DNA from: an uncultured Flavobacteriaceae bacterium
GTDB taxonomy: Bacteria > Bacteroidota > Bacteroidia > Flavobacteriales > Flavobacteriaceae
Direction: 5' to 3'
Length of the DNA: 64,000 nt
Assembly: GCA_947504035.1 (NCBI GenBank)
Contig: CANNGA010000002.1
Location: 62,001 to 126,000, forward strand
Numbering within the stretch: the stretch's first letter is position 1; each line of letters starts with the position of its first letter. Under the pieces are notes generated by a model. The model was not told the DNA's origin, searched no databases, and was given only the letters and a program-made list of their open reading frames with translations. Shown here one piece after another: positions 1 through 64,000 of the stretch. The position numbers and the translations under genes are program-made.

Positions 1-1
1 A

Positions 2-355
2 TCTTTTAAAACGAGTAAACTTACGGCTCGTGGTTTTAAAGAAAAGGTGTTGAATAGATTTACGCCAACCACTGCGACTTGGAATGGACATAATGCCTCT
101 GGCTGGAAAACAGATATTTTGAATGCGAATGGGTACGACGAACGGATGCAATATGGAGGTGAAGATCGCGAACTGGGAGAGCGTCTCTTTAACGCAGGCA
201 TTAAAGCAAAGCAAATACGCTACTCGGCGATTTGTCTGCATTTAGATCACCAAAGAGGCTATGTGAAACCAGAAATGATTAAAAAAAATAAAGCTATTAG
301 GGCCAATACGACATCGAATGGCGTATGTAGAACTGCTTATGGTATTACGAAATAG
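2..355 (+). CDS. Family 2 glycosyltransferase, C-terminal part (5' end outside window)
   Basis: The reading frame is open to the left edge, so only the last ~117 residues are present. The fragment has WNGHNASGWKTD followed by GGEDRELGERL, which fits the C-terminal galactosyltransferase-like module found at the end of many GT2 enzymes, where an acidic ED pair lies near the donor site. The protein probably adds a sugar to a lipopolysaccharide or surface glycan at the cytoplasmic face of the inner membrane. Its end overlaps the end of the convergent family 9 glycosyltransferase gene by 11 bases, so the two may belong to one LPS-related neighbourhood. The specific sugar cannot be told. Confidence 0.8.
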   Translation, partial: SFKTSKLTARGFKEKVLNRFTPTTATWNGHNASGWKTDILNANGYDERMQYGGEDRELGERLFNAGIKAKQIRYSAICLHLDHQRGYVKPEMIKKNKAIRANTTSNGVCRTAYGITK

Positions 356-1406
356 TGTTTAAAAACTGCGTTAATTTAGGGACAATGAATTCTGGTAAAA
401 AGGCGTCGTAATAACTGGCAAAGTCGTCTTTGGTTTGTTTTGGAGACATCCCTTTGTAAAGTTCGGGTTTAATGTCGTATAAATGTATAGCATCGTTGGT
501 CGTGCCATTGTCGAACATATTCCAAGCCTCTTTTATAATCCATGGAGAGAAAATAGAAAATGTAGGCATGTCTATGGCTTTAGCCATATTTATAGCACCA
601 CCTTCATTACCAATAACCGCAGTACAATGTTTGGTAAGGGCTATAAACTCTCTTAAGGACTTTCCAAAAATATCCAAGCGGATGCTTTTTTGAGTCTCTT
701 TAGAACAGAGGTTATATATGTGTTTTACCATATCTATTTGATGCGGAATGTAATTGAATAGAATAGTAGCATCTGTTTTAGCAACAATAAGGTCTATCAA
801 AGTAGCCATGTACTTTAAAGGGTAAGTTTTCCTTTCTGAGCTTCCCAGAACACTTATCATAAAAAGCGGTTTATCTAGCGCTACAGCATTATGTTTTAAA
901 ATGTGTTTTGCGTGTTCTAATTCTTCGTTTTTAAGATAAATTTTAGGCTTTTCAACTTTTATAGGAGCGTTAAAAAAGGGTTTTAGTAAGTTGAGTCGAT
1001 TTTCTATAGCTAAACCTGCGGTACCGTTTTGAAGTAAGTTTTCTTTATAGGTATCTGTATAAACAAAAGCAGAGTACCATTTGTATTTAGATATTTTACG
1101 AGATGCTCCAGAAAAAAACGAAAGTATGGTACTGGATAGTTTTGAATAGACATCAATTACAGTATCGTAATTTTCTTTTCGAATACGTTTAATTAATTTA
1201 CAAAATAAGAGGTTGCTACGTTCTATTTCTGGGGTAACGAAGATAAAATCATCAATATCAGGATGATGTTCAACAACAGGAAATGTATGGGAATTGATAA
1301 GATAATGCAATGTAGCCGTCGGGTATTTTTTTCTCAAAATAGAGCATAAAATACCTGAGGTGAGCACATCCCCAATCATTTTTTGTTGGATAATTAAAAT
1401 CTTCAT
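345..1406 (-). CDS. Glycosyltransferase family 9 (heptosyltransferase-like)
   Basis: The protein has 353 residues, the usual length for GT9 enzymes. The N-terminus (MKILIIQQKMIGDVLTSG) matches the first Rossmann strand and glycine loop of heptosyltransferases. Near the C-terminus, VIGNEGGAINMAKAI corresponds to the family donor-site motif, usually GNDTGPMHLA, here with Glu for Asp. Family members transfer ADP-heptose or related sugars to the lipid A-core. The true acceptor here is unknown. It lies downstream of dapD on the same strand, but an 18-bp perfect inverted repeat between them suggests separate transcripts. Confidence 0.85.
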   Translation of the reverse strand: MKILIIQQKMIGDVLTSGILCSILRKKYPTATLHYLINSHTFPVVEHHPDIDDFIFVTPEIERSNLLFCKLIKRIRKENYDTVIDVYSKLSSTILSFFSGASRKISKYKWYSAFVYTDTYKENLLQNGTAGLAIENRLNLLKPFFNAPIKVEKPKIYLKNEELEHAKHILKHNAVALDKPLFMISVLGSSERKTYPLKYMATLIDLIVAKTDATILFNYIPHQIDMVKHIYNLCSKETQKSIRLDIFGKSLREFIALTKHCTAVIGNEGGAINMAKAIDMPTFSIFSPWIIKEAWNMFDNGTTNDAIHLYDIKPELYKGMSPKQTKDDFASYYDAFLPEFIVPKLTQFLNTIS

Positions 1407-1428
1407 TTTTGATTGTAATTAAAACTAT

Positions 1429-1472
1429 AAATTCCAAGTTCCAAAATGGTTAACTTTTGGAACTTGGAATTT
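1429..1472 (-). terminator. Perfect 18-bp inverted repeat, likely terminator after dapD
   Basis: Arms 1429-1446 and 1455-1472 are exact reverse complements around an 8-nt loop (TGGTTAAC). The hairpin starts 16 bp after the dapD stop and ends before the GT9 start, so it probably ends dapD transcription. There is no strong uridine tract after it, so it could instead be a dispersed repeat or an RNA-processing hairpin. Confidence 0.6.
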
Positions 1473-1488
1473 AGTTGCCTAACCTTTA

Positions 1489-2304
1489 TTAAACGGCTAC
1501 GCTATGTTCTCTTAAGGCATCATTAAGAGAGGTTTTTTTGTTTGTGCTTTCTTTACGTTTTCCGATAATTAAAGCACAAGGTACGTTGTAACTTCCAGAA
1601 GGGAATTCTTTAGCATAACTTCCTGGTATTACAACCGATCTTGCTGGAACGATTCCTTTATATTCTACAGGTTCGCTTCCTGTAACGTCAATTATCTTAG
1701 TACTCATGGTTAATACAACACCCGCACCTAAAACAGCTTCAGTTTCTACTTTAACACCTTCTACGACGATACATCTAGATCCGATAAAAGCATTATCCTC
1801 TATGATAACTGGAGCGGCTTGTAAAGGTTCTAAAACGCCACCAATGCCTACACCACCAGATAAATGCACATTTTTACCTATTTGTGCACAACTTCCAACA
1901 GTAGCCCAAGTATCTACCATAGTACCTTCGTCTACATAAGCTCCAATGTTTACGTAACTAGGCATTAAAATAGTTCCTGCTGAGATGTAAGCACCATGTC
2001 TTGCAACGGCATTGGGCACAACGCGAATACCTCTCTCTGCAAAATTTCTCTTTAGTGGAATTTTATCATGATATTCAAAAATACCAGCTTCTAAAGTTTC
2101 CATTTTTTGAATAGGGAAATAAAGTACAACAGCTTTTTTTACCCATTCGTTAACTTGCCAACCGCCTTCAATAGGCTCAGCAACACGTAATTCTCCTTTA
2201 TCTAAAAGGTCAACAACCTGTCTTATGGCATTACTTGTCTTATCATCTTTTAAAAGCTCTCGATTATCCCAAGCGCTTTCTATAATTTGTTGTAATTCTG
2301 TCAT
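1489..2304 (-). CDS. dapD: 2,3,4,5-tetrahydropyridine-2,6-dicarboxylate N-succinyltransferase
   Basis: This is DapD of the lysine/diaminopimelate pathway, which transfers a succinyl group from succinyl-CoA to tetrahydrodipicolinate to feed peptidoglycan and lysine synthesis. The 271-residue length is typical. The N-terminal helical part is followed by a left-handed beta-helix of hexapeptide repeats (for example ISAGTILMPSYVNIGAYVDEG and IGKNVHLSGGVGIGG, roughly residues 110-230). The start MTELQQIIE agrees with the family. A TATCTTTG element on the minus strand, 18 bp upstream of the start codon, gives a plausible promoter with a short leader. Confidence 0.95.
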   Translation of the reverse strand: MTELQQIIESAWDNRELLKDDKTSNAIRQVVDLLDKGELRVAEPIEGGWQVNEWVKKAVVLYFPIQKMETLEAGIFEYHDKIPLKRNFAERGIRVVPNAVARHGAYISAGTILMPSYVNIGAYVDEGTMVDTWATVGSCAQIGKNVHLSGGVGIGGVLEPLQAAPVIIEDNAFIGSRCIVVEGVKVETEAVLGAGVVLTMSTKIIDVTGSEPVEYKGIVPARSVVIPGSYAKEFPSGSYNVPCALIIGKRKESTNKKTSLNDALREHSVAV

Positions 2305-2321
2305 TAAAATAATATTTTAAG

Positions 2322-2329
2322 CAAAGATA
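2322..2329 (-). promoter_or_regulatory. -7 promoter element for dapD
   Basis: On the minus strand this reads TATCTTTG, an exact match to the Bacteroidota -7 consensus TAnnTTTG. Transcription would begin about 12 nt before the dapD start codon. Confidence 0.55.
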
Positions 2330-2506
2330 CTATCTTAAAGTATAAAAATAAGATAGTTTTTCATTTTAATATTACATGTATTTCCACTGTAGTTAGTCCT
2401 AAATGGCGTACTAAGTATAGTATGTGTTTATAGGATAAAGTATTAACTATTTTAGATGAAATAAACAAATAGCTTTATTTCATCGATAAATAGATGCTTT
2501 TTAACT

Positions 2507-2560
2507 ATTCGTCGTTTAAACGCTTCAGATCTTCTAATCATCGAAAATTACCGTTCGTAC
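2507..2560 (+). promoter_or_regulatory. LytTR-like operator elements upstream of the small secreted protein
   Basis: ATTCGTCGT occurs at 2507-2515, a weaker copy GATCTTCTA sits exactly 21 bp further at 2528, and ACCGTTCGT at 2550-2558 matches the published LytTR consensus [TA][AC][CA]GTTN[AG][TG] at every position. The elements lie 35-95 bp upstream of the TATATTTG promoter. Related elements recur in the polysaccharide locus. A binding role is inferred. Confidence 0.4.
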
Positions 2561-2594
2561 ATCCAATTTATTGGCTGTAAGCGGTTTAAGCTTA

Positions 2595-2602
2595 TATATT
2601 TG
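2595..2602 (+). promoter_or_regulatory. -7 promoter element for the small secreted protein gene
   Basis: TATATTTG matches TAnnTTTG exactly. A TTG at 2571-2573, 21 bp upstream, could be the -33 element. The start codon is 23 bp downstream. Confidence 0.5.
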
Positions 2603-2625
2603 ATATGTAAATTGCCCTAATAGTT

Positions 2626-2871
2626 ATGAAAAAGTATATTGCCATTTTCTCTGTTTTTATATTCTCATTTGCATCTGCTGGTGCACAATCTCAAAACGTA
2701 GCAGCATCTCAAAGTGAAGATGCATTACCACAAACTTCAGAAGTATGTTTTAAAAACGTAGAAAGCATCACAAAAATAAACAGTGATATTAGAGTCCTTT
2801 TTAATAGAGAACGCAAAGTGGAAAACATTAAGATTATTTTTCCTAAAATGAATAGAAGAAAATTATCTTAA
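2626..2871 (+). CDS. Small secreted protein of unknown function
   Basis: I do not recognise this 81-residue protein. It begins with a typical signal peptide (MKKYIAIFSVFIFSFASAGA) probably cleaved before AQSQN. The mature part is about 60 residues with one cysteine and a basic, asparagine-rich end (FPKMNRRKLS). A TATATTTG promoter lies just upstream, together with elements resembling LytTR binding sites, so it may be co-regulated with the polysaccharide locus that starts at about 4.5 kb. It stands alone on its strand. Confidence 0.65.
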   Translation: MKKYIAIFSVFIFSFASAGAQSQNVAASQSEDALPQTSEVCFKNVESITKINSDIRVLFNRERKVENIKIIFPKMNRRKLS

Positions 2872-2930
2872 ATTTTTAGCATACAATTAGAGATTTAAAC
2901 ATGTCGTATTACAGACGGTTTGAGTTTATT

Positions 2931-3962
2931 TTATAACACATCTTCATTTAATTTAACACGGGTCTTACGATTTACCAATTCCCAAGCCGTATAGAAAATT
3001 AAGCGCGCACGGGTTTCTAATAGTTCATAATTTATTTTATCAGGGGTGTCACTAGGTTTGTGATAATCTTCATGAGTCCCATTAAAATAAAATATGACAG
3101 GAATGTTATGTTTGGCAAAATTGTAATGGTCTGAACGGTAATAGAAGCGATTAGGATCGTTCTTTTTGTTAAACGTATAGTCTAAATTGATATTAACTGA
3201 AGCTTTATTAATAGAGTCGGAAACGTTATGTAGTTCTTGACTTAATCTGTCCGACCCAATAAGGTATAAGTAATTAGGTGTTTCTTTATGAGCGTCGTCG
3301 ACACGTCCAATCATATCAATATTGAGATTTGCGATGGTGTTTTCTAATGGAAAAATGGGATTCTCGGTATAGTATCGCGACCCAAATAATCCTATTTCTT
3401 CAGCAGTAAGATGCAAAAATACAATAGAACGCTTAGGGCAAAACCCCTCCTTTTTAGCCAATTGAAATGCTTCTGCAATTTCAATAATGCTAACAGTACC
3501 AGACCCATCATCGTCGGCACCATTGTTAACGTCCCCTTTTTTTGATATACCAATGTGATCTAAATGGGCTGAAATAATCAAAACTTCTTCAGGTTTATCA
3601 CAACCTTCTATAAATGCGATTACGTTTTCTGAAGCGCCTTCGGATCTGCCTTTAAAGTATTTTGCAGGGATATCTTGAAAATAATCTGTAGCGCTAATTG
3701 GCGATTTTATGGCGTTTGTAACATACTTATCTTTAATGAACGCGATGGCTTTTTTTTGTCCAGAACTTCCAGTAGCTCTACCTTCATAGGCATCAGATGC
3801 ATAGGTATAAAGTAATGTTTTAAGTTCTTCTTTTGTAATAGATGCCGCATAAGGTTCTGGATTGGTGGGAACATGTGTGGACGTGGAAACCTTCTTTTGA
3901 GTTTTACCACAGCCTCCTAAAAGTGAAAGCATGGCTATAATGAGGGTACTTAAAATTTTCAT
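2931..3962 (-). CDS. M28 family zinc aminopeptidase, lipoprotein
   Basis: The N-terminus ends in a lipobox (LLGGC, Cys18), so the protein is a lipoprotein, probably outer-membrane anchored. The M28 fold is clear: ISAHLDHIG gives the first zinc His, NGADDDGSGT the bridging Asp, LTAEEIGLFGS the catalytic Glu pair, NIDMIG another zinc Asp and GTHEDYHKP the last zinc His. All expected ligands are present, so it should be an active metallo-aminopeptidase acting on peptides in the envelope. The 343-residue length is normal for Bacteroidota M28 lipoproteins. It is transcribed alone or with the small membrane protein gene 70 bp upstream. Confidence 0.9.
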   Translation of the reverse strand: MKILSTLIIAMLSLLGGCGKTQKKVSTSTHVPTNPEPYAASITKEELKTLLYTYASDAYEGRATGSSGQKKAIAFIKDKYVTNAIKSPISATDYFQDIPAKYFKGRSEGASENVIAFIEGCDKPEEVLIISAHLDHIGISKKGDVNNGADDDGSGTVSIIEIAEAFQLAKKEGFCPKRSIVFLHLTAEEIGLFGSRYYTENPIFPLENTIANLNIDMIGRVDDAHKETPNYLYLIGSDRLSQELHNVSDSINKASVNINLDYTFNKKNDPNRFYYRSDHYNFAKHNIPVIFYFNGTHEDYHKPSDTPDKINYELLETRARLIFYTAWELVNRKTRVKLNEDVL

Positions 3963-4032
3963 AAGTCAGTTTTTTTAAATGTGTATCTACTTCAAAATAT
4001 AAGCATTTACATGTTATTTTAAAAGATATCGA

Positions 4033-4335
4033 TTATTGATGTTCTTCTTTAATTTTTACAGGGGTATCTTTTGCAGATGTCGTATTAGGTACTGCAGTTG
4101 TAGCAGTACTGATAAATTTAAAAATGACGATACATAGCGCGATACTAGAAAGGTATATTGTAAAGGGCACTATTTTTTGTAGTTCTCCCTCTTTTTTAGA
4201 CATGTAATAGGCAGCTCCACCTGCTAATAATGCTAAAATGGCGGGGTAAATGGCTAAGTTAAATTTAGGGAGTACCGCTAAAATGGTGGCCAAAATAGCG
4301 CTTATAATTGCTAGTGCCGTTACGAGTTGTTTCAT
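4033..4335 (-). CDS. Small integral membrane protein, unknown
   Basis: The predicted protein is 100 residues, taking the start at MKQLVTALAII. An in-frame ATG 48 bases upstream adds a leader that does not look like protein. Three hydrophobic stretches are visible (about residues 3-21, 27-45 and 58-77), with a short basic linker (MSKKEGELQK) between the second and third. The polar tail (TSAKDTPVKIKEEHQ) probably faces the cytoplasm or periplasm. I do not recognise the family. It lies 70 bp upstream of the M28 peptidase gene on the same strand and may be co-transcribed. Confidence 0.6.
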   Translation of the reverse strand: MKQLVTALAIISAILATILAVLPKFNLAIYPAILALLAGGAAYYMSKKEGELQKIVPFTIYLSSIALCIVIFKFISTATTAVPNTTSAKDTPVKIKEEHQ

Positions 4336-4461
4336 AAAAATGAGGTTATCAGTAATAACTGATCTTATAGAGCCAAAATACAATCCAGAACGAAATCTTG
4401 CAATTATAAATCAAAAGAATTTAAAAAGTTCCTAGGTCTTAGTGTTTTGAGTGGTTGTGTG

Positions 4462-6531
4462 CTAGAGTGACTCGTATTTAAATAGCGGTTTTTTAGTGAT
4501 GTACCATTTAAAGCGTATGCCTATTTCATTAAAAGTAAAACCAGCAGCAGTAGCAGAGGCGATATTACTACGTGTTCCAAAAATGTTAGCAAAGCTGCGT
4601 TCAGAAAAGCGATATCCTAATTTGGCTTGTATGCGATAGGTACTTTGCTTAGGATCATCTTCAATAAATTGATAACCAGTAGCTGCAGTAAGTTCATAAT
4701 ACCAAGCTTTTGGTTTTGTGATGGTTTCATTTTTAATAAGATTTACAAAAACTTCGACAGCATTAAAGCGTTCTGGGCTAAAATAAATAGTAGGAACTTG
4801 GTTTTTAAACGTAATGTATTGGTAGTTTAAGCCTGCCTTTAGAGCTGGTTTAGCAAGTATGTTATAATACAGAGACGTAAATAGTAAATGTCTTGTGTTA
4901 TCATCGCTTTGTGGTGTGTAAAAGTATTGTGTAAACCAACCTAGGTTAATATTCGAACTCAAATTGTAATTGGCATAAAAATTATTCATAACAATTTCGC
5001 GATCAATTAACTCAGCATTGAAATTTTGTATTTCTCTAAGGTAACCAATGTCTAATGTTTGTAGTTTAAAGGGTTTTATATTTAGTGCAATATTGGTGTT
5101 TAATTGTTTAAAACTTCTACCGTTTGCAGTTGCAGCAGTAATACCAGCAAGACCTTTAAGCGCAACACTTGGTCTAAGTTGGTACTTAAATCCTAAACCA
5201 AAATTATGAGATGTAGCGTCGTTATTTGTCACGGCATTGCGCGTGGTTCTATATCCATAATTGGCGAGCCATTTGAATTTTAGAGCGACTGGAATTTCTA
5301 GTGCTGTACTAATTGCGTAGGCTTCATTATCACCATTATCAATTGTATACACTGCTTTAGTGTCTGCAAATGGTGTAAATTGAAGGTCTAGTGTTTTTAT
5401 AAATTGGGAAGCGTCTTTTTGTTTATCATAAAATTTTAACGTGTTGTGAGCCGCTTTATAGGCCGCTTTATAAGAGCTTAATGCTTTTAAAGCGTTAGCT
5501 TTTCCTAGGTTACCATCAAAAGAGGTACTGTCATTTTTTAAAATACGATCGTAGTCTTGAACACTTTCTTTAAAGTTGCTAAGGTAAATGTTTAAGGTTG
5601 CACGTAGTGCTAATACCCAATTGGTGTTAGGATGCGCTTTAACGAGATTAGCAACCTCTTGCTTGGCGTTTTTAAATTTTTTATTCCAAATTAAGGCTTG
5701 TACATAGCGCTCTTTTGTTTGTTTTATGAGTAGCGTATCTTTAAGTGTACTTAATGAGCGATAAGCACTGTCACTAAGTTTTAAAGCCGTTTTTTCCTTG
5801 CCTTTTAAATGATAGACTAAAGCCAAGTGATTTAAGGCCATGGTTTGATCTGTAGGGTTTTGTCCTAGTGCGTCGTAAATTATTTTTGCGCTGTCGTAAC
5901 GGCCCATTATAAGATATAAATTTGCTAAATTTAATAGGGTATCCTTATCGTTGGGAAATAGGTCTAGGTTTTGTTTTAAAAGTGTTTCAGCTTCTGTATA
6001 GTTTTGTGCTTGTTGTTTTTGGTATGCAAAACCAAGATAGATGTATTTTTTAGAGGTTAAAGCATTAGGGTTTTTAGGGGTGACTTCTAAGGCCTTGTCG
6101 ACGTAGATTAACGCATCTTCGTAATGTTTTAAATTAGATAGGGTATTGGCATAACCTAGTAGCGCAGAGAAACTTTTAGGGGTTTCAGCAATGAGTGTTT
6201 TATAATAAGTTTCGGCTTTTGGGTATTGTGTATCCCATAATAGACTTTCGGCGTAATTGAGTTTGACTTCAAAATCATTTGGGTAATCTTTAAGTAAGGC
6301 TGTAAACAAATCTACAGCAACTGTAGAAGCACCAGATAAACCAATAGCTCTACCGTAACATAATCGGGCTGTTTTATTTTGGGGATGTGTTTCTAAAATG
6401 TCTTTAAAAAAAGAAACGGCTTTAGTGTATTGGCCTGTTTCTAAGTATCCAAAACCTGTTGTCATGTCTTGGGAAAATCCAAATAAAGACATGAGACTTA
6501 GTAGAAAAAGTATTTGGTATTTAGCACACAT
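4462..6531 (-). CDS. TPR-repeat outer membrane beta-barrel protein (YaiO/PgaA-like)
   Basis: This 689-residue protein has a signal peptide (cleaved near GFSQ), then about ten tetratricopeptide-like repeats (roughly residues 22-360), then a C-terminal domain of alternating aromatic strands ending in FKWYITKKPLF, typical of a YaiO-type outer-membrane beta-barrel. TPR plus barrel is the layout of polysaccharide exporters such as PgaA and BcsC, in which the repeats guide the polymer to the pore. It is divergent from the STAS-flippase operon, so an exit-channel role for the locus polysaccharide is the best inference. A minus-strand TATATTTG promoter lies at 6564-6571. Confidence 0.8.
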   Translation of the reverse strand: MCAKYQILFLLSLMSLFGFSQDMTTGFGYLETGQYTKAVSFFKDILETHPQNKTARLCYGRAIGLSGASTVAVDLFTALLKDYPNDFEVKLNYAESLLWDTQYPKAETYYKTLIAETPKSFSALLGYANTLSNLKHYEDALIYVDKALEVTPKNPNALTSKKYIYLGFAYQKQQAQNYTEAETLLKQNLDLFPNDKDTLLNLANLYLIMGRYDSAKIIYDALGQNPTDQTMALNHLALVYHLKGKEKTALKLSDSAYRSLSTLKDTLLIKQTKERYVQALIWNKKFKNAKQEVANLVKAHPNTNWVLALRATLNIYLSNFKESVQDYDRILKNDSTSFDGNLGKANALKALSSYKAAYKAAHNTLKFYDKQKDASQFIKTLDLQFTPFADTKAVYTIDNGDNEAYAISTALEIPVALKFKWLANYGYRTTRNAVTNNDATSHNFGLGFKYQLRPSVALKGLAGITAATANGRSFKQLNTNIALNIKPFKLQTLDIGYLREIQNFNAELIDREIVMNNFYANYNLSSNINLGWFTQYFYTPQSDDNTRHLLFTSLYYNILAKPALKAGLNYQYITFKNQVPTIYFSPERFNAVEVFVNLIKNETITKPKAWYYELTAATGYQFIEDDPKQSTYRIQAKLGYRFSERSFANIFGTRSNIASATAAGFTFNEIGIRFKWYITKKPLFKYESL

Positions 6532-6563
6532 AGTTTGGGTTTTAGGTAAAGCGAAGTTAACAC

Positions 6564-6571
6564 CAAATATA
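6564..6571 (-). promoter_or_regulatory. -7 promoter element for the TPR/beta-barrel gene
   Basis: On the minus strand this reads TATATTTG, an exact TAnnTTTG match, 32 bp upstream of the start codon. The adjacent LytTR-like repeats would overlap its -33 region. Confidence 0.5.
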
Positions 6572-6576
6572 GGTTA

Positions 6577-6606
6577 ATTCGTCTACAGTAAATCGCTTTT
6601 CGTCGA
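6577..6606 (+). promoter_or_regulatory. 21-bp spaced direct repeats (LytTR-like operator) at the STAS-flippase promoter
   Basis: ATTCGTCTA (6577-6585) and TTTCGTCGA (6598-6606) match at 7 of 9 positions and are spaced exactly 21 bp, two helical turns. The 11-mer ATTCGTCTACA recurs exactly upstream of the receiver-GT2 gene at the same distance (57 bp) from its -7 element. LytTR regulators such as AlgR bind direct repeats with this spacing. Here the -7 element itself is imperfect (TAAATTTTG at 6636-6644). Confidence 0.5.
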
Positions 6607-6684
6607 ATTATTCGTACCGTTTCATAGATAATCACTAAATTTTGTAGTCTAAAACCCTCAAATATTAACTTAACCTTTTACATT

Positions 6685-6966
6685 ATGTCATTAAAAATTA
6701 AACAAAAGAAAGATGCCTTCTTGATTCAAGGACGTATCACTACAGCTACAGTGAAACCATTAAAAAAGCATTTAGAATTTTTAATTTGTTATACCAAAAA
6801 ACTAACACTAGATATTGGTGGTGTTAAAGAAATAGATGCACGAGGTATGGCTGTACTTCGAGAATTATATGCTTATGCCATAGCACATAAAAAAAGACTC
6901 TGTTTTGTGGGGTTAGGCTGTAAAGAGTTGCATGACGATATAGAACATTATTTAACAGCTTCTTAG
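6685..6966 (+). CDS. STAS domain protein lacking the phosphorylatable serine
   Basis: The 93 residues make a single STAS fold like anti-sigma factor antagonists: an N-terminal strand pair, then LTLDIGGVKEIDARGMAVLR and a final LCFVGLG strand. In SpoIIAA-type proteins the motif is DSSG with a regulatory serine before the glycine; here it is D51-A-R-G, so it cannot be switched by that phosphorylation. Two STAS-like proteins occur in this window (the other is after pyrB). It is 27 bp upstream of the flippase gene and likely co-transcribed, which suggests a scaffold or regulator of polysaccharide export. The partner is unknown. Confidence 0.8.
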   Translation: MSLKIKQKKDAFLIQGRITTATVKPLKKHLEFLICYTKKLTLDIGGVKEIDARGMAVLRELYAYAIAHKKRLCFVGLGCKELHDDIEHYLTAS

Positions 6967-6993
6967 GCTTATCACTAAAGAAATATTTATTAT

Positions 6994-8262
6994 ATGCAGC
7001 TTATAGCTTTATTAAAGTCTAAAAAAATAGCTCCAGAGCAGATGTTCATGCTAAGCGTCTTGCTTGTAAATGGAGGCAACTATCTATACAATCTTATCCT
7101 AGGACGGTTGTTAGGCCCTTCTGAATTTGCAGATGCAGCGGTACTCATTACGTTTTTGTTAGTATTGTCTTTTGCAGCTATGACTTTCCAGTTAGTTACT
7201 GCAAAATTCTCAGTACTGTTTGAATATGAGATTTTTAGTAGTTTCATTGCAAAGATTTATAAAAATGCCTTTTCAGTAGGCCTTATAATGGGCTTTTTTA
7301 TAGTGCTTTTTGCGAAAGAATTACAAACTATTTTTAATACAGCATCCTCACAAATGTTTGTCGTTTTTGGTTGTGGTGTGCCCTTGTATTTTTTGATGAG
7401 TGTCAACAGAGGTGTGTACCAAGGTACAAAAGATTTTAAGCCTTTAGCGATGACTTATCAAGCAGAAATGTTAAGTCGATTAGGTCTTACATTGGGGCTA
7501 TTATACCTCTTAAAATTGCATTCATCTGTGGTAATTGCGGTAGGTATTTTAACCTCTTTTGTATTTGGACTGCTACCTTTTCGATTTAAAGCTATTCGTT
7601 TTAAAACTCTTAAGTTACCGTCAAAACATTCTAAAACGATTCGGAATTTTTTTGTGATTACTGCATTTTATGAATTAACACAGATTATAATTAACAATAG
7701 TGATATTTTATTAGTAAAGCATTATTTCCAACCTTATGAAGCAGGTTTGTATGCGTCCTTAGCGCTTATAGGTAGAATTGTATATTTTATAGCATGGATG
7801 TTTGTCATGTTGCTTTTGCCTACAGTAGTACAGTTAAAGCGAGATGGTAAAGAAACAGCCTCTATATTGTTTAAATATATAGGATACATTGCAGCGATTT
7901 CAGCAGTGATTATTATAGCATGTTTGTGCTTTCCTAAATTAATCATTAGCTTATTATTTGGTGAACATTATATTGCTATGGCGCCGCTTTTATGGCAGTA
8001 TGCTTTAGCGACATCTATGTTTGCTATCTCTAATATTTTTGCTTATTACTATCTGTCTTTAGACTATTATGTGCCTGTGGTTATTTCTGGACTTTTTGGA
8101 CTTCTACAAGTCGTTTTGGTCCTATTGTTCCATGAGCGTTTAGAACAGGTTGTACATATGCAAATTATAGCGATGCTGCTGTTACTACTACTACAAGTTA
8201 TATTTTTTAAGTTGAACTCTAAAAAAACACTTGAAACAGAACCTAAAGGTACCAAGGTATGA
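6994..8262 (+). CDS. Polysaccharide flippase-like membrane protein (MOP/PST superfamily)
   Basis: The 422-residue protein is strongly hydrophobic with about twelve membrane segments, and resembles Wzx-type oligosaccharide flippases of the MOP superfamily. The opening NYLYNLILGRLLGPSEFADA is typical of these transporters. It would move lipid-linked sugar units across the inner membrane. It follows the STAS gene by 27 bp in one operon under the 21-bp repeat promoter. No polymerase (Wzy) is recognisable beside it, but the GT-C-like protein at 12.4-15.5 kb could be the periplasmic partner. Substrate is unknown. Confidence 0.85.
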   Translation: MQLIALLKSKKIAPEQMFMLSVLLVNGGNYLYNLILGRLLGPSEFADAAVLITFLLVLSFAAMTFQLVTAKFSVLFEYEIFSSFIAKIYKNAFSVGLIMGFFIVLFAKELQTIFNTASSQMFVVFGCGVPLYFLMSVNRGVYQGTKDFKPLAMTYQAEMLSRLGLTLGLLYLLKLHSSVVIAVGILTSFVFGLLPFRFKAIRFKTLKLPSKHSKTIRNFFVITAFYELTQIIINNSDILLVKHYFQPYEAGLYASLALIGRIVYFIAWMFVMLLLPTVVQLKRDGKETASILFKYIGYIAAISAVIIIACLCFPKLIISLLFGEHYIAMAPLLWQYALATSMFAISNIFAYYYLSLDYYVPVVISGLFGLLQVVLVLLFHERLEQVVHMQIIAMLLLLLLQVIFFKLNSKKTLETEPKGTKV

Positions 8263-8323
8263 GGTATGAAGGCGTAGCACATTTTCAAATAAACACACTT
8301 TATGTGACGTATACGCTTAATGC

Positions 8324-8353
8324 ACTCGCCTAAATACGACCACAGCTCGTCTA
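8324..8353 (+). promoter_or_regulatory. 21-bp spaced direct repeats (LytTR-like operator) upstream of the GT4 gene
   Basis: ACTCGCCTA (8324-8332) and GCTCGTCTA (8345-8353) match at 7 of 9 positions with a spacing of exactly 21 bp. The second half lies in ACAGCTCGT (8342-8350), 8 of 9 to the LytTR consensus. An AT-rich -7-like stretch (TAATAATTTA, 8383-8392) sits at nearly the same distance as in the STAS promoter. No exact TAnnTTTG is present here. Confidence 0.45.
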
Positions 8354-8429
8354 TAGGAACAGGTAACTTATCTAATAGCCTCTAATAATTTATATAAATA
8401 GAAGAACTTTATATTATAAATCACACGAT

Positions 8430-9659
8430 ATGAAACTAGCCATTGTAACCGCATACCCGCCAAGCAAAGTCACTTTAAATGAATATGCTTATCATTTGGT
8501 GAAACATTTTAGGCAAAAAACAGCTATATCTGAATTGATATTATTAACAGATACAACTAGCGAGGCCAAAGATCTTAATTTTAAAACCTCTGGGTGTAAA
8601 ATTACAGTAAAAGAATGTTGGACTTTTAATAGCTATACAAATCTTTATAAAGTGACAAAAGCTATAAATGCTGTAAAACCAGATGCTGTATTGTTTAATC
8701 TTCAGTTTATGAAATTTGGAGATAAAAAAATAGCAGCGGCCTTAGGCTTAATGTTGCCTTTGGTGTGTAAGCTAAAAAAAATACCAAATATTGTATTATT
8801 ACACAACATCATGGAGGAAGTAGATCTTGGTAATGCAGGGTTTACAACGAATAAAATCATGCAAAAATTATATGGTTTTATAGGAAGCACACTAACACGG
8901 CTATTGTTACAAGCAGATACCGTAGCGGTAACGATGCAAAAATATGTAGACATACTAAGTAAAAAATACAAGGTGAACAACGTAAAATTGATACCCCATG
9001 GTACTTTTGAAGTTTTAGAAGAACCAGCGTATAATACCGTACAAAAGCCATTTAAAATCATGACTTTTGGCAAGTTTGGGACTTATAAAAAAGTAGAACG
9101 TATGATCGATGCCGTTGAAATGATTCGAGAACTTTCAGATATACCTATGGAAATTATAATTGCAGGTACGGACAACCCTAATACGCCAGGTTATTTAGAA
9201 GGGGTTAAAACCAGCTATAAACATGTAAAAGGCTTATCATTTACAGGCTATGTAGCCGAAGCAGATGTTCCAAAGCTTTTTCAAGATAGCGCCGTGGTTG
9301 TATTTCCTTATACATCAACAACGGGAAGTTCTGGTGTGTTGCATCAGGCTGGAAGCTACGGCAAGGCTGTGGTCATGCCAGATTTAGGCGACTTAGCTCT
9401 ATTAGTTCAGGATGAAGGTTATAAAGGTGAGTTTTTCGAACCTTCAAGTACCAGTAGTTTAGCAGTGGCTATTCAGAAAATTCTAGAAGATGACGCTTAT
9501 AGGGTTACATTAGAAAAAGCAAATTACAAAGCAGCCACAGCGTATCCAATGTCTAAAATTGCCGAACTGTACCTCATTGCTTTTGATTGTATTCTGTCGA
9601 AGCACGAGAACTATAAACTATCATCGACAAAAGAGGTTATTAGTGAAAGTCGGGTTTAA
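8430..9659 (+). CDS. Glycosyltransferase family 4
   Basis: The 409-residue protein has the two-domain GT-B form of GT4 enzymes. The C-terminal donor domain shows KIMTFGKFGTYKKVERMI, then VVVFPYTSTTGSSGVLHQAGSYGKAVV, where the usual catalytic EX7E region is recognisable only in part. It probably transfers a nucleotide-activated hexose in the cytoplasm during assembly of the locus glycan. It has its own 167-bp upstream region with LytTR-like direct repeats, so it seems to be a separate transcript that is co-regulated with the flippase operon. The next gene converges on it from the opposite strand. Confidence 0.87.
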   Translation: MKLAIVTAYPPSKVTLNEYAYHLVKHFRQKTAISELILLTDTTSEAKDLNFKTSGCKITVKECWTFNSYTNLYKVTKAINAVKPDAVLFNLQFMKFGDKKIAAALGLMLPLVCKLKKIPNIVLLHNIMEEVDLGNAGFTTNKIMQKLYGFIGSTLTRLLLQADTVAVTMQKYVDILSKKYKVNNVKLIPHGTFEVLEEPAYNTVQKPFKIMTFGKFGTYKKVERMIDAVEMIRELSDIPMEIIIAGTDNPNTPGYLEGVKTSYKHVKGLSFTGYVAEADVPKLFQDSAVVVFPYTSTTGSSGVLHQAGSYGKAVVMPDLGDLALLVQDEGYKGEFFEPSSTSSLAVAIQKILEDDAYRVTLEKANYKAATAYPMSKIAELYLIAFDCILSKHENYKLSSTKEVISESRV

Positions 9660-9718
9660 AATGAAAAAATAAAGACAAGAGCATAGAAGCCGCATGTTCG
9701 TTGTATTGCGTAACACAT

Positions 9719-11236
9719 TTATTCTTTAGAGATATATTTGAAGGCAGGCTTAGTCTCTCCGTTTTGGTCTATGAAACCAAAATGCTCTTGAGTCTGTTTT
9801 CGCCAAGGAAGTCGTCCAACGACTTCTTTTGGCACTTTTGTGAAGTCGTAAAGCGTCCAAGACATGAATTGTATGTGGTGTTTTGCAAAAATATGCTGAC
9901 ATAACTTATGATAATTGGCTTGATCTTGGGCAGTACTGCCAAAAGGATGCCAAAACCCTTTGTTGGAAGACAAACCAAATTCTGTGATTACAAGCGTTTT
10001 ATGAGGCATCTTTTTTTGAAGCATCGCATAGGTGTCTTGCAAGGCTTCTAAATTTTCATAATAGTGAAAAGATACAAAATCGATCTTATTTTTAAGATAG
10101 TGTGCACTTTTAGCGTTAGACCAACCAATGGTAACCGGGTGTACTGTGTCGATAGATTTTACAAGATCAATTATCGTGTTTAACCAAGCAAGTACTTTAG
10201 AGGTGCCTCGAGACTCAAAATCTAAATTGGGTTCATTTTTAATATCCCAAGCCAAAAGCGCTTCATGCGTTTTTAAGGCATTTACAAGAGTTGCAGCGTG
10301 ATGACGGTTTAGGGTATAATTTAGAACTTCATAATCTCCAAAAAAATCAAATAAAGTTACGATAACTTTTAGAGCTTTGGCCTGTGCCAAATCTAATACA
10401 GTTGTGAGTTTTTCTAATTTTTCGGGTGTAACATTAGCTTTTCCAAAATCCTCATAAGGTACAAATATGCGAATGGTATTTAGTCCTGCTTTTTTTATGA
10501 TTTCAAAATCTTTGGCTATACGGTTGGGGTTAAATGCTGTACCGTACATGTCCCAAGGTGTCGCTTGAGGGTAATAATTAATGCCTTTAATATTCTTTAC
10601 AGCTGTTAAAGCAGGAGCGATAGTATCGGGGACGTTTTCATGAGCTGTTTTGCGCAAATGTCTTATCCGCCAAAATCCGTCTTCGAGAAGTAATATGGCC
10701 TTATAGGTAGCTAATGACTTGACATCATACACAAGCGTATCGCGTTTAAATACACGTTGGTATTCTGCAACATTAGAGTCGGTTAAGACTGCCAGTTGGC
10801 CATCTTCACTAAAAAAATCTAGATTGATATTGTGCGCTAATGTTGTTGCATCTATAGAAATGCGATCTGCTTTATTTTGAGTAACAACATCGAAAATAGC
10901 TGTTCTTGCGTGTTTGGTGTAATAATCTTTTATGCCATTTAAGGTATTGGTTTTATAGGCCACATGTTTTACATACCAAGCATCTAGATAATCGGTTTCT
11001 ATGGCTTTTAATGTTTGCATGTCCATGGGTCTACCTTCATTTTTTAAAGGAGCCCATTCCAATTGTGGGAGATACTGGTCTATTTTTTTAATTTCTGTAT
11101 GCAGCATTTTACTGCGATCTGCACCCGTATTTAAAAAGCAAAGTACTTTACTAATGCCAACAAATACTATAACGATAACGTTTATGTAAGATAATACCAA
11201 AATACTACGTAATATGTTTTTATTAATCTTTACCAT
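9719..11236 (-). CDS. Membrane-anchored cellulase-fold glycoside hydrolase (clan GH-A)
   Basis: An N-terminal membrane segment (about residues 11-33) anchors the 505-residue protein, and a region at about 70-195 looks like an NTF2-type domain. The catalytic barrel follows (about 215-500). AWDIKNEPNLDF carries the putative acid/base Glu335 and LVITEFGLSS the nucleophile Glu419, the arrangement of clan GH-A enzymes such as GH5. It should cleave or trim a beta-glycan in the periplasm. It is the last gene of a tightly packed operon (7-bp overlap with the gene before it), so it probably edits or releases the locus polysaccharide, as cellulases do in bcs operons. Confidence 0.82.
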   Translation of the reverse strand: MVKINKNILRSILVLSYINVIVIVFVGISKVLCFLNTGADRSKMLHTEIKKIDQYLPQLEWAPLKNEGRPMDMQTLKAIETDYLDAWYVKHVAYKTNTLNGIKDYYTKHARTAIFDVVTQNKADRISIDATTLAHNINLDFFSEDGQLAVLTDSNVAEYQRVFKRDTLVYDVKSLATYKAILLLEDGFWRIRHLRKTAHENVPDTIAPALTAVKNIKGINYYPQATPWDMYGTAFNPNRIAKDFEIIKKAGLNTIRIFVPYEDFGKANVTPEKLEKLTTVLDLAQAKALKVIVTLFDFFGDYEVLNYTLNRHHAATLVNALKTHEALLAWDIKNEPNLDFESRGTSKVLAWLNTIIDLVKSIDTVHPVTIGWSNAKSAHYLKNKIDFVSFHYYENLEALQDTYAMLQKKMPHKTLVITEFGLSSNKGFWHPFGSTAQDQANYHKLCQHIFAKHHIQFMSWTLYDFTKVPKEVVGRLPWRKQTQEHFGFIDQNGETKPAFKYISKE

Positions 11237-12447
11237 AATGCAACTGCGTTTAATGTTTTGGTAATGCTAGCAGCATGTACCTTAAACGTATAATTACCCT
11301 TTGGAAATTGATTGGGGTTTAATTTAAAATTCACATACCCTTCAGAAGTGCCTTTGCGAAGGGTTTCTATTAAAATAGCATTTCTGTACACGTCAAGGGT
11401 TACTTCTAAGCCATCAGGAATCATTTGGTGCATAAAGCTAAAGAGTGGACCGACTGTAATTTTTCGATTGTCTGTAGAACGTGTTAGATCAAAATCTGAA
11501 ATTACAGCTTTATAATTCAAAACAAGGGCATCACTTTCTGCCATACCATCAACAAAGGCTTTTACAGACCAGGTGTCTTCATGATTTGGATGAATCATTT
11601 TAGCAGTAGCAACACCATCTAAAGTGGTTCCAGATGTTTTTAAAATGTAGTTTGCTTTTGTTTTTATAAAGAATTCTACATAAGTACCATCGCTTGTAGT
11701 ATTACCGTATGCATCTTTAATCGTTGATGTTGTAAATGTGGTAATTTGATTGCCGTCGGCAAAATGATGATGCCTGTGATACCTAATTTTAAAATCATAG
11801 GGTGGGGCGGGCATAACATTAACATCATATTCCTTTGAATTAAAAGCATAGCACGATGAGCTAATTAAAATACGCCCCGTCTTTAAAGTAGAAAATATAT
11901 TTTTATAGCTAATGCTATGTTGTATCGTTACGGTATCTATACGTTGGGTATTTAAAAATTGCCGTTTAACTGCGACTTTAGTCCCATCTGTAAGGGGATT
12001 GTCGTATGCGTCTGTTGGTATTGCAACTAGCATGGTATAATCATTAGCACCAGCACTGATACTTGGAGGACCTAGGTAGGTTTGTATAAGGTCTACAGCT
12101 GGTGCAGATACAATTGTAAGCTGGCCATTTAAAGGTGTTTTAGCAGTGCGTAAACTCCAATATATCACACCTGTTTTAGAGGCTATGTGTTGTGGTATAG
12201 AGTATTGTATGCGGTTCTTTATTGCTGTAGGTGTTAAAAGTGTTGCTCCAAAACTATTGCTGACGTACAATTGGGGTTGCGTGTTATTTTTGGTCGTAAA
12301 TTCTAAGGTTACAGGTGTACCTGCGGTAAAGACCTTTTGGGTTGTGATAAGTTTAAAATCAGCTTCAAAATTAAAGGCATAAGCAGGCATAAAGATAACA
12401 GAGATCCAATACCAAATAAAAACGATATGTAGGTGCTGTGTTTGCAT
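11230..12447 (-). CDS. Secreted Ig-like domain protein of the polysaccharide locus
   Basis: The 405-residue protein begins with a hydrophobic signal segment ending near PAYAFN. The rest is beta-rich, with several Ig-like modules: phrases such as DAYDNPLTDGTKVAV and DAYGNTTSDGTYVEF recall invasin/Big_1-type domains. No catalytic motif is visible. Its start codon shares one base with the stop of the GT-C-like gene upstream and its end overlaps the glycosidase start by 7 bases, so the three are translationally coupled. A periplasmic scaffold or glycan-binding role is inferred only from context. Confidence 0.7.
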   Translation of the reverse strand: MQTQHLHIVFIWYWISVIFMPAYAFNFEADFKLITTQKVFTAGTPVTLEFTTKNNTQPQLYVSNSFGATLLTPTAIKNRIQYSIPQHIASKTGVIYWSLRTAKTPLNGQLTIVSAPAVDLIQTYLGPPSISAGANDYTMLVAIPTDAYDNPLTDGTKVAVKRQFLNTQRIDTVTIQHSISYKNIFSTLKTGRILISSSCYAFNSKEYDVNVMPAPPYDFKIRYHRHHHFADGNQITTFTTSTIKDAYGNTTSDGTYVEFFIKTKANYILKTSGTTLDGVATAKMIHPNHEDTWSVKAFVDGMAESDALVLNYKAVISDFDLTRSTDNRKITVGPLFSFMHQMIPDGLEVTLDVYRNAILIETLRKGTSEGYVNFKLNPNQFPKGNYTFKVHAASITKTLNAVALW

Positions 12448-15400
12448 TAATCGGGATGTCCTAAATAGGCATTAGTTTCAATTTTAATATAACTGTATAC
12501 AGGATGGGTAATGGCTTGTAATTGAGAATAGGTTTGATCTTTAATTCTATTAGGAATTACTTTATCAGCAATATCGCTGTTAGGCAATCCATTCACAAAA
12601 CAGTTTGTCATGTCTTCATTTATAATTGAGACGCTGTCTTTTTCAAATTTGTATTCAAAATACTGTTGACGTTGTTGTCTAATACCTTCTTTTACAAAAA
12701 CATGATCTACCCAGACCAGTGTTTTAGAACTGTCAAAATACGAAATGAGTAGCTGCGGAATTGTAATTTCTTTTAAGCCCGAATTGAATAACTGCCCAGA
12801 GAAACCTTCCTTAGAAAATTTTAAATGGCTCAAAACCGATTTCTTATACAGATCAGACCCAGAGACATTCCCCGCGGCTTGAAGGTTGAATTTGGTGGGT
12901 TGCTCTTCAAATTCAACAGGTGTAAACTCATCAGGATTAAATGTTTTAGGGATAGAATCCTGAGTTTTTGACCAAGCAATGCCTTCAAAATTAATTCTAA
13001 AAGCACTTACCTCTTTGGGCATGAGTTTATGTTTTATTTGATATTTTGCATTATAGGTTGCTAGGGTTTTATTGGCATCGTTGTACAGCGTAGCTTTTAA
13101 AACCACATCGGCGGGAACATTATCTACATTTTGTATTTCACCTATAAGCGCATAACTTTTTTGATATTTTACAAGTTTGGCGTAAAGTATTTCTAAAACA
13201 GGTTGTTTTAGTACATCTTCATGATGGGTTTGTTCTGTAGAAATGCGGCGTCTTCCTTGGTTGAAATAAGCGGTGGTATTACCTGCATAAAATTGATCTG
13301 GCGGTAAGTCTAAGTTAATATCTTCTGGGTTAACATACCATTTTCCATTTACCTTAGCCAAGGTACGGTAATCTGTTTTTGAGATTTTTTCTAAAGGTGT
13401 AATCCATTTTGTAGAAACTACAACTGCGGCGAGCGTATCCGACTGTGCTGTTATTTTTGTCGTTATGGCATCTAGTTTTGCATAGGAACTTAAGAGGCCA
13501 TCTGTTACAGATATTTCTAGCATGTACTGTGCCAAGGGCAAATTACTTTTGGGGTTAATAAGGCTATGTGCTTTTTCATAGCGCTTAAAATCTATGGCGT
13601 CATAATAAGCTAAAATAGCATTGTCTGGCGAATGATGGCTGTCGTTTTTAATATAGAATAAATGAATGCCGTAACAGACAATTACAGCAACAAATAGGGA
13701 CCAAACATGAGTGATTCTCAATACATTTCTGTTGAAGACGGTGTAGTTGTTTTGAAATTGTAAATAATCGGGAATGGTTTTACGTCCTGTTTTTAAGGCT
13801 CTTATCCACATGAGTTGTATGTTGAGAATAAAGGCAATTAATACAGTTGTAAAGGGCATGATACCCCATAATATTTTTTGCCATCTCCCTACATCTTCTT
13901 TAGGCAGGATAGATGATAATGGTGGTACATTGAGCTTTTCCCAAACCTGAATCCCATTTTCTAGTTGGCGCAAGCGTTGCCAACCGCAGAAGTACAAGAT
14001 AGGATCGTAAAATTTATCATTAGAGAAAATATATTTGAAATTGTATTTTTCGGGGGTGGTTAAAAACTGTTGTAGCGAGCCAATACCTTCTACACCCTTA
14101 AACTTAGAGTTCTCTAAACGTTCTATTGGTCGCGTTGTGAGTTCTGGTAAACGTCTTGCAGAATGGTAATTTCCATCTACACTTAAAGCTTTGGTTTGAG
14201 CGGCAAGCCATGCCATCTGGTCTCCAAAGCCCAGAGTCATATACCGCCAATGGTCATGTTGATCTTGATTTAAAAAATTAACAATAGGAAGCATTTTAAT
14301 TTTTTGAGGCTGCGATGGTCTAAAATAATTTAGGCTCATCGTAAAAATGGTCATAAATAGAAAGAGTCCAGCAAAGAGCCCTCCGATAATGCGGTGGTAA
14401 ATGGCGCCTAACTTAGCTTGTATTAGTGTTTTTAAATCGCCTTCAGCCAAACGGTATACAAACTCTCCAAATAACGGAATAGACATGATAGATGCCCATA
14501 ATGTAAAGCGGTCTAAGGTTAAAATGTTAAAAGCTGTTTCGCCTAAAAATAACCTAGGAATAGGTGTTGTACCACCAGTGCCTAAAACCGTTAAAATAGT
14601 TATAGAAAAACCAAAAAAAAGATAACGTTTGCTGTAATATCTGTAAAAGATGTAAGGGAGCAATATTAATAGTACACCCCAAGGTATTAAAAAGAAGACT
14701 AAACCCGAAGATGTAATTTCCATAAAGTTATCACGAGAGCCATGCGGTATTGGCACTTGAGTGATTGGATTTTTTTTAGAATTAATCCAATAGGGAAGAA
14801 TACAGGTTATAATGATGACTAGAGATAATAGGCCAAAGGTTACAATACGTTTAAACAATTTGAAAAAACTTGCAAGAAAGATTTTAAATGTAACCTCTTT
14901 CATGGTGTTTACCTGTGTTCGAGATACATCCATAATAACGGTACCAATTAAAGGAAAGATAAAAAAGACCATTCCAAAAATAGGAGTTACATGGTGGGAT
15001 GTTACGGTTACGGAAATTAAAGAGAGGCTTGTAAAGAGGTAGCGAAGGCGTCCTGTTTTTAGCCATAAATAGATTTCTGGTAAGGAGTGCATTAATATAG
15101 AGATACCAATAATACTGGGCAATTGTCCAAATACATGTAAGGTTTCTACAAAAGATGAGGATAGAACTGCTAATATAGCGGCATAGCCAGCTACGGTTCT
15201 ACTACTGGTAATTAATAAAGAGAAACGATAAGCTCCCGTAATAAAAAGTACAATAGCAATAAGCGCTACCGTAAACATGCCAAATTTTAAGCCACCTATA
15301 AAGGAAAGCGCCGCAATAGATTGATGGACCAATGGCGGATAACTCATAACAGTAAAACCGGTATACCATTTGTAGTTCCAAGGCTCAAACCAACTACCCG

Positions 15401-15536
15401 CATAATGTTCTGCAAAAAAGAGATGAATTAAAGCATCATAGGTTGTCTCTAAAGTGAAAAATATAGACGTACCATGAAACACAATACCTATAAGTAAGGC
15501 TAAAATAAGATGCTTATTTGATGTTGCAGGATTCAA
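12447..15536 (-). CDS. GT-C-like polytopic membrane protein (PTPS-related family) with large periplasmic domain
   Basis: This is a 1029-residue protein. The first ~410 residues hold many membrane spans with TTYDALIHLFFAEHY and a YPPLVHQS loop, the pattern of the 6-pyruvoyl-tetrahydropterin-synthase-related membrane family, whose members resemble GT-C glycosyltransferases; D34 and H38 are candidate catalytic residues in the first periplasmic loop. Two more spans lie near residues 560 and 620, then a long soluble tail with an NTF2-like part (about 640-750). GT-C enzymes use polyprenyl-phosphate sugars, which the divergent receiver-GT2 protein could supply. It starts the three-gene minus-strand operon. 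The family name comes from motif memory, not a search. Confidence 0.75.
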   Translation of the reverse strand: MNPATSNKHLILALLIGIVFHGTSIFFTLETTYDALIHLFFAEHYAGSWFEPWNYKWYTGFTVMSYPPLVHQSIAALSFIGGLKFGMFTVALIAIVLFITGAYRFSLLITSSRTVAGYAAILAVLSSSFVETLHVFGQLPSIIGISILMHSLPEIYLWLKTGRLRYLFTSLSLISVTVTSHHVTPIFGMVFFIFPLIGTVIMDVSRTQVNTMKEVTFKIFLASFFKLFKRIVTFGLLSLVIIITCILPYWINSKKNPITQVPIPHGSRDNFMEITSSGLVFFLIPWGVLLILLPYIFYRYYSKRYLFFGFSITILTVLGTGGTTPIPRLFLGETAFNILTLDRFTLWASIMSIPLFGEFVYRLAEGDLKTLIQAKLGAIYHRIIGGLFAGLFLFMTIFTMSLNYFRPSQPQKIKMLPIVNFLNQDQHDHWRYMTLGFGDQMAWLAAQTKALSVDGNYHSARRLPELTTRPIERLENSKFKGVEGIGSLQQFLTTPEKYNFKYIFSNDKFYDPILYFCGWQRLRQLENGIQVWEKLNVPPLSSILPKEDVGRWQKILWGIMPFTTVLIAFILNIQLMWIRALKTGRKTIPDYLQFQNNYTVFNRNVLRITHVWSLFVAVIVCYGIHLFYIKNDSHHSPDNAILAYYDAIDFKRYEKAHSLINPKSNLPLAQYMLEISVTDGLLSSYAKLDAITTKITAQSDTLAAVVVSTKWITPLEKISKTDYRTLAKVNGKWYVNPEDINLDLPPDQFYAGNTTAYFNQGRRRISTEQTHHEDVLKQPVLEILYAKLVKYQKSYALIGEIQNVDNVPADVVLKATLYNDANKTLATYNAKYQIKHKLMPKEVSAFRINFEGIAWSKTQDSIPKTFNPDEFTPVEFEEQPTKFNLQAAGNVSGSDLYKKSVLSHLKFSKEGFSGQLFNSGLKEITIPQLLISYFDSSKTLVWVDHVFVKEGIRQQRQQYFEYKFEKDSVSIINEDMTNCFVNGLPNSDIADKVIPNRIKDQTYSQLQAITHPVYSYIKIETNAYLGHPD

Positions 15537-15625
15537 GTGTAGAATTTTTCAACTTTATGTAAAGATATAACTGTAATTATAGATTTACACTATACTCTAA
15601 AATTTTTATTTACCTGTTAAAAATT

Positions 15626-15639
15626 ACCATTCGTCTACA
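15626..15639 (+). promoter_or_regulatory. LytTR-like element upstream of the receiver-GT2 gene
   Basis: ACCATTCGT (15626-15634) matches the LytTR consensus at 8 of 9 positions and contains the 11-mer ATTCGTCTACA (15629-15639) shared exactly with the STAS promoter. A degenerate copy, ATTTACCTG, lies 21 bp upstream at 15608. The 11-mer ends 57 bp before the end of the -7 element, the same distance as in the STAS promoter. Confidence 0.45.
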
Positions 15640-15688
15640 CTTTAGCATATTTTTAACTAAAATATTATTTTTCCTACAAATATTGTGA

Positions 15689-15696
15689 TATATTTG
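15689..15696 (+). promoter_or_regulatory. -7 promoter element for the receiver-GT2 gene
   Basis: TATATTTG is an exact TAnnTTTG match, 30 bp upstream of the start codon. Confidence 0.55.
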
Positions 15697-15726
15697 AGTG
15701 TCCCAAAACAGTAAAAAACCTACAAT

Positions 15727-16932
15727 ATGAAAATTTTAGCCATCGACGACCAACAGCTCGTGCTGTTACCTTTGCAAAAAGGATTAAGCAATTTAGGATA
15801 TAACGTTAAAATAGAAATGGATGCCAGACAGGGCATTTCCCAATTCGATAAATTTCAGCCAGATTTGGTTATCGTAGATATTAATATGCCCATTGTATCA
15901 GGTCTAGAGGTGGTAAAATACATTAGAAATTCGCAAGACAAAGATACACCTATTATGGTATTGTCGGGTAATACCACAGATGAAACCATTACAGAAGGTT
16001 TCGATTTGGGGATTAACGATTATATGAAAAAACCATTAAGTCTCAATGAAATTTTTGCAAGGGTTAAGCGCCTTATAGGTGTACCAGAAGTACAAACCCA
16101 TACACCTTCTCTTTTAAGTACTACTGTAATACAACAACGTTGTGTTGGTGTTGTTATTCCATGTTATAATGAAGAAGACCGTTTGTTAAGTGATGAATTT
16201 ATAGAATTTATCAATAGAAATTCAGGGTATCATTTATGTTTTGTGAATGATGGCAGTAAAGATAATACACTTGGTGTTTTACATGATTTAAGTAAAGGAA
16301 GAGAAGATTATATAACAGTATACGACTGTGAAAAAAACGGCGGAAAAGCAGAAGCTGTGAGATTAGGGATGTTACATATGGCTGGTAAACCTGATTTAGA
16401 TTACATCGGCTTTTTAGATGCAGATTTATCAACAGACCTTAAAGATTTTGATGATTTAGTGTCCACGATAGAACATTCAGAATTTAAAATTGTAAGTGGA
16501 TCTCGTATCAATAGAATGGGGGCAGATATTACTAAAGAGTCGGCCAGAAAAGTGATAAGCATGTCTATTAACTATATCATTAGAAAAATTTTAGGCATGG
16601 AATTTAAAGACACACAGTGTGGTGCTAAAATTTTTAGTAAAGACGTGATTCATTTGGCTTTTGATAAGAAGTTCGTGACTCAATGGATTTTTGATGTTGA
16701 AATTTTTAAACGCATGTCTGCCTATTTTGGAAGACAACAAGCTATAAGTTACATCTGTGAACAACCTTTAAAACGATGGATTCATGCCGATGGCTCTAAG
16801 CTGTCAATGAAAGATTCTATAAAAATCATTATGCAACTTGGACAAATAGCTTGGGTCTATCGAGATAAGAAAAAAAAAGAATTTGTTAATGGTACTCAGG
16901 TAGAACTGTCATCGGTGCATGAAAGTTTATAA
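15727..16932 (+). CDS. Response-regulator receiver fused to polyprenyl-phosphate-type GT2 glycosyltransferase
   Basis: Two domains are clear in 401 residues. Residues 1-118 are a complete receiver: acidic pair D7/D8, phosphoacceptor D51 (VIVDINMP), S80 and K101 followed by proline. From about 140, a GT2 domain resembles dolichol-phosphate mannose synthase: VVIPCYNEED, VNDGSKDNT (173-181), the metal-binding DAD at 231-233 and a DTQCGAKIF motif. Enzymes of this type make lipid-phosphate sugars at the membrane, yet no membrane span is seen here. The fusion implies that phosphorylation by a histidine kinase controls the enzyme directly, without DNA binding. No kinase gene is nearby. It has its own promoter and LytTR-like element. 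Confidence 0.9.
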   Translation: MKILAIDDQQLVLLPLQKGLSNLGYNVKIEMDARQGISQFDKFQPDLVIVDINMPIVSGLEVVKYIRNSQDKDTPIMVLSGNTTDETITEGFDLGINDYMKKPLSLNEIFARVKRLIGVPEVQTHTPSLLSTTVIQQRCVGVVIPCYNEEDRLLSDEFIEFINRNSGYHLCFVNDGSKDNTLGVLHDLSKGREDYITVYDCEKNGGKAEAVRLGMLHMAGKPDLDYIGFLDADLSTDLKDFDDLVSTIEHSEFKIVSGSRINRMGADITKESARKVISMSINYIIRKILGMEFKDTQCGAKIFSKDVIHLAFDKKFVTQWIFDVEIFKRMSAYFGRQQAISYICEQPLKRWIHADGSKLSMKDSIKIIMQLGQIAWVYRDKKKKEFVNGTQVELSSVHESL

Positions 16933-16968
16933 GGTAAATAAACTATCTGAGTTTGTTTTTTTGTGATG

Positions 16969-16996
16969 AAAAAGGTAGTCGAAAGGCTGCCTTTTT
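16969..16996. terminator. Bidirectional terminator between the receiver-GT2 gene and a beta-barrel gene
   Basis: Stem arms AAAAAGGTAG (16969-16978) and CTGCCTTTTT (16987-16996) pair with one G-U, with A-rich and T-rich flanks on the two sides. It lies between two convergent genes. Confidence 0.7.
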
Positions 16997-17019
16997 TTAT
17001 ACTTCTATTTTCCTGAAAG

Positions 17020-17652
17020 CTAAAGTTTAAAAAAGCGATACCCTATATAGGCTTGTAGGACTCTGTTTTGAAGGTCAGGATCTGTTTCGAATACATTAGA
17101 CAGCCCTAAGTTATAACGTAAGCCCATATTAAAACCTTTAATCCATTTGTAATTTACACCAAGAGCCAAAGCGAGGTCTATAGTTTTAAAACGCTCTTTA
17201 ACGTCATTTTCTCTTTCAAACGTACGTATGTTGTTCTCTCTATGAACATTTAGCAGGACCTCTTCTTTTGCCGATAAGAGCAGTCCAAATTGAGGACCAC
17301 CTTCTATACTTAAGTTTTTTGTGATATAGAATTTTGAAAGTATGGGAATGTTTAAATAGCTTAATTTAAAATCAGATTGCGAATCAAAAATAAATAGAAA
17401 GGGGGATTCTGTAAAGGCTTCACTTGAAGCTCCTTGATTGGAATAAACGAGTTCGGGTTGCACAGAGAATTTATCAGTAATAAAAAATTCAGAAGTAATT
17501 CCTGCATGGAAGGACGTCAAACTCTCAAAGTCTAATTCTCCATTTAAAGTCACTTGATTCACACCTGCTTTTACGCCAAAGCTTATTTTTTGTGCAGACA
17601 AATGGTATATGCTGAGGATGCAGAAACTTAAAATTGATATTACTTTTTTCAT
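17020..17652 (-). CDS. Outer membrane beta-barrel protein (PorT-like)
   Basis: The start is taken at MKKVISILSFCILS because a signal peptide begins there (cleaved near LSAQ) and a minus-strand TATATTTG promoter lies only 16 bp upstream; a longer frame would begin upstream of that promoter. The mature ~190 residues show an opening KISFGVKAGVNQ, alternating strands, and a final aromatic strand (YIGYRFFKL), the pattern of PF13568-type eight-stranded barrels. Its function is unknown; such proteins are abundant in Flavobacteriia. Confidence 0.8.
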   Translation of the reverse strand: MKKVISILSFCILSIYHLSAQKISFGVKAGVNQVTLNGELDFESLTSFHAGITSEFFITDKFSVQPELVYSNQGASSEAFTESPFLFIFDSQSDFKLSYLNIPILSKFYITKNLSIEGGPQFGLLLSAKEEVLLNVHRENNIRTFERENDVKERFKTIDLALALGVNYKWIKGFNMGLRYNLGLSNVFETDPDLQNRVLQAYIGYRFFKL

Positions 17653-17667
17653 GTTCATTATTTTGAA

Positions 17668-17675
17668 CAAATATA
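17668..17675 (-). promoter_or_regulatory. -7 promoter element for the beta-barrel gene
   Basis: The minus strand reads TATATTTG. It supports the downstream start codon at 17652, giving a leader of about 10 nt. Confidence 0.5.
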
Positions 17676-17998
17676 TACCATTTTTAAGGTTTTGAAATGA
17701 CAGTGTCATTTTAGAGTATAAACGGTTGAATATTTATTTTTTGGTATCGGGTAACTTCAATAGTTTTATAGAGAAAGCTCTAAATAGTAGGAGAATTTGA
17801 AAACGTTTGGAGTTGGCATAAATTTTATGTGCCGTTATACTGTTTTTAGAAAAGTGTGCTTACATAATTTTTGAATATGTTATATTAGAGACGGATAAAA
17901 TGAGAATAGTACTGAAGAGATAAAAATTTATTTCTGTTTTATTTAGAATAGAAATTGCTTTTTATGAGGTCTTTCTAGTACATCCTAAAAAATATAAA

Positions 17999-18547
17999 AT
18001 GACTCAAGAACGATATCAAGAGGCTATGAAGTTTGCTGGTGAAAAGCATTGCCAACAAAAAGTACCAGGTACAAATTCCAATTACCTGTTGCACATCTCT
18101 AACGTAGCAATGGAAGTTTTATTTGCTTACACGTTTGATAAAAATTTTGATATTGATTTCGCTATTCAAATTGCAATACTTCATGATGTTATTGAGGATA
18201 CAAATGCTGATTTTGAAACGATTAAATATAAATTTGGGGAAAACGTAGCTGTGGCTGTCCAAGCATTAACTAAAGATGAAACGTTAGACACTAAAGAAGA
18301 ACAAATGCTTGATAGTCTAAGACGCATCAATACATTACAAAAGGAAGTTGGCCTTGTTAAATTAGCAGATAGAATCACTAACTTGCAAAGCCCTCCTAGA
18401 CATTGGAATTCAAGTAAGATTATAAAATATTGCGAAGAAGCCAAATTGATTTCAAAGGCTTTGAATGGTAAAAACATGTATTTGAATAAACGACTCAATT
18501 CTAAAATAATAGAATATGAAGCAAAAATACAAACGATAGGTAGATAA
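17999..18547 (+). CDS. Small HD-domain protein, alarmone (p)ppGpp hydrolase-like
   Basis: The 182-residue protein carries the metal-binding pattern of the hydrolase half of SpoT and of MESH1-type small alarmone hydrolases: YLLHISNVA, then ILHDVIEDTNAD (HDxxEDT), and later KLADRITNL. It lacks any synthetase, TGS or ACT domain. It would hydrolyse (p)ppGpp or a related nucleotide in the cytoplasm. It is followed after 94 bp by a DUF2314 gene on the same strand. The preceding 289 bp hold no gene. Confidence 0.8.
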   Translation: MTQERYQEAMKFAGEKHCQQKVPGTNSNYLLHISNVAMEVLFAYTFDKNFDIDFAIQIAILHDVIEDTNADFETIKYKFGENVAVAVQALTKDETLDTKEEQMLDSLRRINTLQKEVGLVKLADRITNLQSPPRHWNSSKIIKYCEEAKLISKALNGKNMYLNKRLNSKIIEYEAKIQTIGR

Positions 18548-18641
18548 TAATTTAAGGGCATGATACAATAAAAACAGCTTTATTGCAGTGGCATATTATG
18601 ACATTAAGAGCAACACTAATAATGATATTAAAAAATAGAAT

Positions 18642-19517
18642 ATGAGTTTATTAAGTAGATTATTTGGGAAAAAGGAAATTATAAGAAAGCGAGAAGGAAA
18701 TCCTGATGTTTATAACCTGCCGAGTGAGAACGAAAGAATGAATTGGGCTATGGAAAAAGCTAGATTGACATTGCATTATTTTAAAGAATGTCTAGAAAAT
18801 CCTAAAGACACTCAGCAGTATTTCTCTATCAAGGCTAGAATAGAAGATAAAACAAAAACCGAGCATATATGGCTTATGGATCCTAGTTTTGATAATAAAG
18901 GTAACATTTACGGAACCATAGGGAACGCCCCAATCGATGTTAAAAATGTAACTATAAATGAGAAAATAGGAATTACTTTTGAAGATGTTTCAGATTGGAT
19001 GATTATTGAAGATGGACGATTGATAGGAGGGTATACTATAAGAGCAATACGAGATGGGTTAACAGGAAGCGCATTACAAAATTTAGATGACAGTTTAGGA
19101 GGAATGATCGTGGACGAGGGTGAAGATTATTTTTTGCCAAATCATGATACGCCAGAAGGTGCAATACTAGCTCTTGAAGAGGCTTATGATAACGATGATA
19201 TCGAAAAAGTTCTAAGTTACAAGCATTTTGATAAAGAGGCAGAGTTTATGTTGAAAAAAACAGTCGAAATTGAAATTGATGAAGACTTAATAACAAAAAC
19301 TTCAGAAGTATTGAAATTATCGTTTATACAAAATATAAAAGAAAACGGAATGCCTAAATTTAAAGGTCTTAAAAGAGCTTTTAAAAGGCAAATGGTTTCC
19401 GATAAGCATTATATTATAACTGAAATTTGTCGTTATCCAGATGGAGGTACGTCTATTCAAAAACTCAACACATATAAAGTTGGTAACCAATGGAAGGTGT
19501 TAGGTCTCGAAGATTAG
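18642..19517 (+). CDS. DUF2314 domain protein
   Basis: The N-terminal half (about residues 55-140) matches DUF2314/YegJ-like proteins: YFSIKARIEDKTKTEHIWL followed by a glycine-rich strand and DVSDWMIIEDGRLIGGYT. The C-terminal half (about 170-291) is acidic, with a FAxx-like alpha+beta look and no motif I know. There is no signal peptide, so it is cytoplasmic. The first residues (MSLLSRLFGKKE) form a short basic amphipathic start seen in several small flavobacterial proteins. Its role is unknown; the pairing with an HD alarmone hydrolase-like gene upstream may be accidental. Confidence 0.7.
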   Translation: MSLLSRLFGKKEIIRKREGNPDVYNLPSENERMNWAMEKARLTLHYFKECLENPKDTQQYFSIKARIEDKTKTEHIWLMDPSFDNKGNIYGTIGNAPIDVKNVTINEKIGITFEDVSDWMIIEDGRLIGGYTIRAIRDGLTGSALQNLDDSLGGMIVDEGEDYFLPNHDTPEGAILALEEAYDNDDIEKVLSYKHFDKEAEFMLKKTVEIEIDEDLITKTSEVLKLSFIQNIKENGMPKFKGLKRAFKRQMVSDKHYIITEICRYPDGGTSIQKLNTYKVGNQWKVLGLED

Positions 19518-19669
19518 ACGGTTTGCGTTTAGGGTAAAATGATTAACGTTAACGCACCATAAATATTTTTTGAAATGATGTTTTATTTTTTACTGCTAAA
19601 CGATGTTTGTAAATACATGTATATGAGGTTGTTTACATAGGGATTGGTATGTAGTAAACTACTTTTATA

Positions 19670-20656
19670 CTATTCATATTCTAAAGCAATACAGTTTCTT
19701 ACTTTATCTAATAAGGTTATAAGTGTTTCACTAAATGCAAAGGACATCACATCACTTTCTGTTTTACCAGTGCGTAAGAGATGGTTAAAATGCATAATTT
19801 CGTAATTGTAACCAATGGTAGTGTACTTAAAGTCTATGGTTTCTGGTAGGCCAGTATTAGGGGTAAGGGTTACAGTTGCTGGAGCGTGGAACATGCCATT
19901 TATAGTAATAGTACCTGTTTCACAATAAAAAATGGCTTCTGTGGGCGTGTCTTCGTTAAGTGCACTTTTTAAATAGGCTTTTACCGCATTATCATATGCG
20001 AACACCATATCGCAAGAGGCATCAACACCATTCTCAAAATAAGTAGCATTGGCTTCGATGTGTTTAGGCGCTCCTAGTGAGGATAAGGCTGCGAATATGG
20101 GATAAATACCAATATCTAACAAGCTCCCACCACCAAGTGTTTTATTGAACAAACGGTGTGTATTGTCGAAGGCGCGATGAAATCCAAAATCAGCTTCTAG
20201 TTTTACAATATTTCCATATAACTTATCTTCCAATGCTTTTAAAACATAGTTGTAGTGCGGTAAGAAGTACGTCCAAAGCGCTTCCATTAAAAGCGTGCGT
20301 TTTGTTTTAGCTTTACGTATCATTTCAGCAACTTGAGAGGCATTCATTGCAAATGGCTTTTCGCAAAGTACAGGAAGCTCATGATCTAAGCATAACATGG
20401 TATTCTCATAGTGCAAAGCATGAGGTGTAGCAATATAAACAGCATCTACTGCAGGATCTTTGGCCAGAGCTTCATAACTATCGTATGCTTTAGTCGCATT
20501 GTATTTAGAGGCAAATGCATCTGCTTTTTCCTGTTGTCTTGACGCAACAGCATATAACTGTGCATCTTTTAAGGTTAATAGATCTGTTGCAAATTTATGA
20601 GCAATACTTCCAAGGCCAATAATGCCCCATTTAATTGGTTTCTGTGTTGGTGTCAT
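19670..20656 (-). CDS. Gfo/Idh/MocA family oxidoreductase
   Basis: The 328-residue protein starts with a Rossmann fold (WGIIGLGSIAHKFATDL) and carries the family EKPFAMN motif (lysine expected to be catalytic), then the C-terminal beta-sheet domain. Members are NAD(P)-dependent sugar or inositol dehydrogenases or dimeric dihydrodiol dehydrogenases in the cytoplasm. Its start overlaps the end of the sodium symporter gene by 26 bases, so it is the last gene of the PIG-L operon. It may act on the sugar taken up by that symporter. The substrate is not known. Confidence 0.9.
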   Translation of the reverse strand: MTPTQKPIKWGIIGLGSIAHKFATDLLTLKDAQLYAVASRQQEKADAFASKYNATKAYDSYEALAKDPAVDAVYIATPHALHYENTMLCLDHELPVLCEKPFAMNASQVAEMIRKAKTKRTLLMEALWTYFLPHYNYVLKALEDKLYGNIVKLEADFGFHRAFDNTHRLFNKTLGGGSLLDIGIYPIFAALSSLGAPKHIEANATYFENGVDASCDMVFAYDNAVKAYLKSALNEDTPTEAIFYCETGTITINGMFHAPATVTLTPNTGLPETIDFKYTTIGYNYEIMHFNHLLRTGKTESDVMSFAFSETLITLLDKVRNCIALEYE

Positions 20657-22346
20657 TTGATAAAATTACTTGAAGCAAACAGGCTATGGCAATTACAATG
20701 CTACAACCTACAAAATTAAGCCATAAAAAGGGCAGATTTATGTATGCGTTTATGTTTAAAATATATAATGCAATAACAATAAGTTGTGTAATGATTGCAG
20801 CTATAAATACAGCGTTACCTTTCACAAATTTAAAAAAGAAGGCCAATAGAAAAATACCGAGAACGTTTCCATAAAAAATAGAACCTATAATATTAACCAA
20901 TTGAATAAGGTTTTCGGCAAGGTTGGCAACACAGGCAACACCTATAGCTATAATCCCCCAGATAAATGTAAACCATCGCGAGGCCTTCACCATTTCTTTT
21001 TCAGTTTTTACGCCTACATTTCTTTTGTATAAGTCCATAGTCGTCGTCGACCCTAAGGCATTAAGTTCACTTGCAGTACTAGACATGGCAGCACTTAAAA
21101 TCACAGCTAATAAGAGCCCTATAAGTCCACGGGGTAAATTGTTGAGGATAAAATGAATAAACACATAATCTTTGTCATTACTCTCTACCTTAATGTCCAT
21201 AGCGTCACCTGCTTTATCAATTAAGGCCTTGGCTTCAGCTCTAAGGTCGTTATTAGCCGCATTTGCAGCAGCAACATAGGCTTTTGTTTCTTTAGTTGTA
21301 TTGGCTATAAAGGAGGTTATTAATTTTTGCTTGTCTTTAAAAATTAACTTTTGTTCGTCTTCTAAGGCTTTGTAAGCATCGGCATATTTAGAATCTAAAA
21401 CCACATGAGTTGCAGTAGGATTAAAATTTACAGGGGCTTCATTAAATTGATAAAATACAAACACCATAACCCCTACCAGAAGGATGAAAAATTGCATGGG
21501 TACTTTTAACAAACCATTGAATATAAGGCCGAGCTGCATTTCTTTTATGGACGCTCCAGAGAGGTAGCGCTGTACTTGACTTTGATCTGTGCCAAAATAA
21601 GCAAGCATTAAAAACGTACCTCCTATAATACCACTCCAAAAGGTGTAGCGGTTATTGAGATTGAATGAAAAGTCTAAAACCTCCACCTTACCACTAGCAC
21701 TTGCGATTTGTATGGCATTTGCAAATGTAATGTCTTCGGGCAATTGACTTACGATTAGGTAGAAAGCAACAAGCATGCCTAAGAAAATAATGATCATTTG
21801 GTGTTTTTGAGTCACGTTAACAGCACGTGTACCGCCAGATACGGTATAAATAATAACAAGGATGCCTATAGAAATGTTAAGGGTGAGCAAATGCCAACCC
21901 AAGGCAACCGACAGTATAATGGCAGGTGCAAATATGGTGATCCCAGCGGCCAATCCACGTTGTATAAGAAATAAAATAGCCGTAAGCGTTCTGGTTTTTA
22001 AATCAAAACGTTCTTCTAGAAACTCGTAGGCAGTATAGACTTTGAGACGATGGTATAAGGGAATAAAGACCATGCAAATTACGATCATGGCAATAGGGAC
22101 TCCAAAATAAAACTGCACAAAGCCTAGACCATCATTAAAGGCCTGTCCTGGCGTAGATAAAAATGTAATGGCACTTGCTTGAGTGGCCATAACAGACAAG
22201 CCAATTGTCCACCACTTAGACGTATTGCCACCTCTTAAATAATCTTTTACATTATTACTACCTCGGGTTTGCCATGTGCCATAGCCAACAATAGTCACTA
22301 GGGTTAGTATGAGAACCGAGAGGTCAATCCAACTTAACATTTGCAT
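20631..22346 (-). CDS. Sodium:solute symporter (SSS family)
   Basis: A 571-residue inner-membrane transporter with about 13 spans. The N-terminus WIDLSVLILTLVTIVGYGTWQ and the QASAITFLSTPGQAF stretch are typical SSS sodium-site regions, and the second sodium region SAAMSSTASELNALGS is present. A hydrophilic, lysine-rich insert (about residues 320-390) is larger than in the minimal family. It probably imports a sugar or related solute with sodium. Genes before and after overlap or nearly touch it, so it belongs to one operon with PIG-L and the Gfo/Idh/MocA enzyme. An alternative start lies two codons downstream. Confidence 0.92.
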   Translation of the reverse strand: MQMLSWIDLSVLILTLVTIVGYGTWQTRGSNNVKDYLRGGNTSKWWTIGLSVMATQASAITFLSTPGQAFNDGLGFVQFYFGVPIAMIVICMVFIPLYHRLKVYTAYEFLEERFDLKTRTLTAILFLIQRGLAAGITIFAPAIILSVALGWHLLTLNISIGILVIIYTVSGGTRAVNVTQKHQMIIIFLGMLVAFYLIVSQLPEDITFANAIQIASASGKVEVLDFSFNLNNRYTFWSGIIGGTFLMLAYFGTDQSQVQRYLSGASIKEMQLGLIFNGLLKVPMQFFILLVGVMVFVFYQFNEAPVNFNPTATHVVLDSKYADAYKALEDEQKLIFKDKQKLITSFIANTTKETKAYVAAANAANNDLRAEAKALIDKAGDAMDIKVESNDKDYVFIHFILNNLPRGLIGLLLAVILSAAMSSTASELNALGSTTTMDLYKRNVGVKTEKEMVKASRWFTFIWGIIAIGVACVANLAENLIQLVNIIGSIFYGNVLGIFLLAFFFKFVKGNAVFIAAIITQLIVIALYILNINAYINLPFLWLNFVGCSIVIAIACLLQVILSNDTNTETN

Positions 22347-22348
22347 AA

Positions 22349-22465
22349 TTAGCAGGCTTTAGTAATGCTATAAAAAATAATGAAATAGACTAGGTTGGCA
22401 CAGAGTACCACCGTGTACAATGTATGCCATTTTTGTTTCGGTGTTTTAGAGGGGGAGGGTTTCAT
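22349..22465 (-). CDS. 38-residue single-span membrane protein in the PIG-L/symporter operon
   Basis: The minus strand between the PIG-L and symporter genes encodes a 38-residue protein: a basic, proline-rich start (MKPSPSKTPKQKWH), a hydrophobic segment (LYTVVLCANLVYFIIFYSI) and the tail TKAC. It begins 5 bp after the PIG-L stop and ends 2 bp before the symporter start, so it fills the gap exactly. The packing and membrane span support a real gene, perhaps a small transporter subunit. I cannot confirm conservation. Confidence 0.6.
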   Translation of the reverse strand: MKPSPSKTPKQKWHTLYTVVLCANLVYFIIFYSITKAC

Positions 22466-22470
22466 TGTTT

Positions 22471-24987
22471 TTAATTTGAAGGTGTTTTTGTCGCTTCCTT
22501 TTTTCCTAAAGAGAGCATATTAGCAAAAAGACGATAAGCTCCAGAAACGCCAGCAGGAAACTCTCTAAAGAAACTTAGTCCAGTATAAATGTAATGGCCT
22601 TTACCATGTTTAGCAATAAGCAAACTGCCTTCCTTAGAAGCTTCATTCTTGTCGTGCATCGCTAAAATAGGTGTAAATTCTTTTGCCCAGCTATTAGGGA
22701 AATACAAACCGCGTTCTTGTGTCCAACCTTCAAAATCTTTTGCGGTGATTTTATTAGGCGTGTGTAATACGGGGTGCTCTGGATTTATAAAAGTTACGGT
22801 AGCGTTTTCGTCTGTTACACGGTCTCTTGAAAGTTCTAATGCATAGGGGGCTAATTGTTTGGTTTTTAGACGGTGCGCCGTATTGTACTGAACAATCATA
22901 TTCCCTCCATTAGCCACAAAGTCAAACAGTAGTTTTTGCTTAAATTTTAAGCTTTCTATCGTGTTGTAAGCTCTAATACCAACAACAATAGCATCAAATG
23001 TTTTTAACAGGTCTGCGTTAATGGCATTGGGCTTAATAGAGATGACGTCGTATCCTATTTGTTTTAAACTCTGCGGAACCACATCGCCAGCACCTTCAAT
23101 ATAACCAATAGTAGTACCTCGTTTTTTGATATCTAAACGTACCACCTTACTTTCGCTAGGCAATGTTACTGTTTGAAATGGAATATGTTCATAATCTATA
23201 GGTATGAGCGCTTTATTAAAGTGTTGGTCTTTTATATGAACAATAGGGTTTAATGTACCTTCATGCTGTGTTTTTGGAGGGGTTACTGTGAAGACCAATT
23301 CTTGACGTTCTCCTTTGTTGGCTATAGCAAATTTTTGATGTTTTGGAAATACATCCCAACCTTTAGAATGTGCAATTTCTACAGTACCTTCTATTTGGGC
23401 TTTACCGGCTAAAACGGTTACTTTAATATCACGTTGTTGTGCCGTATTAAAAATATAAACATTTTCTTTAAGTTGCACTGAAGCTTCAGGAATAACTTCA
23501 AACGGACGGTATAGTTCCCCTTTATCTGGTTGCGCATAACGTTGTATTACAGCTTTAGTAAATGTAATAGGCGTATTATTTATAAGGAGATTAAAGCTTA
23601 CAGTATAGGTTCTAGGTGTTTCTGGTTGACCAATAAGGGCTTTGTTAGGCACATGATACATGCCCAAGGTACTTTTCGCATTTAGCCAATAGGGGGTTGT
23701 GGGTGTAGCTTTTAACGGAATGTTTAGGGGTTCTTTAAAAGTAAACTTAGTATTATTACTAAGGTCTATGTTTTTGGAGATAGCATTACCGTTAACAGTT
23801 ATACTTACGAGTTTGGTTTGTGTTTGACTTCTGTTAAGTAACTCTATATCGAGGTTTACAGTTTCACCTCGAGTTGCCCAATTGGTTGTTGCAGACGCCT
23901 CTAAATACAGACCAGCACACATTTCAATAATGTGTTTTAATGTTTTTGTTTTTTGCGTTTTCCAATGGCTCGTTTCTAATTGTTGAAGTAACTTATATGC
24001 TTTTAGCAGTTGCGGTATATGAATAGATGGGGTTTTAAAATTGAAGTTTTTCTCGACATCATATAAAATGCTACCAATGGCATTACCCCCTTTTATCCGG
24101 TTCCAAGAAGTGTCTATACCAGAAAACATGGTATTGTCATTGCCTAGAGGCATGCCTTTTAGGAACTCGATGTATTCTTTTTGGGTGCCTCGTTGTGCCA
24201 AGCGACCAAAGCCTTGACACAAATGTTGGCTGCTGGCTAAGGCAGCGACTTCGTTATTGGAGAGGCCTTTTAAAGGATAATAGGTGCCAATATCAACGTG
24301 AATAAGTTTGCTCTTGTCGGCTTTTTCAAATTTAGCCTTACTGCCATAAAACCACCATCCAGTATTGAAAAATAACCTTTTTGGAGCCCAAACATCAGTC
24401 GTTTTAAGCATATCGGGATATATAGTGGGGTCTTTAGCGCTATCGAAAGCTTCTACACTAAGTAAAGCTGAAGCCGTATGATGGCCATGTGTTGTCCCTG
24501 GAGTTCTGTGATCAAAGCGATTTATAATGATATCTGGCTTAAATGTTCTTATAGCACGTACAACATCATGGAGCACTTGGTCTTTGTCCCAAATTTCTAA
24601 GGTTTCGTCAGGATGTTTTGAGTAACCAAAATCATTAGCTCTGGAGAAGAGTTGTTCGCCTCCGTCGACACGTCTTGCAGCCAATAATTCTTGTGTACGA
24701 ATAACACCTAGTAACTCTCTAATTTCTGGGCCAATTAAATTTTGACCGCCATCCCCACGTGTTAACGATAAATAGGCTGTTCGCGCCTTAACATGATTGG
24801 ATAAATAAGAGATGAGTCGTGTGTTTTCATCATCTGGGTGCGCTGCAATATACAAGACAGAACCTAAAAAATTTAATTTCTGAATGGATTCATAAATGGC
24901 CGTCGCAGATGGTGTTTTTGGTTTTTGAGCCTGGGCTAATACTAATGACAGACACGTTAAGAGTGTTAAATGTAAATGTTTTTTCAT
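22471..24987 (-). CDS. PIG-L family deacetylase with C-terminal amidotransferase-like domain
   Basis: The start at MKKHLHLTLLTCLS is preferred since it opens a signal peptide and a minus-strand TATATTTG promoter overlaps the longer frame. The mature protein begins with the PIG-L/LmbE domain: YIAAHPDDENTR (zinc HPDD) and GTTHGHHTAS (zinc His). Middle parts are beta-rich, and the last ~200 residues (from about VPQSLKQIGYDVISI) resemble a ThuA/GATase-like fold. PIG-L enzymes remove N-acyl groups from amino sugars. As the first gene of the operon with the symporter and oxidoreductase, it likely prepares an N-acetylated substrate in the periplasm. Confidence 0.88.
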   Translation of the reverse strand: MKKHLHLTLLTCLSLVLAQAQKPKTPSATAIYESIQKLNFLGSVLYIAAHPDDENTRLISYLSNHVKARTAYLSLTRGDGGQNLIGPEIRELLGVIRTQELLAARRVDGGEQLFSRANDFGYSKHPDETLEIWDKDQVLHDVVRAIRTFKPDIIINRFDHRTPGTTHGHHTASALLSVEAFDSAKDPTIYPDMLKTTDVWAPKRLFFNTGWWFYGSKAKFEKADKSKLIHVDIGTYYPLKGLSNNEVAALASSQHLCQGFGRLAQRGTQKEYIEFLKGMPLGNDNTMFSGIDTSWNRIKGGNAIGSILYDVEKNFNFKTPSIHIPQLLKAYKLLQQLETSHWKTQKTKTLKHIIEMCAGLYLEASATTNWATRGETVNLDIELLNRSQTQTKLVSITVNGNAISKNIDLSNNTKFTFKEPLNIPLKATPTTPYWLNAKSTLGMYHVPNKALIGQPETPRTYTVSFNLLINNTPITFTKAVIQRYAQPDKGELYRPFEVIPEASVQLKENVYIFNTAQQRDIKVTVLAGKAQIEGTVEIAHSKGWDVFPKHQKFAIANKGERQELVFTVTPPKTQHEGTLNPIVHIKDQHFNKALIPIDYEHIPFQTVTLPSESKVVRLDIKKRGTTIGYIEGAGDVVPQSLKQIGYDVISIKPNAINADLLKTFDAIVVGIRAYNTIESLKFKQKLLFDFVANGGNMIVQYNTAHRLKTKQLAPYALELSRDRVTDENATVTFINPEHPVLHTPNKITAKDFEGWTQERGLYFPNSWAKEFTPILAMHDKNEASKEGSLLIAKHGKGHYIYTGLSFFREFPAGVSGAYRLFANMLSLGKKEATKTPSN

Positions 24988-25008
24988 GAGCAATACTGAA
25001 GTAAGTAT

Positions 25009-25016
25009 CAAATATA
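25009..25016 (-). promoter_or_regulatory. -7 promoter element for the PIG-L operon
   Basis: The minus strand reads TATATTTG, 22 bp upstream of the chosen start codon at 24987. Confidence 0.5.
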
Positions 25017-25202
25017 AAAAAGAAACCCGCTGATATACTGGTTTTAGATTTTATTTAACTTAAGTCATCAAAATTGAAATTTAGAAGCATTGCATCTGTG
25101 TTTTTAGTCCTAAATTATGGTGTAGAGGTGTATTTTAAAGGTAAGGACGTTTAGAGGGGCTTTTGATCTAGTAGGGGGTACTAAGTTTTAAGTCTGTTAA
25201 AT

Positions 25203-25238
25203 AACAAGAGATGGGGTGTAGCCATCTCTTGTTTTTTA
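25203..25238 (+). terminator. Orphan intrinsic terminator, plus strand
   Basis: Arms 25203-25214 and 25222-25233 are a perfect 12-bp inverted repeat around a 7-nt loop, followed by a T-tract on the plus strand only. No plus-strand gene precedes it; the neighbouring genes on both sides are on the minus strand. It therefore hints at a short plus-strand transcript in 25020-25200. Confidence 0.65.
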
Positions 25239-25368
25239 GATATGAATGCCGTCTCGCATTTGCAGAGGCGCCTTGTAGGATAATATAAGAATCACAATAA
25301 CAGTGTTTTTACATTTTATAAAGGAAGGTGTAGCTTAAGCTGTTATAGATGTACATAACTAAAAAGGT

Positions 25369-26508
25369 TTAGATAACGAGTTTAGTGTTGTGTACTTGTG
25401 CATTCGTTTTTACTTTTAAAATGTAAATACCTTTGTTTAAATGGAGTGATTTGATATTGATTTGTGTGGTATTGGCTTTAAATGTTTTTGAATATATAAC
25501 TTTACCATTAACATCATGTAAAGTTAAAGTTCCTCCTGTTTTACTATGCGTTACAATATTAAGTGTATTCTGGGTACCTATAGGATTTGGATATACGCGT
25601 AATTGAGATGCTTTTTTACCGTTATCTAGGTGTTTGGCACTGTTATCAAAAGGATCTTCATCATTTCGCTCTGTAAAGCCTGGTCCAAATTTTAAACGTA
25701 AACGCCCCCCAGAAACTCTAACACTACTTCTCACAAAACGCGCGCGATTACCTTCAAACGTATATCCCGCAATATTCCAAATAGATTCATTTAGTCGATT
25801 TCCAGAAAAATTATCATTTATAGTAGCTGTGCTGCTAATTTGTCCGTTAGCGCCTAAAGGGTAATACCTAAAATAATCTATAATTGCTTCTTGTGAAGAT
25901 TGGTCACTAGCGGTAAAAGGGCCAGCAAAACCAACATTAGTAGAAGACCAGATGTTAAATCGAAACGTATGCGGACTGTCCATCTCTTCCAGTCCCGTAA
26001 TTTCACTTGCAGTAGAATTGTTTGCTGTAGAAATTTCTCGAACCATGACATATGACCCATTAATTTTTTCAAACCATCTAATGCTTCTTGGTCGCCAATC
26101 TATTCTAAATTCAGTGAGGGAAGATGCGTAACTGGATTTATTGTCATGTTCTTCTGCATGATTGTCTACTCTAGAATTTCTATCAACTTCGTAAATAATA
26201 TTAGATTCATAATGATCGGCGTTATCTTGTCCGAAGATTTCTAAATCAATTTCTTCCCATTCATAATTGTTAATGGTGGCAGCACTGGATCTGCTTGAAG
26301 GTGTGAGTTCAGAATTAGTTTTATAAGTGAAGAAGTTAGCTAAGACTCCCGATCTATTTACAGCTCTCATGGAGAATTCCATACGTCCATATCTAAAAGC
26401 GTCTCTTGTAGAAATTTCAGCGCCCACCCAGTCTCTATCTTGTGCGCATATGGTTAATGTGGTTAGGTTTGTAATTAAGCATAGTAATGTTAACATTAGT
26501 CGTTTCAT
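25369..26508 (-). CDS. GH16-like secreted glycoside hydrolase with T9SS type A sorting domain
   Basis: The 379-residue protein has a signal peptide (to about CAQD), then a GH16/laminarinase-type fold. The catalytic ExDxE motif is visible as E86-I-D-L-E90 inside EWEEIDLEIFGQD, and FRFNIWSST fits the later aromatic strand. The last ~75 residues (LRVYPNPIGTQN to the end) are a T9SS type A C-terminal signal, so the enzyme is exported across the outer membrane and attached or released. It should cleave beta-1,3/1,4-glucans, agar-like or related galactans. A (TAAC)n repeat sits 45 bp upstream of the start and may vary its expression. Confidence 0.88.
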   Translation of the reverse strand: MKRLMLTLLCLITNLTTLTICAQDRDWVGAEISTRDAFRYGRMEFSMRAVNRSGVLANFFTYKTNSELTPSSRSSAATINNYEWEEIDLEIFGQDNADHYESNIIYEVDRNSRVDNHAEEHDNKSSYASSLTEFRIDWRPRSIRWFEKINGSYVMVREISTANNSTASEITGLEEMDSPHTFRFNIWSSTNVGFAGPFTASDQSSQEAIIDYFRYYPLGANGQISSTATINDNFSGNRLNESIWNIAGYTFEGNRARFVRSSVRVSGGRLRLKFGPGFTERNDEDPFDNSAKHLDNGKKASQLRVYPNPIGTQNTLNIVTHSKTGGTLTLHDVNGKVIYSKTFKANTTQINIKSLHLNKGIYILKVKTNAQVHNTKLVI

Positions 26509-26553
26509 AATTTAATGGTTTAAAGCGTTAATAATGGTGATGTTTATTTAGTT

Positions 26554-26623
<70 letters not shown>

Positions 26624-27069
26624 GGTGTTTTTTAGAGTGCGATGCTGTGTGTTTATTTTAGTTTTGGTAACACCTATATTCGTTTTTGAATTGGTGTTCT
26701 TTGGTGAATAAGATGTTATAAAACTAGAAGTATTCTTGTAGGTGGAATAGTATAAATAAGTCTTTTTCTTACAAAAATGATGCAATACGATTATCTAAAA
26801 ACACATGTGTTGGTATTAAAAATGCTAGAATACAGTTCTAAAAATGAAGCGTTTTTCTGTATATTTAATGTGTTTTTTTAACATATTCCTTAAATTATGT
26901 TGCATGTAGGCTTGTTTTGCTTTGATACAGCCGTTGTATGTTTTTAAAATGATTAAGACCGTTTATTTTAAAAATGCAGTCACTAATTTTTTATATGGAG
27001 ACTTACATAAGGAGGATTAGAATCTTGTATTAAGCAAAATTAAACCTAATACATTTTAATTTTTTGCAT

Positions 27070-27077
27070 TACCTTTG
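27070..27077 (+). promoter_or_regulatory. -7 promoter element for pyrR-pyrB
   Basis: TACCTTTG matches TAnnTTTG, 25 bp upstream of the pyrR start. The leader would be about 20 nt, too short for a PyrR attenuator. Confidence 0.5.
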
Positions 27078-27102
27078 CTTACCAAACACGTTTGGATAGT
27101 AT

Positions 27103-27642
27103 ATGAGTCAGAAAGTTTTACTTAACGCGAAAGAGGTAAACATCATTCTTCATCGATTGGCTTGTCAACTTATTGAAAAACATAACGATTTCTCAAATAC
27201 GGTTTTAATAGGCTTGCAGCCTCGTGGGGTTTACTTAGCAGATAGAATAGCTAAAATTTTAAAAGAAGATTATCAGGTGCCTAACATTAAATTAGGGCAC
27301 TTAGATATCACCTTTTACCGCGACGATTTTAGGAGAAATGAAAAGCCTTTAGAAGCCAATTCGACAAAAATTGATTTTTTAGTTGAAGATAAAAACATCG
27401 TATTTATAGATGATGTTTTGTACACAGGACGCAGTATTAGAGCTGCTTTAACAGCTGTACAATCTTTTGGGAGACCTAATGAAATAGAATTATTGGCGCT
27501 TATTGATAGAAGATTTAGTAGACATTTACCCATACAACCCAATTATAGAGGACGACAGGTAGATGTCATTAATACAGAAAAAGTAAAAGTAAACTGGCAG
27601 GAGCATGACGCCGAAGATGCTGTTTATTTAATAGATAAATAA
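27103..27642 (+). CDS. pyrR: PyrR: pyrimidine operon regulator / uracil phosphoribosyltransferase
   Basis: The 179-residue length and the PRPP-binding loop FIDDVLYTGRSIRAAL identify a PyrR-type phosphoribosyltransferase; LIGLQPRGVYLA is the expected early loop. In Firmicutes PyrR binds pyr mRNA to cause attenuation and also salvages uracil. Here it directly precedes pyrB with 8 bp between, so it is co-transcribed with the second step of pyrimidine synthesis. No attenuator-like hairpins are seen in the short leader, so RNA-based control at this site is doubtful. Confidence 0.93.
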   Translation: MSQKVLLNAKEVNIILHRLACQLIEKHNDFSNTVLIGLQPRGVYLADRIAKILKEDYQVPNIKLGHLDITFYRDDFRRNEKPLEANSTKIDFLVEDKNIVFIDDVLYTGRSIRAALTAVQSFGRPNEIELLALIDRRFSRHLPIQPNYRGRQVDVINTEKVKVNWQEHDAEDAVYLIDK

Positions 27643-27650
27643 TTGAGTAA

Positions 27651-28580
27651 ATGAATGAATTAAGTGTCAATCACTTATTGGGCATAAAATATCTTAATAA
27701 GAAAGATATTCAGCTTATTTTTGAGACTGCCGATCATTTTAAAGAAGTGATCAATAGGCCTATTAAAAAGGTGCCTTCGCTAAGAGATATTACCATCGCC
27801 AATTTATTTTTCGAAAATTCAACACGAACAAAATTATCTTTTGAATTGGCTGAAAAACGCTTATCTGCCGATGTTATAAATTTTTCATCTGCTCAGTCTT
27901 CGGTTAAAAAAGGAGAAACCTTAATAGATACTGTAAATAATATTTTAGCTATGAAAGTAGATATGGTAGTGATGCGCCATCCTAACCCAGGAGCAGGTGT
28001 ATTTCTATCAAAGCATGTAAATGCAAGTATTGTAAATGCAGGAGACGGTGCGCACGAGCATCCCACACAGGCGCTTTTAGATTCGTATTCTATTCGAGAA
28101 AAATTAGGAGATGTAGGCGGTAAAAAGGTGGTTATAGTTGGTGATATTTTACACAGCAGGGTAGCGCTATCTAATATTTTTGCACTGCAATTACAAGGTG
28201 CTGAGGTTATGGTTTGTGGCCCTAAAACGTTAATTCCAAAATATATTGATAAATTAGGGGTAAAAGTAGAAAGTAATTTGCTTAATGCCTTAAACTGGTG
28301 TGATGTTGCTAATATGCTACGGGTGCAAAATGAGCGTATGGATATTAGTTATTTTCCATCTACTAGAGAATACACCCAACAATTTGGGGTTAATAAGGCT
28401 TTATTAGAGCGTTTGGATAAGGAAATTACAATCATGCATCCAGGGCCTATTAATAGAGGGGTGGAAATTACGAGTGACGTCGCAGATTCTAAACAAGCCA
28501 TTATCTTAGATCAAGTACAGAATGGTGTTGCCATTAGAATGGCAGTTATCTATTTATTAGCATCGAAAATCAAAAAATAG
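27651..28580 (+). CDS. pyrB: Aspartate carbamoyltransferase catalytic chain
   Basis: PyrB condenses carbamoyl phosphate and aspartate to carbamoyl-aspartate in the cytoplasm. The 309 residues carry the carbamoyl-phosphate motif ENSTRTKLSFE, the HPTQALLDSYS loop and the C-terminal HPGPINRGVE. No pyrI regulatory chain gene follows, so it likely works as a catalytic trimer. It is the second gene in a pyrR-pyrB operon, with a small STAS-like gene 7 bp downstream. Confidence 0.96.
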   Translation: MNELSVNHLLGIKYLNKKDIQLIFETADHFKEVINRPIKKVPSLRDITIANLFFENSTRTKLSFELAEKRLSADVINFSSAQSSVKKGETLIDTVNNILAMKVDMVVMRHPNPGAGVFLSKHVNASIVNAGDGAHEHPTQALLDSYSIREKLGDVGGKKVVIVGDILHSRVALSNIFALQLQGAEVMVCGPKTLIPKYIDKLGVKVESNLLNALNWCDVANMLRVQNERMDISYFPSTREYTQQFGVNKALLERLDKEITIMHPGPINRGVEITSDVADSKQAIILDQVQNGVAIRMAVIYLLASKIKK

Positions 28581-28587
28581 AAGAATT

Positions 28588-28920
28588 ATGCTTATTAATA
28601 AAAGTGGAAATACTACAGTTATAACGCAAGAGAAGTTTACGATTGTAGAATTAGTAAAAAAATTAGAAGCATTATATCCAAAGTATAAAAATGATAATAT
28701 TATCATTGTACTTACAGCTTTAGAAACTATTAATGCCAAACATGTTAGTGAGTTTTTACAACTTTCTAAAATACACAGAAAAGCCAAACATTCATTTGTC
28801 ATTGTTTCAGACAAACTACAGATCGAAGAGGTGTCTGATACGCTTATTGTAGTGCCTACGCAACAAGAAGCACATGATCTTATTGAGATGGAAGAAATTG
28901 AGCGCGATTTGGGGTTCTAA
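28588..28920 (+). CDS. Small STAS-like protein between pyrB and rnz
   Basis: The 110-residue protein has the beta-alpha order of a STAS domain: NIIIVLTALETINAKHVSEFL resembles the central strand and helix, followed by HSFVIVSD and a C-terminal LIVVPTQQEAHDLIEMEEIE helix typical of these proteins. There is no phosphorylatable serine at the STAS switch site. It follows pyrB by 7 bp and precedes rnz by 101 bp. A functional link to RNase Z or pyrimidine synthesis is unknown; automatic pipelines may wrongly label it as RNase Z because of the neighbour. Confidence 0.7.
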   Translation: MLINKSGNTTVITQEKFTIVELVKKLEALYPKYKNDNIIIVLTALETINAKHVSEFLQLSKIHRKAKHSFVIVSDKLQIEEVSDTLIVVPTQQEAHDLIEMEEIERDLGF

Positions 28921-29021
28921 AGTCTCAAATAGGTTCTAGAATGCCTTGAATATAGCGATTCTTCCATGTATTTTTTGTAATGTATAGATGTTATCACTAC
29001 ATTTCATAAAAAAATAGGTCT

Positions 29022-29930
29022 ATGAAATTAACCATTTTAGGGTGTTATAGTGCTACGCCTAGAACTTTAGGGAATACTACCTCTCAAGTCTTAGAAATAA
29101 ACAACCATATGTTTTTAATAGACTGTGGTGAGGGGACACAAGTACAACTGCGTAGACATAAGGTGAAATTTAACCGTATAAAACACATTTTTATATCACA
29201 CCTACATGGTGATCATTTTTTTGGTCTAGTGGGTTTAATATCGACATTTCGATTATTAACGCGAGAGGCAGACTTACATATCTATGGCCCTAAAGGGATT
29301 AAAGAGATTATTGTTTTACAAATGAAACTTGCAGACTCATGGACGAATTACAAGTTGTACTTTCATGAGTTGACGTCTAAGACTTCTGAATTAATTTTTG
29401 AAGATGATGCCGTTGCTGTTTATACCATTCCTTTAGAACACCGTATATATACCAATGGCTATTTGTTTAAAGAAAAAACAGGAGACCGCAAATTAGATGT
29501 GGATGCTGCGACTGCTGCACACATAGATGTAGCCTACTACAGAAAGTTAAAGCAAGGTCATGATGTCGTTAATGAAGACGGGGTACTTATCGATAATACC
29601 AAAGTTACTTTTGAAGCTGATCCTCCCAAGAGTTATGCGTTTTGTAGTGATACGGTATACAAACCAGATATTGTTCCTGTTATTAAAGATGTAGATGTAT
29701 TATATCATGAATCTACTTTTTTGGAATCGCATGCGCATTTAGCCCCCAAGACGAAACATTCTACAGCAAAAGAGGCAGCCCGTATAGCGGCTCAAGCAGC
29801 TGCTAAAACTTTAATATTAGGGCACTACTCTTCGCGTTATCCAGACTTAGAGCTGTTTAGAGCAGAAGCTCAAACCGTTTTTGCTAATGTGGAATTGGCA
29901 GAAGACGGAAAAACGTTCGATTTTGAATAA
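29022..29930 (+). CDS. rnz: Ribonuclease Z
   Basis: The 302-residue protein is a metallo-beta-lactamase fold tRNA 3'-endonuclease. SHLHGDHFFG is the zinc HxHxDH motif, FCSDT is the later zinc Asp strand, and a C-terminal LILGHYSSRY supplies the last His. The N-terminus ILGCYSATPRTLGNTTS is characteristic of the family. It trims tRNA precursors at their 3' end. Confidence 0.95.
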   Translation: MKLTILGCYSATPRTLGNTTSQVLEINNHMFLIDCGEGTQVQLRRHKVKFNRIKHIFISHLHGDHFFGLVGLISTFRLLTREADLHIYGPKGIKEIIVLQMKLADSWTNYKLYFHELTSKTSELIFEDDAVAVYTIPLEHRIYTNGYLFKEKTGDRKLDVDAATAAHIDVAYYRKLKQGHDVVNEDGVLIDNTKVTFEADPPKSYAFCSDTVYKPDIVPVIKDVDVLYHESTFLESHAHLAPKTKHSTAKEAARIAAQAAAKTLILGHYSSRYPDLELFRAEAQTVFANVELAEDGKTFDFE

Positions 29931-30166
29931 ACCGCCTAGCGTGTTTTAGCCTTAACCAACAAGTTTTAGAAACTCCAGTTTTTTTAGAGCATTCATAGAT
30001 TGAGATTCGGTAAATTAGAGCTATACTAATCTTAAACGGTTGTGATTAAAATCATAATGCTAATAGCAAACTTTCTCCTCCTAAATTGAGGTCGTAAAAG
30101 ACACCACTGTTATAAATGCGAAACATTTTGAATATTTAAAGAGCGTCTTTAAAACGATCTCTCCGC

Positions 30167-30598
30167 TTATAATACCTTTTGTAAGGTGTTAAATTCTTCT
30201 AGGCTTTCTATCCATTCAATGGCTTCTGTTAAGGATAAACATCTTTTAATGCTCATCTTAGTGAAGTTTTTTTCAATAGAAGCATTAATATATGTAGAAT
30301 TATTGTAGGCTACAATGGCACTTGCAACCAACAGGTCGTAGTGCTTATCTACCTTTACCCAATTTTGCGGATCGACAGAATAATCATTAATTCTATTGGA
30401 AATATAAGCAAGTTTGGTGTTTTCACCATAAAACGCGTATAATTCGGAAATTAGTTCTTCAACTTTGGTCCAATCAACATGTACACTTTCATAAAGTTCA
30501 CCAACAAAAAAATTAGTACACAAATAGTAAATACCAAAATCAAGTTCTAGTTTTTTGGGGCTAAACTTCTCAAAATATAAACTCTTTTCAAATTTCAT
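30167..30598 (-). CDS. Conserved-looking cytoplasmic protein of unknown function
   Basis: I do not recognise this 143-residue protein. The start at MKFEKSLYFEKF is chosen because a minus-strand TATATTTG promoter overlaps the longer frame. It is rich in aromatic and acidic residues, with no signal peptide or membrane span, and the sequence AYNNSTYINASIEKNF suggests an alpha+beta fold of the STAS/SpoIIAA-like (STAS-like DUF) type, though this is weak. It is divergent from pdxH across about 100 bp. Confidence 0.6.
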   Translation of the reverse strand: MKFEKSLYFEKFSPKKLELDFGIYYLCTNFFVGELYESVHVDWTKVEELISELYAFYGENTKLAYISNRINDYSVDPQNWVKVDKHYDLLVASAIVAYNNSTYINASIEKNFTKMSIKRCLSLTEAIEWIESLEEFNTLQKVL

Positions 30599-30640
30599 TT
30601 TAATTAATGAATTTAAGATTAGTAAATCTCGAGAGACATT

Positions 30641-30648
30641 CAAATATA
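30641..30648 (-). promoter_or_regulatory. -7 promoter element for the unknown protein gene at 30167-30598
   Basis: The minus strand reads TATATTTG, 42 bp upstream of the chosen start codon. Confidence 0.45.
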
Positions 30649-30684
30649 GTTATTTTTCCTACAAAATAAAATGTAAAATTTAGT

Positions 30685-30692
30685 TAATTTTG
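30685..30692 (+). promoter_or_regulatory. -7 promoter element for pdxH, implying a leaderless transcript
   Basis: TAATTTTG matches TAnnTTTG and ends 4 bp before the pdxH ATG. If used, transcription would begin at or next to the start codon. Confidence 0.45.
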
Positions 30693-30696
30693 TCTT

Positions 30697-31344
30697 ATGG
30701 AAAACGATTTAAGCGAATATAGAAAATCTTACGATAAAGGAGAGTTAAATTTAGAGGAAGTACCGCAAAAACCTTTAGAATTATTTCAAAAGTGGTTTTT
30801 TGAAGTTGATAAGCACTTCCCTGAATTTGAGAATAATGCGATGACGATTTCTACTGTAGGAAAGGATGGCTTTCCTAAAAATAGGGTTGTGTTACTTAAA
30901 AAATTTACCGACGAGGGTTTTGTTTTTTATACCAATTATAACAGTGAAAAAGGAAAGGCGATAGCCAAACACCCTGAAGTTTGTTTGTCTTTTTTTTGGC
31001 CTGCAGCAGAACGCCAAGTTATTATTAAGGGTAAGGCAGAGAAAGTTGCTAAAGGTTTAAGCGATGGCTATTTTGAGTCACGTCCTAAAGGCAGTCAACT
31101 AGGCGCTATAGTGTCCCAACAAAGCGCGGTAATTCCCAATAGAGCTGTTTTAGAAGATGAACTAAAAGCATTAGAAACCGCTTATGAGGGCAAGACGATA
31201 CAACGACCAAACCATTGGGGAGGATATATTGTAAAACCTGTAGAAATAGAGTTTTGGCAAGGACGCCCTAATAGACTACATGACCGTGTACGGTATAAGT
31301 TACAGGATGTAGCCTCTTGGGATATTCATCGACTATCTCCATGA
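30697..31344 (+). CDS. pdxH: Pyridoxamine 5'-phosphate oxidase
   Basis: PdxH oxidises pyridoxine or pyridoxamine 5'-phosphate to pyridoxal 5'-phosphate with FMN. The 215 residues show the family N-terminus (LSEYRKSYDKGEL), the FMN-binding RVVLLKKF and YTNYNSEKGK stretches, and the C-terminal RLHDRVRYKL with the final LSP. All expected regions are present. The start matches the family and sits just after a promoter element. Confidence 0.96.
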   Translation: MENDLSEYRKSYDKGELNLEEVPQKPLELFQKWFFEVDKHFPEFENNAMTISTVGKDGFPKNRVVLLKKFTDEGFVFYTNYNSEKGKAIAKHPEVCLSFFWPAAERQVIIKGKAEKVAKGLSDGYFESRPKGSQLGAIVSQQSAVIPNRAVLEDELKALETAYEGKTIQRPNHWGGYIVKPVEIEFWQGRPNRLHDRVRYKLQDVASWDIHRLSP

Positions 31345-31388
31345 AAACAGGGTTGAAATACATAAATATTAGAGTCTGAATTGCATTT

Positions 31389-31438
31389 AATCGATTAAAA
31401 ACATATATTTTCGCTGAAATACATGTTTTTAATCGATT
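31389..31438. repeat. 16-bp perfect inverted repeat after pdxH
   Basis: AATCGATTAAAAACAT (31389-31404) and its exact reverse complement (31423-31438) flank an 18-nt spacer. The left arm also contains the 12-bp palindrome TTAATCGATTAA. It could end pdxH transcription or bind a regulator of the next gene. Confidence 0.7.
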
Positions 31439-31472
31439 TTAACATTTCGTTAACGTTTTTTTGAGCCGCCAG

Positions 31473-31507
31473 TAAGTAGATTTATAATCCCAAACCTAAT
31501 CTACTTA
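31473..31507 (+). promoter_or_regulatory. Hairpin in the leader of the CAP lipoprotein gene
   Basis: TAAGTAGATT (31473-31482) pairs perfectly with AATCTACTTA (31498-31507) across 15 nt. The right arm ends 4 bp before the start codon, so the hairpin could shield the translation start if it lies in the mRNA. Confidence 0.45.
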
Positions 31508-31511
31508 TATT

Positions 31512-32009
31512 ATGAAATCCATTGCTACATGGTTTATACTGGCGTTGTGTGCTGTATGGACGTACTCGTGTTCCCCAGAATCCCTTAATACAGAAACTGA
31601 AACTTTAAGCGAAGAGCAGCTTATTGTACCTGAGACAAAAACTATAGAAGAAGAGATCCTTGTTTTAATTAACGACTTCCGCGAAGAAGAAGGATTACAT
31701 CGTTTAGAAAGTTTAACTATTGTAAAGTCTGCTGCGCATAGCCATACAGATTATATGGTTGATAACAAATCTGTTTCTCATGCTAATTTTTTTATAAGAA
31801 GCAATTACTTAAAAGAAAATGCTGGTGCCGTTAAAGTTTCTGAAAATGTAGCCTTTGGGTTTACATCAGCAGAATCGGTAGTAAATGCCTGGATAAAAAG
31901 TGCATCACATAGAGAAAATATGAAAGGTGATTTTACAAATTTTGAAATTTCAGCAGAACAAGATATAGATGGTAAATGGTACTATACAAACATGTTTATT
32001 AAAAAATAA
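31512..32009 (+). CDS. CAP-domain (SCP-like) lipoprotein
   Basis: The 165-residue protein has a lipoprotein signal ending in WTYSC (Cys20), an acidic linker rich in Glu and Thr (about 22-45), then a CAP/SCP domain. SAAHSHTDYMVDNKSVSHANF and ENVAFG, with SASHRENM near the end, hold the conserved His and Glu residues. It is probably attached to the outer membrane facing the periplasm or outside. CAP proteins of this type have unknown activity. A nested set of inverted repeats lies just upstream. Confidence 0.85.
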   Translation: MKSIATWFILALCAVWTYSCSPESLNTETETLSEEQLIVPETKTIEEEILVLINDFREEEGLHRLESLTIVKSAAHSHTDYMVDNKSVSHANFFIRSNYLKENAGAVKVSENVAFGFTSAESVVNAWIKSASHRENMKGDFTNFEISAEQDIDGKWYYTNMFIKK

Positions 32010-32145
32010 ATAGTTTAAGTGTAGTATACCACAAAGCATAGCCTTTTTACAATTCATTGATTATATATAAAATCAGGGATTAAAGTTCGTTAGTCAAAAA
32101 GGTTATACATTGATAACTTAATTGTTATTGAATTTAGCTTAGGTA

Positions 32146-32173
32146 AAAACCCTTCCGTTTTAGGAAGGGTTTT
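32146..32173. terminator. Bidirectional terminator between CAP lipoprotein and OmpA-family genes
   Basis: Perfect 11-bp arms AAAACCCTTCC (32146-32156) and GGAAGGGTTTT (32163-32173) with a 6-nt loop. The A and T runs make it a terminator in both directions, between two convergent genes. Confidence 0.85.
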
Positions 32174-32214
32174 GTATGTTGTAGAGGGCATAGCTGTAAA
32201 TATGGTACGTTTTT

Positions 32215-34164
32215 TTAGGGGTTTACTTTAACAACTATAAAATTGGTACGCCTGCTCAATTTATAAGCTTCTTCAGAACATGGTTTAGAACTGTGTTCGC
32301 AATTAATGGTTGATTCGTGTTCGCCATAACCTTTATGAGCTATAATTCTCGATGGTGCAATGCCATTTGCAATGAGGTAATTGTAGGTTGCATTGGCTCT
32401 TTTTTGAGATAGGGTCATATTGTAAGATTCAGGACCTCTAGCATCACTAAACGCTTCTATTTTAATAGTCATTTCGGGGTAGGTGTTTAACATGGTATTT
32501 ATAATTTGAGTTAAAGCACTATGACTGTTGTCTTGTATTTCTGCAGTATCAAAATTAAAGAAAATGGCTCCTAAATCTTCTATAACGGGCGCAGCTGTTA
32601 CAGCTATAGGTTCATTAATTTTTGCAGTAGTTAAGCTAAAATTAGCTGTTATATTTTTTTCAAAAAGCGCTAAGCCTTCAGTACCTAATGCTGTACTAGA
32701 GGACTCATAACCAGCTTTAGAAGCGCTGACTATATAATTGACATCTCTATCCACATCGATACGGTATATGCCTTCAGAATTCGTTTCTATATAGGCCACA
32801 GCATTACCATTAGCCGTAGATAGCTTTACAACGCTATTTGAAATTGGCGTTTGTGTTGAAGTGTCTGTTACTTTTCCTGTGAGTTGTAATTGAGGGATTC
32901 TATCAAAGGCATAAATGTCATCTTTACCAAGACCGCCTTCTCTATTAGAAGCGATATAACCTGCTGTGCCGTTTTGCGTCATAAAAAATGAAAAATCATC
33001 TTTACTGGAGTTGATAGGAACTCCAAGATTAAGGATCGTTGTTTCTGCGGTGTTCTTATTTTGAGTCGCTACAAAAATATCTAATAGGCCTATGCCTTGG
33101 TGGCCATCAGAAGAAAAGAATAGCGTATTTTCGGCATTTACAAATGGGAATACTTCGTTTTTTTCAGTGTTAATTGTAGGGCCTGCATTGGTAGGAGTGC
33201 CATAGCTGCCATTTTCACCTATGGTAACATAGTATATATCTGCACCGCCAACACCTCCAGGCATGTCTGATGTAAAATACAATTTGCTATCGTCATTATT
33301 TAAAGCAGGGTGTCCTACAGAATAGTTTTTGTTATTAAAAGGCAACTCCTTAATCTTAGACCATTTGCCATTGACTAATGTGGCTTTGTAAATTTTTAGA
33401 TTGTTAATACCATTAGAGCCTTCTCCTAGTTTATCGTTTGTGAAATCATTTCTTGAAAAATACATGGTGTTTCCATCTTTGGTAATTACTGCTGGTCCAT
33501 CATGATAGGTTGAATTAATACGCCCTTTTAATTTGGCTTTGTGATGGATGATTGTGTCTGCAGATTTTGGAGTGGCGTAAAGGTCAAGAAAGGGTTGTTT
33601 GTCCCAAGCATGGCGGTGTTTTTTTAATACGCCCTTGTTGGCTGTAGATGTGAAGTAAACCGTATCGTTACGTTCAAAAGCGCCAAAATCACTAACCACC
33701 GAATTGAAATTAACAGTTTTGAGGCTATAGTTAGGTTTGGCGTTGAATATGGCCGTAATAAAGTCGGCATCGTTTATAAAACGGCTGTCATTTAAAACAC
33801 CTCCTTTAGCTTTAAACTTTTCTAACCAAACTCTAGAAGTTTCATACGCTTTAAGGCCTCTTAAGGCTTGCGCGTATTTATAGTAGTAGGCTAGGGGCGT
33901 GGCCTCATTTTGTACTACAGTTTGGTAATAAGTAGCGGCTTTTTCAGGATTTCGCATATACGCATAACAGTCACCGAGTTGTCGGGCTATATAATTTGCG
34001 TTATACCCTTTTTCTAGAAGGCTTTCGTAAACTTGAGCCGCCGTATCGAAGGCAAAATTATTGAATAACTCATCTGCTTTTTTTTGCATTTTAAGTTGTG
34101 CGAAAGCGTGAAAGCTCAACCCTACAGTGAGGTAGCAAATTAGAATGTGGCTTTTTAGTCTCAT
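32215..34164 (-). CDS. OmpA-family envelope protein with TPR and PD40 repeats (copy 2)
   Basis: The 649-residue protein has a signal peptide (to about FAQ), N-terminal TPR-like repeats (about 25-120), WD40-like PD40 beta-propeller repeats (about 160-420, with GGVGGADIYYV and GGLGKDDIYAF), a carboxypeptidase-regulatory-like beta domain (about 430-500), and a C-terminal OmpA peptidoglycan-binding domain (FFNFDTAEIQDNS to the end, with the conserved SRRTNFIVVK). It should link the outer membrane or a secretion complex to peptidoglycan. It closely resembles the next gene upstream and probably arose by duplication. PorE-like proteins of type IX secretion have this layout. Confidence 0.88.
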   Translation of the reverse strand: MRLKSHILICYLTVGLSFHAFAQLKMQKKADELFNNFAFDTAAQVYESLLEKGYNANYIARQLGDCYAYMRNPEKAATYYQTVVQNEATPLAYYYKYAQALRGLKAYETSRVWLEKFKAKGGVLNDSRFINDADFITAIFNAKPNYSLKTVNFNSVVSDFGAFERNDTVYFTSTANKGVLKKHRHAWDKQPFLDLYATPKSADTIIHHKAKLKGRINSTYHDGPAVITKDGNTMYFSRNDFTNDKLGEGSNGINNLKIYKATLVNGKWSKIKELPFNNKNYSVGHPALNNDDSKLYFTSDMPGGVGGADIYYVTIGENGSYGTPTNAGPTINTEKNEVFPFVNAENTLFFSSDGHQGIGLLDIFVATQNKNTAETTILNLGVPINSSKDDFSFFMTQNGTAGYIASNREGGLGKDDIYAFDRIPQLQLTGKVTDTSTQTPISNSVVKLSTANGNAVAYIETNSEGIYRIDVDRDVNYIVSASKAGYESSSTALGTEGLALFEKNITANFSLTTAKINEPIAVTAAPVIEDLGAIFFNFDTAEIQDNSHSALTQIINTMLNTYPEMTIKIEAFSDARGPESYNMTLSQKRANATYNYLIANGIAPSRIIAHKGYGEHESTINCEHSSKPCSEEAYKLSRRTNFIVVKVNP

Positions 34165-34354
34165 TGGGCTTGGTTTTAAAGCACCCTGTATACCATTTAA
34201 ATGGGTATAGGCTTTGTCTCGAAAATAGACCTTATGTGAGGCCTCATTGTTCGATGACTCGGGTGGGGTTTTATATGTGCCAGAAGCACTTTAGCGTTTT
34301 TGTATTTATAGTGCTTAAATACAGCCTTATAAACACAAAAACGATACAATGCCT

Positions 34355-36274
34355 TTATTCAATTTGAATAATAATAAACTCTGTTCTTCGGTTTAATTGG
34401 TGGGCTTCATCTTCACAATTTGCACCATCTTGACAACCATTGGTTAAACGGCGTTCTCCATACCCTTTATGTTCTGTAATACGACTAGGAGCTATGCCTT
34501 TAGATATAATATATTCATAGGTCGCATTTGCTCTGTCTATAGATAATTTATCGTTATAGGACAAGGTCCCTCTAGAATCGGTATGCGATTCTATTTTAAT
34601 GATCATATCTGGATACGTATTAGCCATTAAGTTTACAATTTTGTCTAATTCTAAAGCGGCATCTTCTCTAATGTTATGTTTATTGTAGTCAAAATAGATG
34701 GTGTTTAATTCTGCTAAAACAACGACTTTTTGTACTGGATTTAGTATCAGGTTAGCTACAATTTCAGACTCAATACTAGAAATGTTTTTAGATGAAAAGT
34801 TTCTATAGTCATCGATATACTTTTCTTGACTTGCTACAATTTTATAATCTTGATTTCTATCTATATTGATCTCGTAGAAGCCTTCTTTATCAGTAACCAT
34901 ATAGGCGATTTTATTGTCATCTCCATCAAACAAATTGATAATAGAATTAGGTACTGGTTTAGAATTTATGGCATCAACAACCTGTCCTCTTACACGTAAT
35001 AGGGGTTTGCGAAAAAATTCATAAATATCATCGTCTCCGCGTCCTCCACGGCGGTTAGACGAAAAATAGCCTGTAACCCCATCTTTATTCATCGTAAAAC
35101 AAAAATCATCTTTTTCTGAATTAACAGGAACCCCTAAGTTTACGACATCTGTAATGGTATTGGAGTCGTCTGCAACGGTACCAAAAATATCGAGTAAACC
35201 TAAGCCTAAATGGCCATCTGAGGAGAAAAATAAGATGCCTTCATTGTTGATAAATGGTGTGCCTTCTGCACCTTTGGTATTAACTATAGCACCCATATTT
35301 ACGGGGGTACCCAGAGAACCGTCTTGGTGAAGATCTACATAATAGATATCAGAACCTCCTTGACCACCAGGCATGTCTGAAGAAAAATACAAGCGGGTAT
35401 TGTCTTTATTTAAGGCAGGGTGTTGCGTAGAGTAGTTTTTGCTATTAATGGAGAGCGGTTCTACATTAGTCCATAAACTGTCTACAAGGGTGGCCTTGTA
35501 AATATTAACAGAGCTAATTCCTTTTTTATCATTTTCTTGTCCATATTTATTTGACGCATTTCTTGAAAAATACATGGTTTTTCCATCTTTAGAAATGGTG
35601 ACAGGACCATCGTGATAAATCGAATTGATATCTCCTTTTAATTTAGAGGTATGGGTAACACGCTTTTTAGCATCTTTTTCTGTAACGTATACGTCTAAAA
35701 AAGGTTGTTCATTCCAGCCATAAAGGCGTTTTATAGCAACACCTTCGTCTCGAGATGAGGCAAAATATACTTTGCCATCATGTTCTATAGCGCCAAAATC
35801 ACTAAATTTTGAATTGATGCGTGTACGCTTAAGAAAGTATTGCTTCTTAGCACTAAAGACATGTGCCATAAAGTCCAAATCTTTTTCAAAACGTTCGGTA
35901 TTAGCGACACCTCCAGAATCTTTAAAACGTTGCATCCAAATGCGAGATTCTTTGTATTTTTTGGTACCTCTTAAGGCTTGTGCGTAACTGTAATAATAGT
36001 CTATAGGTACATTTTTATCTTCTACAGCTCTTTTGTAATAGCGCGCAGCAGCAGCAGGATTTCTTAAATAGGCATAGCAATCACCAACCCTTCGTGTGGC
36101 GTAATTTTTATTGTAGTTATTCCTTATTAAATCCTTATAAACTTCGGCAGCCTTAACAAAAGAGAATTTATTGAATAATGTATCTGCTCTTTTTTGTTTT
36201 CCAGGTTGTGCCATTGCTACGCATGCAAGAGCTAGAAAGAGTGATGTTACTATGGACGTTCTAAATGTCATCAT
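34355..36274 (-). CDS. OmpA-family envelope protein with TPR and PD40 repeats (copy 1)
   Basis: The 639-residue protein is a paralogue of the next gene with the same order: signal peptide (to about VAMAQ), TPR-like part, PD40 propeller (GGQGGSDIYYV, GGRGDDDIYEF), regulatory-like beta domain, and C-terminal OmpA domain (IYFDYNKHNIRED, then LNRRTEFIII). It lies 16 bp after the PorP/SprF gene, so it is in the adhesin operon and probably anchors the secretion or adhesin complex to peptidoglycan. Copy 2 follows after 190 bp and may have its own promoter. Confidence 0.9.
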   Translation of the reverse strand: MMTFRTSIVTSLFLALACVAMAQPGKQKRADTLFNKFSFVKAAEVYKDLIRNNYNKNYATRRVGDCYAYLRNPAAAARYYKRAVEDKNVPIDYYYSYAQALRGTKKYKESRIWMQRFKDSGGVANTERFEKDLDFMAHVFSAKKQYFLKRTRINSKFSDFGAIEHDGKVYFASSRDEGVAIKRLYGWNEQPFLDVYVTEKDAKKRVTHTSKLKGDINSIYHDGPVTISKDGKTMYFSRNASNKYGQENDKKGISSVNIYKATLVDSLWTNVEPLSINSKNYSTQHPALNKDNTRLYFSSDMPGGQGGSDIYYVDLHQDGSLGTPVNMGAIVNTKGAEGTPFINNEGILFFSSDGHLGLGLLDIFGTVADDSNTITDVVNLGVPVNSEKDDFCFTMNKDGVTGYFSSNRRGGRGDDDIYEFFRKPLLRVRGQVVDAINSKPVPNSIINLFDGDDNKIAYMVTDKEGFYEINIDRNQDYKIVASQEKYIDDYRNFSSKNISSIESEIVANLILNPVQKVVVLAELNTIYFDYNKHNIREDAALELDKIVNLMANTYPDMIIKIESHTDSRGTLSYNDKLSIDRANATYEYIISKGIAPSRITEHKGYGERRLTNGCQDGANCEDEAHQLNRRTEFIIIQIE

Positions 36275-36290
36275 AAAAAAATGCAGTTGT

Positions 36291-37211
36291 CTAGAAATAT
36301 CTAGGTGATTTAAGTTTTGAGCTTAAGAATTTGAATTCATATATAAGTAATACTTCATGAGTACCACTTGTGAATGCTCTAATTTCGGATGTTGGTTTTT
36401 CATAGGAGTATCCAATACGTAACTGGCGGGACACTTGTAAATCTGCTATGATTCCCCATGCGGCCGTTGCTTCATTAATTCTATAGGATCCGCCAAGCCA
36501 TATTTTTTCGTTGTATAAGAAATTGGCTGTTAGATCTAAGGATGCAGGCGCACCATTTGTTGCTTTTAGTAATGTAGAAGGTTTAAATTTGAAGGCCTCA
36601 CTAAGATCGAATACAGCACCAACTATAGCGTAATAACTAAGGCGTTCTAAAGCTTCAAACCCTTCTTCTGTATTTCTATTGGTGTTTAAAACTCTAGGGG
36701 CAGATGCACCAGCATAAAAACGATTGGTATGGTAGTAAAGTCCTAAACCAATGTTAGGTGTCCATCTGTTGGCTATACCGCGTATCAAAGGATCAAAACT
36801 TTCAGACGCTCTAAAGTCTTCATCTAAACTATAGCTTGTAAGGCCACCCTTTACACCAAAGGCTAATTTGCCTGTTCTTCCTGTTGGTATTGTATATGAG
36901 AAATCGCCGTACAAATAGGTGAAATTTTCAGGGCCTAAATCATCTTCTATAAAGGTAAATCCAAGGCCAATGCGATCATTTCTTAAAGGTGAATGTACCG
37001 AAAGGGTTTGTGTTACAGGACCACCATCAAAACCAACCCATTGACTGCGATGTAATCCAATAACGCTTAATGCTTCTCTACTTCCAGCATAGGCAGGATT
37101 AATAGCGATGGTGTTATACATGTACTGGGTAAATTGTGGCAATTGTTGCGCCATTCCAACCGTACAACTGAATAACGCAAAAGCAATTATGTAATGTTTT
37201 ATAAGTTTCAT
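36291..37211 (-). CDS. PorP/SprF-type outer membrane protein
   Basis: The 306 residues start with a signal peptide (cleaved near GMAQ) followed by QLPQFTQYMYNTIAINPAYAGS, the signature of the PorP/SprF family. The remainder is a beta-barrel with alternating strands. SprF is required for secretion and surface attachment of the type B adhesin SprB in Flavobacterium johnsoniae. This gene directly follows a large type B adhesin gene (10 bp gap), so it is most likely the dedicated partner of that adhesin. Confidence 0.95.
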   Translation of the reverse strand: MKLIKHYIIAFALFSCTVGMAQQLPQFTQYMYNTIAINPAYAGSREALSVIGLHRSQWVGFDGGPVTQTLSVHSPLRNDRIGLGFTFIEDDLGPENFTYLYGDFSYTIPTGRTGKLAFGVKGGLTSYSLDEDFRASESFDPLIRGIANRWTPNIGLGLYYHTNRFYAGASAPRVLNTNRNTEEGFEALERLSYYAIVGAVFDLSEAFKFKPSTLLKATNGAPASLDLTANFLYNEKIWLGGSYRINEATAAWGIIADLQVSRQLRIGYSYEKPTSEIRAFTSGTHEVLLIYEFKFLSSKLKSPRYF

Positions 37212-37221
37212 AGGTTATGTT

Positions 37222-40200
37222 TTATTTGGTTCCAATATAGATAGGGCCAGTGAATGGTGGTAAACCACTATTCTCTAAATTAATAATGTAATAATATGTA
37301 CCGTTAGGAACAGTACCAGATGCTCCAAGTGCAGCATTATGTGCTTCACCTTGCCATGAGCCTTGGCCTTCACCTAAACCGTAATCGTTAGATTGAAATA
37401 TAAGTGCGCCCCATCTATTAAATATTTTAACGCTAGCCACAAAGCCACATAATTCAATGCCTTTAATATCAAAACGATCATTAATACCATCATTATTAGG
37501 TGTTAATGCTTTTGTAACAGTAACATCATTTACACCACACGGCAGTACGATACATTCTGCATTAATGGCAATAGATACTTCTGTGATATCGATGCAGCCG
37601 TCTTGAAGCCCTGTATATCTTAATAAGTAATTAATAGGGGAGCTACCAGGTTTAAAATCGTCTGTGAGTATTAAGGTTGTTGGGTCGAATATATTGGCGT
37701 TTAATTGGGCTAGTGTATTGCCTTCTATAAGCTCCCAAGTTCCTGTAACTGTATCCGTAGATAAGTAATCATTTAAATCTATAACACCATCGTTATAACA
37801 CGCGTCAGGTGCATTTACCGTGGTAACGATTTCATCTAGAACGACATTTAAGGTTTGTGTATACACCGCTTCGTTTGCACAAGCATCTCTTACAGTCCAT
37901 GTTCTTGTAATTTGATAGTCTTCGAAAACCGTATCATCAAATCCATTAACCTCATTAAATACAGTAATAATATCGCTAGAACAATTATCAGCAAATTCAA
38001 TGTTTGGAACATCAGGGATATCAGTACAACTTACGGTTACGTTGGGCGCTATAGGATCTAAAGGTACAGGCGCAGTGGTGTCAATAACATTTATAGTTTG
38101 TGAAAAATCGGTTGACAATCCACAGGCGTCAGTCGCAGTCCACGTTCTTGTAAGTGTAAAGGTCCCAGAACAGGCTCCAGCTGTAGTTTCATCATTTACA
38201 GTTATTGTAACTGCACTACAGTTATCTTTTGCTTCTAAAGTTTCAGGTTCTGGTATCGCATCGCACTCTACTGTAATTTCAGAAGGAAGATTACCTATAA
38301 ACTCTGGAGCAGTAGTATCTTGTACAGTGATAATTTGTGTAAAGGCTGTTTCTAAACCAACACCGTCAGTGGCAGTCCAAGTGCGTTCTAACATATAGTT
38401 AGAAATACAATCGCCATCGATTCTATTCTGTTCGAATGTTACAGCAACCTCAGAACAATTGTCTGTAGCGCTAAGTGAAACAAAGGAAGGAATGTTATCA
38501 CACTCTACCGTCATATTAGCTATTAATGATATGAATGATGGAGGTTCGTTGTCAACCACAATAACCGTTGCATCGCAAAATGCTGTATTACCACTATTAT
38601 CCGTAATGGTTAGCCTTACAGTATTAGCTCCAATATTATCACATGTAAATATAGTTTGAGAGATCTCACGACTTGCAATACCACAATTGTCTGTAGAATT
38701 GTCATCAATGTCTTCAGTAGTTAAAGTTGCTGTACCTGTTGCATCCAGGGCAATTTCTACGTTTTGACATAGTGCAATTGGGGTTATAGTGTCTTCTACA
38801 GTTATAATAGCGTTACAAGTGCCTTCGTTACCATTTTCATCCGTAACGGTTAATACTACTGTATTTTCCCCAACGTTATCACAGGTAAACGTCGTTTCAG
38901 ATAGGCTGATAGATGTTATAGCATCGCAATTATCTGTAGAATTGTTGTTGATTTGCTCTGGCGTAATGGTTGCAGTATTCGTGTTTTCATCAAGTGCTAC
39001 AGTTATATTTTGACAGTTAGCTACAGGTGCTTCATCATCTGTTACTGTAACAGATTGTTCGCAAGTACTCGTGTTTCCAGAACTATCTGTAACCGTCCAC
39101 GTTACGGTTGTTGTTCCTAATTGAAATTCAAAGGTGTTAGGATCGATAACAGTATCGTTTACAGCTGCAGTAACCGTATTAATAGCACAGTTATTAGTTG
39201 CTGTTGGTACGCCTAGGTTTATGGTTGTTGAGCAGTTCCCCACGCCATTTGCCGATGTTGTTGTTCTAATAGGATCAGGACATGTTATTGTAGGGCTAAT
39301 TGTATTTACAACAGTAACAGTAGCCTCACAAGTTGCTGTATTTCCAGCATTATCTGTAACCGTAAGTGTTACTGTATTATCACCAATATCGGCACAGGTG
39401 AAACTGGTTTGAGAAGCTTCACGTGTTGCAATACCACAATTATCTGTAGAATTGTTGTCAATGTCTTCAGCAGTTAAAGTTGCTGTACCTGTTGCATCTA
39501 GGGCAATTTCTACGTTTTGACATAGTACAATTGGGTTTATAGTGTCTTCTACAGTTATAATAGCGTTACAAGTCCCTTCGTTACCATTTTCATCCGTAAC
39601 GGTTAATACCACTGTATTTCCCCCAACATTATCACAGGTAAACGTCGTTTCAGATAGGCTGATAGATGTTATAGCATCGCAATTATCTGTAGAATTGTTG
39701 TTGATTTGCTCTGGCGTAATGGTTGCAGTATTCGTGTTTTCATCAAGTGCTACAGTTATATTCTGGCAGTTAGCTACAGGTGCTTCATCATCTGTTACAG
39801 TAACAGTTTGCTCGCAAGAGCTCGTGTTTCCAGAACTATTAGTTACGGTCCATGTAACTGTTGTAGTACCAAGCTCAAACTCGAAAGTTGTAGGATCGAT
39901 AGGAGTATTGTCTACACGCGCTATAACTGTATTAATATCACAATTATTAGTCGCAGTAGGTGTACCTATAGCTACTGTTGTTGTGCAGTTGCCTGTACCA
40001 TCATTTGATGTTGCAGCTTCTACATTAGCAGGGCATTCAATTGTTGGATTAATAAGGTTTATGACTGTAACAGTAGCCTCACAAGTTGCTGTATTTCCAG
40101 CATTATCTGTAACCGTAAGTGTTACTGTATTATCTCCAATATCGGCACATGTGAAACTGGTTTGAGAAGCTTCACGTGTTGCAATACCACAATTATCTGT

Positions 40201-42531
40201 AGAATTGTTGTCAATAGCTTCAGCTGTTAAAGTAGCCGTACCACTGGCGTCTAAAGCAATTTCTACGTTTTGACATAGTGCGATAGGATTTTCGTCGTCT
40301 GTTATTGTTACCGTTTGTTCACAGGATGCTGTATTTCCAGAGGTATCTGTAGCTATCCAAGTAACCTGTGTTTCTTCTAATTCGAATATGAAGGTTTCAG
40401 GATCTATTGTAATACCATCTACTTGTGCAATAACTTCTGCAATTTCACAATTGTCATCTGTTATAGGTGTACCAAGATCTACCGTTGTAGCACAGTTTCC
40501 TGTACTATCATTAGATGTACTTATGGAAATGTTAGCTGGACAAGTAATGGTTGGATCTTCTGTATCATTAACGGTAATCGTTTGTGTGACATTAATGGTG
40601 TTCCCACAATCGTCTGTAACACTATAGGTTCTTGTAATGGTTTCAGGGTTGCTTTGGTTGTTAGACACATCACTTACAAAAGCAACTATAGGTGCAATAC
40701 CAGAGTTGTCTGCTTCATCAGTAACAACGGTTACATCAGCTTCTGGAATATCTGCAGTACACTGTACAGTGATAGGATCTGGATTGCTTGCTGTTGGAGG
40801 CGTATCAACAAATTCTCTGAAATTTACAGGTATAAGTAAAGGTGCTGGTATGGGGTTTCCTTCACAAATTCCGTCGGTTTCAAACCCTTTTATAAGGTCT
40901 TTATTAAATTCTACCAGAGACACAGAGCCCGTACCACTAACGGTTCCAGAAAGCGCAACTTGCGGCACAAAATCGGGATCTTGTAGAATCGTACAGTCTG
41001 TTGTAACGGTTAATGATAAACTTAATTGTGCTAAAATGTCATTTGTATTGGTAGATAGTGGTAACGTTCCAAGGTCCCAAACAATAGCGCCATTAGCACC
41101 TATACTAGGATCGAAAACAGGTATGTTTGTTGTTGAAAACGGAGGGAACGTTTCCGTAGAAATATTAAAATTAGTAATGTCTACTGCATCAGGAACAGGA
41201 ATGGTGATGCGAGTGTCGTTTAACTCTTCTGTCCCTGTGTTTCTTATGTCTATAACAAAGTTAGCACTTTCATTAGGAGCTAAAGTAGTATTGGTATCAC
41301 TAGGCGGGTTCCCGTTTATAGAGGTGTTTGAGACAATAACTTCTGGTTCGGGAACAAACGCTTCTACAGCAAATGTAATGTTAAAAATAACATAAGAATC
41401 GCGCGTAGAACCATATCTAATGGTTGTAGACGATTGTAAGTTGTCAATAAACTTGTTGTCGTCTGAGGGATCTGTGTTATCATTTCCATTATCAATATCA
41501 AATACAGCTATATCTACTCCTGTACTATTAGGGCGATCACTAAAGGTTCTAGGACCATCCGTTATAACAGATGAATTGAAAAAATTGTCTGCGGAATTAC
41601 CAGAATGTGATAAGGCTTCAAACGTATTGGTATCCTGTCTTAACATTTGCAAAAAGTCTCCTGAAACGCTAACATCTCCTTCAGCAGCCATAACTCCTAA
41701 TTTTAGGTTTACGTCACCGTTTTCTAAAGATTTAAATCCTGAAATAGGAACATCGAAAGTACCAGGGCCATCAGCCACAAAGGCATGACCGTCAAAAACA
41801 GTAATGTCGCGAAATCTCATTTTAGGATTCTCATAAACAACGACCATACCCCAGCCCCCAAAGTAACCTACATTATCGGCGTTACCTTCTCTTGTTGCAA
41901 TATCTGCAACGGTATAGGCACCAAGACCGTTTGTTCTTACGTACTCTGTAATGTCTGCGTAGGCACTGTAAATGTTAAAATCGTCACCATCTGTCGGAAA
42001 GGCAATAATACCGTTGGCATTAATTTCTTGGTAACTTGTAGCTTCAGGCCCTTGGATGAGTACACGTTGCTTGTCGAAAGTTTTGGTCACTCCATTTTTA
42101 GTTACGGTAAAGGTTCTTGTGTCTACTTCACGAACACTAGCCGCTCTTCCTGTCCAATACAAACCTGCATATAGAATTTTAGAACATTCTGGAATGGCAT
42201 CATTTTCAGTAGAAAACGTAAGTGTAGCTGTAGACGAATTTAAGGTACTAGCATCGTTATCGGCATCCACATATTCCATGTCGTTATTATTATTAGTAAG
42301 GTTGCCATAATTTACCAATGTTAAATTGGTATTTCCAATCATGGCAAAGTCACCTTGAACCGAATAAATACTTTGGGTAGGCGTTTCTAAAGCAGTTCTA
42401 GGCGCAAAAGGCACTCTAACTTGAGCATAACTATTCCCTAAACTTAATAACAGTATTACAAAACTACCAAGCAGTTTATGCATGTAAGTATGTGTAGCGG
42501 CGTTATACCTTTTTGTGAGACGTAATTTCAT
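37222..42531 (-). CDS. Giant T9SS type B adhesin with tandem HYR/Ig-like repeats
   Basis: The 1769-residue protein has a signal peptide (ending near NSYAQ), an N-terminal region to about residue 590 that resembles gliding-associated surface proteins (YAGLYWTGRAAS, DxDNDNDNTDP), then about 1000 residues of HYR/Ig-like repeats of ~80-85 residues, each with paired cysteines and phrases such as TVTDNAGNTATCEATV. The last ~100 residues are the gliding motility-associated C-terminal domain (LTPNNDGINDRF, then FNRWGALIF, GTYYYIINL), a type B sorting signal. It is exported by T9SS and probably displayed on the surface with its PorP/SprF partner. A second possible start is residue 17. Confidence 0.92.
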   Translation of the reverse strand: MKLRLTKRYNAATHTYMHKLLGSFVILLLSLGNSYAQVRVPFAPRTALETPTQSIYSVQGDFAMIGNTNLTLVNYGNLTNNNNDMEYVDADNDASTLNSSTATLTFSTENDAIPECSKILYAGLYWTGRAASVREVDTRTFTVTKNGVTKTFDKQRVLIQGPEATSYQEINANGIIAFPTDGDDFNIYSAYADITEYVRTNGLGAYTVADIATREGNADNVGYFGGWGMVVVYENPKMRFRDITVFDGHAFVADGPGTFDVPISGFKSLENGDVNLKLGVMAAEGDVSVSGDFLQMLRQDTNTFEALSHSGNSADNFFNSSVITDGPRTFSDRPNSTGVDIAVFDIDNGNDNTDPSDDNKFIDNLQSSTTIRYGSTRDSYVIFNITFAVEAFVPEPEVIVSNTSINGNPPSDTNTTLAPNESANFVIDIRNTGTEELNDTRITIPVPDAVDITNFNISTETFPPFSTTNIPVFDPSIGANGAIVWDLGTLPLSTNTNDILAQLSLSLTVTTDCTILQDPDFVPQVALSGTVSGTGSVSLVEFNKDLIKGFETDGICEGNPIPAPLLIPVNFREFVDTPPTASNPDPITVQCTADIPEADVTVVTDEADNSGIAPIVAFVSDVSNNQSNPETITRTYSVTDDCGNTINVTQTITVNDTEDPTITCPANISISTSNDSTGNCATTVDLGTPITDDNCEIAEVIAQVDGITIDPETFIFELEETQVTWIATDTSGNTASCEQTVTITDDENPIALCQNVEIALDASGTATLTAEAIDNNSTDNCGIATREASQTSFTCADIGDNTVTLTVTDNAGNTATCEATVTVINLINPTIECPANVEAATSNDGTGNCTTTVAIGTPTATNNCDINTVIARVDNTPIDPTTFEFELGTTTVTWTVTNSSGNTSSCEQTVTVTDDEAPVANCQNITVALDENTNTATITPEQINNNSTDNCDAITSISLSETTFTCDNVGGNTVVLTVTDENGNEGTCNAIITVEDTINPIVLCQNVEIALDATGTATLTAEDIDNNSTDNCGIATREASQTSFTCADIGDNTVTLTVTDNAGNTATCEATVTVVNTISPTITCPDPIRTTTSANGVGNCSTTINLGVPTATNNCAINTVTAAVNDTVIDPNTFEFQLGTTTVTWTVTDSSGNTSTCEQSVTVTDDEAPVANCQNITVALDENTNTATITPEQINNNSTDNCDAITSISLSETTFTCDNVGENTVVLTVTDENGNEGTCNAIITVEDTITPIALCQNVEIALDATGTATLTTEDIDDNSTDNCGIASREISQTIFTCDNIGANTVRLTITDNSGNTAFCDATVIVVDNEPPSFISLIANMTVECDNIPSFVSLSATDNCSEVAVTFEQNRIDGDCISNYMLERTWTATDGVGLETAFTQIITVQDTTAPEFIGNLPSEITVECDAIPEPETLEAKDNCSAVTITVNDETTAGACSGTFTLTRTWTATDACGLSTDFSQTINVIDTTAPVPLDPIAPNVTVSCTDIPDVPNIEFADNCSSDIITVFNEVNGFDDTVFEDYQITRTWTVRDACANEAVYTQTLNVVLDEIVTTVNAPDACYNDGVIDLNDYLSTDTVTGTWELIEGNTLAQLNANIFDPTTLILTDDFKPGSSPINYLLRYTGLQDGCIDITEVSIAINAECIVLPCGVNDVTVTKALTPNNDGINDRFDIKGIELCGFVASVKIFNRWGALIFQSNDYGLGEGQGSWQGEAHNAALGASGTVPNGTYYYIINLENSGLPPFTGPIYIGTK
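38700..40280 (-). repeat. 753-bp tandem DNA repeats inside the adhesin gene
   Basis: Blocks at about 38716-39060 and 39469-39812, and at about 39310-39530 and 40063-40283, are nearly identical with a constant offset of 753 bp (251 codons). The unit holds about three HYR/Ig-like domains. Bounds are approximate. Such repeats can expand or contract by recombination and change adhesin length in frame. Confidence 0.85.
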
Positions 42532-42547
42532 TATATTTAACTATAGG

Positions 42548-43045
42548 TTAAGACGGAATTTCGATTTTGTAAAAAATTCTAATATTCGTGTCAGGTTTAA
42601 CTTTTATAAAACGTTCTATATCTGCTAGATTTGTTTTAAAACAGCATTTTATAAAAATGTACTTTAAGTTTTTAAATTTCGTAATGTAGGATAGGTCTAA
42701 ATTGGCATTAAGATCTTGAGGGGTATTTAAACTTATATATACAAGTTCCACATGAGATGCATCATAATTTGTGGCACTTAAATGTTTTAAGGCTGTAGCA
42801 CCGTTTAAGTTAATTTTTAAAGGTGGTTTGTTCGCATCAAGAGTTTTTTGCGTTATACCCTGAAAATAAATGGTAGGGTGTAATTTAAAGGCCAAGTCAT
42901 AAAAATGGGTTCTATCGGCACCGTAATTTTGGTTTTGTAACTCGTAAATGGTGCTACTTTGAGCTTCCATTTTTGTAGTGTTATAGAAAAATGCTAAGAC
43001 ACAAAAAATGTAGATATAGCAGTGTTTTGAAAATTGTATAGTCAT
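42548..43045 (-). CDS. Secreted leucine-rich-repeat-like protein at the head of the adhesin operon
   Basis: This 165-residue protein has a hydrophobic N-terminal signal (about residues 9-21), then a region with regularly spaced leucines: INLNGATALKHLSA, HVELVYISLNTPQDL, NLDLSYITKFKNLKYIF. That spacing resembles short leucine-rich repeats. It ends 16 bp before the adhesin gene and is probably co-transcribed. It could bind or pilot the adhesin, but there is no direct evidence. A TAAGTTTG promoter ends only 2 bp before the ATG, so the true start may be a little downstream or the mRNA leaderless. Confidence 0.65.
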   Translation of the reverse strand: MTIQFSKHCYIYIFCVLAFFYNTTKMEAQSSTIYELQNQNYGADRTHFYDLAFKLHPTIYFQGITQKTLDANKPPLKINLNGATALKHLSATNYDASHVELVYISLNTPQDLNANLDLSYITKFKNLKYIFIKCCFKTNLADIERFIKVKPDTNIRIFYKIEIPS

Positions 43046-43510
43046 AGCAAACTTATTTTAACTAAATGTTACGTTCGATTATAGGCTGTATACCATTACG
43101 AGATGGTAGTAACAGCATTTTTCTGAGGGAAGAAAATTGCGGAAACTGTTTTATAGTCTTAAGGTTAATGTCAATTAAAACCTTAAATAGCTTTAAACAT
43201 ATAGTTCCATATATAATTCGATCTAGGGTCATTACTTTATTGTATTGTAGGTGTAACAAATAGACATATATCTCAGGCTCTATTCAAAAAAAAATGTTAA
43301 ACCACAAATAAAATCGACAAAAAGAAGCTCTTTAGATTTTTATCTGCTTTTAATCGTATTTTATCGGTTATGTTTGAAATTTTTTTAGTAAGAATAAAGC
43401 AGCATAATGTTGAGATTTGTGATAATTTCTCTATATCGTACATTAAAAGAATTTGAATTTCGCCGAAAAAACACGTATTTTACCTCCAAAAAATAACATT
43501 TAATCGGAAA
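43046..43510. other. 465-bp divergent intergenic region between adhesin operon and sixA-like gene
   Basis: No convincing gene. A weak LytTR-like pair, TACGTTCGA at 43070 and TACCATTAC at 43091 (21 bp apart), lies just upstream of the adhesin operon. The rest is AT-rich. Confidence 0.5.
43048..43055 (-). promoter_or_regulatory. -7 promoter element for the adhesin operon
   Basis: The minus strand reads TAAGTTTG, an exact TAnnTTTG match directly beside the start codon at 43045. Confidence 0.4.
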
Positions 43511-43999
43511 ATGAAAAAGCAATTAACCATTATTAGACATGCAAAATCATCATGGGAACACGATGTTATAGATCATGAAAGACCATTAAAGGAGCGAGGG
43601 ATTGCAGATGCAAATTTGATGGCTAAAGCCCTTCGTAAATTAAATTTAAAACCAGATGCGATACAAATAAGCGATGCGAAACGTACAACATCTACAGCGG
43701 CACTTATTTTACCAGAATTAGAAGTGTCTAATGCAGAGATTAATTACGAGCATAAGCTTTATGATTTTTCGGGAGAATTGCTTTTAGAGGTGATTAAAGG
43801 CTGTGATACTAATGTGGCGCATCTCATGATTTTTGGTCATAACCATGCCATTACTCATTTTGTAAATACATTTGGAGACCGCTATATCGAGAATGTCCCA
43901 ACCTGTGGTGTGGTTCAATTGGAATTTCAAATAGCGGAATGGTCTAAAATAACAAAAGGACGTACCATTAAAACACTCTTTCCAAGAGATTTAAAGTAA
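43511..43999 (+). CDS. SixA-like histidine phosphatase
   Basis: The 162-residue protein belongs to the histidine phosphatase superfamily: TIIRHAKSSWEHD carries the catalytic RH, KERGIADANLMAKAL follows, and a second catalytic His lies in MIFGHNHAITHF. The small size and RHAKS motif match SixA, which dephosphorylates phosphohistidine in two-component phosphorelays. It is followed after about 120 bp by ppk1, so a role in phosphate or polyphosphate signalling is possible but unproven. Confidence 0.88.
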   Translation: MKKQLTIIRHAKSSWEHDVIDHERPLKERGIADANLMAKALRKLNLKPDAIQISDAKRTTSTAALILPELEVSNAEINYEHKLYDFSGELLLEVIKGCDTNVAHLMIFGHNHAITHFVNTFGDRYIENVPTCGVVQLEFQIAEWSKITKGRTIKTLFPRDLK

Positions 44000-44089
44000 G
44001 AAAAACATGTGTGTAATACGCCGTATCATGCCCTCTTAAAATTGCCAAATTTTTAATTGTATTTTAAATTTTTTTCACACGAAATAGAA

Positions 44090-44097
44090 TATATTTG
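44090..44097 (+). promoter_or_regulatory. -7 promoter element for ppk1-ppx
   Basis: TATATTTG matches TAnnTTTG, 22 bp upstream of the chosen ppk1 start codon. The longer reading frame begins upstream of it. Confidence 0.55.
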
Positions 44098-44119
44098 TTT
44101 GCATTATAATCATATAACA

Positions 44120-46183
44120 ATGACCAAAACGGAATATCCTGAAAGCCAATATATCAATAGAGAAATTAGTTGGCTTCAATTTAATGCTAGAGTACTTCAA
44201 GAGGCTACAGATGTAAGTGTACCACTAATTGATCGGTTGCGATTTTTAGGTATTTTTTCTAATAATCTAGATGAATTTTTTAAAGTGCGTTATGCCACTG
44301 TGAAGCGTATTGTTGAGGCTGGTAAAGGTGGTAAAAATGAGTTAGGAGGGATTAAAGCCAAACAACTGCTAGAGATTATTACACAAATCGTGATTACACA
44401 ACAAGCAGAAAGTTTGCGGGTTTTAGATGCCATAGATGCGGCTTTAAAAAAGGAAAATATATTTATCATTAATGAGACGCATCTTAAAGACACCCAAAAG
44501 GATTTTGTTAAAGCGTATTATTTTCAGCATATAAGTTCTGCTTTAGTGACTATCATACTTAATGATCTTGTTGTATTGCCCAACCTTAAAGATAGTGCTG
44601 CGTATTTAGCCGTTAAAATGCAGATGAAAGATGGCAGCAAACAGTTTGCCCTTATAGAAATACCAAAGTCTGTAGATCGTTTTATAGAACTGCCCAAGGA
44701 AGGTGACAAGAACTACATCATCATGGTGGATGATTTGTTACGTTATTGCTTGAGTGATATTTTTAATATTTTTGATTATGAAACCATATCTGCGCACATG
44801 ATTAAGATTACCAGAGATGGTGAACTTGATTTTGATAGTGATTTGAGTAAGAGTTTTATGGAAAAAATCTCGGATAGTGTTAAGCATCGCGAATTGGGAG
44901 AACCTGTACGTTTTGTTTATGATAAAACTATAGATGAAGATACTTTAGAATATCTTATGAAAAAAATGGGGATTGATAATACAGACAGTATCATTCCTGG
45001 TGGGCGTTACCATAACAAACGCGATTATATGTCTTTTCCAAGTTTGGGACGTCAAGATTTATTGTATGCTAAAATTACGCCACTTCGTGTTAAAGGCTTA
45101 AGTTTAGAGACGAGTATATTTGATGCGATCTCTAAGAAGGATTATTTGGTACATACACCTTACCATACCTTTTCATACATTGTAAAGTTTTTAAGAGAAG
45201 CAGCCTTAGATCCTAAGGTGAAAACTATAAAAATTACAATATACCGATTGGCTCAAATTTCGCATGTTGCAAGTTCTTTAATCAATGCGGCTATTAATGG
45301 TAAAACGGTAACCGTTTCTATAGAACTTAGGGCTAGGTTTGATGAAGAGGCTAATATTAGATATGCCGAACAAATGAAAAAAGAAGGGGTGCATTTAATT
45401 TTTGGAGTCCCTGGTCTTAAAGTACACAGTAAGATGTGTGTGATAGAACGCGAAGAAGGTAAAAAATTAAAGCGTTATGGGTTTATAAGTACAGGTAATT
45501 TTAATGAGTCTACCGCTAAGATTTATACAGATTATACCTTGTTTACAACCAACCAATCTGTACTAAAGGAGGTTAATAAAATATTTAATTTCTTCCATAC
45601 CAATTATAGAGTATATGCTTATAAACACTTAATTGTATCGCCACATTACACACAAAAAACAGTTTTTAAACTTATCGATGAACAGATTCGTAAAAGTAAA
45701 TCTGGTGGAAAAGGGTATATTAGATTAAAAATGAACAGTTTGTCTAGTTATGTCATGATAGATAAGCTTTACGAAGCTAGTAATGCTGGCGTACGTATTG
45801 ATATGATTGTTAGAGGAATTTGTTGTCTTATACCTGGTGTTGAAGGTTTAAGCGAGAATATAAAGGTGATTAGTGTTATTGATAAATTCTTAGAGCATTC
45901 CCGTCTTTATATTTTTGGAGAGGATACAGATGTAAAAATGTATATTTCTTCGGCAGATTGGATGACGCGTAATATAGAAAATAGAGTAGAGGTAAGTTGC
46001 CCAATTTATAGTGATGACATAAAGCAAGAAATTATTGAAAATTTCAATATTTGCTGGAAAGATAACATTAAATCAAGACTTATTAATACCGATAAGGAAA
46101 ACGAATACAGATTGAATGCAAAAGCGAAAGTGCGGTCGCAAATCGCTTTGTATGATTATTATGTTGACAAGTTAAAAGATTAG
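44120..46183 (+). CDS. ppk1: Polyphosphate kinase 1
   Basis: PPK1 makes polyphosphate from ATP. The start at MTKTEYPESQ gives 687 residues, the usual length, and is supported by the promoter just upstream. INREISWLQFNARVLQEA is the family N-terminus, SNNLDEFFKVRYA the next conserved block, and LKVHSKMCVIERE carries the expected autophosphorylated histidine in a phospholipase D-like domain; FISTGNFNESTAKIYTDY is also typical. The gene ends 1 bp before ppx, so synthesis and degradation of polyphosphate are encoded together. Confidence 0.96.
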   Translation: MTKTEYPESQYINREISWLQFNARVLQEATDVSVPLIDRLRFLGIFSNNLDEFFKVRYATVKRIVEAGKGGKNELGGIKAKQLLEIITQIVITQQAESLRVLDAIDAALKKENIFIINETHLKDTQKDFVKAYYFQHISSALVTIILNDLVVLPNLKDSAAYLAVKMQMKDGSKQFALIEIPKSVDRFIELPKEGDKNYIIMVDDLLRYCLSDIFNIFDYETISAHMIKITRDGELDFDSDLSKSFMEKISDSVKHRELGEPVRFVYDKTIDEDTLEYLMKKMGIDNTDSIIPGGRYHNKRDYMSFPSLGRQDLLYAKITPLRVKGLSLETSIFDAISKKDYLVHTPYHTFSYIVKFLREAALDPKVKTIKITIYRLAQISHVASSLINAAINGKTVTVSIELRARFDEEANIRYAEQMKKEGVHLIFGVPGLKVHSKMCVIEREEGKKLKRYGFISTGNFNESTAKIYTDYTLFTTNQSVLKEVNKIFNFFHTNYRVYAYKHLIVSPHYTQKTVFKLIDEQIRKSKSGGKGYIRLKMNSLSSYVMIDKLYEASNAGVRIDMIVRGICCLIPGVEGLSENIKVISVIDKFLEHSRLYIFGEDTDVKMYISSADWMTRNIENRVEVSCPIYSDDIKQEIIENFNICWKDNIKSRLINTDKENEYRLNAKAKVRSQIALYDYYVDKLKD

Positions 46184-46184
46184 T

Positions 46185-47090
46185 ATGCTTTCAATAAAAA
46201 AATATGCAGCTATAGATATAGGGTCGAATGCTGTACGCTTATTAATATCTAATGTGATTGAAGAAAAAGGAAAACCTCCTATTTTCAAAAAAAACTCGTT
46301 GGTAAGGGTGCCTATACGTTTAGGTGCAGATGTGTTTTTAAAAGGTAAAATATCTAAAGAGAATACGCAGCGTATGTTAGATACGATGCTAGCGTTTAAA
46401 TTGTTGATGACATCTCACAAAGTCGTTAAATACAAAGCTTGTGCAACTTCTGCCATGCGAGAATCTGAAAACGGAAAGGCTGTTGTAGCTTCTATTTTAG
46501 AACACTCTGGTTTACGTATAGATGTTATTGATGGTGAAGAAGAAGCCGCTATTATCGCAGCAACCGATTTGAACAAATTTATAGACCCTAACAAAGTATA
46601 TTTATATGTAGATGTAGGTGGAGGAAGTACAGAGTTTTCTGTAATTAGTAACGGTGAGCAAATAGCGTCGCGTTCTTTTAAAATAGGAACCGTACGTTTG
46701 CTTAATGATATGGTGAAAAAGGACGCTTGGTCCGAATTGGAAACATGGATAGATACACATACCAGTGTTTATGATAAAATTAGTGTTATTGGTTCTGGTG
46801 GAAATATCAATAAGATTTTTAAAGTGTCAGGAAAAGCTATAGGTAAACCTTTAACTTACTTCTATTTAACGACGTATTACGATACGCTTCAAAGTTTTTC
46901 TTATGAAGAACGTATTACCGAATTAGGGTTAAACCAAGATAGGGCAGATGTTATTATTCCCGCCATGCGTATTTACCTATTTGCCATGAAATGGAGTAGG
47001 GCGAAGCACATTTATGTGCCTAAAATTGGTTTAGCAGATGGTATTATAAAAAGTATATTCTATAATACAGTTTCTAGTCATACACAGTAG
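46185..47090 (+). CDS. ppx: Exopolyphosphatase / Ppx-GppA phosphatase
   Basis: The 301-residue protein has the actin-like ATPase-fold motifs of the Ppx/GppA family: AAIDIGSNAVRLLISNV at the N-terminus and YVDVGGGSTEFSV in the middle. It lacks the C-terminal HD-like domain of long Ppx proteins and is of the short type. It removes phosphate from polyphosphate ends or from pppGpp. It sits 1 bp after ppk1 in the same operon. Confidence 0.92.
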   Translation: MLSIKKYAAIDIGSNAVRLLISNVIEEKGKPPIFKKNSLVRVPIRLGADVFLKGKISKENTQRMLDTMLAFKLLMTSHKVVKYKACATSAMRESENGKAVVASILEHSGLRIDVIDGEEEAAIIAATDLNKFIDPNKVYLYVDVGGGSTEFSVISNGEQIASRSFKIGTVRLLNDMVKKDAWSELETWIDTHTSVYDKISVIGSGGNINKIFKVSGKAIGKPLTYFYLTTYYDTLQSFSYEERITELGLNQDRADVIIPAMRIYLFAMKWSRAKHIYVPKIGLADGIIKSIFYNTVSSHTQ

Positions 47091-47193
47091 ATTTTTGCAC
47101 TTCAACCACAAATTCTAAAAGTTTTAAGAATATGATATATATTCGTTTCCAGATATGTATAGCTTACAGCATCTGATACTCAAAACTATTACA

Positions 47194-47721
47194 ATGAAAA
47201 AATTAACAATTTTAACCGTACTCCTTGGCATTACGCTACAGGGCTTCTCTCAAAGCGGTATTTATGGGATAAGAGGGGGCGCAACACTATCTAGTTTAAA
47301 TTTTGATGAAGCGCCTGGCGTAGAAAACGATACCCGCAATAGCTTTTATATTGGTTTTTTTGCCGATTTTAGGCTCAACAATGTGATGGCCTTTGTTCCT
47401 GAAATACAGTTTTCGCCAGAAGGTGCCAAGAACGAAGCCTTACAGTTAGATTTTGTACAGATACCATTATTTTTTAAGTTTAAAGTACATGAGAAACTGC
47501 GTTTAGGGATAGGACCTCAAGCGGCTTGGAATACAACAAATACCACGCCGGTTATAGAAGACTTTCAGTTTTCAGGGCTTGCTGGTATAGAATATAAAAT
47601 AAACCAGATGTTTTTTGTAGATCTACGCTACAGCTATGGCGTAACAGATGTGTTTAAAGACGAGGCTTTAGTACAGGCTACAAATACAAACTTTCAGTTA
47701 GGTATAGGATATCAATTTTAG
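47194..47721 (+). CDS. Outer membrane beta-barrel protein (PorT-like)
   Basis: The start is set at MKKLTILTVLLG, which opens a signal peptide (cleaved near GFSQ); an upstream in-frame ATG gives a leader of poor quality. The 175-residue protein has the opening GIYGIRGGATLSSLNF, paired amphipathic strands and a terminal GIGYQF, as in PF13568-type barrels. It is related in layout to the proteins at 17.0 kb and 61.0 kb. Its end overlaps miaE by 4 bases, convergent. Function is unknown. Confidence 0.82.
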   Translation: MKKLTILTVLLGITLQGFSQSGIYGIRGGATLSSLNFDEAPGVENDTRNSFYIGFFADFRLNNVMAFVPEIQFSPEGAKNEALQLDFVQIPLFFKFKVHEKLRLGIGPQAAWNTTNTTPVIEDFQFSGLAGIEYKINQMFFVDLRYSYGVTDVFKDEALVQATNTNFQLGIGYQF

Positions 47722-48299
47722 CCGTGAATGCTTTCGTTATGGCCTAACTTGGACATAATTTCGGCTTCATACTCTAAAAGGGCTTGCCATTTGGCATCTA
47801 CCTCTTCTTTAATCCCGTATTGTCTTGCAAAACCTAAGAACATGGTATAGTGGTTGGCTTCACTTACCATAAGGTTTCTGTAAAACTCCGCTAATGTTTT
47901 ATCTTCTAGTTCTTCAGATAAAAGTCTAAAGCGTTCGCAGCTTCTAGCTTCTATTAAAGCCGCATAGAGTAGTCTATGTACCAGTTGAGTGGTTCTGCTA
48001 CCGCCTTTAGGAAAAAATTTAACAAGCGCAATAACATAATCATCCTTTCGGTCGCGACCTAGTGTCCAACCACGTTCAATGATTTTATCGTGTACCATTT
48101 TAAAATGACTAATTTCTTCTTTGACCAAGGCAGTCATTTCTTGTACCAGATCGGTATATTCAGGAAAGCTAACAATTAAAGAAATGGCGGTACTTGTTGC
48201 TTTTTGTTCGCAAAACGCATGGTCTGTTAGTATTTCTTTAATATTCTTTTCTACGATATTTACCCAACGTGGGTCTGTTGGTAGTTTAAGTCCTAGCAT
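47718..48299 (-). CDS. miaE: tRNA-(ms2io6A)-hydroxylase-like protein
   Basis: The 193-residue helical protein has ferritin-like diiron ligands: Glu in FCEQKA, EEISHFKMVH (ExxH), EARSCERF and SEANHYTMF (ExxH). This matches MiaE, which hydroxylates the isopentenyl group of ms2i6A at tRNA position 37 with oxygen. It is the third gene of a minus-strand run after dnaX and a lipoprotein, with 2 bp to the lipoprotein gene. Confidence 0.9.
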   Translation of the reverse strand: MLGLKLPTDPRWVNIVEKNIKEILTDHAFCEQKATSTAISLIVSFPEYTDLVQEMTALVKEEISHFKMVHDKIIERGWTLGRDRKDDYVIALVKFFPKGGSRTTQLVHRLLYAALIEARSCERFRLLSEELEDKTLAEFYRNLMVSEANHYTMFLGFARQYGIKEEVDAKWQALLEYEAEIMSKLGHNESIHG

Positions 48300-48301
48300 G
48301 A

Positions 48302-48886
48302 TTAAATGGTTTGCGTGTGATACTCTAATTTTTTAAAGCTATAATGGCCTGTAGCATTCACTTTAAGTTCGTATTCTATACTGTCGTTTTGGTCTGGATA
48401 GGTATACCTCGCTGAAAGGTAGACCGCATTAGTTTCAAAACTGGTTGCTTCTTGATTGACTGTAACGGCTTGAGTGATGCTGTTTGAAGCAGTATAAGCC
48501 GTTAAGGCATTGTGTTTGGTATAAAAAGCCCTATCAATGCGCTTATCAAATATTAAGATACCGTCTTTTTCTATAGTTATTTCAGAGATTAACGGATGGT
48601 GTAGGGTTTTAAGCTGTGCAAATGAGGCTGTTTTACGTATTTGTACTACCGCAGTATTAAAGTCTGTATAAGTTTTAATTTTAACTGTAAAACCATTATT
48701 AAATACAGTATCGGTTTTAACTTCGGCATATGTTGTAGGCTTATGTTCTACAGTCTCTATGCTAGACATGTGCGCTTTGGCGTTTTCTATAGCATTTTTT
48801 AAAGACGTTCTTTCTCTAGAGCGGCCATCGCAGCTAAAGAGGATTATTACTAGTAAGACTAGGCTTGAAGAATAGAGTGCTTTCAT
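48302..48886 (-). CDS. Lipoprotein of unknown function between dnaX and miaE
   Basis: The 194-residue protein has a lipoprotein signal ending in LFSC (Cys19), then a polar region with predominantly beta pattern and many threonines. No catalytic motif is visible. Its start directly abuts the dnaX stop and its stop is 2 bp before miaE, so it is probably co-transcribed with both. I do not recognise the family. Confidence 0.7.
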   Translation of the reverse strand: MKALYSSSLVLLVIILFSCDGRSRERTSLKNAIENAKAHMSSIETVEHKPTTYAEVKTDTVFNNGFTVKIKTYTDFNTAVVQIRKTASFAQLKTLHHPLISEITIEKDGILIFDKRIDRAFYTKHNALTAYTASNSITQAVTVNQEATSFETNAVYLSARYTYPDQNDSIEYELKVNATGHYSFKKLEYHTQTI

Positions 48887-50589
48887 TTAAATATCTAAAT
48901 CGAATACGCGTCTTAGGGTTTCTAAAGCCGCATTTTTATCTTTTAACTTTTCGTATTTATCTTGGGAGGTATAAGCGTATTTTTTGCTTACCGCTTCATT
49001 TACTGTTATGGATAAGCTAATATCAAAATTTTTCAAGGACTTACGTAAGTAGCCCATAAGGTTGTATTGCTGACGTTCTAACTCCAATTTATTGGTTTCA
49101 TTTGGAAATACAATATGTGCAGTAGTTCCAGTAACTCTAGGTGTGTCGATAGCCAGAATAGACGCTAAATTGTGTTTTCCTTCTTCTGCCGTAAGTTTCG
49201 TAAAGTCTTGCCAGCAGGCAATGAGTTCTTCTTCTGTAAACGGTTCTTTTGGGAGGTCTTGCTCATCAATTTTAACTTCTACTTTCTTGGTTTGATGTTC
49301 TTTTTTAGCACGAATACTACTTAAAGATAATCCCGAACGGCGTTTGGTGTTTTGGTCTAAAGTAATTTTAGGTACAGTAGGCTTTACTTGCTCAACTTTT
49401 GGTGTTGCTTTAGGGGGGGGGGCGGCCACGGTTGTAGCTGATGCTGCTGGTTTTGGTGCAACCGGAATTGGTGTAATGCCTTTCTTTTGAAAATACTGAG
49501 ATGGAATTATGTAGTACTTAGCTTTTTTTTTTCTCCATCAAAAGTGATAGAGGCAAGTTGCATAAGACAAAGCTCGACGAGTAGGCGTTGATTTTTACTG
49601 GTTTTATACTTGAGATCACAATCATTTGCCAAATGAATGCCTTCTAATAAAAAGTGCTGTGAGGCTTTTTGCGATTGTTCCAGATACTTCTGTTTAATTT
49701 GATCTCCAACTTCTAACAAGGCTATTGTACTTTCTGTTTTGCTTACCAAAAGGTCTCTAAAATGAGAGGCTAAGCCTGCAATATAATGGTGCCCATCGAA
49801 GCCTTTTGCCAACGTTGCATTGAATTGCAATAGGAGTTCGGGTATTTTATTGTCTAGAATTAAATCGGTACTTGTAAAATACGTTTCGTAGTCGAGAACG
49901 TTTAAATTTTCGGTTACGGCTTGCCGTGTTAGATTTTTCCCCGAAAAACTTACAACACGGTCAAAAATAGAAAGGGCGTCTCGCATTGCACCATCTGCCT
50001 TTTGGGCGATGATGTGTAAGGCGTCGTCCTCTGCTTGAATACCTTGTTCTTCCGCAATGTATTTTAAATAGACTTTAGCATCTTTTACAGTAATACGTTT
50101 GAAATCAAAAATTTGACACCGCGATAAAATCGTTGGTATGATTTTATGTTTTTCTGTAGTTGCTAAAATAAAGATACAATGCTTAGGAGGCTCTTCTAGA
50201 GTCTTTAAAAAGGCATTAAATGCGGCTTGCGATAGCATGTGTACTTCATCTATAATATAGACTTTGTAGGTGCCAACTTGTGGTGGTATTCTAACTTGAT
50301 CGGTAAGACTTCTAATATCGTCCACAGAGTTATTAGAGGCGGCATCTAATTCAAAAATATTAAAAGCGAAATCCTCTTCGGTATCTGCGCCTTCACTATT
50401 AATCATTTTGGCTAATATACGTGCACAAGAGGTTTTACCAACCCCTCTAGGCCCTGTAAAAAGTAGCGCTTGCGCTAAATGATTATTTTCAATGGCATTT
50501 AATAGTGTATTTGTAATTGCCTGTTGCCCTACAACATCCTTAAAGGTTTGCGGGCGGTACTTTCTAGCAGATACAACAAAATGTTCCAT
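48887..50589 (-). CDS. dnaX: DNA polymerase III gamma/tau subunit, split by a -1 frame change at an A10 run
   Basis: The clamp-loader ATPase. The first frame (50589-49507, 360 residues) has Walker A LLFTGPRGVGKTS, IIDEVHMLS and sensor LATTEKHKIIPTIL, and ends five codons after an A10 run (minus strand, plus-strand T10 at 49523-49532). Reading one base back at A10 continues without a stop through AKYYIIPSQYFQKK, a proline/alanine linker and the tau C-terminal region to 48887, about 567 residues in all. So either gamma (short) and tau (long) are both made by slippage, as in E. coli and Thermus, or the assembly or genome has lost frame at this homopolymer. The zinc cysteines found in many DnaX proteins are absent. 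The linker also contains a C10 run (49413-49422). Confidence 0.88.
49523..49532 (-). promoter_or_regulatory. A10 slippery run in dnaX
   Basis: Ten adenines on the minus strand, followed by G. A -1 slip here joins the gamma and tau reading frames. GGAG lies directly upstream. Confidence 0.65.
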
Positions 50590-51309
50590 TGGTATAAATT
50601 GATACTACAAAGTTAAATATTAAGCTAAAAAAACAATAATTTATAGGTTCGAAGTTTAAAGGAGTTATTAACAAGCCACGTTGTTTTTGCTTTAGACCTT
50701 TTTTAGAGTAACTGTTATTTTATACTTTTTGTTTAATAGTTTAGGTATGATAAGTCAGTGCGATCTGGCAGATTCTTATCTGCATTAACGGGACTATCAA
50801 CTATTACTGATAGCTTTTATTTAGACAAATTAGCGTTAGCAGGGAGGCAAAGTCCTCATTAAAGCGATTGCCAATATACTTGAGATACAAAAATAATAAC
50901 AAATCCTTGATCTCATTGGCCTTTGTTGAGTGGCTCTAATACTAAAAAAAGATTATAGGTGTATCATACAACATAATGGCTATGTCTTATTGTTTAATGG
51001 GGCACGAACTGTAAGTTAGCGAAATCAAAGTATGGCTTAGCAATAGCAATTAGGGAACTACACTACTATTGTTTAATTATCGTGATGTTAAAAGAAATAG
51101 AGTTTATAGAGTCGTAACCTTACAGTTTTGATGTATTGCTTTTGTATGTTTTCTAATAAGAAAAACAAGACAAAGCACATAAAAAAGGTATAATTAAGCA
51201 CATCGGGAAGAATCTACAAACTATCAGGAATAACCTATAATGTTAAGTTTGTTGGATAAGTGCATCTTTGTAGTGTTCAAAACAAGTAACCCTAAAAATA
51301 TTATAAGTA
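50590..51309. other. 720-bp gene-free region
   Basis: The longest stretch without a gene in the window. I found no frame with protein character on either strand, no tRNA and no clear terminator. Only the dnaX promoter at the left edge is recognisable. It may be a decayed gene or hold an unrecognised RNA. Confidence 0.55.
50608..50615 (-). promoter_or_regulatory. -7 promoter element for dnaX
   Basis: The minus strand reads TAACTTTG, 19 bp upstream of the dnaX start codon. Confidence 0.5.
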
Positions 51310-51849
51310 ATGACTACTAATACCTTTTCTATACCAAAGCGCGAAGATGTAAATGAGATTAACCAAATTATATTTGATAGTTTGGAACAACAAGTGGGGT
51401 TCGTACCTAATCTTTATGCTTCTTATGCGTATTCAGAACATGCACTTCAGAATTATTTAGACTTTGCAGGTACACCATCATCACTTAAAGCGAAGGAAAA
51501 AGAGGTTGTGAATTTAGTTGTAAGTCAGGTCAATAATAGCGACTACTGTTTGGCGGCTCACACAACAATAGGAAAGATGAGCGGTTTTAATGATGCGCAA
51601 ATTTTAGAATTGCGACAAGGTAAAGCAACATTTAACCTTAAATTGGATGCCCTCGCTAAATTAGCGAAAAATGCTGTTGAGAATCGGGGTGTTACAGATG
51701 AAGCAGTGGTAGCACACTTCTTTAGATTAGGGTGGACCAAAGAGAACCTTATAGATACGATGGCGCTTATAGGAGAAAAAACAATTTCAAATTATATCAA
51801 TAATACAATTAAAACAAGTATTGATTTTCCTGAAGCACCTACATTATAA
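51310..51849 (+). CDS. Carboxymuconolactone decarboxylase / AhpD-like protein
   Basis: The 179-residue helical protein is of the peroxidase-related CMD family: VGFVPNLYASYA at the N-terminus, KEKEVVNLVVSQVNNSDYCLAAHT in the middle. The usual AhpD CxxC is reduced to a single cysteine in the YCLAAHT motif (CxxxH), so classical disulfide peroxidase activity is uncertain. It lies 33 bp upstream of the cupredoxin-like lipoprotein gene, suggesting a shared role in oxidative or metal stress. Confidence 0.85.
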   Translation: MTTNTFSIPKREDVNEINQIIFDSLEQQVGFVPNLYASYAYSEHALQNYLDFAGTPSSLKAKEKEVVNLVVSQVNNSDYCLAAHTTIGKMSGFNDAQILELRQGKATFNLKLDALAKLAKNAVENRGVTDEAVVAHFFRLGWTKENLIDTMALIGEKTISNYINNTIKTSIDFPEAPTL

Positions 51850-51882
51850 ATTTAGTATATTAGCATAAACACAGAAACCAAA

Positions 51883-52323
51883 ATGAACATTATGAAAAAA
51901 TTAATCACAGTAGTAACATTTAGTCTTTTAGCATTTGTATCATGTAAACAAGAAGCTAAACAAGCAGAAAGCACCTCTACAGCTGTTGAAACCGCACCAG
52001 TAGAAGTAGCACCAGTAAAAGCAGAGGTACAAACGATATCATTAGAGCAAACCACTGGAGAATTTAATAAAAAAGAGCTTACTCTAGAAGAGGGTACTTA
52101 TGTTTTTGAAATTAAGAACAAAGATGTAGACCACAATGTTGGATTTGTATTGGCACCTAAAGGAAAGACAGAACAAGAACATCATATTAAAGAAGCTTAT
52201 GTTAAAGCACCAGTAGAAACTGGAAGCGCTTCTTTAACTAATGAAGTTGTGTTAACTAAAGGGGAATACGTTTATTTTTGCCCACTTAACCCAACACCAC
52301 AATACACGCTAGTCGTTAAATAA
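51883..52323 (+). CDS. Cupredoxin-like lipoprotein with incomplete copper site
   Basis: A lipobox (FVSC) near residue 21 anchors this 146-residue protein. The mature part has a short acidic linker and a cupredoxin-like beta-sandwich: VDHNVGFVLAP holds the first His, and YFCPLNPTPQYTLVV the Cys. The second His and Met expected after the Cys in blue copper proteins are missing (Asn, Gln and Tyr are there instead), so copper binding may be altered or lost. A second start three codons downstream is possible. A bidirectional terminator follows. Confidence 0.78.
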   Translation: MNIMKKLITVVTFSLLAFVSCKQEAKQAESTSTAVETAPVEVAPVKAEVQTISLEQTTGEFNKKELTLEEGTYVFEIKNKDVDHNVGFVLAPKGKTEQEHHIKEAYVKAPVETGSASLTNEVVLTKGEYVYFCPLNPTPQYTLVVK

Positions 52324-52344
52324 GATATTTTTTGTTTTTTTAAG

Positions 52345-52382
52345 AAACCCGCCTTGGTATGCTATAGTACTTAGGCGGGTTT
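52345..52382. terminator. Bidirectional terminator after the cupredoxin-like and AraC genes
   Basis: Arms AAACCCGCC (52345-52353) and GGCGGGTTT (52374-52382) form a GC-rich stem with a 20-nt loop and T-rich flanks on both sides. It overlaps the end of the AraC gene. Confidence 0.8.
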
Positions 52383-53213
52383 ATTTTTTTGTGCACGATA
52401 TTCTACAGGAGGGATGCCTATGTGTGACTTGAAAAATTTAGAAAAATGGCCGCCTTCTTTATATCCTAATTCATAAGCAATTTGTTCTGCCGAATTGTTT
52501 GAAAAAATTAAAAGTCTTTTGGCTTCTAATAATAGACGCTCATTTATGATACTTAAAGGTGTTGGATAGCCTGCTTTTTTAAAAATATTAGATAGGGTTT
52601 TAGGCGATTTGTGTAACAGTTGCGCGTAATCTGAAACCTTATGATAAACTTTATAGTGCTGTTCTATCATAATGTGAAATTTGCGTAGTAACTCTAATTG
52701 TCCATTAGGAAGCGCAATAATATTTCGCATTTCTTTTATAAGTCGTGAAGACGTAATGAGCAACCGTTTAAGCAACGCGCGTAACATTTCGCCTTGTACA
52801 TGATCTACGGTTTCAAACTCTTCTTGAAAAAGTGTAAACATAGCTTCAAAACGTTTTATATCGTTAGTTTTTAATGTGACGATAAGAGGTTGCGAAGACC
52901 CAAAAAATAAAATACCGTTACAGGATACCTCGTGGTCATGGTCGCGTATGCAATAAAATTCTCTATTAAATACAATAGCTATAAGGCCAGAATCTATAGG
53001 AATGTCTAAGATGTTAAGAGGTGTGCAAAATAGGATTTCATGCTGGTTTAAATGCACTTGACAATCGTCGATGGTAAGCTTAACATCATGAGTTTTAGCC
53101 CATAAAATTTTATAATAACCCGCAGCCTTCAACAAGTGTTGTGCTGGGCCACAATTAAAGTTGGTTAAAATTATGGAGCTTTCGTCTATTTTATTATCAA
53201 AGGCTAATTTCAT
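52371..53213 (-). CDS. AraC-family transcriptional regulator
   Basis: The start at MKLAFDNKIDESS gives 280 residues; the longer frame adds 37 residues of unlikely sequence. The N-terminal half is a cupin-like sensing domain (CGPAQHLLKAAGYYKILWAK). The C-terminal ~100 residues have two helix-turn-helix units (LLHKSPKTLSNIFKKAGYPTP and AEQIAYELGYKEGGHFSKFFK), as in AraC/XylS proteins. It could control the convergent CMD-cupredoxin pair or other genes; nothing in the sequence fixes the target. Confidence 0.9.
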   Translation of the reverse strand: MKLAFDNKIDESSIILTNFNCGPAQHLLKAAGYYKILWAKTHDVKLTIDDCQVHLNQHEILFCTPLNILDIPIDSGLIAIVFNREFYCIRDHDHEVSCNGILFFGSSQPLIVTLKTNDIKRFEAMFTLFQEEFETVDHVQGEMLRALLKRLLITSSRLIKEMRNIIALPNGQLELLRKFHIMIEQHYKVYHKVSDYAQLLHKSPKTLSNIFKKAGYPTPLSIINERLLLEAKRLLIFSNNSAEQIAYELGYKEGGHFSKFFKSHIGIPPVEYRAQKNKPA

Positions 53214-53618
53214 AGTGTAAATAAAAGCATATTTTTTAGAAATTGAGACTAATATATAAACTGTTATACCTAAACTTTTAACTTTAAGATTACGATAGCT
53301 TATGCTGTTAGATTTTAACCTCAAAGCTGTTTGAAAAAGCGTTTATAAAAGGTGTTTTACAATGTAAATCGTCTGTAAAAAGCTAATAAGTTCAGGTCGT
53401 TATAGCCATAGGAAAATGCGATAGGATAGAAGGACTAAAGCTAATTTATAAAGGATCAATTATAGAGTCCTGTAGCAGCAGGCTAAATCGATTAGTTCTT
53501 TTAAATATAGAATCATTTATGAAATACGGTGTAGAATCGTTACGTGAATGTAAAAAATAGGAATATAAAAAAGGTTTTAAAATTTAGATTTTAAAGCCAA
53601 GTAATTGTAGTTTTGCAG
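53214..53618. other. 405-bp intergenic region between AraC gene and rnpB
   Basis: No gene is visible. It contains the rnpB promoter at the right end. The rest shows nothing recognisable. Confidence 0.55.
53608..53615 (+). promoter_or_regulatory. -7 promoter element for rnpB
   Basis: TAGTTTTG matches TAnnTTTG and ends 4-6 bp before the predicted 5' end of the RNA. Confidence 0.6.
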
Positions 53619-53920
53619 TGTAAATCGCCTTATCGCTACGCCATTGGCGTAGAGGAAAGTCCGAACACCGTAGTGCAATATAGTGGTTAACTGCCACCGG
53701 CCGAAAGGTTAGGAAAAGTGCAACAGAAAGGATGTACAGGTTATGCTGTAGTGAAATCAGGTAAACTCTATATGGTGCAATGTCATGTATACCAACGTTT
53801 GAAAGCGGCACGTTTGATTGTTGGAGGGTAGGCAGCTAAAGTGTATTGGTAACAATGCATTGAGATAAATGATAAGGGTTGTATTTCGGTACAATACAGA
53901 ATTCGGCTTATAGATTTACA
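53619..53920 (+). ncRNA. rnpB: RNase P RNA
   Basis: The bacterial RNase P RNA core is clear: GAGGAAAGTCCGAACACC (53651-53668, the 5' half of P4), GGCCGAAAGG and TGAAATCAGGTAAACTC internally, and ACAGAATTCGGCTTA at 53896-53910 (3' half of P4 with J). The ends TGTAAATC (53619-53626) and GATTTACA (53913-53920) pair as helix P1, setting the boundaries within a few bases. A TAGTTTTG promoter precedes it and a strong terminator follows. It is the catalytic RNA that removes 5' leaders from tRNA precursors. Confidence 0.96.
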
Positions 53921-53929
53921 TACATATAT

Positions 53930-53961
53930 CCCTTTTTAGAGCACTCTAAAAAGGGTTTTTT
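53930..53961 (+). terminator. Intrinsic terminator of rnpB
   Basis: Perfect 12-bp arms CCCTTTTTAGAG (53930-53941) and CTCTAAAAAGGG (53944-53955), 2-nt loop, then T6. It also could serve the convergent rsmD gene. Confidence 0.9.
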
Positions 53962-53999
53962 GTTTTAAATCAAATGGTTGTTTGCTATAAAATCTAGAC

Positions 54000-54545
54000 C
54001 TATTGGTTTTCTTTTTCAAAAAAACTAAACGTATTGCCGCCATAGCTTTTAGAATAACTAAAATGAGGGCATTCAGATAAATCGGTGTGTTTGGAATGCT
54101 CAACGATAAGGATACCGTCTTCTAAAACGATATCATTTTTAAAAACAAGCTCAGGAATTTTAGAAAACTGTTCTACGGTAAAATCATAAGGCGGATCGGC
54201 AAATATAATATTAACTTTTAAGCCTGTCTGTTCTAAAAATTTATAAACATCACTTTTTATGGTGTCTATAGGCATATCGAATTTAGAAGCTGTTTCTTCT
54301 ATAAATTTAATACATCCAAAATTTTCATCCACACAGGTGATCTGTGTGCTGCCTCTAGAAGCAAATTCGTAGCTGATATTCCCCGTACCTGCAAAAAGGT
54401 CCAGTACACTAATATCATCAAAATAATACGTGTTATTTAAGATATTAAATAAAGACTCTTTAGCCATGTCTGTAGTTGGACGTACAGGTAACTTTTTAGG
54501 AGCAATTATTTTTCGACTTTTATATAATCCTGATATAATCCGCAT
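54000..54545 (-). CDS. rsmD: 16S rRNA (guanine(966)-N2)-methyltransferase RsmD
   Basis: The 181-residue protein has the RsmD features: MRIISGLYKSRKI at the start, RPTTDMAKESLFNIL, the SAM loop VLDLFAGTGNISYEF and the catalytic ADPPYDF motif. It methylates G966 of 16S rRNA. Its start overlaps the DUF3822 gene stop by one base, so it is the last gene of a three-gene operon. Confidence 0.95.
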   Translation of the reverse strand: MRIISGLYKSRKIIAPKKLPVRPTTDMAKESLFNILNNTYYFDDISVLDLFAGTGNISYEFASRGSTQITCVDENFGCIKFIEETASKFDMPIDTIKSDVYKFLEQTGLKVNIIFADPPYDFTVEQFSKIPELVFKNDIVLEDGILIVEHSKHTDLSECPHFSYSKSYGGNTFSFFEKENQ

Positions 54546-55369
54546 TAAAAACTATTTAAAATGGTGAAATTAGATAATTTAAGAGTAGAGTCGTGGGGTA
54601 CTGTATATGTATTCTGATGGGGATCTATAGTTACGTTTCGAACGTATGTATATAAAATGTGATATAAAGCACTGTTGTCATCAATAGCACCTAAAAGGTG
54701 AAGTGTTACAGTTTCGGGATCTAGAAACAGTTGTTCTAAAGTAAACAGGACATAATATATAAAATCTTGCGCATCGCTGTACTCGAAAGTATTGTAAAAT
54801 TGCAGTAGACCTTTAGTCACACTGATAATTTCAAAATGTTTATACCCTATATGTACATAAAGGATGTCTGCATCAGACGGTGCTTTTTGCATTATAGTAT
54901 CAATTATAAGCGTAGAATAGTGCTTAAATGTAAAAGCTCCAAACGCATCATAAATGTAATTGTTAGCATTAACATAAGGGACGTAAACATTAGATGCATT
55001 AATGTGCTGTAAAGGGTCATAATTTAAATAATCTGATTGCAAAATTTTGCAATTAAATTTTAAATAATCAGCCAAGTGGTCAGCATTAAATAAACTATTA
55101 GGGACTAGAGTCGATACGTTATTCTCATGAATAACAATTATAGAATCAAAATGGTTTTTCAAATAATCTCTAACCTCAAAGTAATGCATTAAGCGTTCTA
55201 AGGCTTCAAACGGGTTTTGCTTTTTTTCAAACGGGACCTGTTCTAATGCTAAAACACGATTCGTTTTCGTATTTAAAACACAAAAAGAAAGTCCATTCAA
55301 ACCAAATTGAATGGACAGCTTTTTATGGTAAGTGTTTTCCTTACGTGTATTGTTAGTCGTTTGTGTCAT
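54545..55369 (-). CDS. DUF3822 family protein
   Basis: The 274-residue protein fits DUF3822, a Bacteroidota family usually beside rsmD. It resembles an actin/hexokinase-like fold: LSIQFGLNGLSFCVLNTK is the opening, and LIIDTIMQKAPSDADILYVHIGYKHFEII suggests a second half. No catalytic residue is known. It overlaps rsmD by 1 base and the membrane protein gene upstream by 17 bases. Its role is not established; the conserved neighbourhood suggests a link to ribosome assembly or cell envelope. Confidence 0.85.
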   Translation of the reverse strand: MTQTTNNTRKENTYHKKLSIQFGLNGLSFCVLNTKTNRVLALEQVPFEKKQNPFEALERLMHYFEVRDYLKNHFDSIIVIHENNVSTLVPNSLFNADHLADYLKFNCKILQSDYLNYDPLQHINASNVYVPYVNANNYIYDAFGAFTFKHYSTLIIDTIMQKAPSDADILYVHIGYKHFEIISVTKGLLQFYNTFEYSDAQDFIYYVLFTLEQLFLDPETVTLHLLGAIDDNSALYHILYTYVRNVTIDPHQNTYTVPHDSTLKLSNFTILNSF

Positions 55370-56093
55370 AAATTTTTGGCCAGTTTCCTACTACGCTTGC
55401 CTCTTCCATACTTCCTACTTTAACCACTTCACCTTGAACACCAACGATAGAAGAAATAATTTGTTTCTCTTCAAAAACCAAATTCTTATCTTGATCAAAA
55501 AGTACAACGTCCTTATCTACAGAAGCTTCAAAAACAGGGATTTGTACGCTATTTTGATTTACAAAGCCTTCTTTCATCTCAAATTTGGCACCGTCTTTCC
55601 CAGCAGGAACGTTCATCATCGTTTTATAACGGTCAGAATTTTTAAATAACGAATCTTTAACAGGAGCATAACCTAAAGTATCTATAACAATACTATCTTT
55701 ATGAGTGTCAACTCCAAAACGCTTTGTGGCTTCTGCATCAAATACACTCGTATCTCTACGTTCAATTAACGTAAATTGTCCCGTTTCTATAAAATTAACT
55801 AATTGGTCAAAATTGCTAGCAAATCTTCCAGTAACTGTTCTGTGCGCAGTTTGAGAAGTTCTAATATCTTTAAGGTTCCTAATAACCTTAGCATAGCGTT
55901 CTCTCTTTACTTTGTTGAATTTTATTGGGCTGTATACAGACATAAATGTTGTATACCCTAAAAAAGCAATTAAACCCCATAAAGCAATTACTAAGACGGG
56001 TTTGAATTTTGCAGGTATAAATTTATCAATGAGTTTTACTAATAAAATTGTAAAAAGAATGACACCAACTACAACTAGAATTCCTGTTAACAT
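55353..56093 (-). CDS. Conserved inner membrane protein upstream of DUF3822
   Basis: The start is placed at MLTGILVVVGVILF because a minus-strand TAGATTTG promoter (56133-56140) covers the longer start. The 246-residue protein has two membrane spans (about residues 1-23 and 33-54) and a large soluble part. The stretch RNLKDIRTSQTAHRTVTGRF followed by FDQLVNFIETG resembles the early part of pseudopilin-type domains, though no prepilin cleavage site is seen. It is the first gene of the rsmD operon. Function is unknown. Confidence 0.78.
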   Translation of the reverse strand: MLTGILVVVGVILFTILLVKLIDKFIPAKFKPVLVIALWGLIAFLGYTTFMSVYSPIKFNKVKRERYAKVIRNLKDIRTSQTAHRTVTGRFASNFDQLVNFIETGQFTLIERRDTSVFDAEATKRFGVDTHKDSIVIDTLGYAPVKDSLFKNSDRYKTMMNVPAGKDGAKFEMKEGFVNQNSVQIPVFEASVDKDVVLFDQDKNLVFEEKQIISSIVGVQGEVVKVGSMEEASVVGNWPKIYDTND

Positions 56094-56132
56094 ACGTTTT
56101 TTATTTGTTATAAGTTTATTATAGGTCTTTCG

Positions 56133-56140
56133 CAAATCTA
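56133..56140 (-). promoter_or_regulatory. -7 promoter element for the rsmD operon
   Basis: The minus strand reads TAGATTTG, 39 bp upstream of the chosen start codon. Confidence 0.5.
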
Positions 56141-56186
56141 CAATTTTTTTTTAATCGTAAAAACCTATCTTAATAAAAATCATTTC

Positions 56187-56194
56187 TATCTTTG
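56187..56194 (+). promoter_or_regulatory. -7 promoter element for the RecD-like helicase
   Basis: TATCTTTG matches TAnnTTTG, 29 bp upstream of the start codon. Confidence 0.5.
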
Positions 56195-56223
56195 AATAAA
56201 TAATAATCCCTTAGCCCTTATTA

Positions 56224-57648
56224 ATGACTTCAGCTGAATTTTATTCGCTTATAAAACAACAATTTCCATTTCAGCCCACACTTAAACAAGATGTTGTTTT
56301 ACAACAACTTTCAAACTTTATTTTTTCTAATAATCCAGAGGAACTATATCTTTTAAAAGGCTATGCAGGTACGGGTAAAACGACTATTGTAAGTACTGTT
56401 GTTAATAATTTATGGAAAGCTAAAAAAAGTGCTGTATTGCTTGCGCCAACAGGGCGTGCAGCTAAAGTAATTGCTAATTATTCTAAAAAAGAAGCGTTTA
56501 CGATTCATAGAAAAATTTATTTTCCTAAAAAAAATGGCAGCGGAGGTGTGCAGTTTGTATTGCAACCTAATAAACATAAAAACACAGTATTTATTGTAGA
56601 TGAAGCTTCCATGATTCCTGATACTCCAGGAGATTCTAAGTTGTTTGAAAATGGGTCTTTATTAGATGATTTAATGCAATATGTGTATTCTGGACATAAG
56701 TGTAAATTGTTATTAATAGGGGATACGGCACAGTTACCACCCGTAAAATTGGATATAAGTCCCGCTTTAGACGCTACAAAATTAGAATTGAATTACAATA
56801 AGGACGTTTTAAAAGCAGAATTAGATGAAGTAGTACGACAAGGACAAGATTCTGGCATCTTGGCCAATGCTACGTTATTACGGGAGACTTTAGCAAGTCA
56901 GTTTTTTGAAAGTTTTAAGTTTGAAGTATCGCATTTTAAAGATATTGTAAGACTTGTAGACGGTTACGAAATTATGGATGCTATTAATAGCGCCTATGAT
57001 AATTTAGGAAATGAGGATACCGCCATAATTGTACGAAGTAATAAACGGGCAAATTTGTACAATCAACAAATACGAAGTCGCATTTTGTTTAATGAAAATG
57101 AGCTTACGGCAGGAGATTACTTAATGGTTGTAAAGAATAATTATTTTTGGATTAAACCTAATACAGAAGCGGGCTTTATTGCTAATGGTGATATTATTGA
57201 AATTCTTGAAATCTTTAAAATAGAAGAATTATATGGTTTTCGTTTTGCTGAAGTAAAAATAAGAATGGTAGACTACCCTAAGATGCAACCTTTTGAAACC
57301 GTATTGCTGTTAGATACCATCGAGGCCGAAACCCCTTCGTTATCTTATGATGATGCCAATAGACTGTATCAAGAAGTTATGAAGGATTTTGAAAACGAAA
57401 CCAGTAAATACAAAAAGTTTTTGAAAGTAAAAGGGAGCAAACATTTTAATGCGTTACAGGTTAAATTCTCGTATGCCATAACATGTCATAAATCGCAAGG
57501 TGGGCAGTGGAACACTGTGTTTGTAGAACAGCCTTATTTACCAAACGGCATAGATGTAGATTATTTAAGATGGTTGTATACTGCGATAACGAGAGCAAAA
57601 GAGACCCTGTATTTAATTGGGTTTAAAGACGATTTTTTTGAAGAGTAG
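56224..57648 (+). CDS. RecD/UvrD-like superfamily 1 helicase
   Basis: The 474-residue protein has Walker A YLLKGYAGTGKTTIVS, Walker B VFIVDEASMI, a motif III-like LLLIGDTAQLPPV, and a C-terminal UvrD_C-2 block (FSYAITCHKSQGGQWNTVFVE, then LYTAITRAKETLYLIG). This is the layout of RecD2/Dda-type 5'-3' helicases of superfamily 1B. It probably works in DNA repair or replication restart in the cytoplasm. It lacks the long N-terminal domain of RecD2. The next gene, kdsB, is 81 bp downstream with its own promoter. Confidence 0.9.
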   Translation: MTSAEFYSLIKQQFPFQPTLKQDVVLQQLSNFIFSNNPEELYLLKGYAGTGKTTIVSTVVNNLWKAKKSAVLLAPTGRAAKVIANYSKKEAFTIHRKIYFPKKNGSGGVQFVLQPNKHKNTVFIVDEASMIPDTPGDSKLFENGSLLDDLMQYVYSGHKCKLLLIGDTAQLPPVKLDISPALDATKLELNYNKDVLKAELDEVVRQGQDSGILANATLLRETLASQFFESFKFEVSHFKDIVRLVDGYEIMDAINSAYDNLGNEDTAIIVRSNKRANLYNQQIRSRILFNENELTAGDYLMVVKNNYFWIKPNTEAGFIANGDIIEILEIFKIEELYGFRFAEVKIRMVDYPKMQPFETVLLLDTIEAETPSLSYDDANRLYQEVMKDFENETSKYKKFLKVKGSKHFNALQVKFSYAITCHKSQGGQWNTVFVEQPYLPNGIDVDYLRWLYTAITRAKETLYLIGFKDDFFEE

Positions 57649-57700
57649 CGCCCGTTAACCGTAAACTGTAAAGGATTACTTTCTATTCTAATTATTTTGC

Positions 57701-57708
57701 TACTTTTG
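57701..57708 (+). promoter_or_regulatory. -7 promoter element for kdsB
   Basis: TACTTTTG matches TAnnTTTG, 21 bp upstream of the kdsB start codon. Confidence 0.5.
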
Positions 57709-57729
57709 ACTTTAAATTAAAGCCACACT

Positions 57730-58458
57730 ATGAAAATAATAGCAATGATTCCTGCACGTTACGATGCATCTCGATTTCCAGGGAAATTAATGAAGGATTT
57801 AGGAGGGAAAACAGTAATACGACGCACGTACGATGCTACCGTGGCTACGCATTTATTTGATGATGTTATTGTGGTTACCGACAGTCCTATCATTTACAAA
57901 GAGATTGCAGATGTTGGTGGAAAGGTAATGATGAGTAAAAAAACTCATGACTGTGGAAGTGATAGGATCGCAGAAGCTGTTAAAGATTTAGATATCGATG
58001 TTGTTATTAATGTGCAAGGTGATGAGCCTTTTGCAGACAAGGTTTCACTTTCTAAATTAATAGAGGTCTTTAAAGCCGATACGAAAAAGGAAGTTGACTT
58101 AGCATCTTTAATGGTTCAAATTACAGATGAAAAAGAGATTAATAATCCAAATACGGTAAAGGTTATTGTAGATCAGAATAATTTTGCGCTTTACTTTTCC
58201 AGAAGCCCTATTCCATATCCTAGAGATACGCAAGCAGGTGTTATTTACCATAAACATAAAGGGGTTTATGCCTTTCGGAAACAGGCCATTTTAGATTTCT
58301 ATACTTTACCCATGTTGCCTTTAGAAGCTTCAGAAAAAATAGAATGTATTCGATATTTAGAATACGGAAAGCGTATTAAAATGGTAGAAACAGATGTTGT
58401 GGGTGTTGAAATTGATACTCCAGAAGATTTAGAACGGGCAAAAGAATTATGGAAATAG
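57730..58458 (+). CDS. kdsB: 3-deoxy-manno-octulosonate cytidylyltransferase (CMP-Kdo synthetase)
   Basis: KdsB activates Kdo with CTP for lipopolysaccharide core synthesis. The 242 residues show [15 protein letters not shown] at the N-terminus, [10 protein letters not shown], and SRSPIPYPR in the middle. All motifs are intact. Its end overlaps the HAD phosphatase start by 10 bases, so both are in one operon with the Fe-ADH-like and acyltransferase genes close downstream. Confidence 0.96.
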
Positions 58459-59153
58459 ATTACAGTGCTATAAAAGTTATTGGTTTTGATGCCGATGATA
58501 CACTTTGGGTTAATGAGACTTATTTTAGACAAGCAGAAGAAGAATTTGTAAAACTTCTCGCCGGCTTTGAGACTCCAAATAAAATAGACCAAGAACTTTT
58601 TAAAAAGGAAATTGGAAATTTACCATTGTATGGCTATGGTGTAAAGGCATTTACATTATCTATGATAGAGTGTGCATTAGAACTTTCTAATTATACAATG
58701 TCTAATACGGTTGTAGAGCGTATATTAAATATAGGCAAAGATATGCTTAATGCTCCTGTAGAATTATTGGAAGGGGTTGAAGTTGTTTTAAAGCACTTAT
58801 CGAAAAACTACAGACTTATTTTAGCCACAAAAGGCGATTTATTAGATCAAGAACGAAAATTAGAAAAATCAGGATTGACTTCTTATTTTCATCATATTGA
58901 AGTTTTAAGTGATAAAAAAGAAGCTAATTATTCGAAACTTTTACAACACTTACAAATTGAGCCCTCTCAATTTTTAATGGTAGGGAATTCTTTAAAGTCG
59001 GATGTTTTACCTCTAATAGATATTAATGCAAAAGCGATTCATGTGCCGTTTCATACCACTTGGGCACACGAACAAGTGACGGCACAAGATACCAAAGGGA
59101 AAACCTATAAAACCATAGCAGCTTTAGATGAACTTTTGGAGCTTCTACCTTAA
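58449..59153 (+). CDS. HAD-superfamily hydrolase
   Basis: The 234-residue protein has HAD motif I FDADDTLW, motif II in ILATKGD and a late [11 protein letters not shown] motif IV; a helical cap lies between. It resembles the phosphatase type of the family such as YjjG rather than the compact KdsC. It overlaps kdsB by 10 bases, so a role in Kdo or nucleotide-sugar metabolism is possible, yet the substrate cannot be told. Confidence 0.87.
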
Positions 59154-59233
59154 ACAATACACCTGTAGCTATTAAGCATCAAATGAATTCTCATATACTA
59201 GTTGTATTTGATACATGAAACGAAACAAAACCA

Positions 59234-60316
59234 ATGAGTTATAAAAACCTTTCCATGGTACCAAAAGTTATTTTTGGTAGAAGTAGCTTTGATCAATTGG
59301 GAGACCTATTAGAACCGCATCGTTTAAATAGTACAGCACCGTTCATTTTCTTGGTAGATGCCGCTTTAAAAGCAGAATCACATATAACATCTAGAATTCC
59401 AATAGGGTATGAGGATAAAATACACTATGTCTCTGTAGACACGGCACTACAAGCAGTGGCAGTAGATGAATTGGTAGAAACACTTATTTTGACGTCTAAA
59501 GAGAAACCTTCAGGAATTATAGGCATTGGTGGAGGGACGTTATTAGATTTTACCAAAGCAGTGGCCATCATGCTCACCAATGAAGGGCATGCCGAAGATT
59601 ATAGGGGTTGGGGACAAGTGAAGCATAAAGGGATTTACCACGTTGGCATCCCTACACTTTCAGGAACAGGAGCCGAAGTTTCAAATACACTAACATTAAA
59701 AGGGGCGCGCTTCAAATTTGAGATGCAGTCAGATCAGATTCATTTCGATCAAGTGCTACTAGATTCTGAATTGACACGCACAGCTCCTAAAGACCAATGG
59801 TTTTATACAGGCATGCTTTGTTTTATTCGTGCTGTAGAAGCACTACAAAGTAATTTACTCAATGCATTTAGTATGAGCTACGTCACAATGGCTTATAACA
59901 GTGTTTTAGATGTGTTTTTGAAAGGTACTCTTCCTAAAAAAGAGGAACAAGACAGGTTAATGATGGCGTCATGGCAGGGTGGTATTGGTCAGGTTTCTCA
60001 TAAAGTAGGCATGGCTCAAGCATTAAGTAATGGCCTGGTTACAGTACTGGGACTCGATTACAATATAAGTGTTTGCATTGCGTTTAATGCTTTGGAAACG
60101 TTTTACAGTGAGGGTGTGCAGCTGTTTAGAACGATGCTAAACCAACAGGGGATAGACCTACCCAAGGCGATTTGTTTAGATATAAGTGCAAAAGATGTAG
60201 AACTTATGGTTGCCGCTGCGTTGCGTTTAGAGTATTTATGGGAGAACACATTAGGGGCACACTGGAAGAAAATAATAACACCAATAACACTTAAAGATTT
60301 ATACCTAAACATGTAA
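59234..60316 (+). CDS. Iron-containing alcohol dehydrogenase-fold protein with all four metal ligands replaced
   Basis: The 360-residue protein has the Fe-ADH/dehydroquinate synthase fold: IFGRSSFDQLGDLL at the start, the NAD loop GIGGGTLLDFTKAVA and TLSGTGAEVSN. However, GMDxxxH, where family members hold Asp and His, reads GMLCFIR (L195, R199), and the two later His sites are Q262 and Y276. The spacing of these positions equals that of D196, H200, H263 and H277 of E. coli FucO. Related KdnB oxidises Kdo at C8 and its gene also sits near kdsB-type genes. Here the fold is kept but the metal site is lost, so it may be a pseudoenzyme or use different chemistry. It ends 1 bp before the acyltransferase gene. 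Confidence 0.85.
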   Translation: MSYKNLSMVPKVIFGRSSFDQLGDLLEPHRLNSTAPFIFLVDAALKAESHITSRIPIGYEDKIHYVSVDTALQAVAVDELVETLILTSKEKPSGIIGIGGGTLLDFTKAVAIMLTNEGHAEDYRGWGQVKHKGIYHVGIPTLSGTGAEVSNTLTLKGARFKFEMQSDQIHFDQVLLDSELTRTAPKDQWFYTGMLCFIRAVEALQSNLLNAFSMSYVTMAYNSVLDVFLKGTLPKKEEQDRLMMASWQGGIGQVSHKVGMAQALSNGLVTVLGLDYNISVCIAFNALETFYSEGVQLFRTMLNQQGIDLPKAICLDISAKDVELMVAAALRLEYLWENTLGAHWKKIITPITLKDLYLNM

Positions 60317-60317
60317 T

Positions 60318-60866
60318 ATGCGTAAACGACTTGCCAAATGGATTTATTTTAATCTTTTAGGATGGAAATTACAAGGTGCTTACAGTACATTGCAAGACAC
60401 ACAAAAAGCCGTTATTATAGCTGTACCTCATACCAGTTGGCATGACTTTTATATTGGGGTGTTGGTGCGTGCTATTTTGGGGGTGAAAGTGAACTTTATA
60501 GGTAAGAAGGCGCTCTTTGTTTTTCCTTTTGGTTACTTATTTAAAGCATTAGGAGGTACACCAATAGACAGGCAGCGTAATCATAACGTCGTAAAACATA
60601 TCTCGGCGTTATTTTCTAAGCATACTACTTATAGATTGGCATTAGCACCAGAAGGAACCCGAAAAAAGGTAAGCCAATGGCGTACGGGGTTCTATTATAT
60701 TGCGCAAACTGCTAAAGTGCCTATTATCATGTTTGCTTTAGATTTTGAGCATAAAAAAACTATTTTTTCTAAACCTTTTACCGTGACCAATGATATGGAT
60801 GCTGATTTAAAAGTGCTGCATGCCTTTTTTAAAGGCATAAAAGGTAAAATACCACAATATTCTTAA
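60318..60866 (+). CDS. 1-acylglycerol-3-phosphate acyltransferase-like protein
   Basis: The 182-residue protein shows the PlsC/LPLAT motifs: HTSWHDFYIG (HxxxxD catalytic motif), GGTPIDRQ and APEGTRKKVSQWRTG. It is shorter than typical PlsC and fits the small soluble or monotopic type. It would transfer an acyl chain to a glycerolipid or a lipid A/ornithine-like acceptor. It begins 1 bp after the Fe-ADH-fold gene, at the end of the kdsB operon, consistent with envelope lipid assembly. Confidence 0.88.
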   Translation: MRKRLAKWIYFNLLGWKLQGAYSTLQDTQKAVIIAVPHTSWHDFYIGVLVRAILGVKVNFIGKKALFVFPFGYLFKALGGTPIDRQRNHNVVKHISALFSKHTTYRLALAPEGTRKKVSQWRTGFYYIAQTAKVPIIMFALDFEHKKTIFSKPFTVTNDMDADLKVLHAFFKGIKGKIPQYS

Positions 60867-60953
60867 AATTATGGCATGAAATTTGTTTACTATAAATTGG
60901 TTGATGAAACATAAAGTAAACAGTCTTGTCACTAAAAAGAAACATAAACCATT

Positions 60954-60990
60954 AAAAAAAGCTACCTCTTATTACAGATGTAGCTTTTTT
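60954..60990. terminator. Bidirectional terminator after the kdsB operon
   Basis: Arms AAAAAAAGCTAC (60954-60965) and GTAGCTTTTTT (60980-60990) with a 14-nt loop lie between two convergent genes. Confidence 0.85.
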
Positions 60991-61012
60991 CATTGATAGC
61001 GGTTAATCATTT

Positions 61013-61495
61013 TTAGAATTGATATCTGATACCTAATGCAATATCAAAATCTAAATCATTATTATTAAAATTTGAATTTCCAAAACCAATTTCTGGTCGA
61101 AAATCTAAAGATAGTATTAGAGGAATATCAAAATTATATTCAATACCAATATCGCCAGCAGCAAAGATAAATGTATCGGTTTCATTACCACCAGGGACGT
61201 CTATATCAAATGAACCTATACCGCCCCCAGCTCCAGCGTACCAATTAAAGTTACCATCTAAATGCCATACCCATTGGTATAGCCCTGTAAGTTTAAATCC
61301 ACTAACATTGCTATTGCTTCTCCATCCTAAATCGACTTCCAAACGGTTAGTATCGGTTAAAGCACGTTGGTAAGAAATCTCGGCTCCAAATCCATCACTA
61401 TCACCTAAACGTAGTCCTAAGGCGTTATCAGAGATGTCTTGTGCATTTAATGCTAATGCAGCTAAAGTAAATGCCAGTAAAAAAAAGTGTTTCAT
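61013..61495 (-). CDS. Small outer membrane beta-barrel protein
   Basis: The 160-residue protein has a signal peptide (MKHFFLLAFTLAALALNAQD) and a series of short beta strands with aromatic ends, closing in GIRYQF. The pattern is that of an eight-stranded outer-membrane barrel. It has a glycine-rich middle (YAGAGGGIGSF). Function is unknown. A minus-strand TATTTTTG promoter lies at 61574-61581. Confidence 0.82.
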   Translation of the reverse strand: MKHFFLLAFTLAALALNAQDISDNALGLRLGDSDGFGAEISYQRALTDTNRLEVDLGWRSNSNVSGFKLTGLYQWVWHLDGNFNWYAGAGGGIGSFDIDVPGGNETDTFIFAAGDIGIEYNFDIPLILSLDFRPEIGFGNSNFNNNDLDFDIALGIRYQF

Positions 61496-61573
61496 AAGTT
61501 AAAAGTTTAATTCTTATTAAGAGATACGTATCATTTTAATAAAAAGATGATTGCGATATTCCATTGTAATATT

Positions 61574-61581
61574 CAAAAATA
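61574..61581 (-). promoter_or_regulatory. -7 promoter element for the small beta-barrel gene
   Basis: The minus strand reads TATTTTTG, matching TAnnTTTG, 78 bp upstream of the start codon. Confidence 0.4.
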
Positions 61582-61630
61582 ACGTTAAAAATGTGTATAT
61601 ATTTACGCTATCACTATTTTTAGTAACGTT

Positions 61631-64000
61631 ATGACTTTAAAAGTTTTAGAATCAACACTTTCAGGTGAATTGTTTTATGATGATTTGATAAAAACAATCT
61701 ATGCTACAGATGCCTCTGTTTATAGAATGTTACCTTTAGCAGTAGCTTACCCCAAAACAGAAGCAGATATACAGCTTTTGATACAGTATGCGACGACTCA
61801 TAAAACGTCTTTAATACCAAGAACAGCAGGCACTTCGTTAGCAGGGCAGTGTGTAGGGAAAGGTATTGTTGTAGACGTCTCTAAATATTTTACTAAAATA
61901 TTAGAAATCGATGAGATTTCTAAAACGGTTCGTGTACAGCCGGGGGTTGTGAGAGATGCTCTTAACATTTATTTGAAGCCACTAGGGTTATTCTTTGGCC
62001 CTAATACCTCCACGTCTAACCGTTGTATGATAGGAGGGATGGTAGGTAACAATTCATCTGGAACAACGTCTATACAGTATGGTGTAACTAGAGATAAAGT
62101 GCTGGCATTAAAAACGCTACTAAGCGATGGTAGCAAAGTAGAATTTTCTAAGCTAACCTCTGAAGCTTTTATGCAGAAGCTTAAATTAGAAAGCTTAGAG
62201 GGCCGTATATACAATAATGTTTATAATGCTCTAAAACAAGATACCGTTCAAAATGAAATAAGAACGCATTACCCTAAGCCCGAAATACATCGTAGAAATA
62301 CAGGGTACGCCATTGATGCTTTAATCGATACAGCTGTTTTTTCTAATAACGAAGCGCCTTTTAATATGTGTGCGCTTTTGTCTGGAAGTGAAGGCACATT
62401 AGCTTTTACAACAGAAATTACGTTACAGCTAGACGATTTACCACCTGAAGCCACGGTTATAGTAGCTGCACACTTTAATACGATACAGACGTGCTTAGAA
62501 GCGGTTACATTGGTCATGCAACATAATTTGTACACCTGTGAGATGTTAGATAAAACGATTTTAGACCTCACAAAACACAACGCAGCACAGCAAGAGAATA
62601 GAGCTTTTATCTCAGGCAACCCAGAAGCTATTTTAATGTGTGAAGTGCGTGCCAATACCATAGAAGAAGCCGAAGAACAAGCAAACATTCTTACAAGAAC
62701 ATTGCAAACGTCCCAACTAAGCTATGCAACTGTTAGTTTAAAAGATGAGGCTATTACAAAAGCAAATGCGTTGCGAAGTGCAGGCTTAGGTCTATTAGGA
62801 AATATGATAGGTGATGAAAAATCTGCTGCTTGTATAGAAGATACCGCCGTAGCTTTAACCGATTTAGCACCGTATATAAAAGAATTTACAGCTTTAATGG
62901 CAAAACATGATCAAAAAGCAATTTATTACGCGCATGCTGGTGCTGGAGAATTGCATTTGCGACCTGTTTTGAATTTAAAAACAGCTAAAGGTGTAGAATT
63001 ATTTCGAAAGATTACAACAGATGTAGCGCATTTGGTTAAAAAATACCAAGGTTCTATGAGTGGAGAGCATGGCGACGGTATTGTACGTGCAGAATTTATT
63101 CCGTTAATGATTGGTGCCGAAAACTATGAGATTTTAAAAGGGATTAAAAAGACTTTCGACCCTAAAAATATATTTAATCCAGGTAAAATAATAGACGCTA
63201 TTCCTATGGATACATCTTTGCGATATACACCAGATCGCAAAGAACCTGAGTTTACGACATTATTAGATTTTTCTAAATCTCAAGGTATTCTTAGAACTGC
63301 AGAAAAATGCAATGGTAGTGGCGATTGTAGAAAACTTCCAGAATTTGGAGGTACTATGTGCCCTAGTTACAGGGCGACGAGAAATGAAAAAGATACGACA
63401 CGCGCAAGGGCAAATGCACTACGTGAATTTTTAACACATTCTGAAAAGGCTAATGCATTCGACCATAAAGAACTTAAAGATGTATTTGATTTGTGTGTAA
63501 GTTGTAAAGCTTGTGCTAGAGAATGTCCCAGCAGTGTGGATGTGGCCAGTTTAAAGGCCGAGTTTCAATACCAGTACCAAAAAGCTAATGGTGTGTCATG
63601 GCGTACAAAATTATTTGCTTATAATAATAGATATAATGCCTTAGGAGCTAAAGTACCTTGGCTCACCAATACCTTATTTTCTAACAGGCTATCAGCAGCG
63701 TTAATTAAGCGCAGTTTTGGGATTGCTCATCAGCGTAGTTTGCCATTAATAGCACCAGTAAGTTTATCCCAATATGTAAAAACAAAGGCTCCAATAAAGA
63801 GCAACACTTATATTAAAACGGTATATGTTTTTAATGACGAGTTTACTAATTTTTTAGATACAAAAATAGGGATAGATGCCTTAGAACTTTTAGAGCGTCT
63901 TAATTATAAGGTTAAGATTATAGCACATGCGGAGTCTGGAAGAGCTTTTATATCGAAAGGTTTATTAGAAGAGGCCAAAGCATTAGCGAATGAAAATGTG
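61631..64000 (+). CDS. FAD-linked oxidoreductase with Fe-S domain (GlcD/D-lactate dehydrogenase-like), 3' end outside window
   Basis: An open frame of 790 codons runs from ATG at 61631 to the window edge. The N-terminal part is a FAD_binding_4 domain (IPRTAGTSLAGQCVG and GGMVGNNSSGTTSIQYG), followed by a FAD-oxidase C-terminal domain (GSMSGEHGDGIVRAEF). From about residue 620, LCVSCKACARECPSSVDV is a 4Fe-4S ferredoxin-type motif. This is the layout of large FAD/Fe-S D-2-hydroxyacid dehydrogenases (GlcD/DLD fused to a GlcF-like part); the cysteine-rich CCG modules would lie beyond the window. It oxidises a D-hydroxyacid such as D-lactate and passes electrons to the respiratory chain. Confidence 0.92.
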   Translation, partial: MTLKVLESTLSGELFYDDLIKTIYATDASVYRMLPLAVAYPKTEADIQLLIQYATTHKTSLIPRTAGTSLAGQCVGKGIVVDVSKYFTKILEIDEISKTVRVQPGVVRDALNIYLKPLGLFFGPNTSTSNRCMIGGMVGNNSSGTTSIQYGVTRDKVLALKTLLSDGSKVEFSKLTSEAFMQKLKLESLEGRIYNNVYNALKQDTVQNEIRTHYPKPEIHRRNTGYAIDALIDTAVFSNNEAPFNMCALLSGSEGTLAFTTEITLQLDDLPPEATVIVAAHFNTIQTCLEAVTLVMQHNLYTCEMLDKTILDLTKHNAAQQENRAFISGNPEAILMCEVRANTIEEAEEQANILTRTLQTSQLSYATVSLKDEAITKANALRSAGLGLLGNMIGDEKSAACIEDTAVALTDLAPYIKEFTALMAKHDQKAIYYAHAGAGELHLRPVLNLKTAKGVELFRKITTDVAHLVKKYQGSMSGEHGDGIVRAEFIPLMIGAENYEILKGIKKTFDPKNIFNPGKIIDAIPMDTSLRYTPDRKEPEFTTLLDFSKSQGILRTAEKCNGSGDCRKLPEFGGTMCPSYRATRNEKDTTRARANALREFLTHSEKANAFDHKELKDVFDLCVSCKACARECPSSVDVASLKAEFQYQYQKANGVSWRTKLFAYNNRYNALGAKVPWLTNTLFSNRLSAALIKRSFGIAHQRSLPLIAPVSLSQYVKTKAPIKSNTYIKTVYVFNDEFTNFLDTKIGIDALELLERLNYKVKIIAHAESGRAFISKGLLEEAKALANENV

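Follow-up and report, generated by a model that had tools for sequence, protein, structure and literature searches.

Genes and operator boxes of the polysaccharide locus

The window, by which we mean the whole stretch of 64,000 nucleotides that was analysed, contains a polysaccharide locus with three forward-strand units: a STAS-flippase unit, a group 1 glycosyltransferase (GT1) and a receiver domain fused to a family 2 glycosyltransferase (RR-GT2). An array of direct-repeat boxes stands upstream of each (Table 1).

Table 1. Genes, operator boxes and promoter elements of the locus, in window coordinates
Feature	Position	Strand	Basis or remark
TPR protein, divergent from STAS	4462..6531	-	negative control; no array in its own direction
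STAS array, strong box ATTCGTCTACAG	6577..6588	+	18.3 bits by matrix; orthologues in relatives
STAS array, second box TTTCGTCGAATT	6598..6609	+	21 bp downstream of strong box; -0.6 bits
TTTG of Bacteroidetes-type -7 region, STAS promoter	6641..6644	+	57 bp past 11-mer end; distance conserved
STAS-domain protein, first gene of STAS-flippase unit	6685..6966	+	Pfam
Wzx-like polysaccharide flippase (PF13440)	6994..8262	+	Pfam
GT1 array, box ACTCGCCTAAAT	8324..8335	+	4.1 bits
GT1 array, box GCTCGTCTATAG	8345..8356	+	10.3 bits
GT1 array, weak third box ACTTATCTAATA	8366..8377	+	pair with 1 mismatch (C2:70346); 0.6 bits alone
GT1	8430..9659	+	Pfam
GH5-like, 405-aa and 1029-aa (O1029) genes, divergent from RR-GT2	9719..15536	-	no array facing these genes
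RR-GT2 array, degenerate first box ATTTACCTGTTA	15608..15619	+	-4.7 bits; ATTATCTACAG at same place in relatives
RR-GT2 array, strong box ATTCGTCTACAC	15629..15640	+	18.7 bits; conserved in relatives
RR-GT2 array, weak third box TTTTAACTAAAA	15651..15662	+	0.3 bits; relatives have GTTAAGCTAAAT, 22 bp on
-7 element TATATTTG, RR-GT2 promoter	15689..15696	+	sequence; position analysis
RR-GT2	15727..16932	+	Pfam

Every repeat listed in a first-pass annotation of this DNA was found with the letters and positions it reported: the pairs 6577/6598 and 8324/8345 hold up, with the site at 15629 as a member of the same set. To the GT1 pair we add the third box at 8366; the GT1 promoters of G098, G117 and G147 likewise have three consecutive boxes. 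The 11-mer ATTCGTCTACA is present at 6577 and 15629 as described, but a further window copy, at 42239 on the minus strand, falls within coding sequence and was rejected; genome-wide, this word has 6 matches against 1 for its control.

Boxes were scored throughout with a single matrix built from RR-GT2 promoters only, so that scores come out too low for weak boxes elsewhere. This matrix ranks a pair within coding sequence (35995, 17.9 bits) above the GT1 array (14.4 bits). It is the orthologous promoters, rather than the window alone, that make the weak boxes at 6598 and 15608 credible: the place of the former is held by YTCRYCGAA in L013-L016 and by TTGAACGAA or CTGAACGAA in L017, L019 and L020. 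The weak box at 15651 stands where relatives keep a conserved one. Two other proposed sites were rejected by score as members of this motif. Around 2550, said to match the LytTR consensus fully, the best register nearby scores -3.1 bits and no partner box was seen; of the pair before the adhesin operon (43070/43091), a register at 43073 reaches 4.0 bits, but the position 21 bp further scores -20.6 bits.

Frequency, spacing and conservation

The strict pattern YTCGYCKA-N13-YTCGYCKA, which was derived from these same sites, has two matches in the window against a mean of 0.00 in 100 dinucleotide shuffles. The whole 4.23-Mb genome has three, against none for the reversed-pattern control, and the third (C5:220584) is on a different contig. 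Clustering of hits at surface-glycan genes across the genome, for which the annotation had suggested a scan, was not supported: with up to two mismatches, the loose pattern gives 72+99 matches in this genome against 95+97 for the control, which is the equality of frequencies that the annotation itself had named as counting against its proposal, and a genome-wide regulon was rejected on this ground. Strict arrays alone single out the locus and the operon of its candidate regulator. Among 12 relatives, the loose pattern at up to two mismatches is rarer than the control (92 matches against 193); at up to one mismatch there are 13 matches, coming from nine of the 12 genomes, and all but 3 of them (10) fall within the linked locus.

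In relatives, the arrays consist of 2 or 3 boxes with the consensus ATTCRTCKACA and a period of 21-22 bp, and the motif in orthologous promoters is conserved across genera. This analysis drew on 80 promoters; L141, which fell below the box threshold, was left out and duplicates were merged, giving 77. Across the 80 named loci, 21 bp was the best spacing for 62/74 GT1, only 31/55 STAS and 71/80 RR-GT2 promoters (the last being the training set), and for none of the divergent TPR (0/59) and O1029 (0/80) promoters. In this test, tblastn matches were skipped if they began past query residue 25 (one STAS, one flippase) and short upstream stretches were retained in the totals (two STAS, one flippase). 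What stands of the single regulon proposed earlier is the set of LytTR-type direct repeats at the polysaccharide locus, but not a genome-wide reach. For H-NOX-operon promoters, which lie outside the matrix training, 31 spacings were compared, and 21 bp came first at 23 of 30 loci. Intergenic pairs in 20 stretches, with regions upstream of RR-GT2-like genes excluded, number 33 at 21 bp and at most two at any other spacing from 10 to 40; 17 of these 33 precede receiver-H-NOX operons, and many of the relatives are close kin.

The distance from the end of the strongest box to the end of the -7 TTTG is 56-57 bp in 41 of 62 promoters, pairs scoring below 10 having been left out (kept: ADH 10/14, STAS 12/14, GT1 14/16, RR-GT2 12/16, receiver-H-NOX 14/14). 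By class, this distance holds for 11/12 STAS, 12/14 GT1, 9/12 RR-GT2 (two more at 78) and 8/10 ADH promoters (two more at 77), and for 1/14 receiver-H-NOX promoters (three more at 76-77). The 57 bp that had been noted for 6577 and 15629 is exact in both cases and recurs in relatives; the window's GT1 promoter has no TTTG at that place. We regard the arrays as almost certainly a real, shared operator.

A candidate reader in an H-NOX operon

Our candidate reader is encoded outside the window, on contig C5, as the last gene of an operon that runs receiver, H-NOX, PAS kinase, FIST protein, second kinase, HPt-like protein and LytTR response regulator. The LytTR protein alone among them has a recognised DNA-binding domain. 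This operon is itself preceded by the same array, and the LytTR protein therefore probably autoregulates. Its receiver (PF00072, 63.6 bits) and PF04397 (75.9 bits) matches both exceed the curated cut-offs; the best NCBIfam model, BtsR, gives 119.8 bits, under that model's cut-off of 246. The H-NOX protein has an HNOB domain (135.9 bits, cut-off 25.5), and its closest solved relative, over the full length, is PDB 6BDD (E 4e-92), the H-NOX of Kordia algicida (PMC7356049); it is predicted to bind NO through haem. The FIST protein exceeds the cut-offs for the FIST and FIST_C domains and aligns over nearly its full length with the NCBIfam NosP equivalog, scoring 65.6 of the 450 bits needed. The HPt-like protein, which contains HKLKH, scores 23.4 bits against PF01627, just under the gathering score of 24.6.

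Among 149 Flavobacteriaceae genomes, our own included, a LytTR orthologue is found in 31 of the 32 with RR-GT2 and in 30 of the 117 others. The orthologue (61 genomes) and RR-GT2 (32) thus share 31 genomes (Fisher p 6e-14, kinship ignored), and the orthologue and H-NOX (56) share 53 (p 7e-28, kinship again ignored). In these tests, a relative of RR-GT2 with no more than 42 percent identity, as in G139 and G143, did not make a genome count as having RR-GT2. Since LytTR and H-NOX are inherited together, co-occurrence alone cannot tell which of them matters. In 25 of the 31 genomes having both, LytTR lies within 30 kb of RR-GT2 (for G150, the second RR-GT2 copy was used). The loci fetched for comparing neighbourhoods were hand-chosen, and gene order is common to all 10 linked ones, which were picked for having H-NOX and RR-GT2 on one contig.

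Individual genomes count for and against this reader. In its favour, LytTR is on another contig in G022, with arrays before its own operon and before a flippase-like gene, and no intergenic pair of at least 13 bits was found at the remaining H-NOX operon and sugar locus: the array follows LytTR. The G149 locus has no receiver, H-NOX or kinases, and its promoters show weak pairs only (6.2 to 8.5 bits). Against it, several LytTR operons have no array in front: in G013 and G020, the stretch fetched holds no pair of at least 12 bits. Array copies lie only behind LytTR in G097, and G109 has just one, downstream. G075 retains a strong array although its operon shows signs of decay and a search for a LytTR orthologue found none.

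Comparison with known systems

Published LytTR sites are described as repeats of 9-11 nt with 11-13 nt between them (PMC4847170). The boxes here, with an 8-bp core, N13 and a period of 21-22 bp, fit this description, and by sequence we classify them as a LytTR operator that a LytTR protein is predicted to bind. A close parallel is RcoM1, whose operator is described as triplets of TTCNNGCA that start with TTC and have 12-13 bp between them, compared with 13 here; the RcoM1/CoxC operators share with ours three direct repeats, a LytTR reader and a tie to a diatomic gas sensor (PMC11347149). They differ, as reported there, in that the LytTR domain shares one protein with its sensor domain (haem or MHYT), whereas the sensors here are separate proteins before a presumed phosphorelay. 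Their targets serve CO oxidation rather than surface polysaccharide, and CoxC is a repressor, while our arrays occupy activator-like positions (PMC11347149).

The earlier comparison with AlgR sites is a fair one at the level of sequence: CCATTCGTC, found at 15627 and in many relatives, is one base off the AlgR consensus CCGTTCGTC, and L117 carries CCGTTCGTC itself. AlgR of Pseudomonas aeruginosa is a LytTR regulator of exopolysaccharide genes, the role proposed for our candidate; it also uses CCGTTCATC, its sites as described do not require direct repeats 12 bp apart, and the associated signalling genes differ from those here (PMC4064291). In Bacteroides, as here, direct repeats of LytTR systems lie just upstream of promoters, with presumed autoregulation. 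They are 11 bp long and 11 bp apart, a shorter spacer than ours, and the LytTR proteins described are membrane-bound and paired with inhibitors rather than with a gas sensor (PMC6193735). BtsR and YpdB of E. coli combine a receiver with LytTR, as the candidate does, and YpdB binds a spaced direct repeat; their LytS-type kinases and transporter targets are unlike those here (PMC4847170; PMC5552118).

On the sensing side, relays that control biofilm are known in which H-NOX, FIST/NosP proteins or both accompany histidine kinases and phosphotransfer proteins, an arrangement like that of the C5 operon. The outputs described are mostly cyclic-di-GMP enzymes or a quorum-sensing relay, rather than a LytTR regulator (PMC6769237; PMC8738867). 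One of these papers mentions LytTR solely for AgrA, on which NO acts through its cysteines (PMC6769237).

Proposed mechanism and alternatives

We propose, with a probability of roughly 0.8 for the explanation as a whole, that the arrays are activator operators read by the LytTR protein of the H-NOX operon, placing the units under joint control of a gas relay. H-NOX, perhaps together with the FIST protein, would sense a gas and alter kinase activity, and phosphate would pass from the receiver to HPt and on to LytTR. LytTR would then bind the two or three ATTCRTCKACA-like direct-repeat boxes, which are 21 to 22 bp apart, on one helix face, and keep a constant distance to the -7 element downstream of them. 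It would thereby jointly activate the STAS-flippase, GT1 and RR-GT2 units and that of the secreted protein (ADH). The arrays with their spacing, position, conservation, linkage and co-occurrence were observed; binding, phosphotransfer, activation as the sign of regulation and the gas signal are inferred. Reading of the arrays by this particular LytTR protein is very probable. We give even odds to NO or another haem ligand as the signal. A tentative extension, which we rather doubt, is a gas-sensing relay without cyclic-di-GMP that sets exopolysaccharide output at two levels, in which HPt would phosphorylate both the array-binding LytTR and the receiver of RR-GT2, switching the enzyme directly.

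Could the reader be a different LytTR protein, the array at the H-NOX operon reflecting shared regulation only? The genome has 13 LytTR matches, the G075 array persists with no detected orthologue, and several orthologue operons are without arrays. Within 4 kb on either side of the 12 other LytTR genes, however, four pairs reach at least 13 bits and all lie within open reading frames, weaker pairs scoring 8.5 bits or less, so that none of the 12 was retained as an autoregulated reader. Together with the behaviour of the array in G022, the co-occurrence in 31 of 32 genomes and the close linkage, this makes a different LytTR protein an unlikely reader. Recognition by a non-LytTR activator, or a special promoter element, would also fit the fixed 57-bp distance to the -7 element, but the 8-bp core and 13-bp spacer match published LytTR sites (PMC4847170; PMC11347149), box number and strength vary as those of a core promoter would not, and the divergent promoters of the locus lack the element; we consider either of these very improbable.

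Chance, arising from AT-rich sequence and a coding bias towards spaced TTCRTC words, draws on more than the lack of excess of the loose pattern. Coding sequence itself leans to 21 bp, with 6 pairs at this spacing in the 20 stretches against at most 4 at others, and 7 against at most 2 in a 169-kb control set; the receiver motif IDYLLKPIDE, read antisense, yields such a pair (L277); and two additional exact YTCRTCKA-N13-YTCRTCKA pairs in our genome (C3:253189 and C14:56570), rejected as operators, both lie within open reading frames. Against it stand the strict pattern (3 versus 0), conservation across genera, the fixed distance to the -7 element and above all the intergenic spacing spectrum (33 versus at most 2), which refutes chance for the arrays and leaves it barely credible. 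We retain the LytTR protein of the H-NOX operon as the most likely reader.

Implications

Neither direct-repeat operators of LytTR proteins nor relays built on H-NOX are new. Among the titles and abstract openings of open-licence PMC papers, we found none that joins the two and no description of a LytTR operator in Flavobacteriaceae. Our genome, which is 99.2 percent complete, has no GGDEF match at E 0.001 (the control search was positive in 8 of 14 genomes), and the usual cyclic-di-GMP account of H-NOX biofilm control can therefore hardly hold here. The array points to a specific alternative output and to specific target promoters, and suggests how marine flavobacteria could switch slime making without the messenger molecule of other bacteria. 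For the genetic context of the Kordia algicida H-NOX, our search of open-licence PMC found no paper; the operon described here offers such a context for a family with a solved close relative. RR-GT2 is present in 32 of the 149 Flavobacteriaceae genomes, a sample of nearly one per genus, and if our explanation is true, polysaccharide control would be testable in many genera through one regulator, one operator and a few promoters.

Conservation and spacing of the array

The sequence letters at the window's three polysaccharide promoters are as the first-pass annotation described them. The exact spaced pattern has two matches in the window, none in 100 shuffles and three in the 4.23-Mb genome (reversed control, 0). 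Such statistics are post hoc, the pattern having been drawn from these very sites; we therefore extended the comparison to relatives. Along the locus, a TPR-protein gene (-) is followed by those for a STAS protein and a flippase (+), by GT1 (+), by three minus-strand genes (GH5-like, 405-aa and 1029-aa) and finally by RR-GT2 (+), a receiver domain fused to a family 2 glycosyltransferase. The nearest RR-GT2 is from an uncultured Flavobacteriaceae bacterium (92 percent), followed by Algibacter, Hyunsoonleella and Flavivirga relatives (79-81 percent).

The array does recur in orthologous promoters. Across 80 named relatives the RR-GT2 promoter carries a conserved three-box block, ATTATCTACAG, CCATTCRTCKACAC, GTTAAGCTAAAT (77 distinct promoters; 1 of the 80 was below threshold), with the key C of the boxes at -11, +10 and +32, that is, in steps of 21 and 22 bp, and with conservation near nil at +19 to +22. 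A single-box matrix built from these promoters, when applied to others of the named loci, ranked 21 bp first among spacings in 62/74 GT1 and 31/55 STAS promoters, and in none of the divergent TPR (0/59) and 1029-aa (0/80) promoters. Of the flippase upstream stretches 13/72 gave 21 bp, and they may extend into the STAS promoter or come from loci without STAS. Promoters of 30 H-NOX loci did not contribute to the matrix, and 23 of these loci scored best at 21 bp out of 31 spacings; of the other seven, three lacked a pair and four were best at 13, 16 or 22.

We counted intergenic pairs in 20 stretches after leaving out the sequence upstream of RR-GT2-like genes: 33 are spaced at 21 bp, 17 of them in front of receiver-H-NOX operons and 8 in front of GT1, and every other spacing has two or fewer. 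Coding sequence of the same stretches gave 6 pairs at 21 bp and at most 4 at other spacings, and a 169-kb control set, made up of the window, the 12 other LytTR loci and two further ones, gave 8 at 21 bp, 7 of them coding, and at most 2 at any other spacing. Given these coding pairs, the mild preference of coding sequence for 21 bp should not be read as signal; the excess between genes is much greater, although the intergenic sequence is much shorter (62.9 kb versus 515.5 kb).

Within 4 kb of the genome's 12 other LytTR genes, the only pairs of at least 13 bits were four inside open reading frames. One of these is antisense to the receiver motif IDYLLKPIDE, which mimics a 21-bp pair and is a source of false positives in pattern scans. 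As a marker of a wide regulon the motif did not hold up, since with two mismatches allowed it is no commoner than the control. A different conserved upstream block, read by eye in several of the L022-L041 upstream regions, is common to STAS paralogues at other loci. It consists of CRTCGATGAAATTGACA followed by TTCAACT and TTTGTCGA, these two spaced by about 21 bp, and may serve a second LytTR as operator.

Coordinates of arrays, other pairs and neighbouring genes
Sequence	Position	Strand	Feature
Window	6577, 6598		Array, STAS unit
Window	8324, 8345, 8366		Array, GT1
Window	15608, 15629, 15651		Array, RR-GT2
Window	35995	+	21-bp pair, 17.9 bits, antisense in ORF 34355-36274 (-); outscores GT1 array; probably chance
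Window	34355-42531	-	1769-aa HYR-repeat protein with type IX signal, PorP/SprF, OmpA-like protein; likely one operon
Window	43511-46183	+	Histidine phosphatase family protein, then polyphosphate kinase
L277 (other LytTR locus)	3851	-	Pair antisense to IDYLLKPIDE
L291 (G097)	10444, 10682, 10920		Three identical two-box copies, 238 bp apart, in long intergenic stretch behind LytTR
L033 (own genome)	G000:C1:241307		Own copy of STAS-paralogue block

Position relative to the -7 element

The 57-bp distance noted earlier at two sites turns out to be a rule rather than a coincidence. Among promoters with a pair score of at least 10, 56 or 57 bp separate the end of the strongest box from the end of TTTG in 11/12 STAS, 12/14 GT1, 9/12 RR-GT2 and 8/10 ADH cases (ADH being the secreted-protein gene behind LytTR), and in two RR-GT2 and two ADH promoters the strongest box lies one box further upstream (77-78 bp). 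Receiver-H-NOX promoters mostly have no TTTG at these places (1/14 at 57, 3 at 76-77), nor does the window's own GT1 promoter. With the -7 element placed as in other Bacteroidetes, the boxes would be centred at about -44, -65 and -86, positions that suit an activator.

A candidate reader

The search for a LytTR regulator led to a candidate on contig C5, where the third exact genomic pair precedes an operon encoding a receiver, H-NOX, PAS kinase, FIST/FIST_C protein, histidine kinase, HPt-like protein and, last, a LytTR response regulator. Behind it lies the ADH gene, whose product is a secreted protein carrying a type IX sorting domain and whose promoter has a weaker array. In ten relatives, picked for having H-NOX and RR-GT2 on one contig, the operon is near the polysaccharide locus in one gene order; departures are the lack of a separate FIST and second kinase (G019, G062), of an ADH match (G019) or of a STAS match (G040), and inserted or duplicated genes (G098, G070). 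RR-GT2 is present twice in the G070 locus (L197), along with a second GT1-like gene, which suggests duplication of regulated units. In G094 (L191/L192) and G071 (L195/L196), a 92-97 aa gene of unknown kind adjoins the receiver gene, also with an array in front. In the window's genome the two parts lie well inside separate contigs, so the locus seems split.

Among 149 family genomes (own included), RR-GT2 (at least 58 percent identity) occurs in 32, H-NOX in 56 and the LytTR orthologue (at least 56 percent; next matches among those listed at most 45) in 61. RR-GT2 occurs with H-NOX in 29 and with LytTR in 31, the exception being G132, whose H-NOX operon is cut by a contig end; Fisher values for this co-occurrence ignore kinship. 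LytTR lies within 30 kb of RR-GT2 in 25 of the 31, on a different contig in five, and 2.3 Mb away in G126.

Several genomes point to LytTR, rather than H-NOX, as the partner of the array. In G022, where LytTR is outside the H-NOX operon, the receiver-LytTR pair has an array in front, as does the flippase-like gene next to it; in the stretch with H-NOX and the polysaccharide genes, no intergenic pair reaches 13 bits. G149 is missing the receiver, H-NOX and kinases at the locus, whose promoters have only weak pairs (6.2-8.5 bits), and its one remaining array is elsewhere, before the ADH gene. G016, G141 and G155 have no H-NOX match, yet keep LytTR and the array. Counting against LytTR are G013 and G020, which have the LytTR operon and no pair of at least 12 bits, G097 and G109, with no array in front of that operon, and G075 (L288), where a strong array precedes an apparently decayed receiver-H-NOX operon (in-frame stop in the H-NOX match, truncated FIST, no LytTR).

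Proposed mechanism and relation to known systems

With LytTR as the reader, a haem-based sensor most likely alters kinase activity, phosphate would be relayed via receiver and HPt to LytTR, and LytTR most likely switches on the operon that encodes it together with the polysaccharide units; the gas that is sensed, the sign of the response and the path of the phosphate are all inferred here. The same relay might also act on the receiver domain of RR-GT2. The operon's H-NOX, the only one in the genome, is close to the solved H-NOX 6BDD, which comes from Kordia algicida (PMC7356049). With this single H-NOX and no GGDEF match in the genome, a cyclic-di-GMP output is unlikely.

LytTR proteins bind repeats of 9-11 nt, direct or inverse, that are separated by 11-13 nt (PMC4847170). 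The closest parallels are offered by the CO-responsive LytTR regulators RcoM1 and CoxC, whose sites are triple repeats (PMC11347149), by the AlgR core CCGTTCGTC (PMC4064291) and by Bacteroides LytTR systems with their 11-bp repeats (PMC6193735). The consulted portions of two reviews of H-NOX and NosP relays (PMC8738867, PMC6769237) describe no H-NOX relay with a LytTR regulator as end point. The operator is thus of a known kind, and its proposed sensory input and targets are new.
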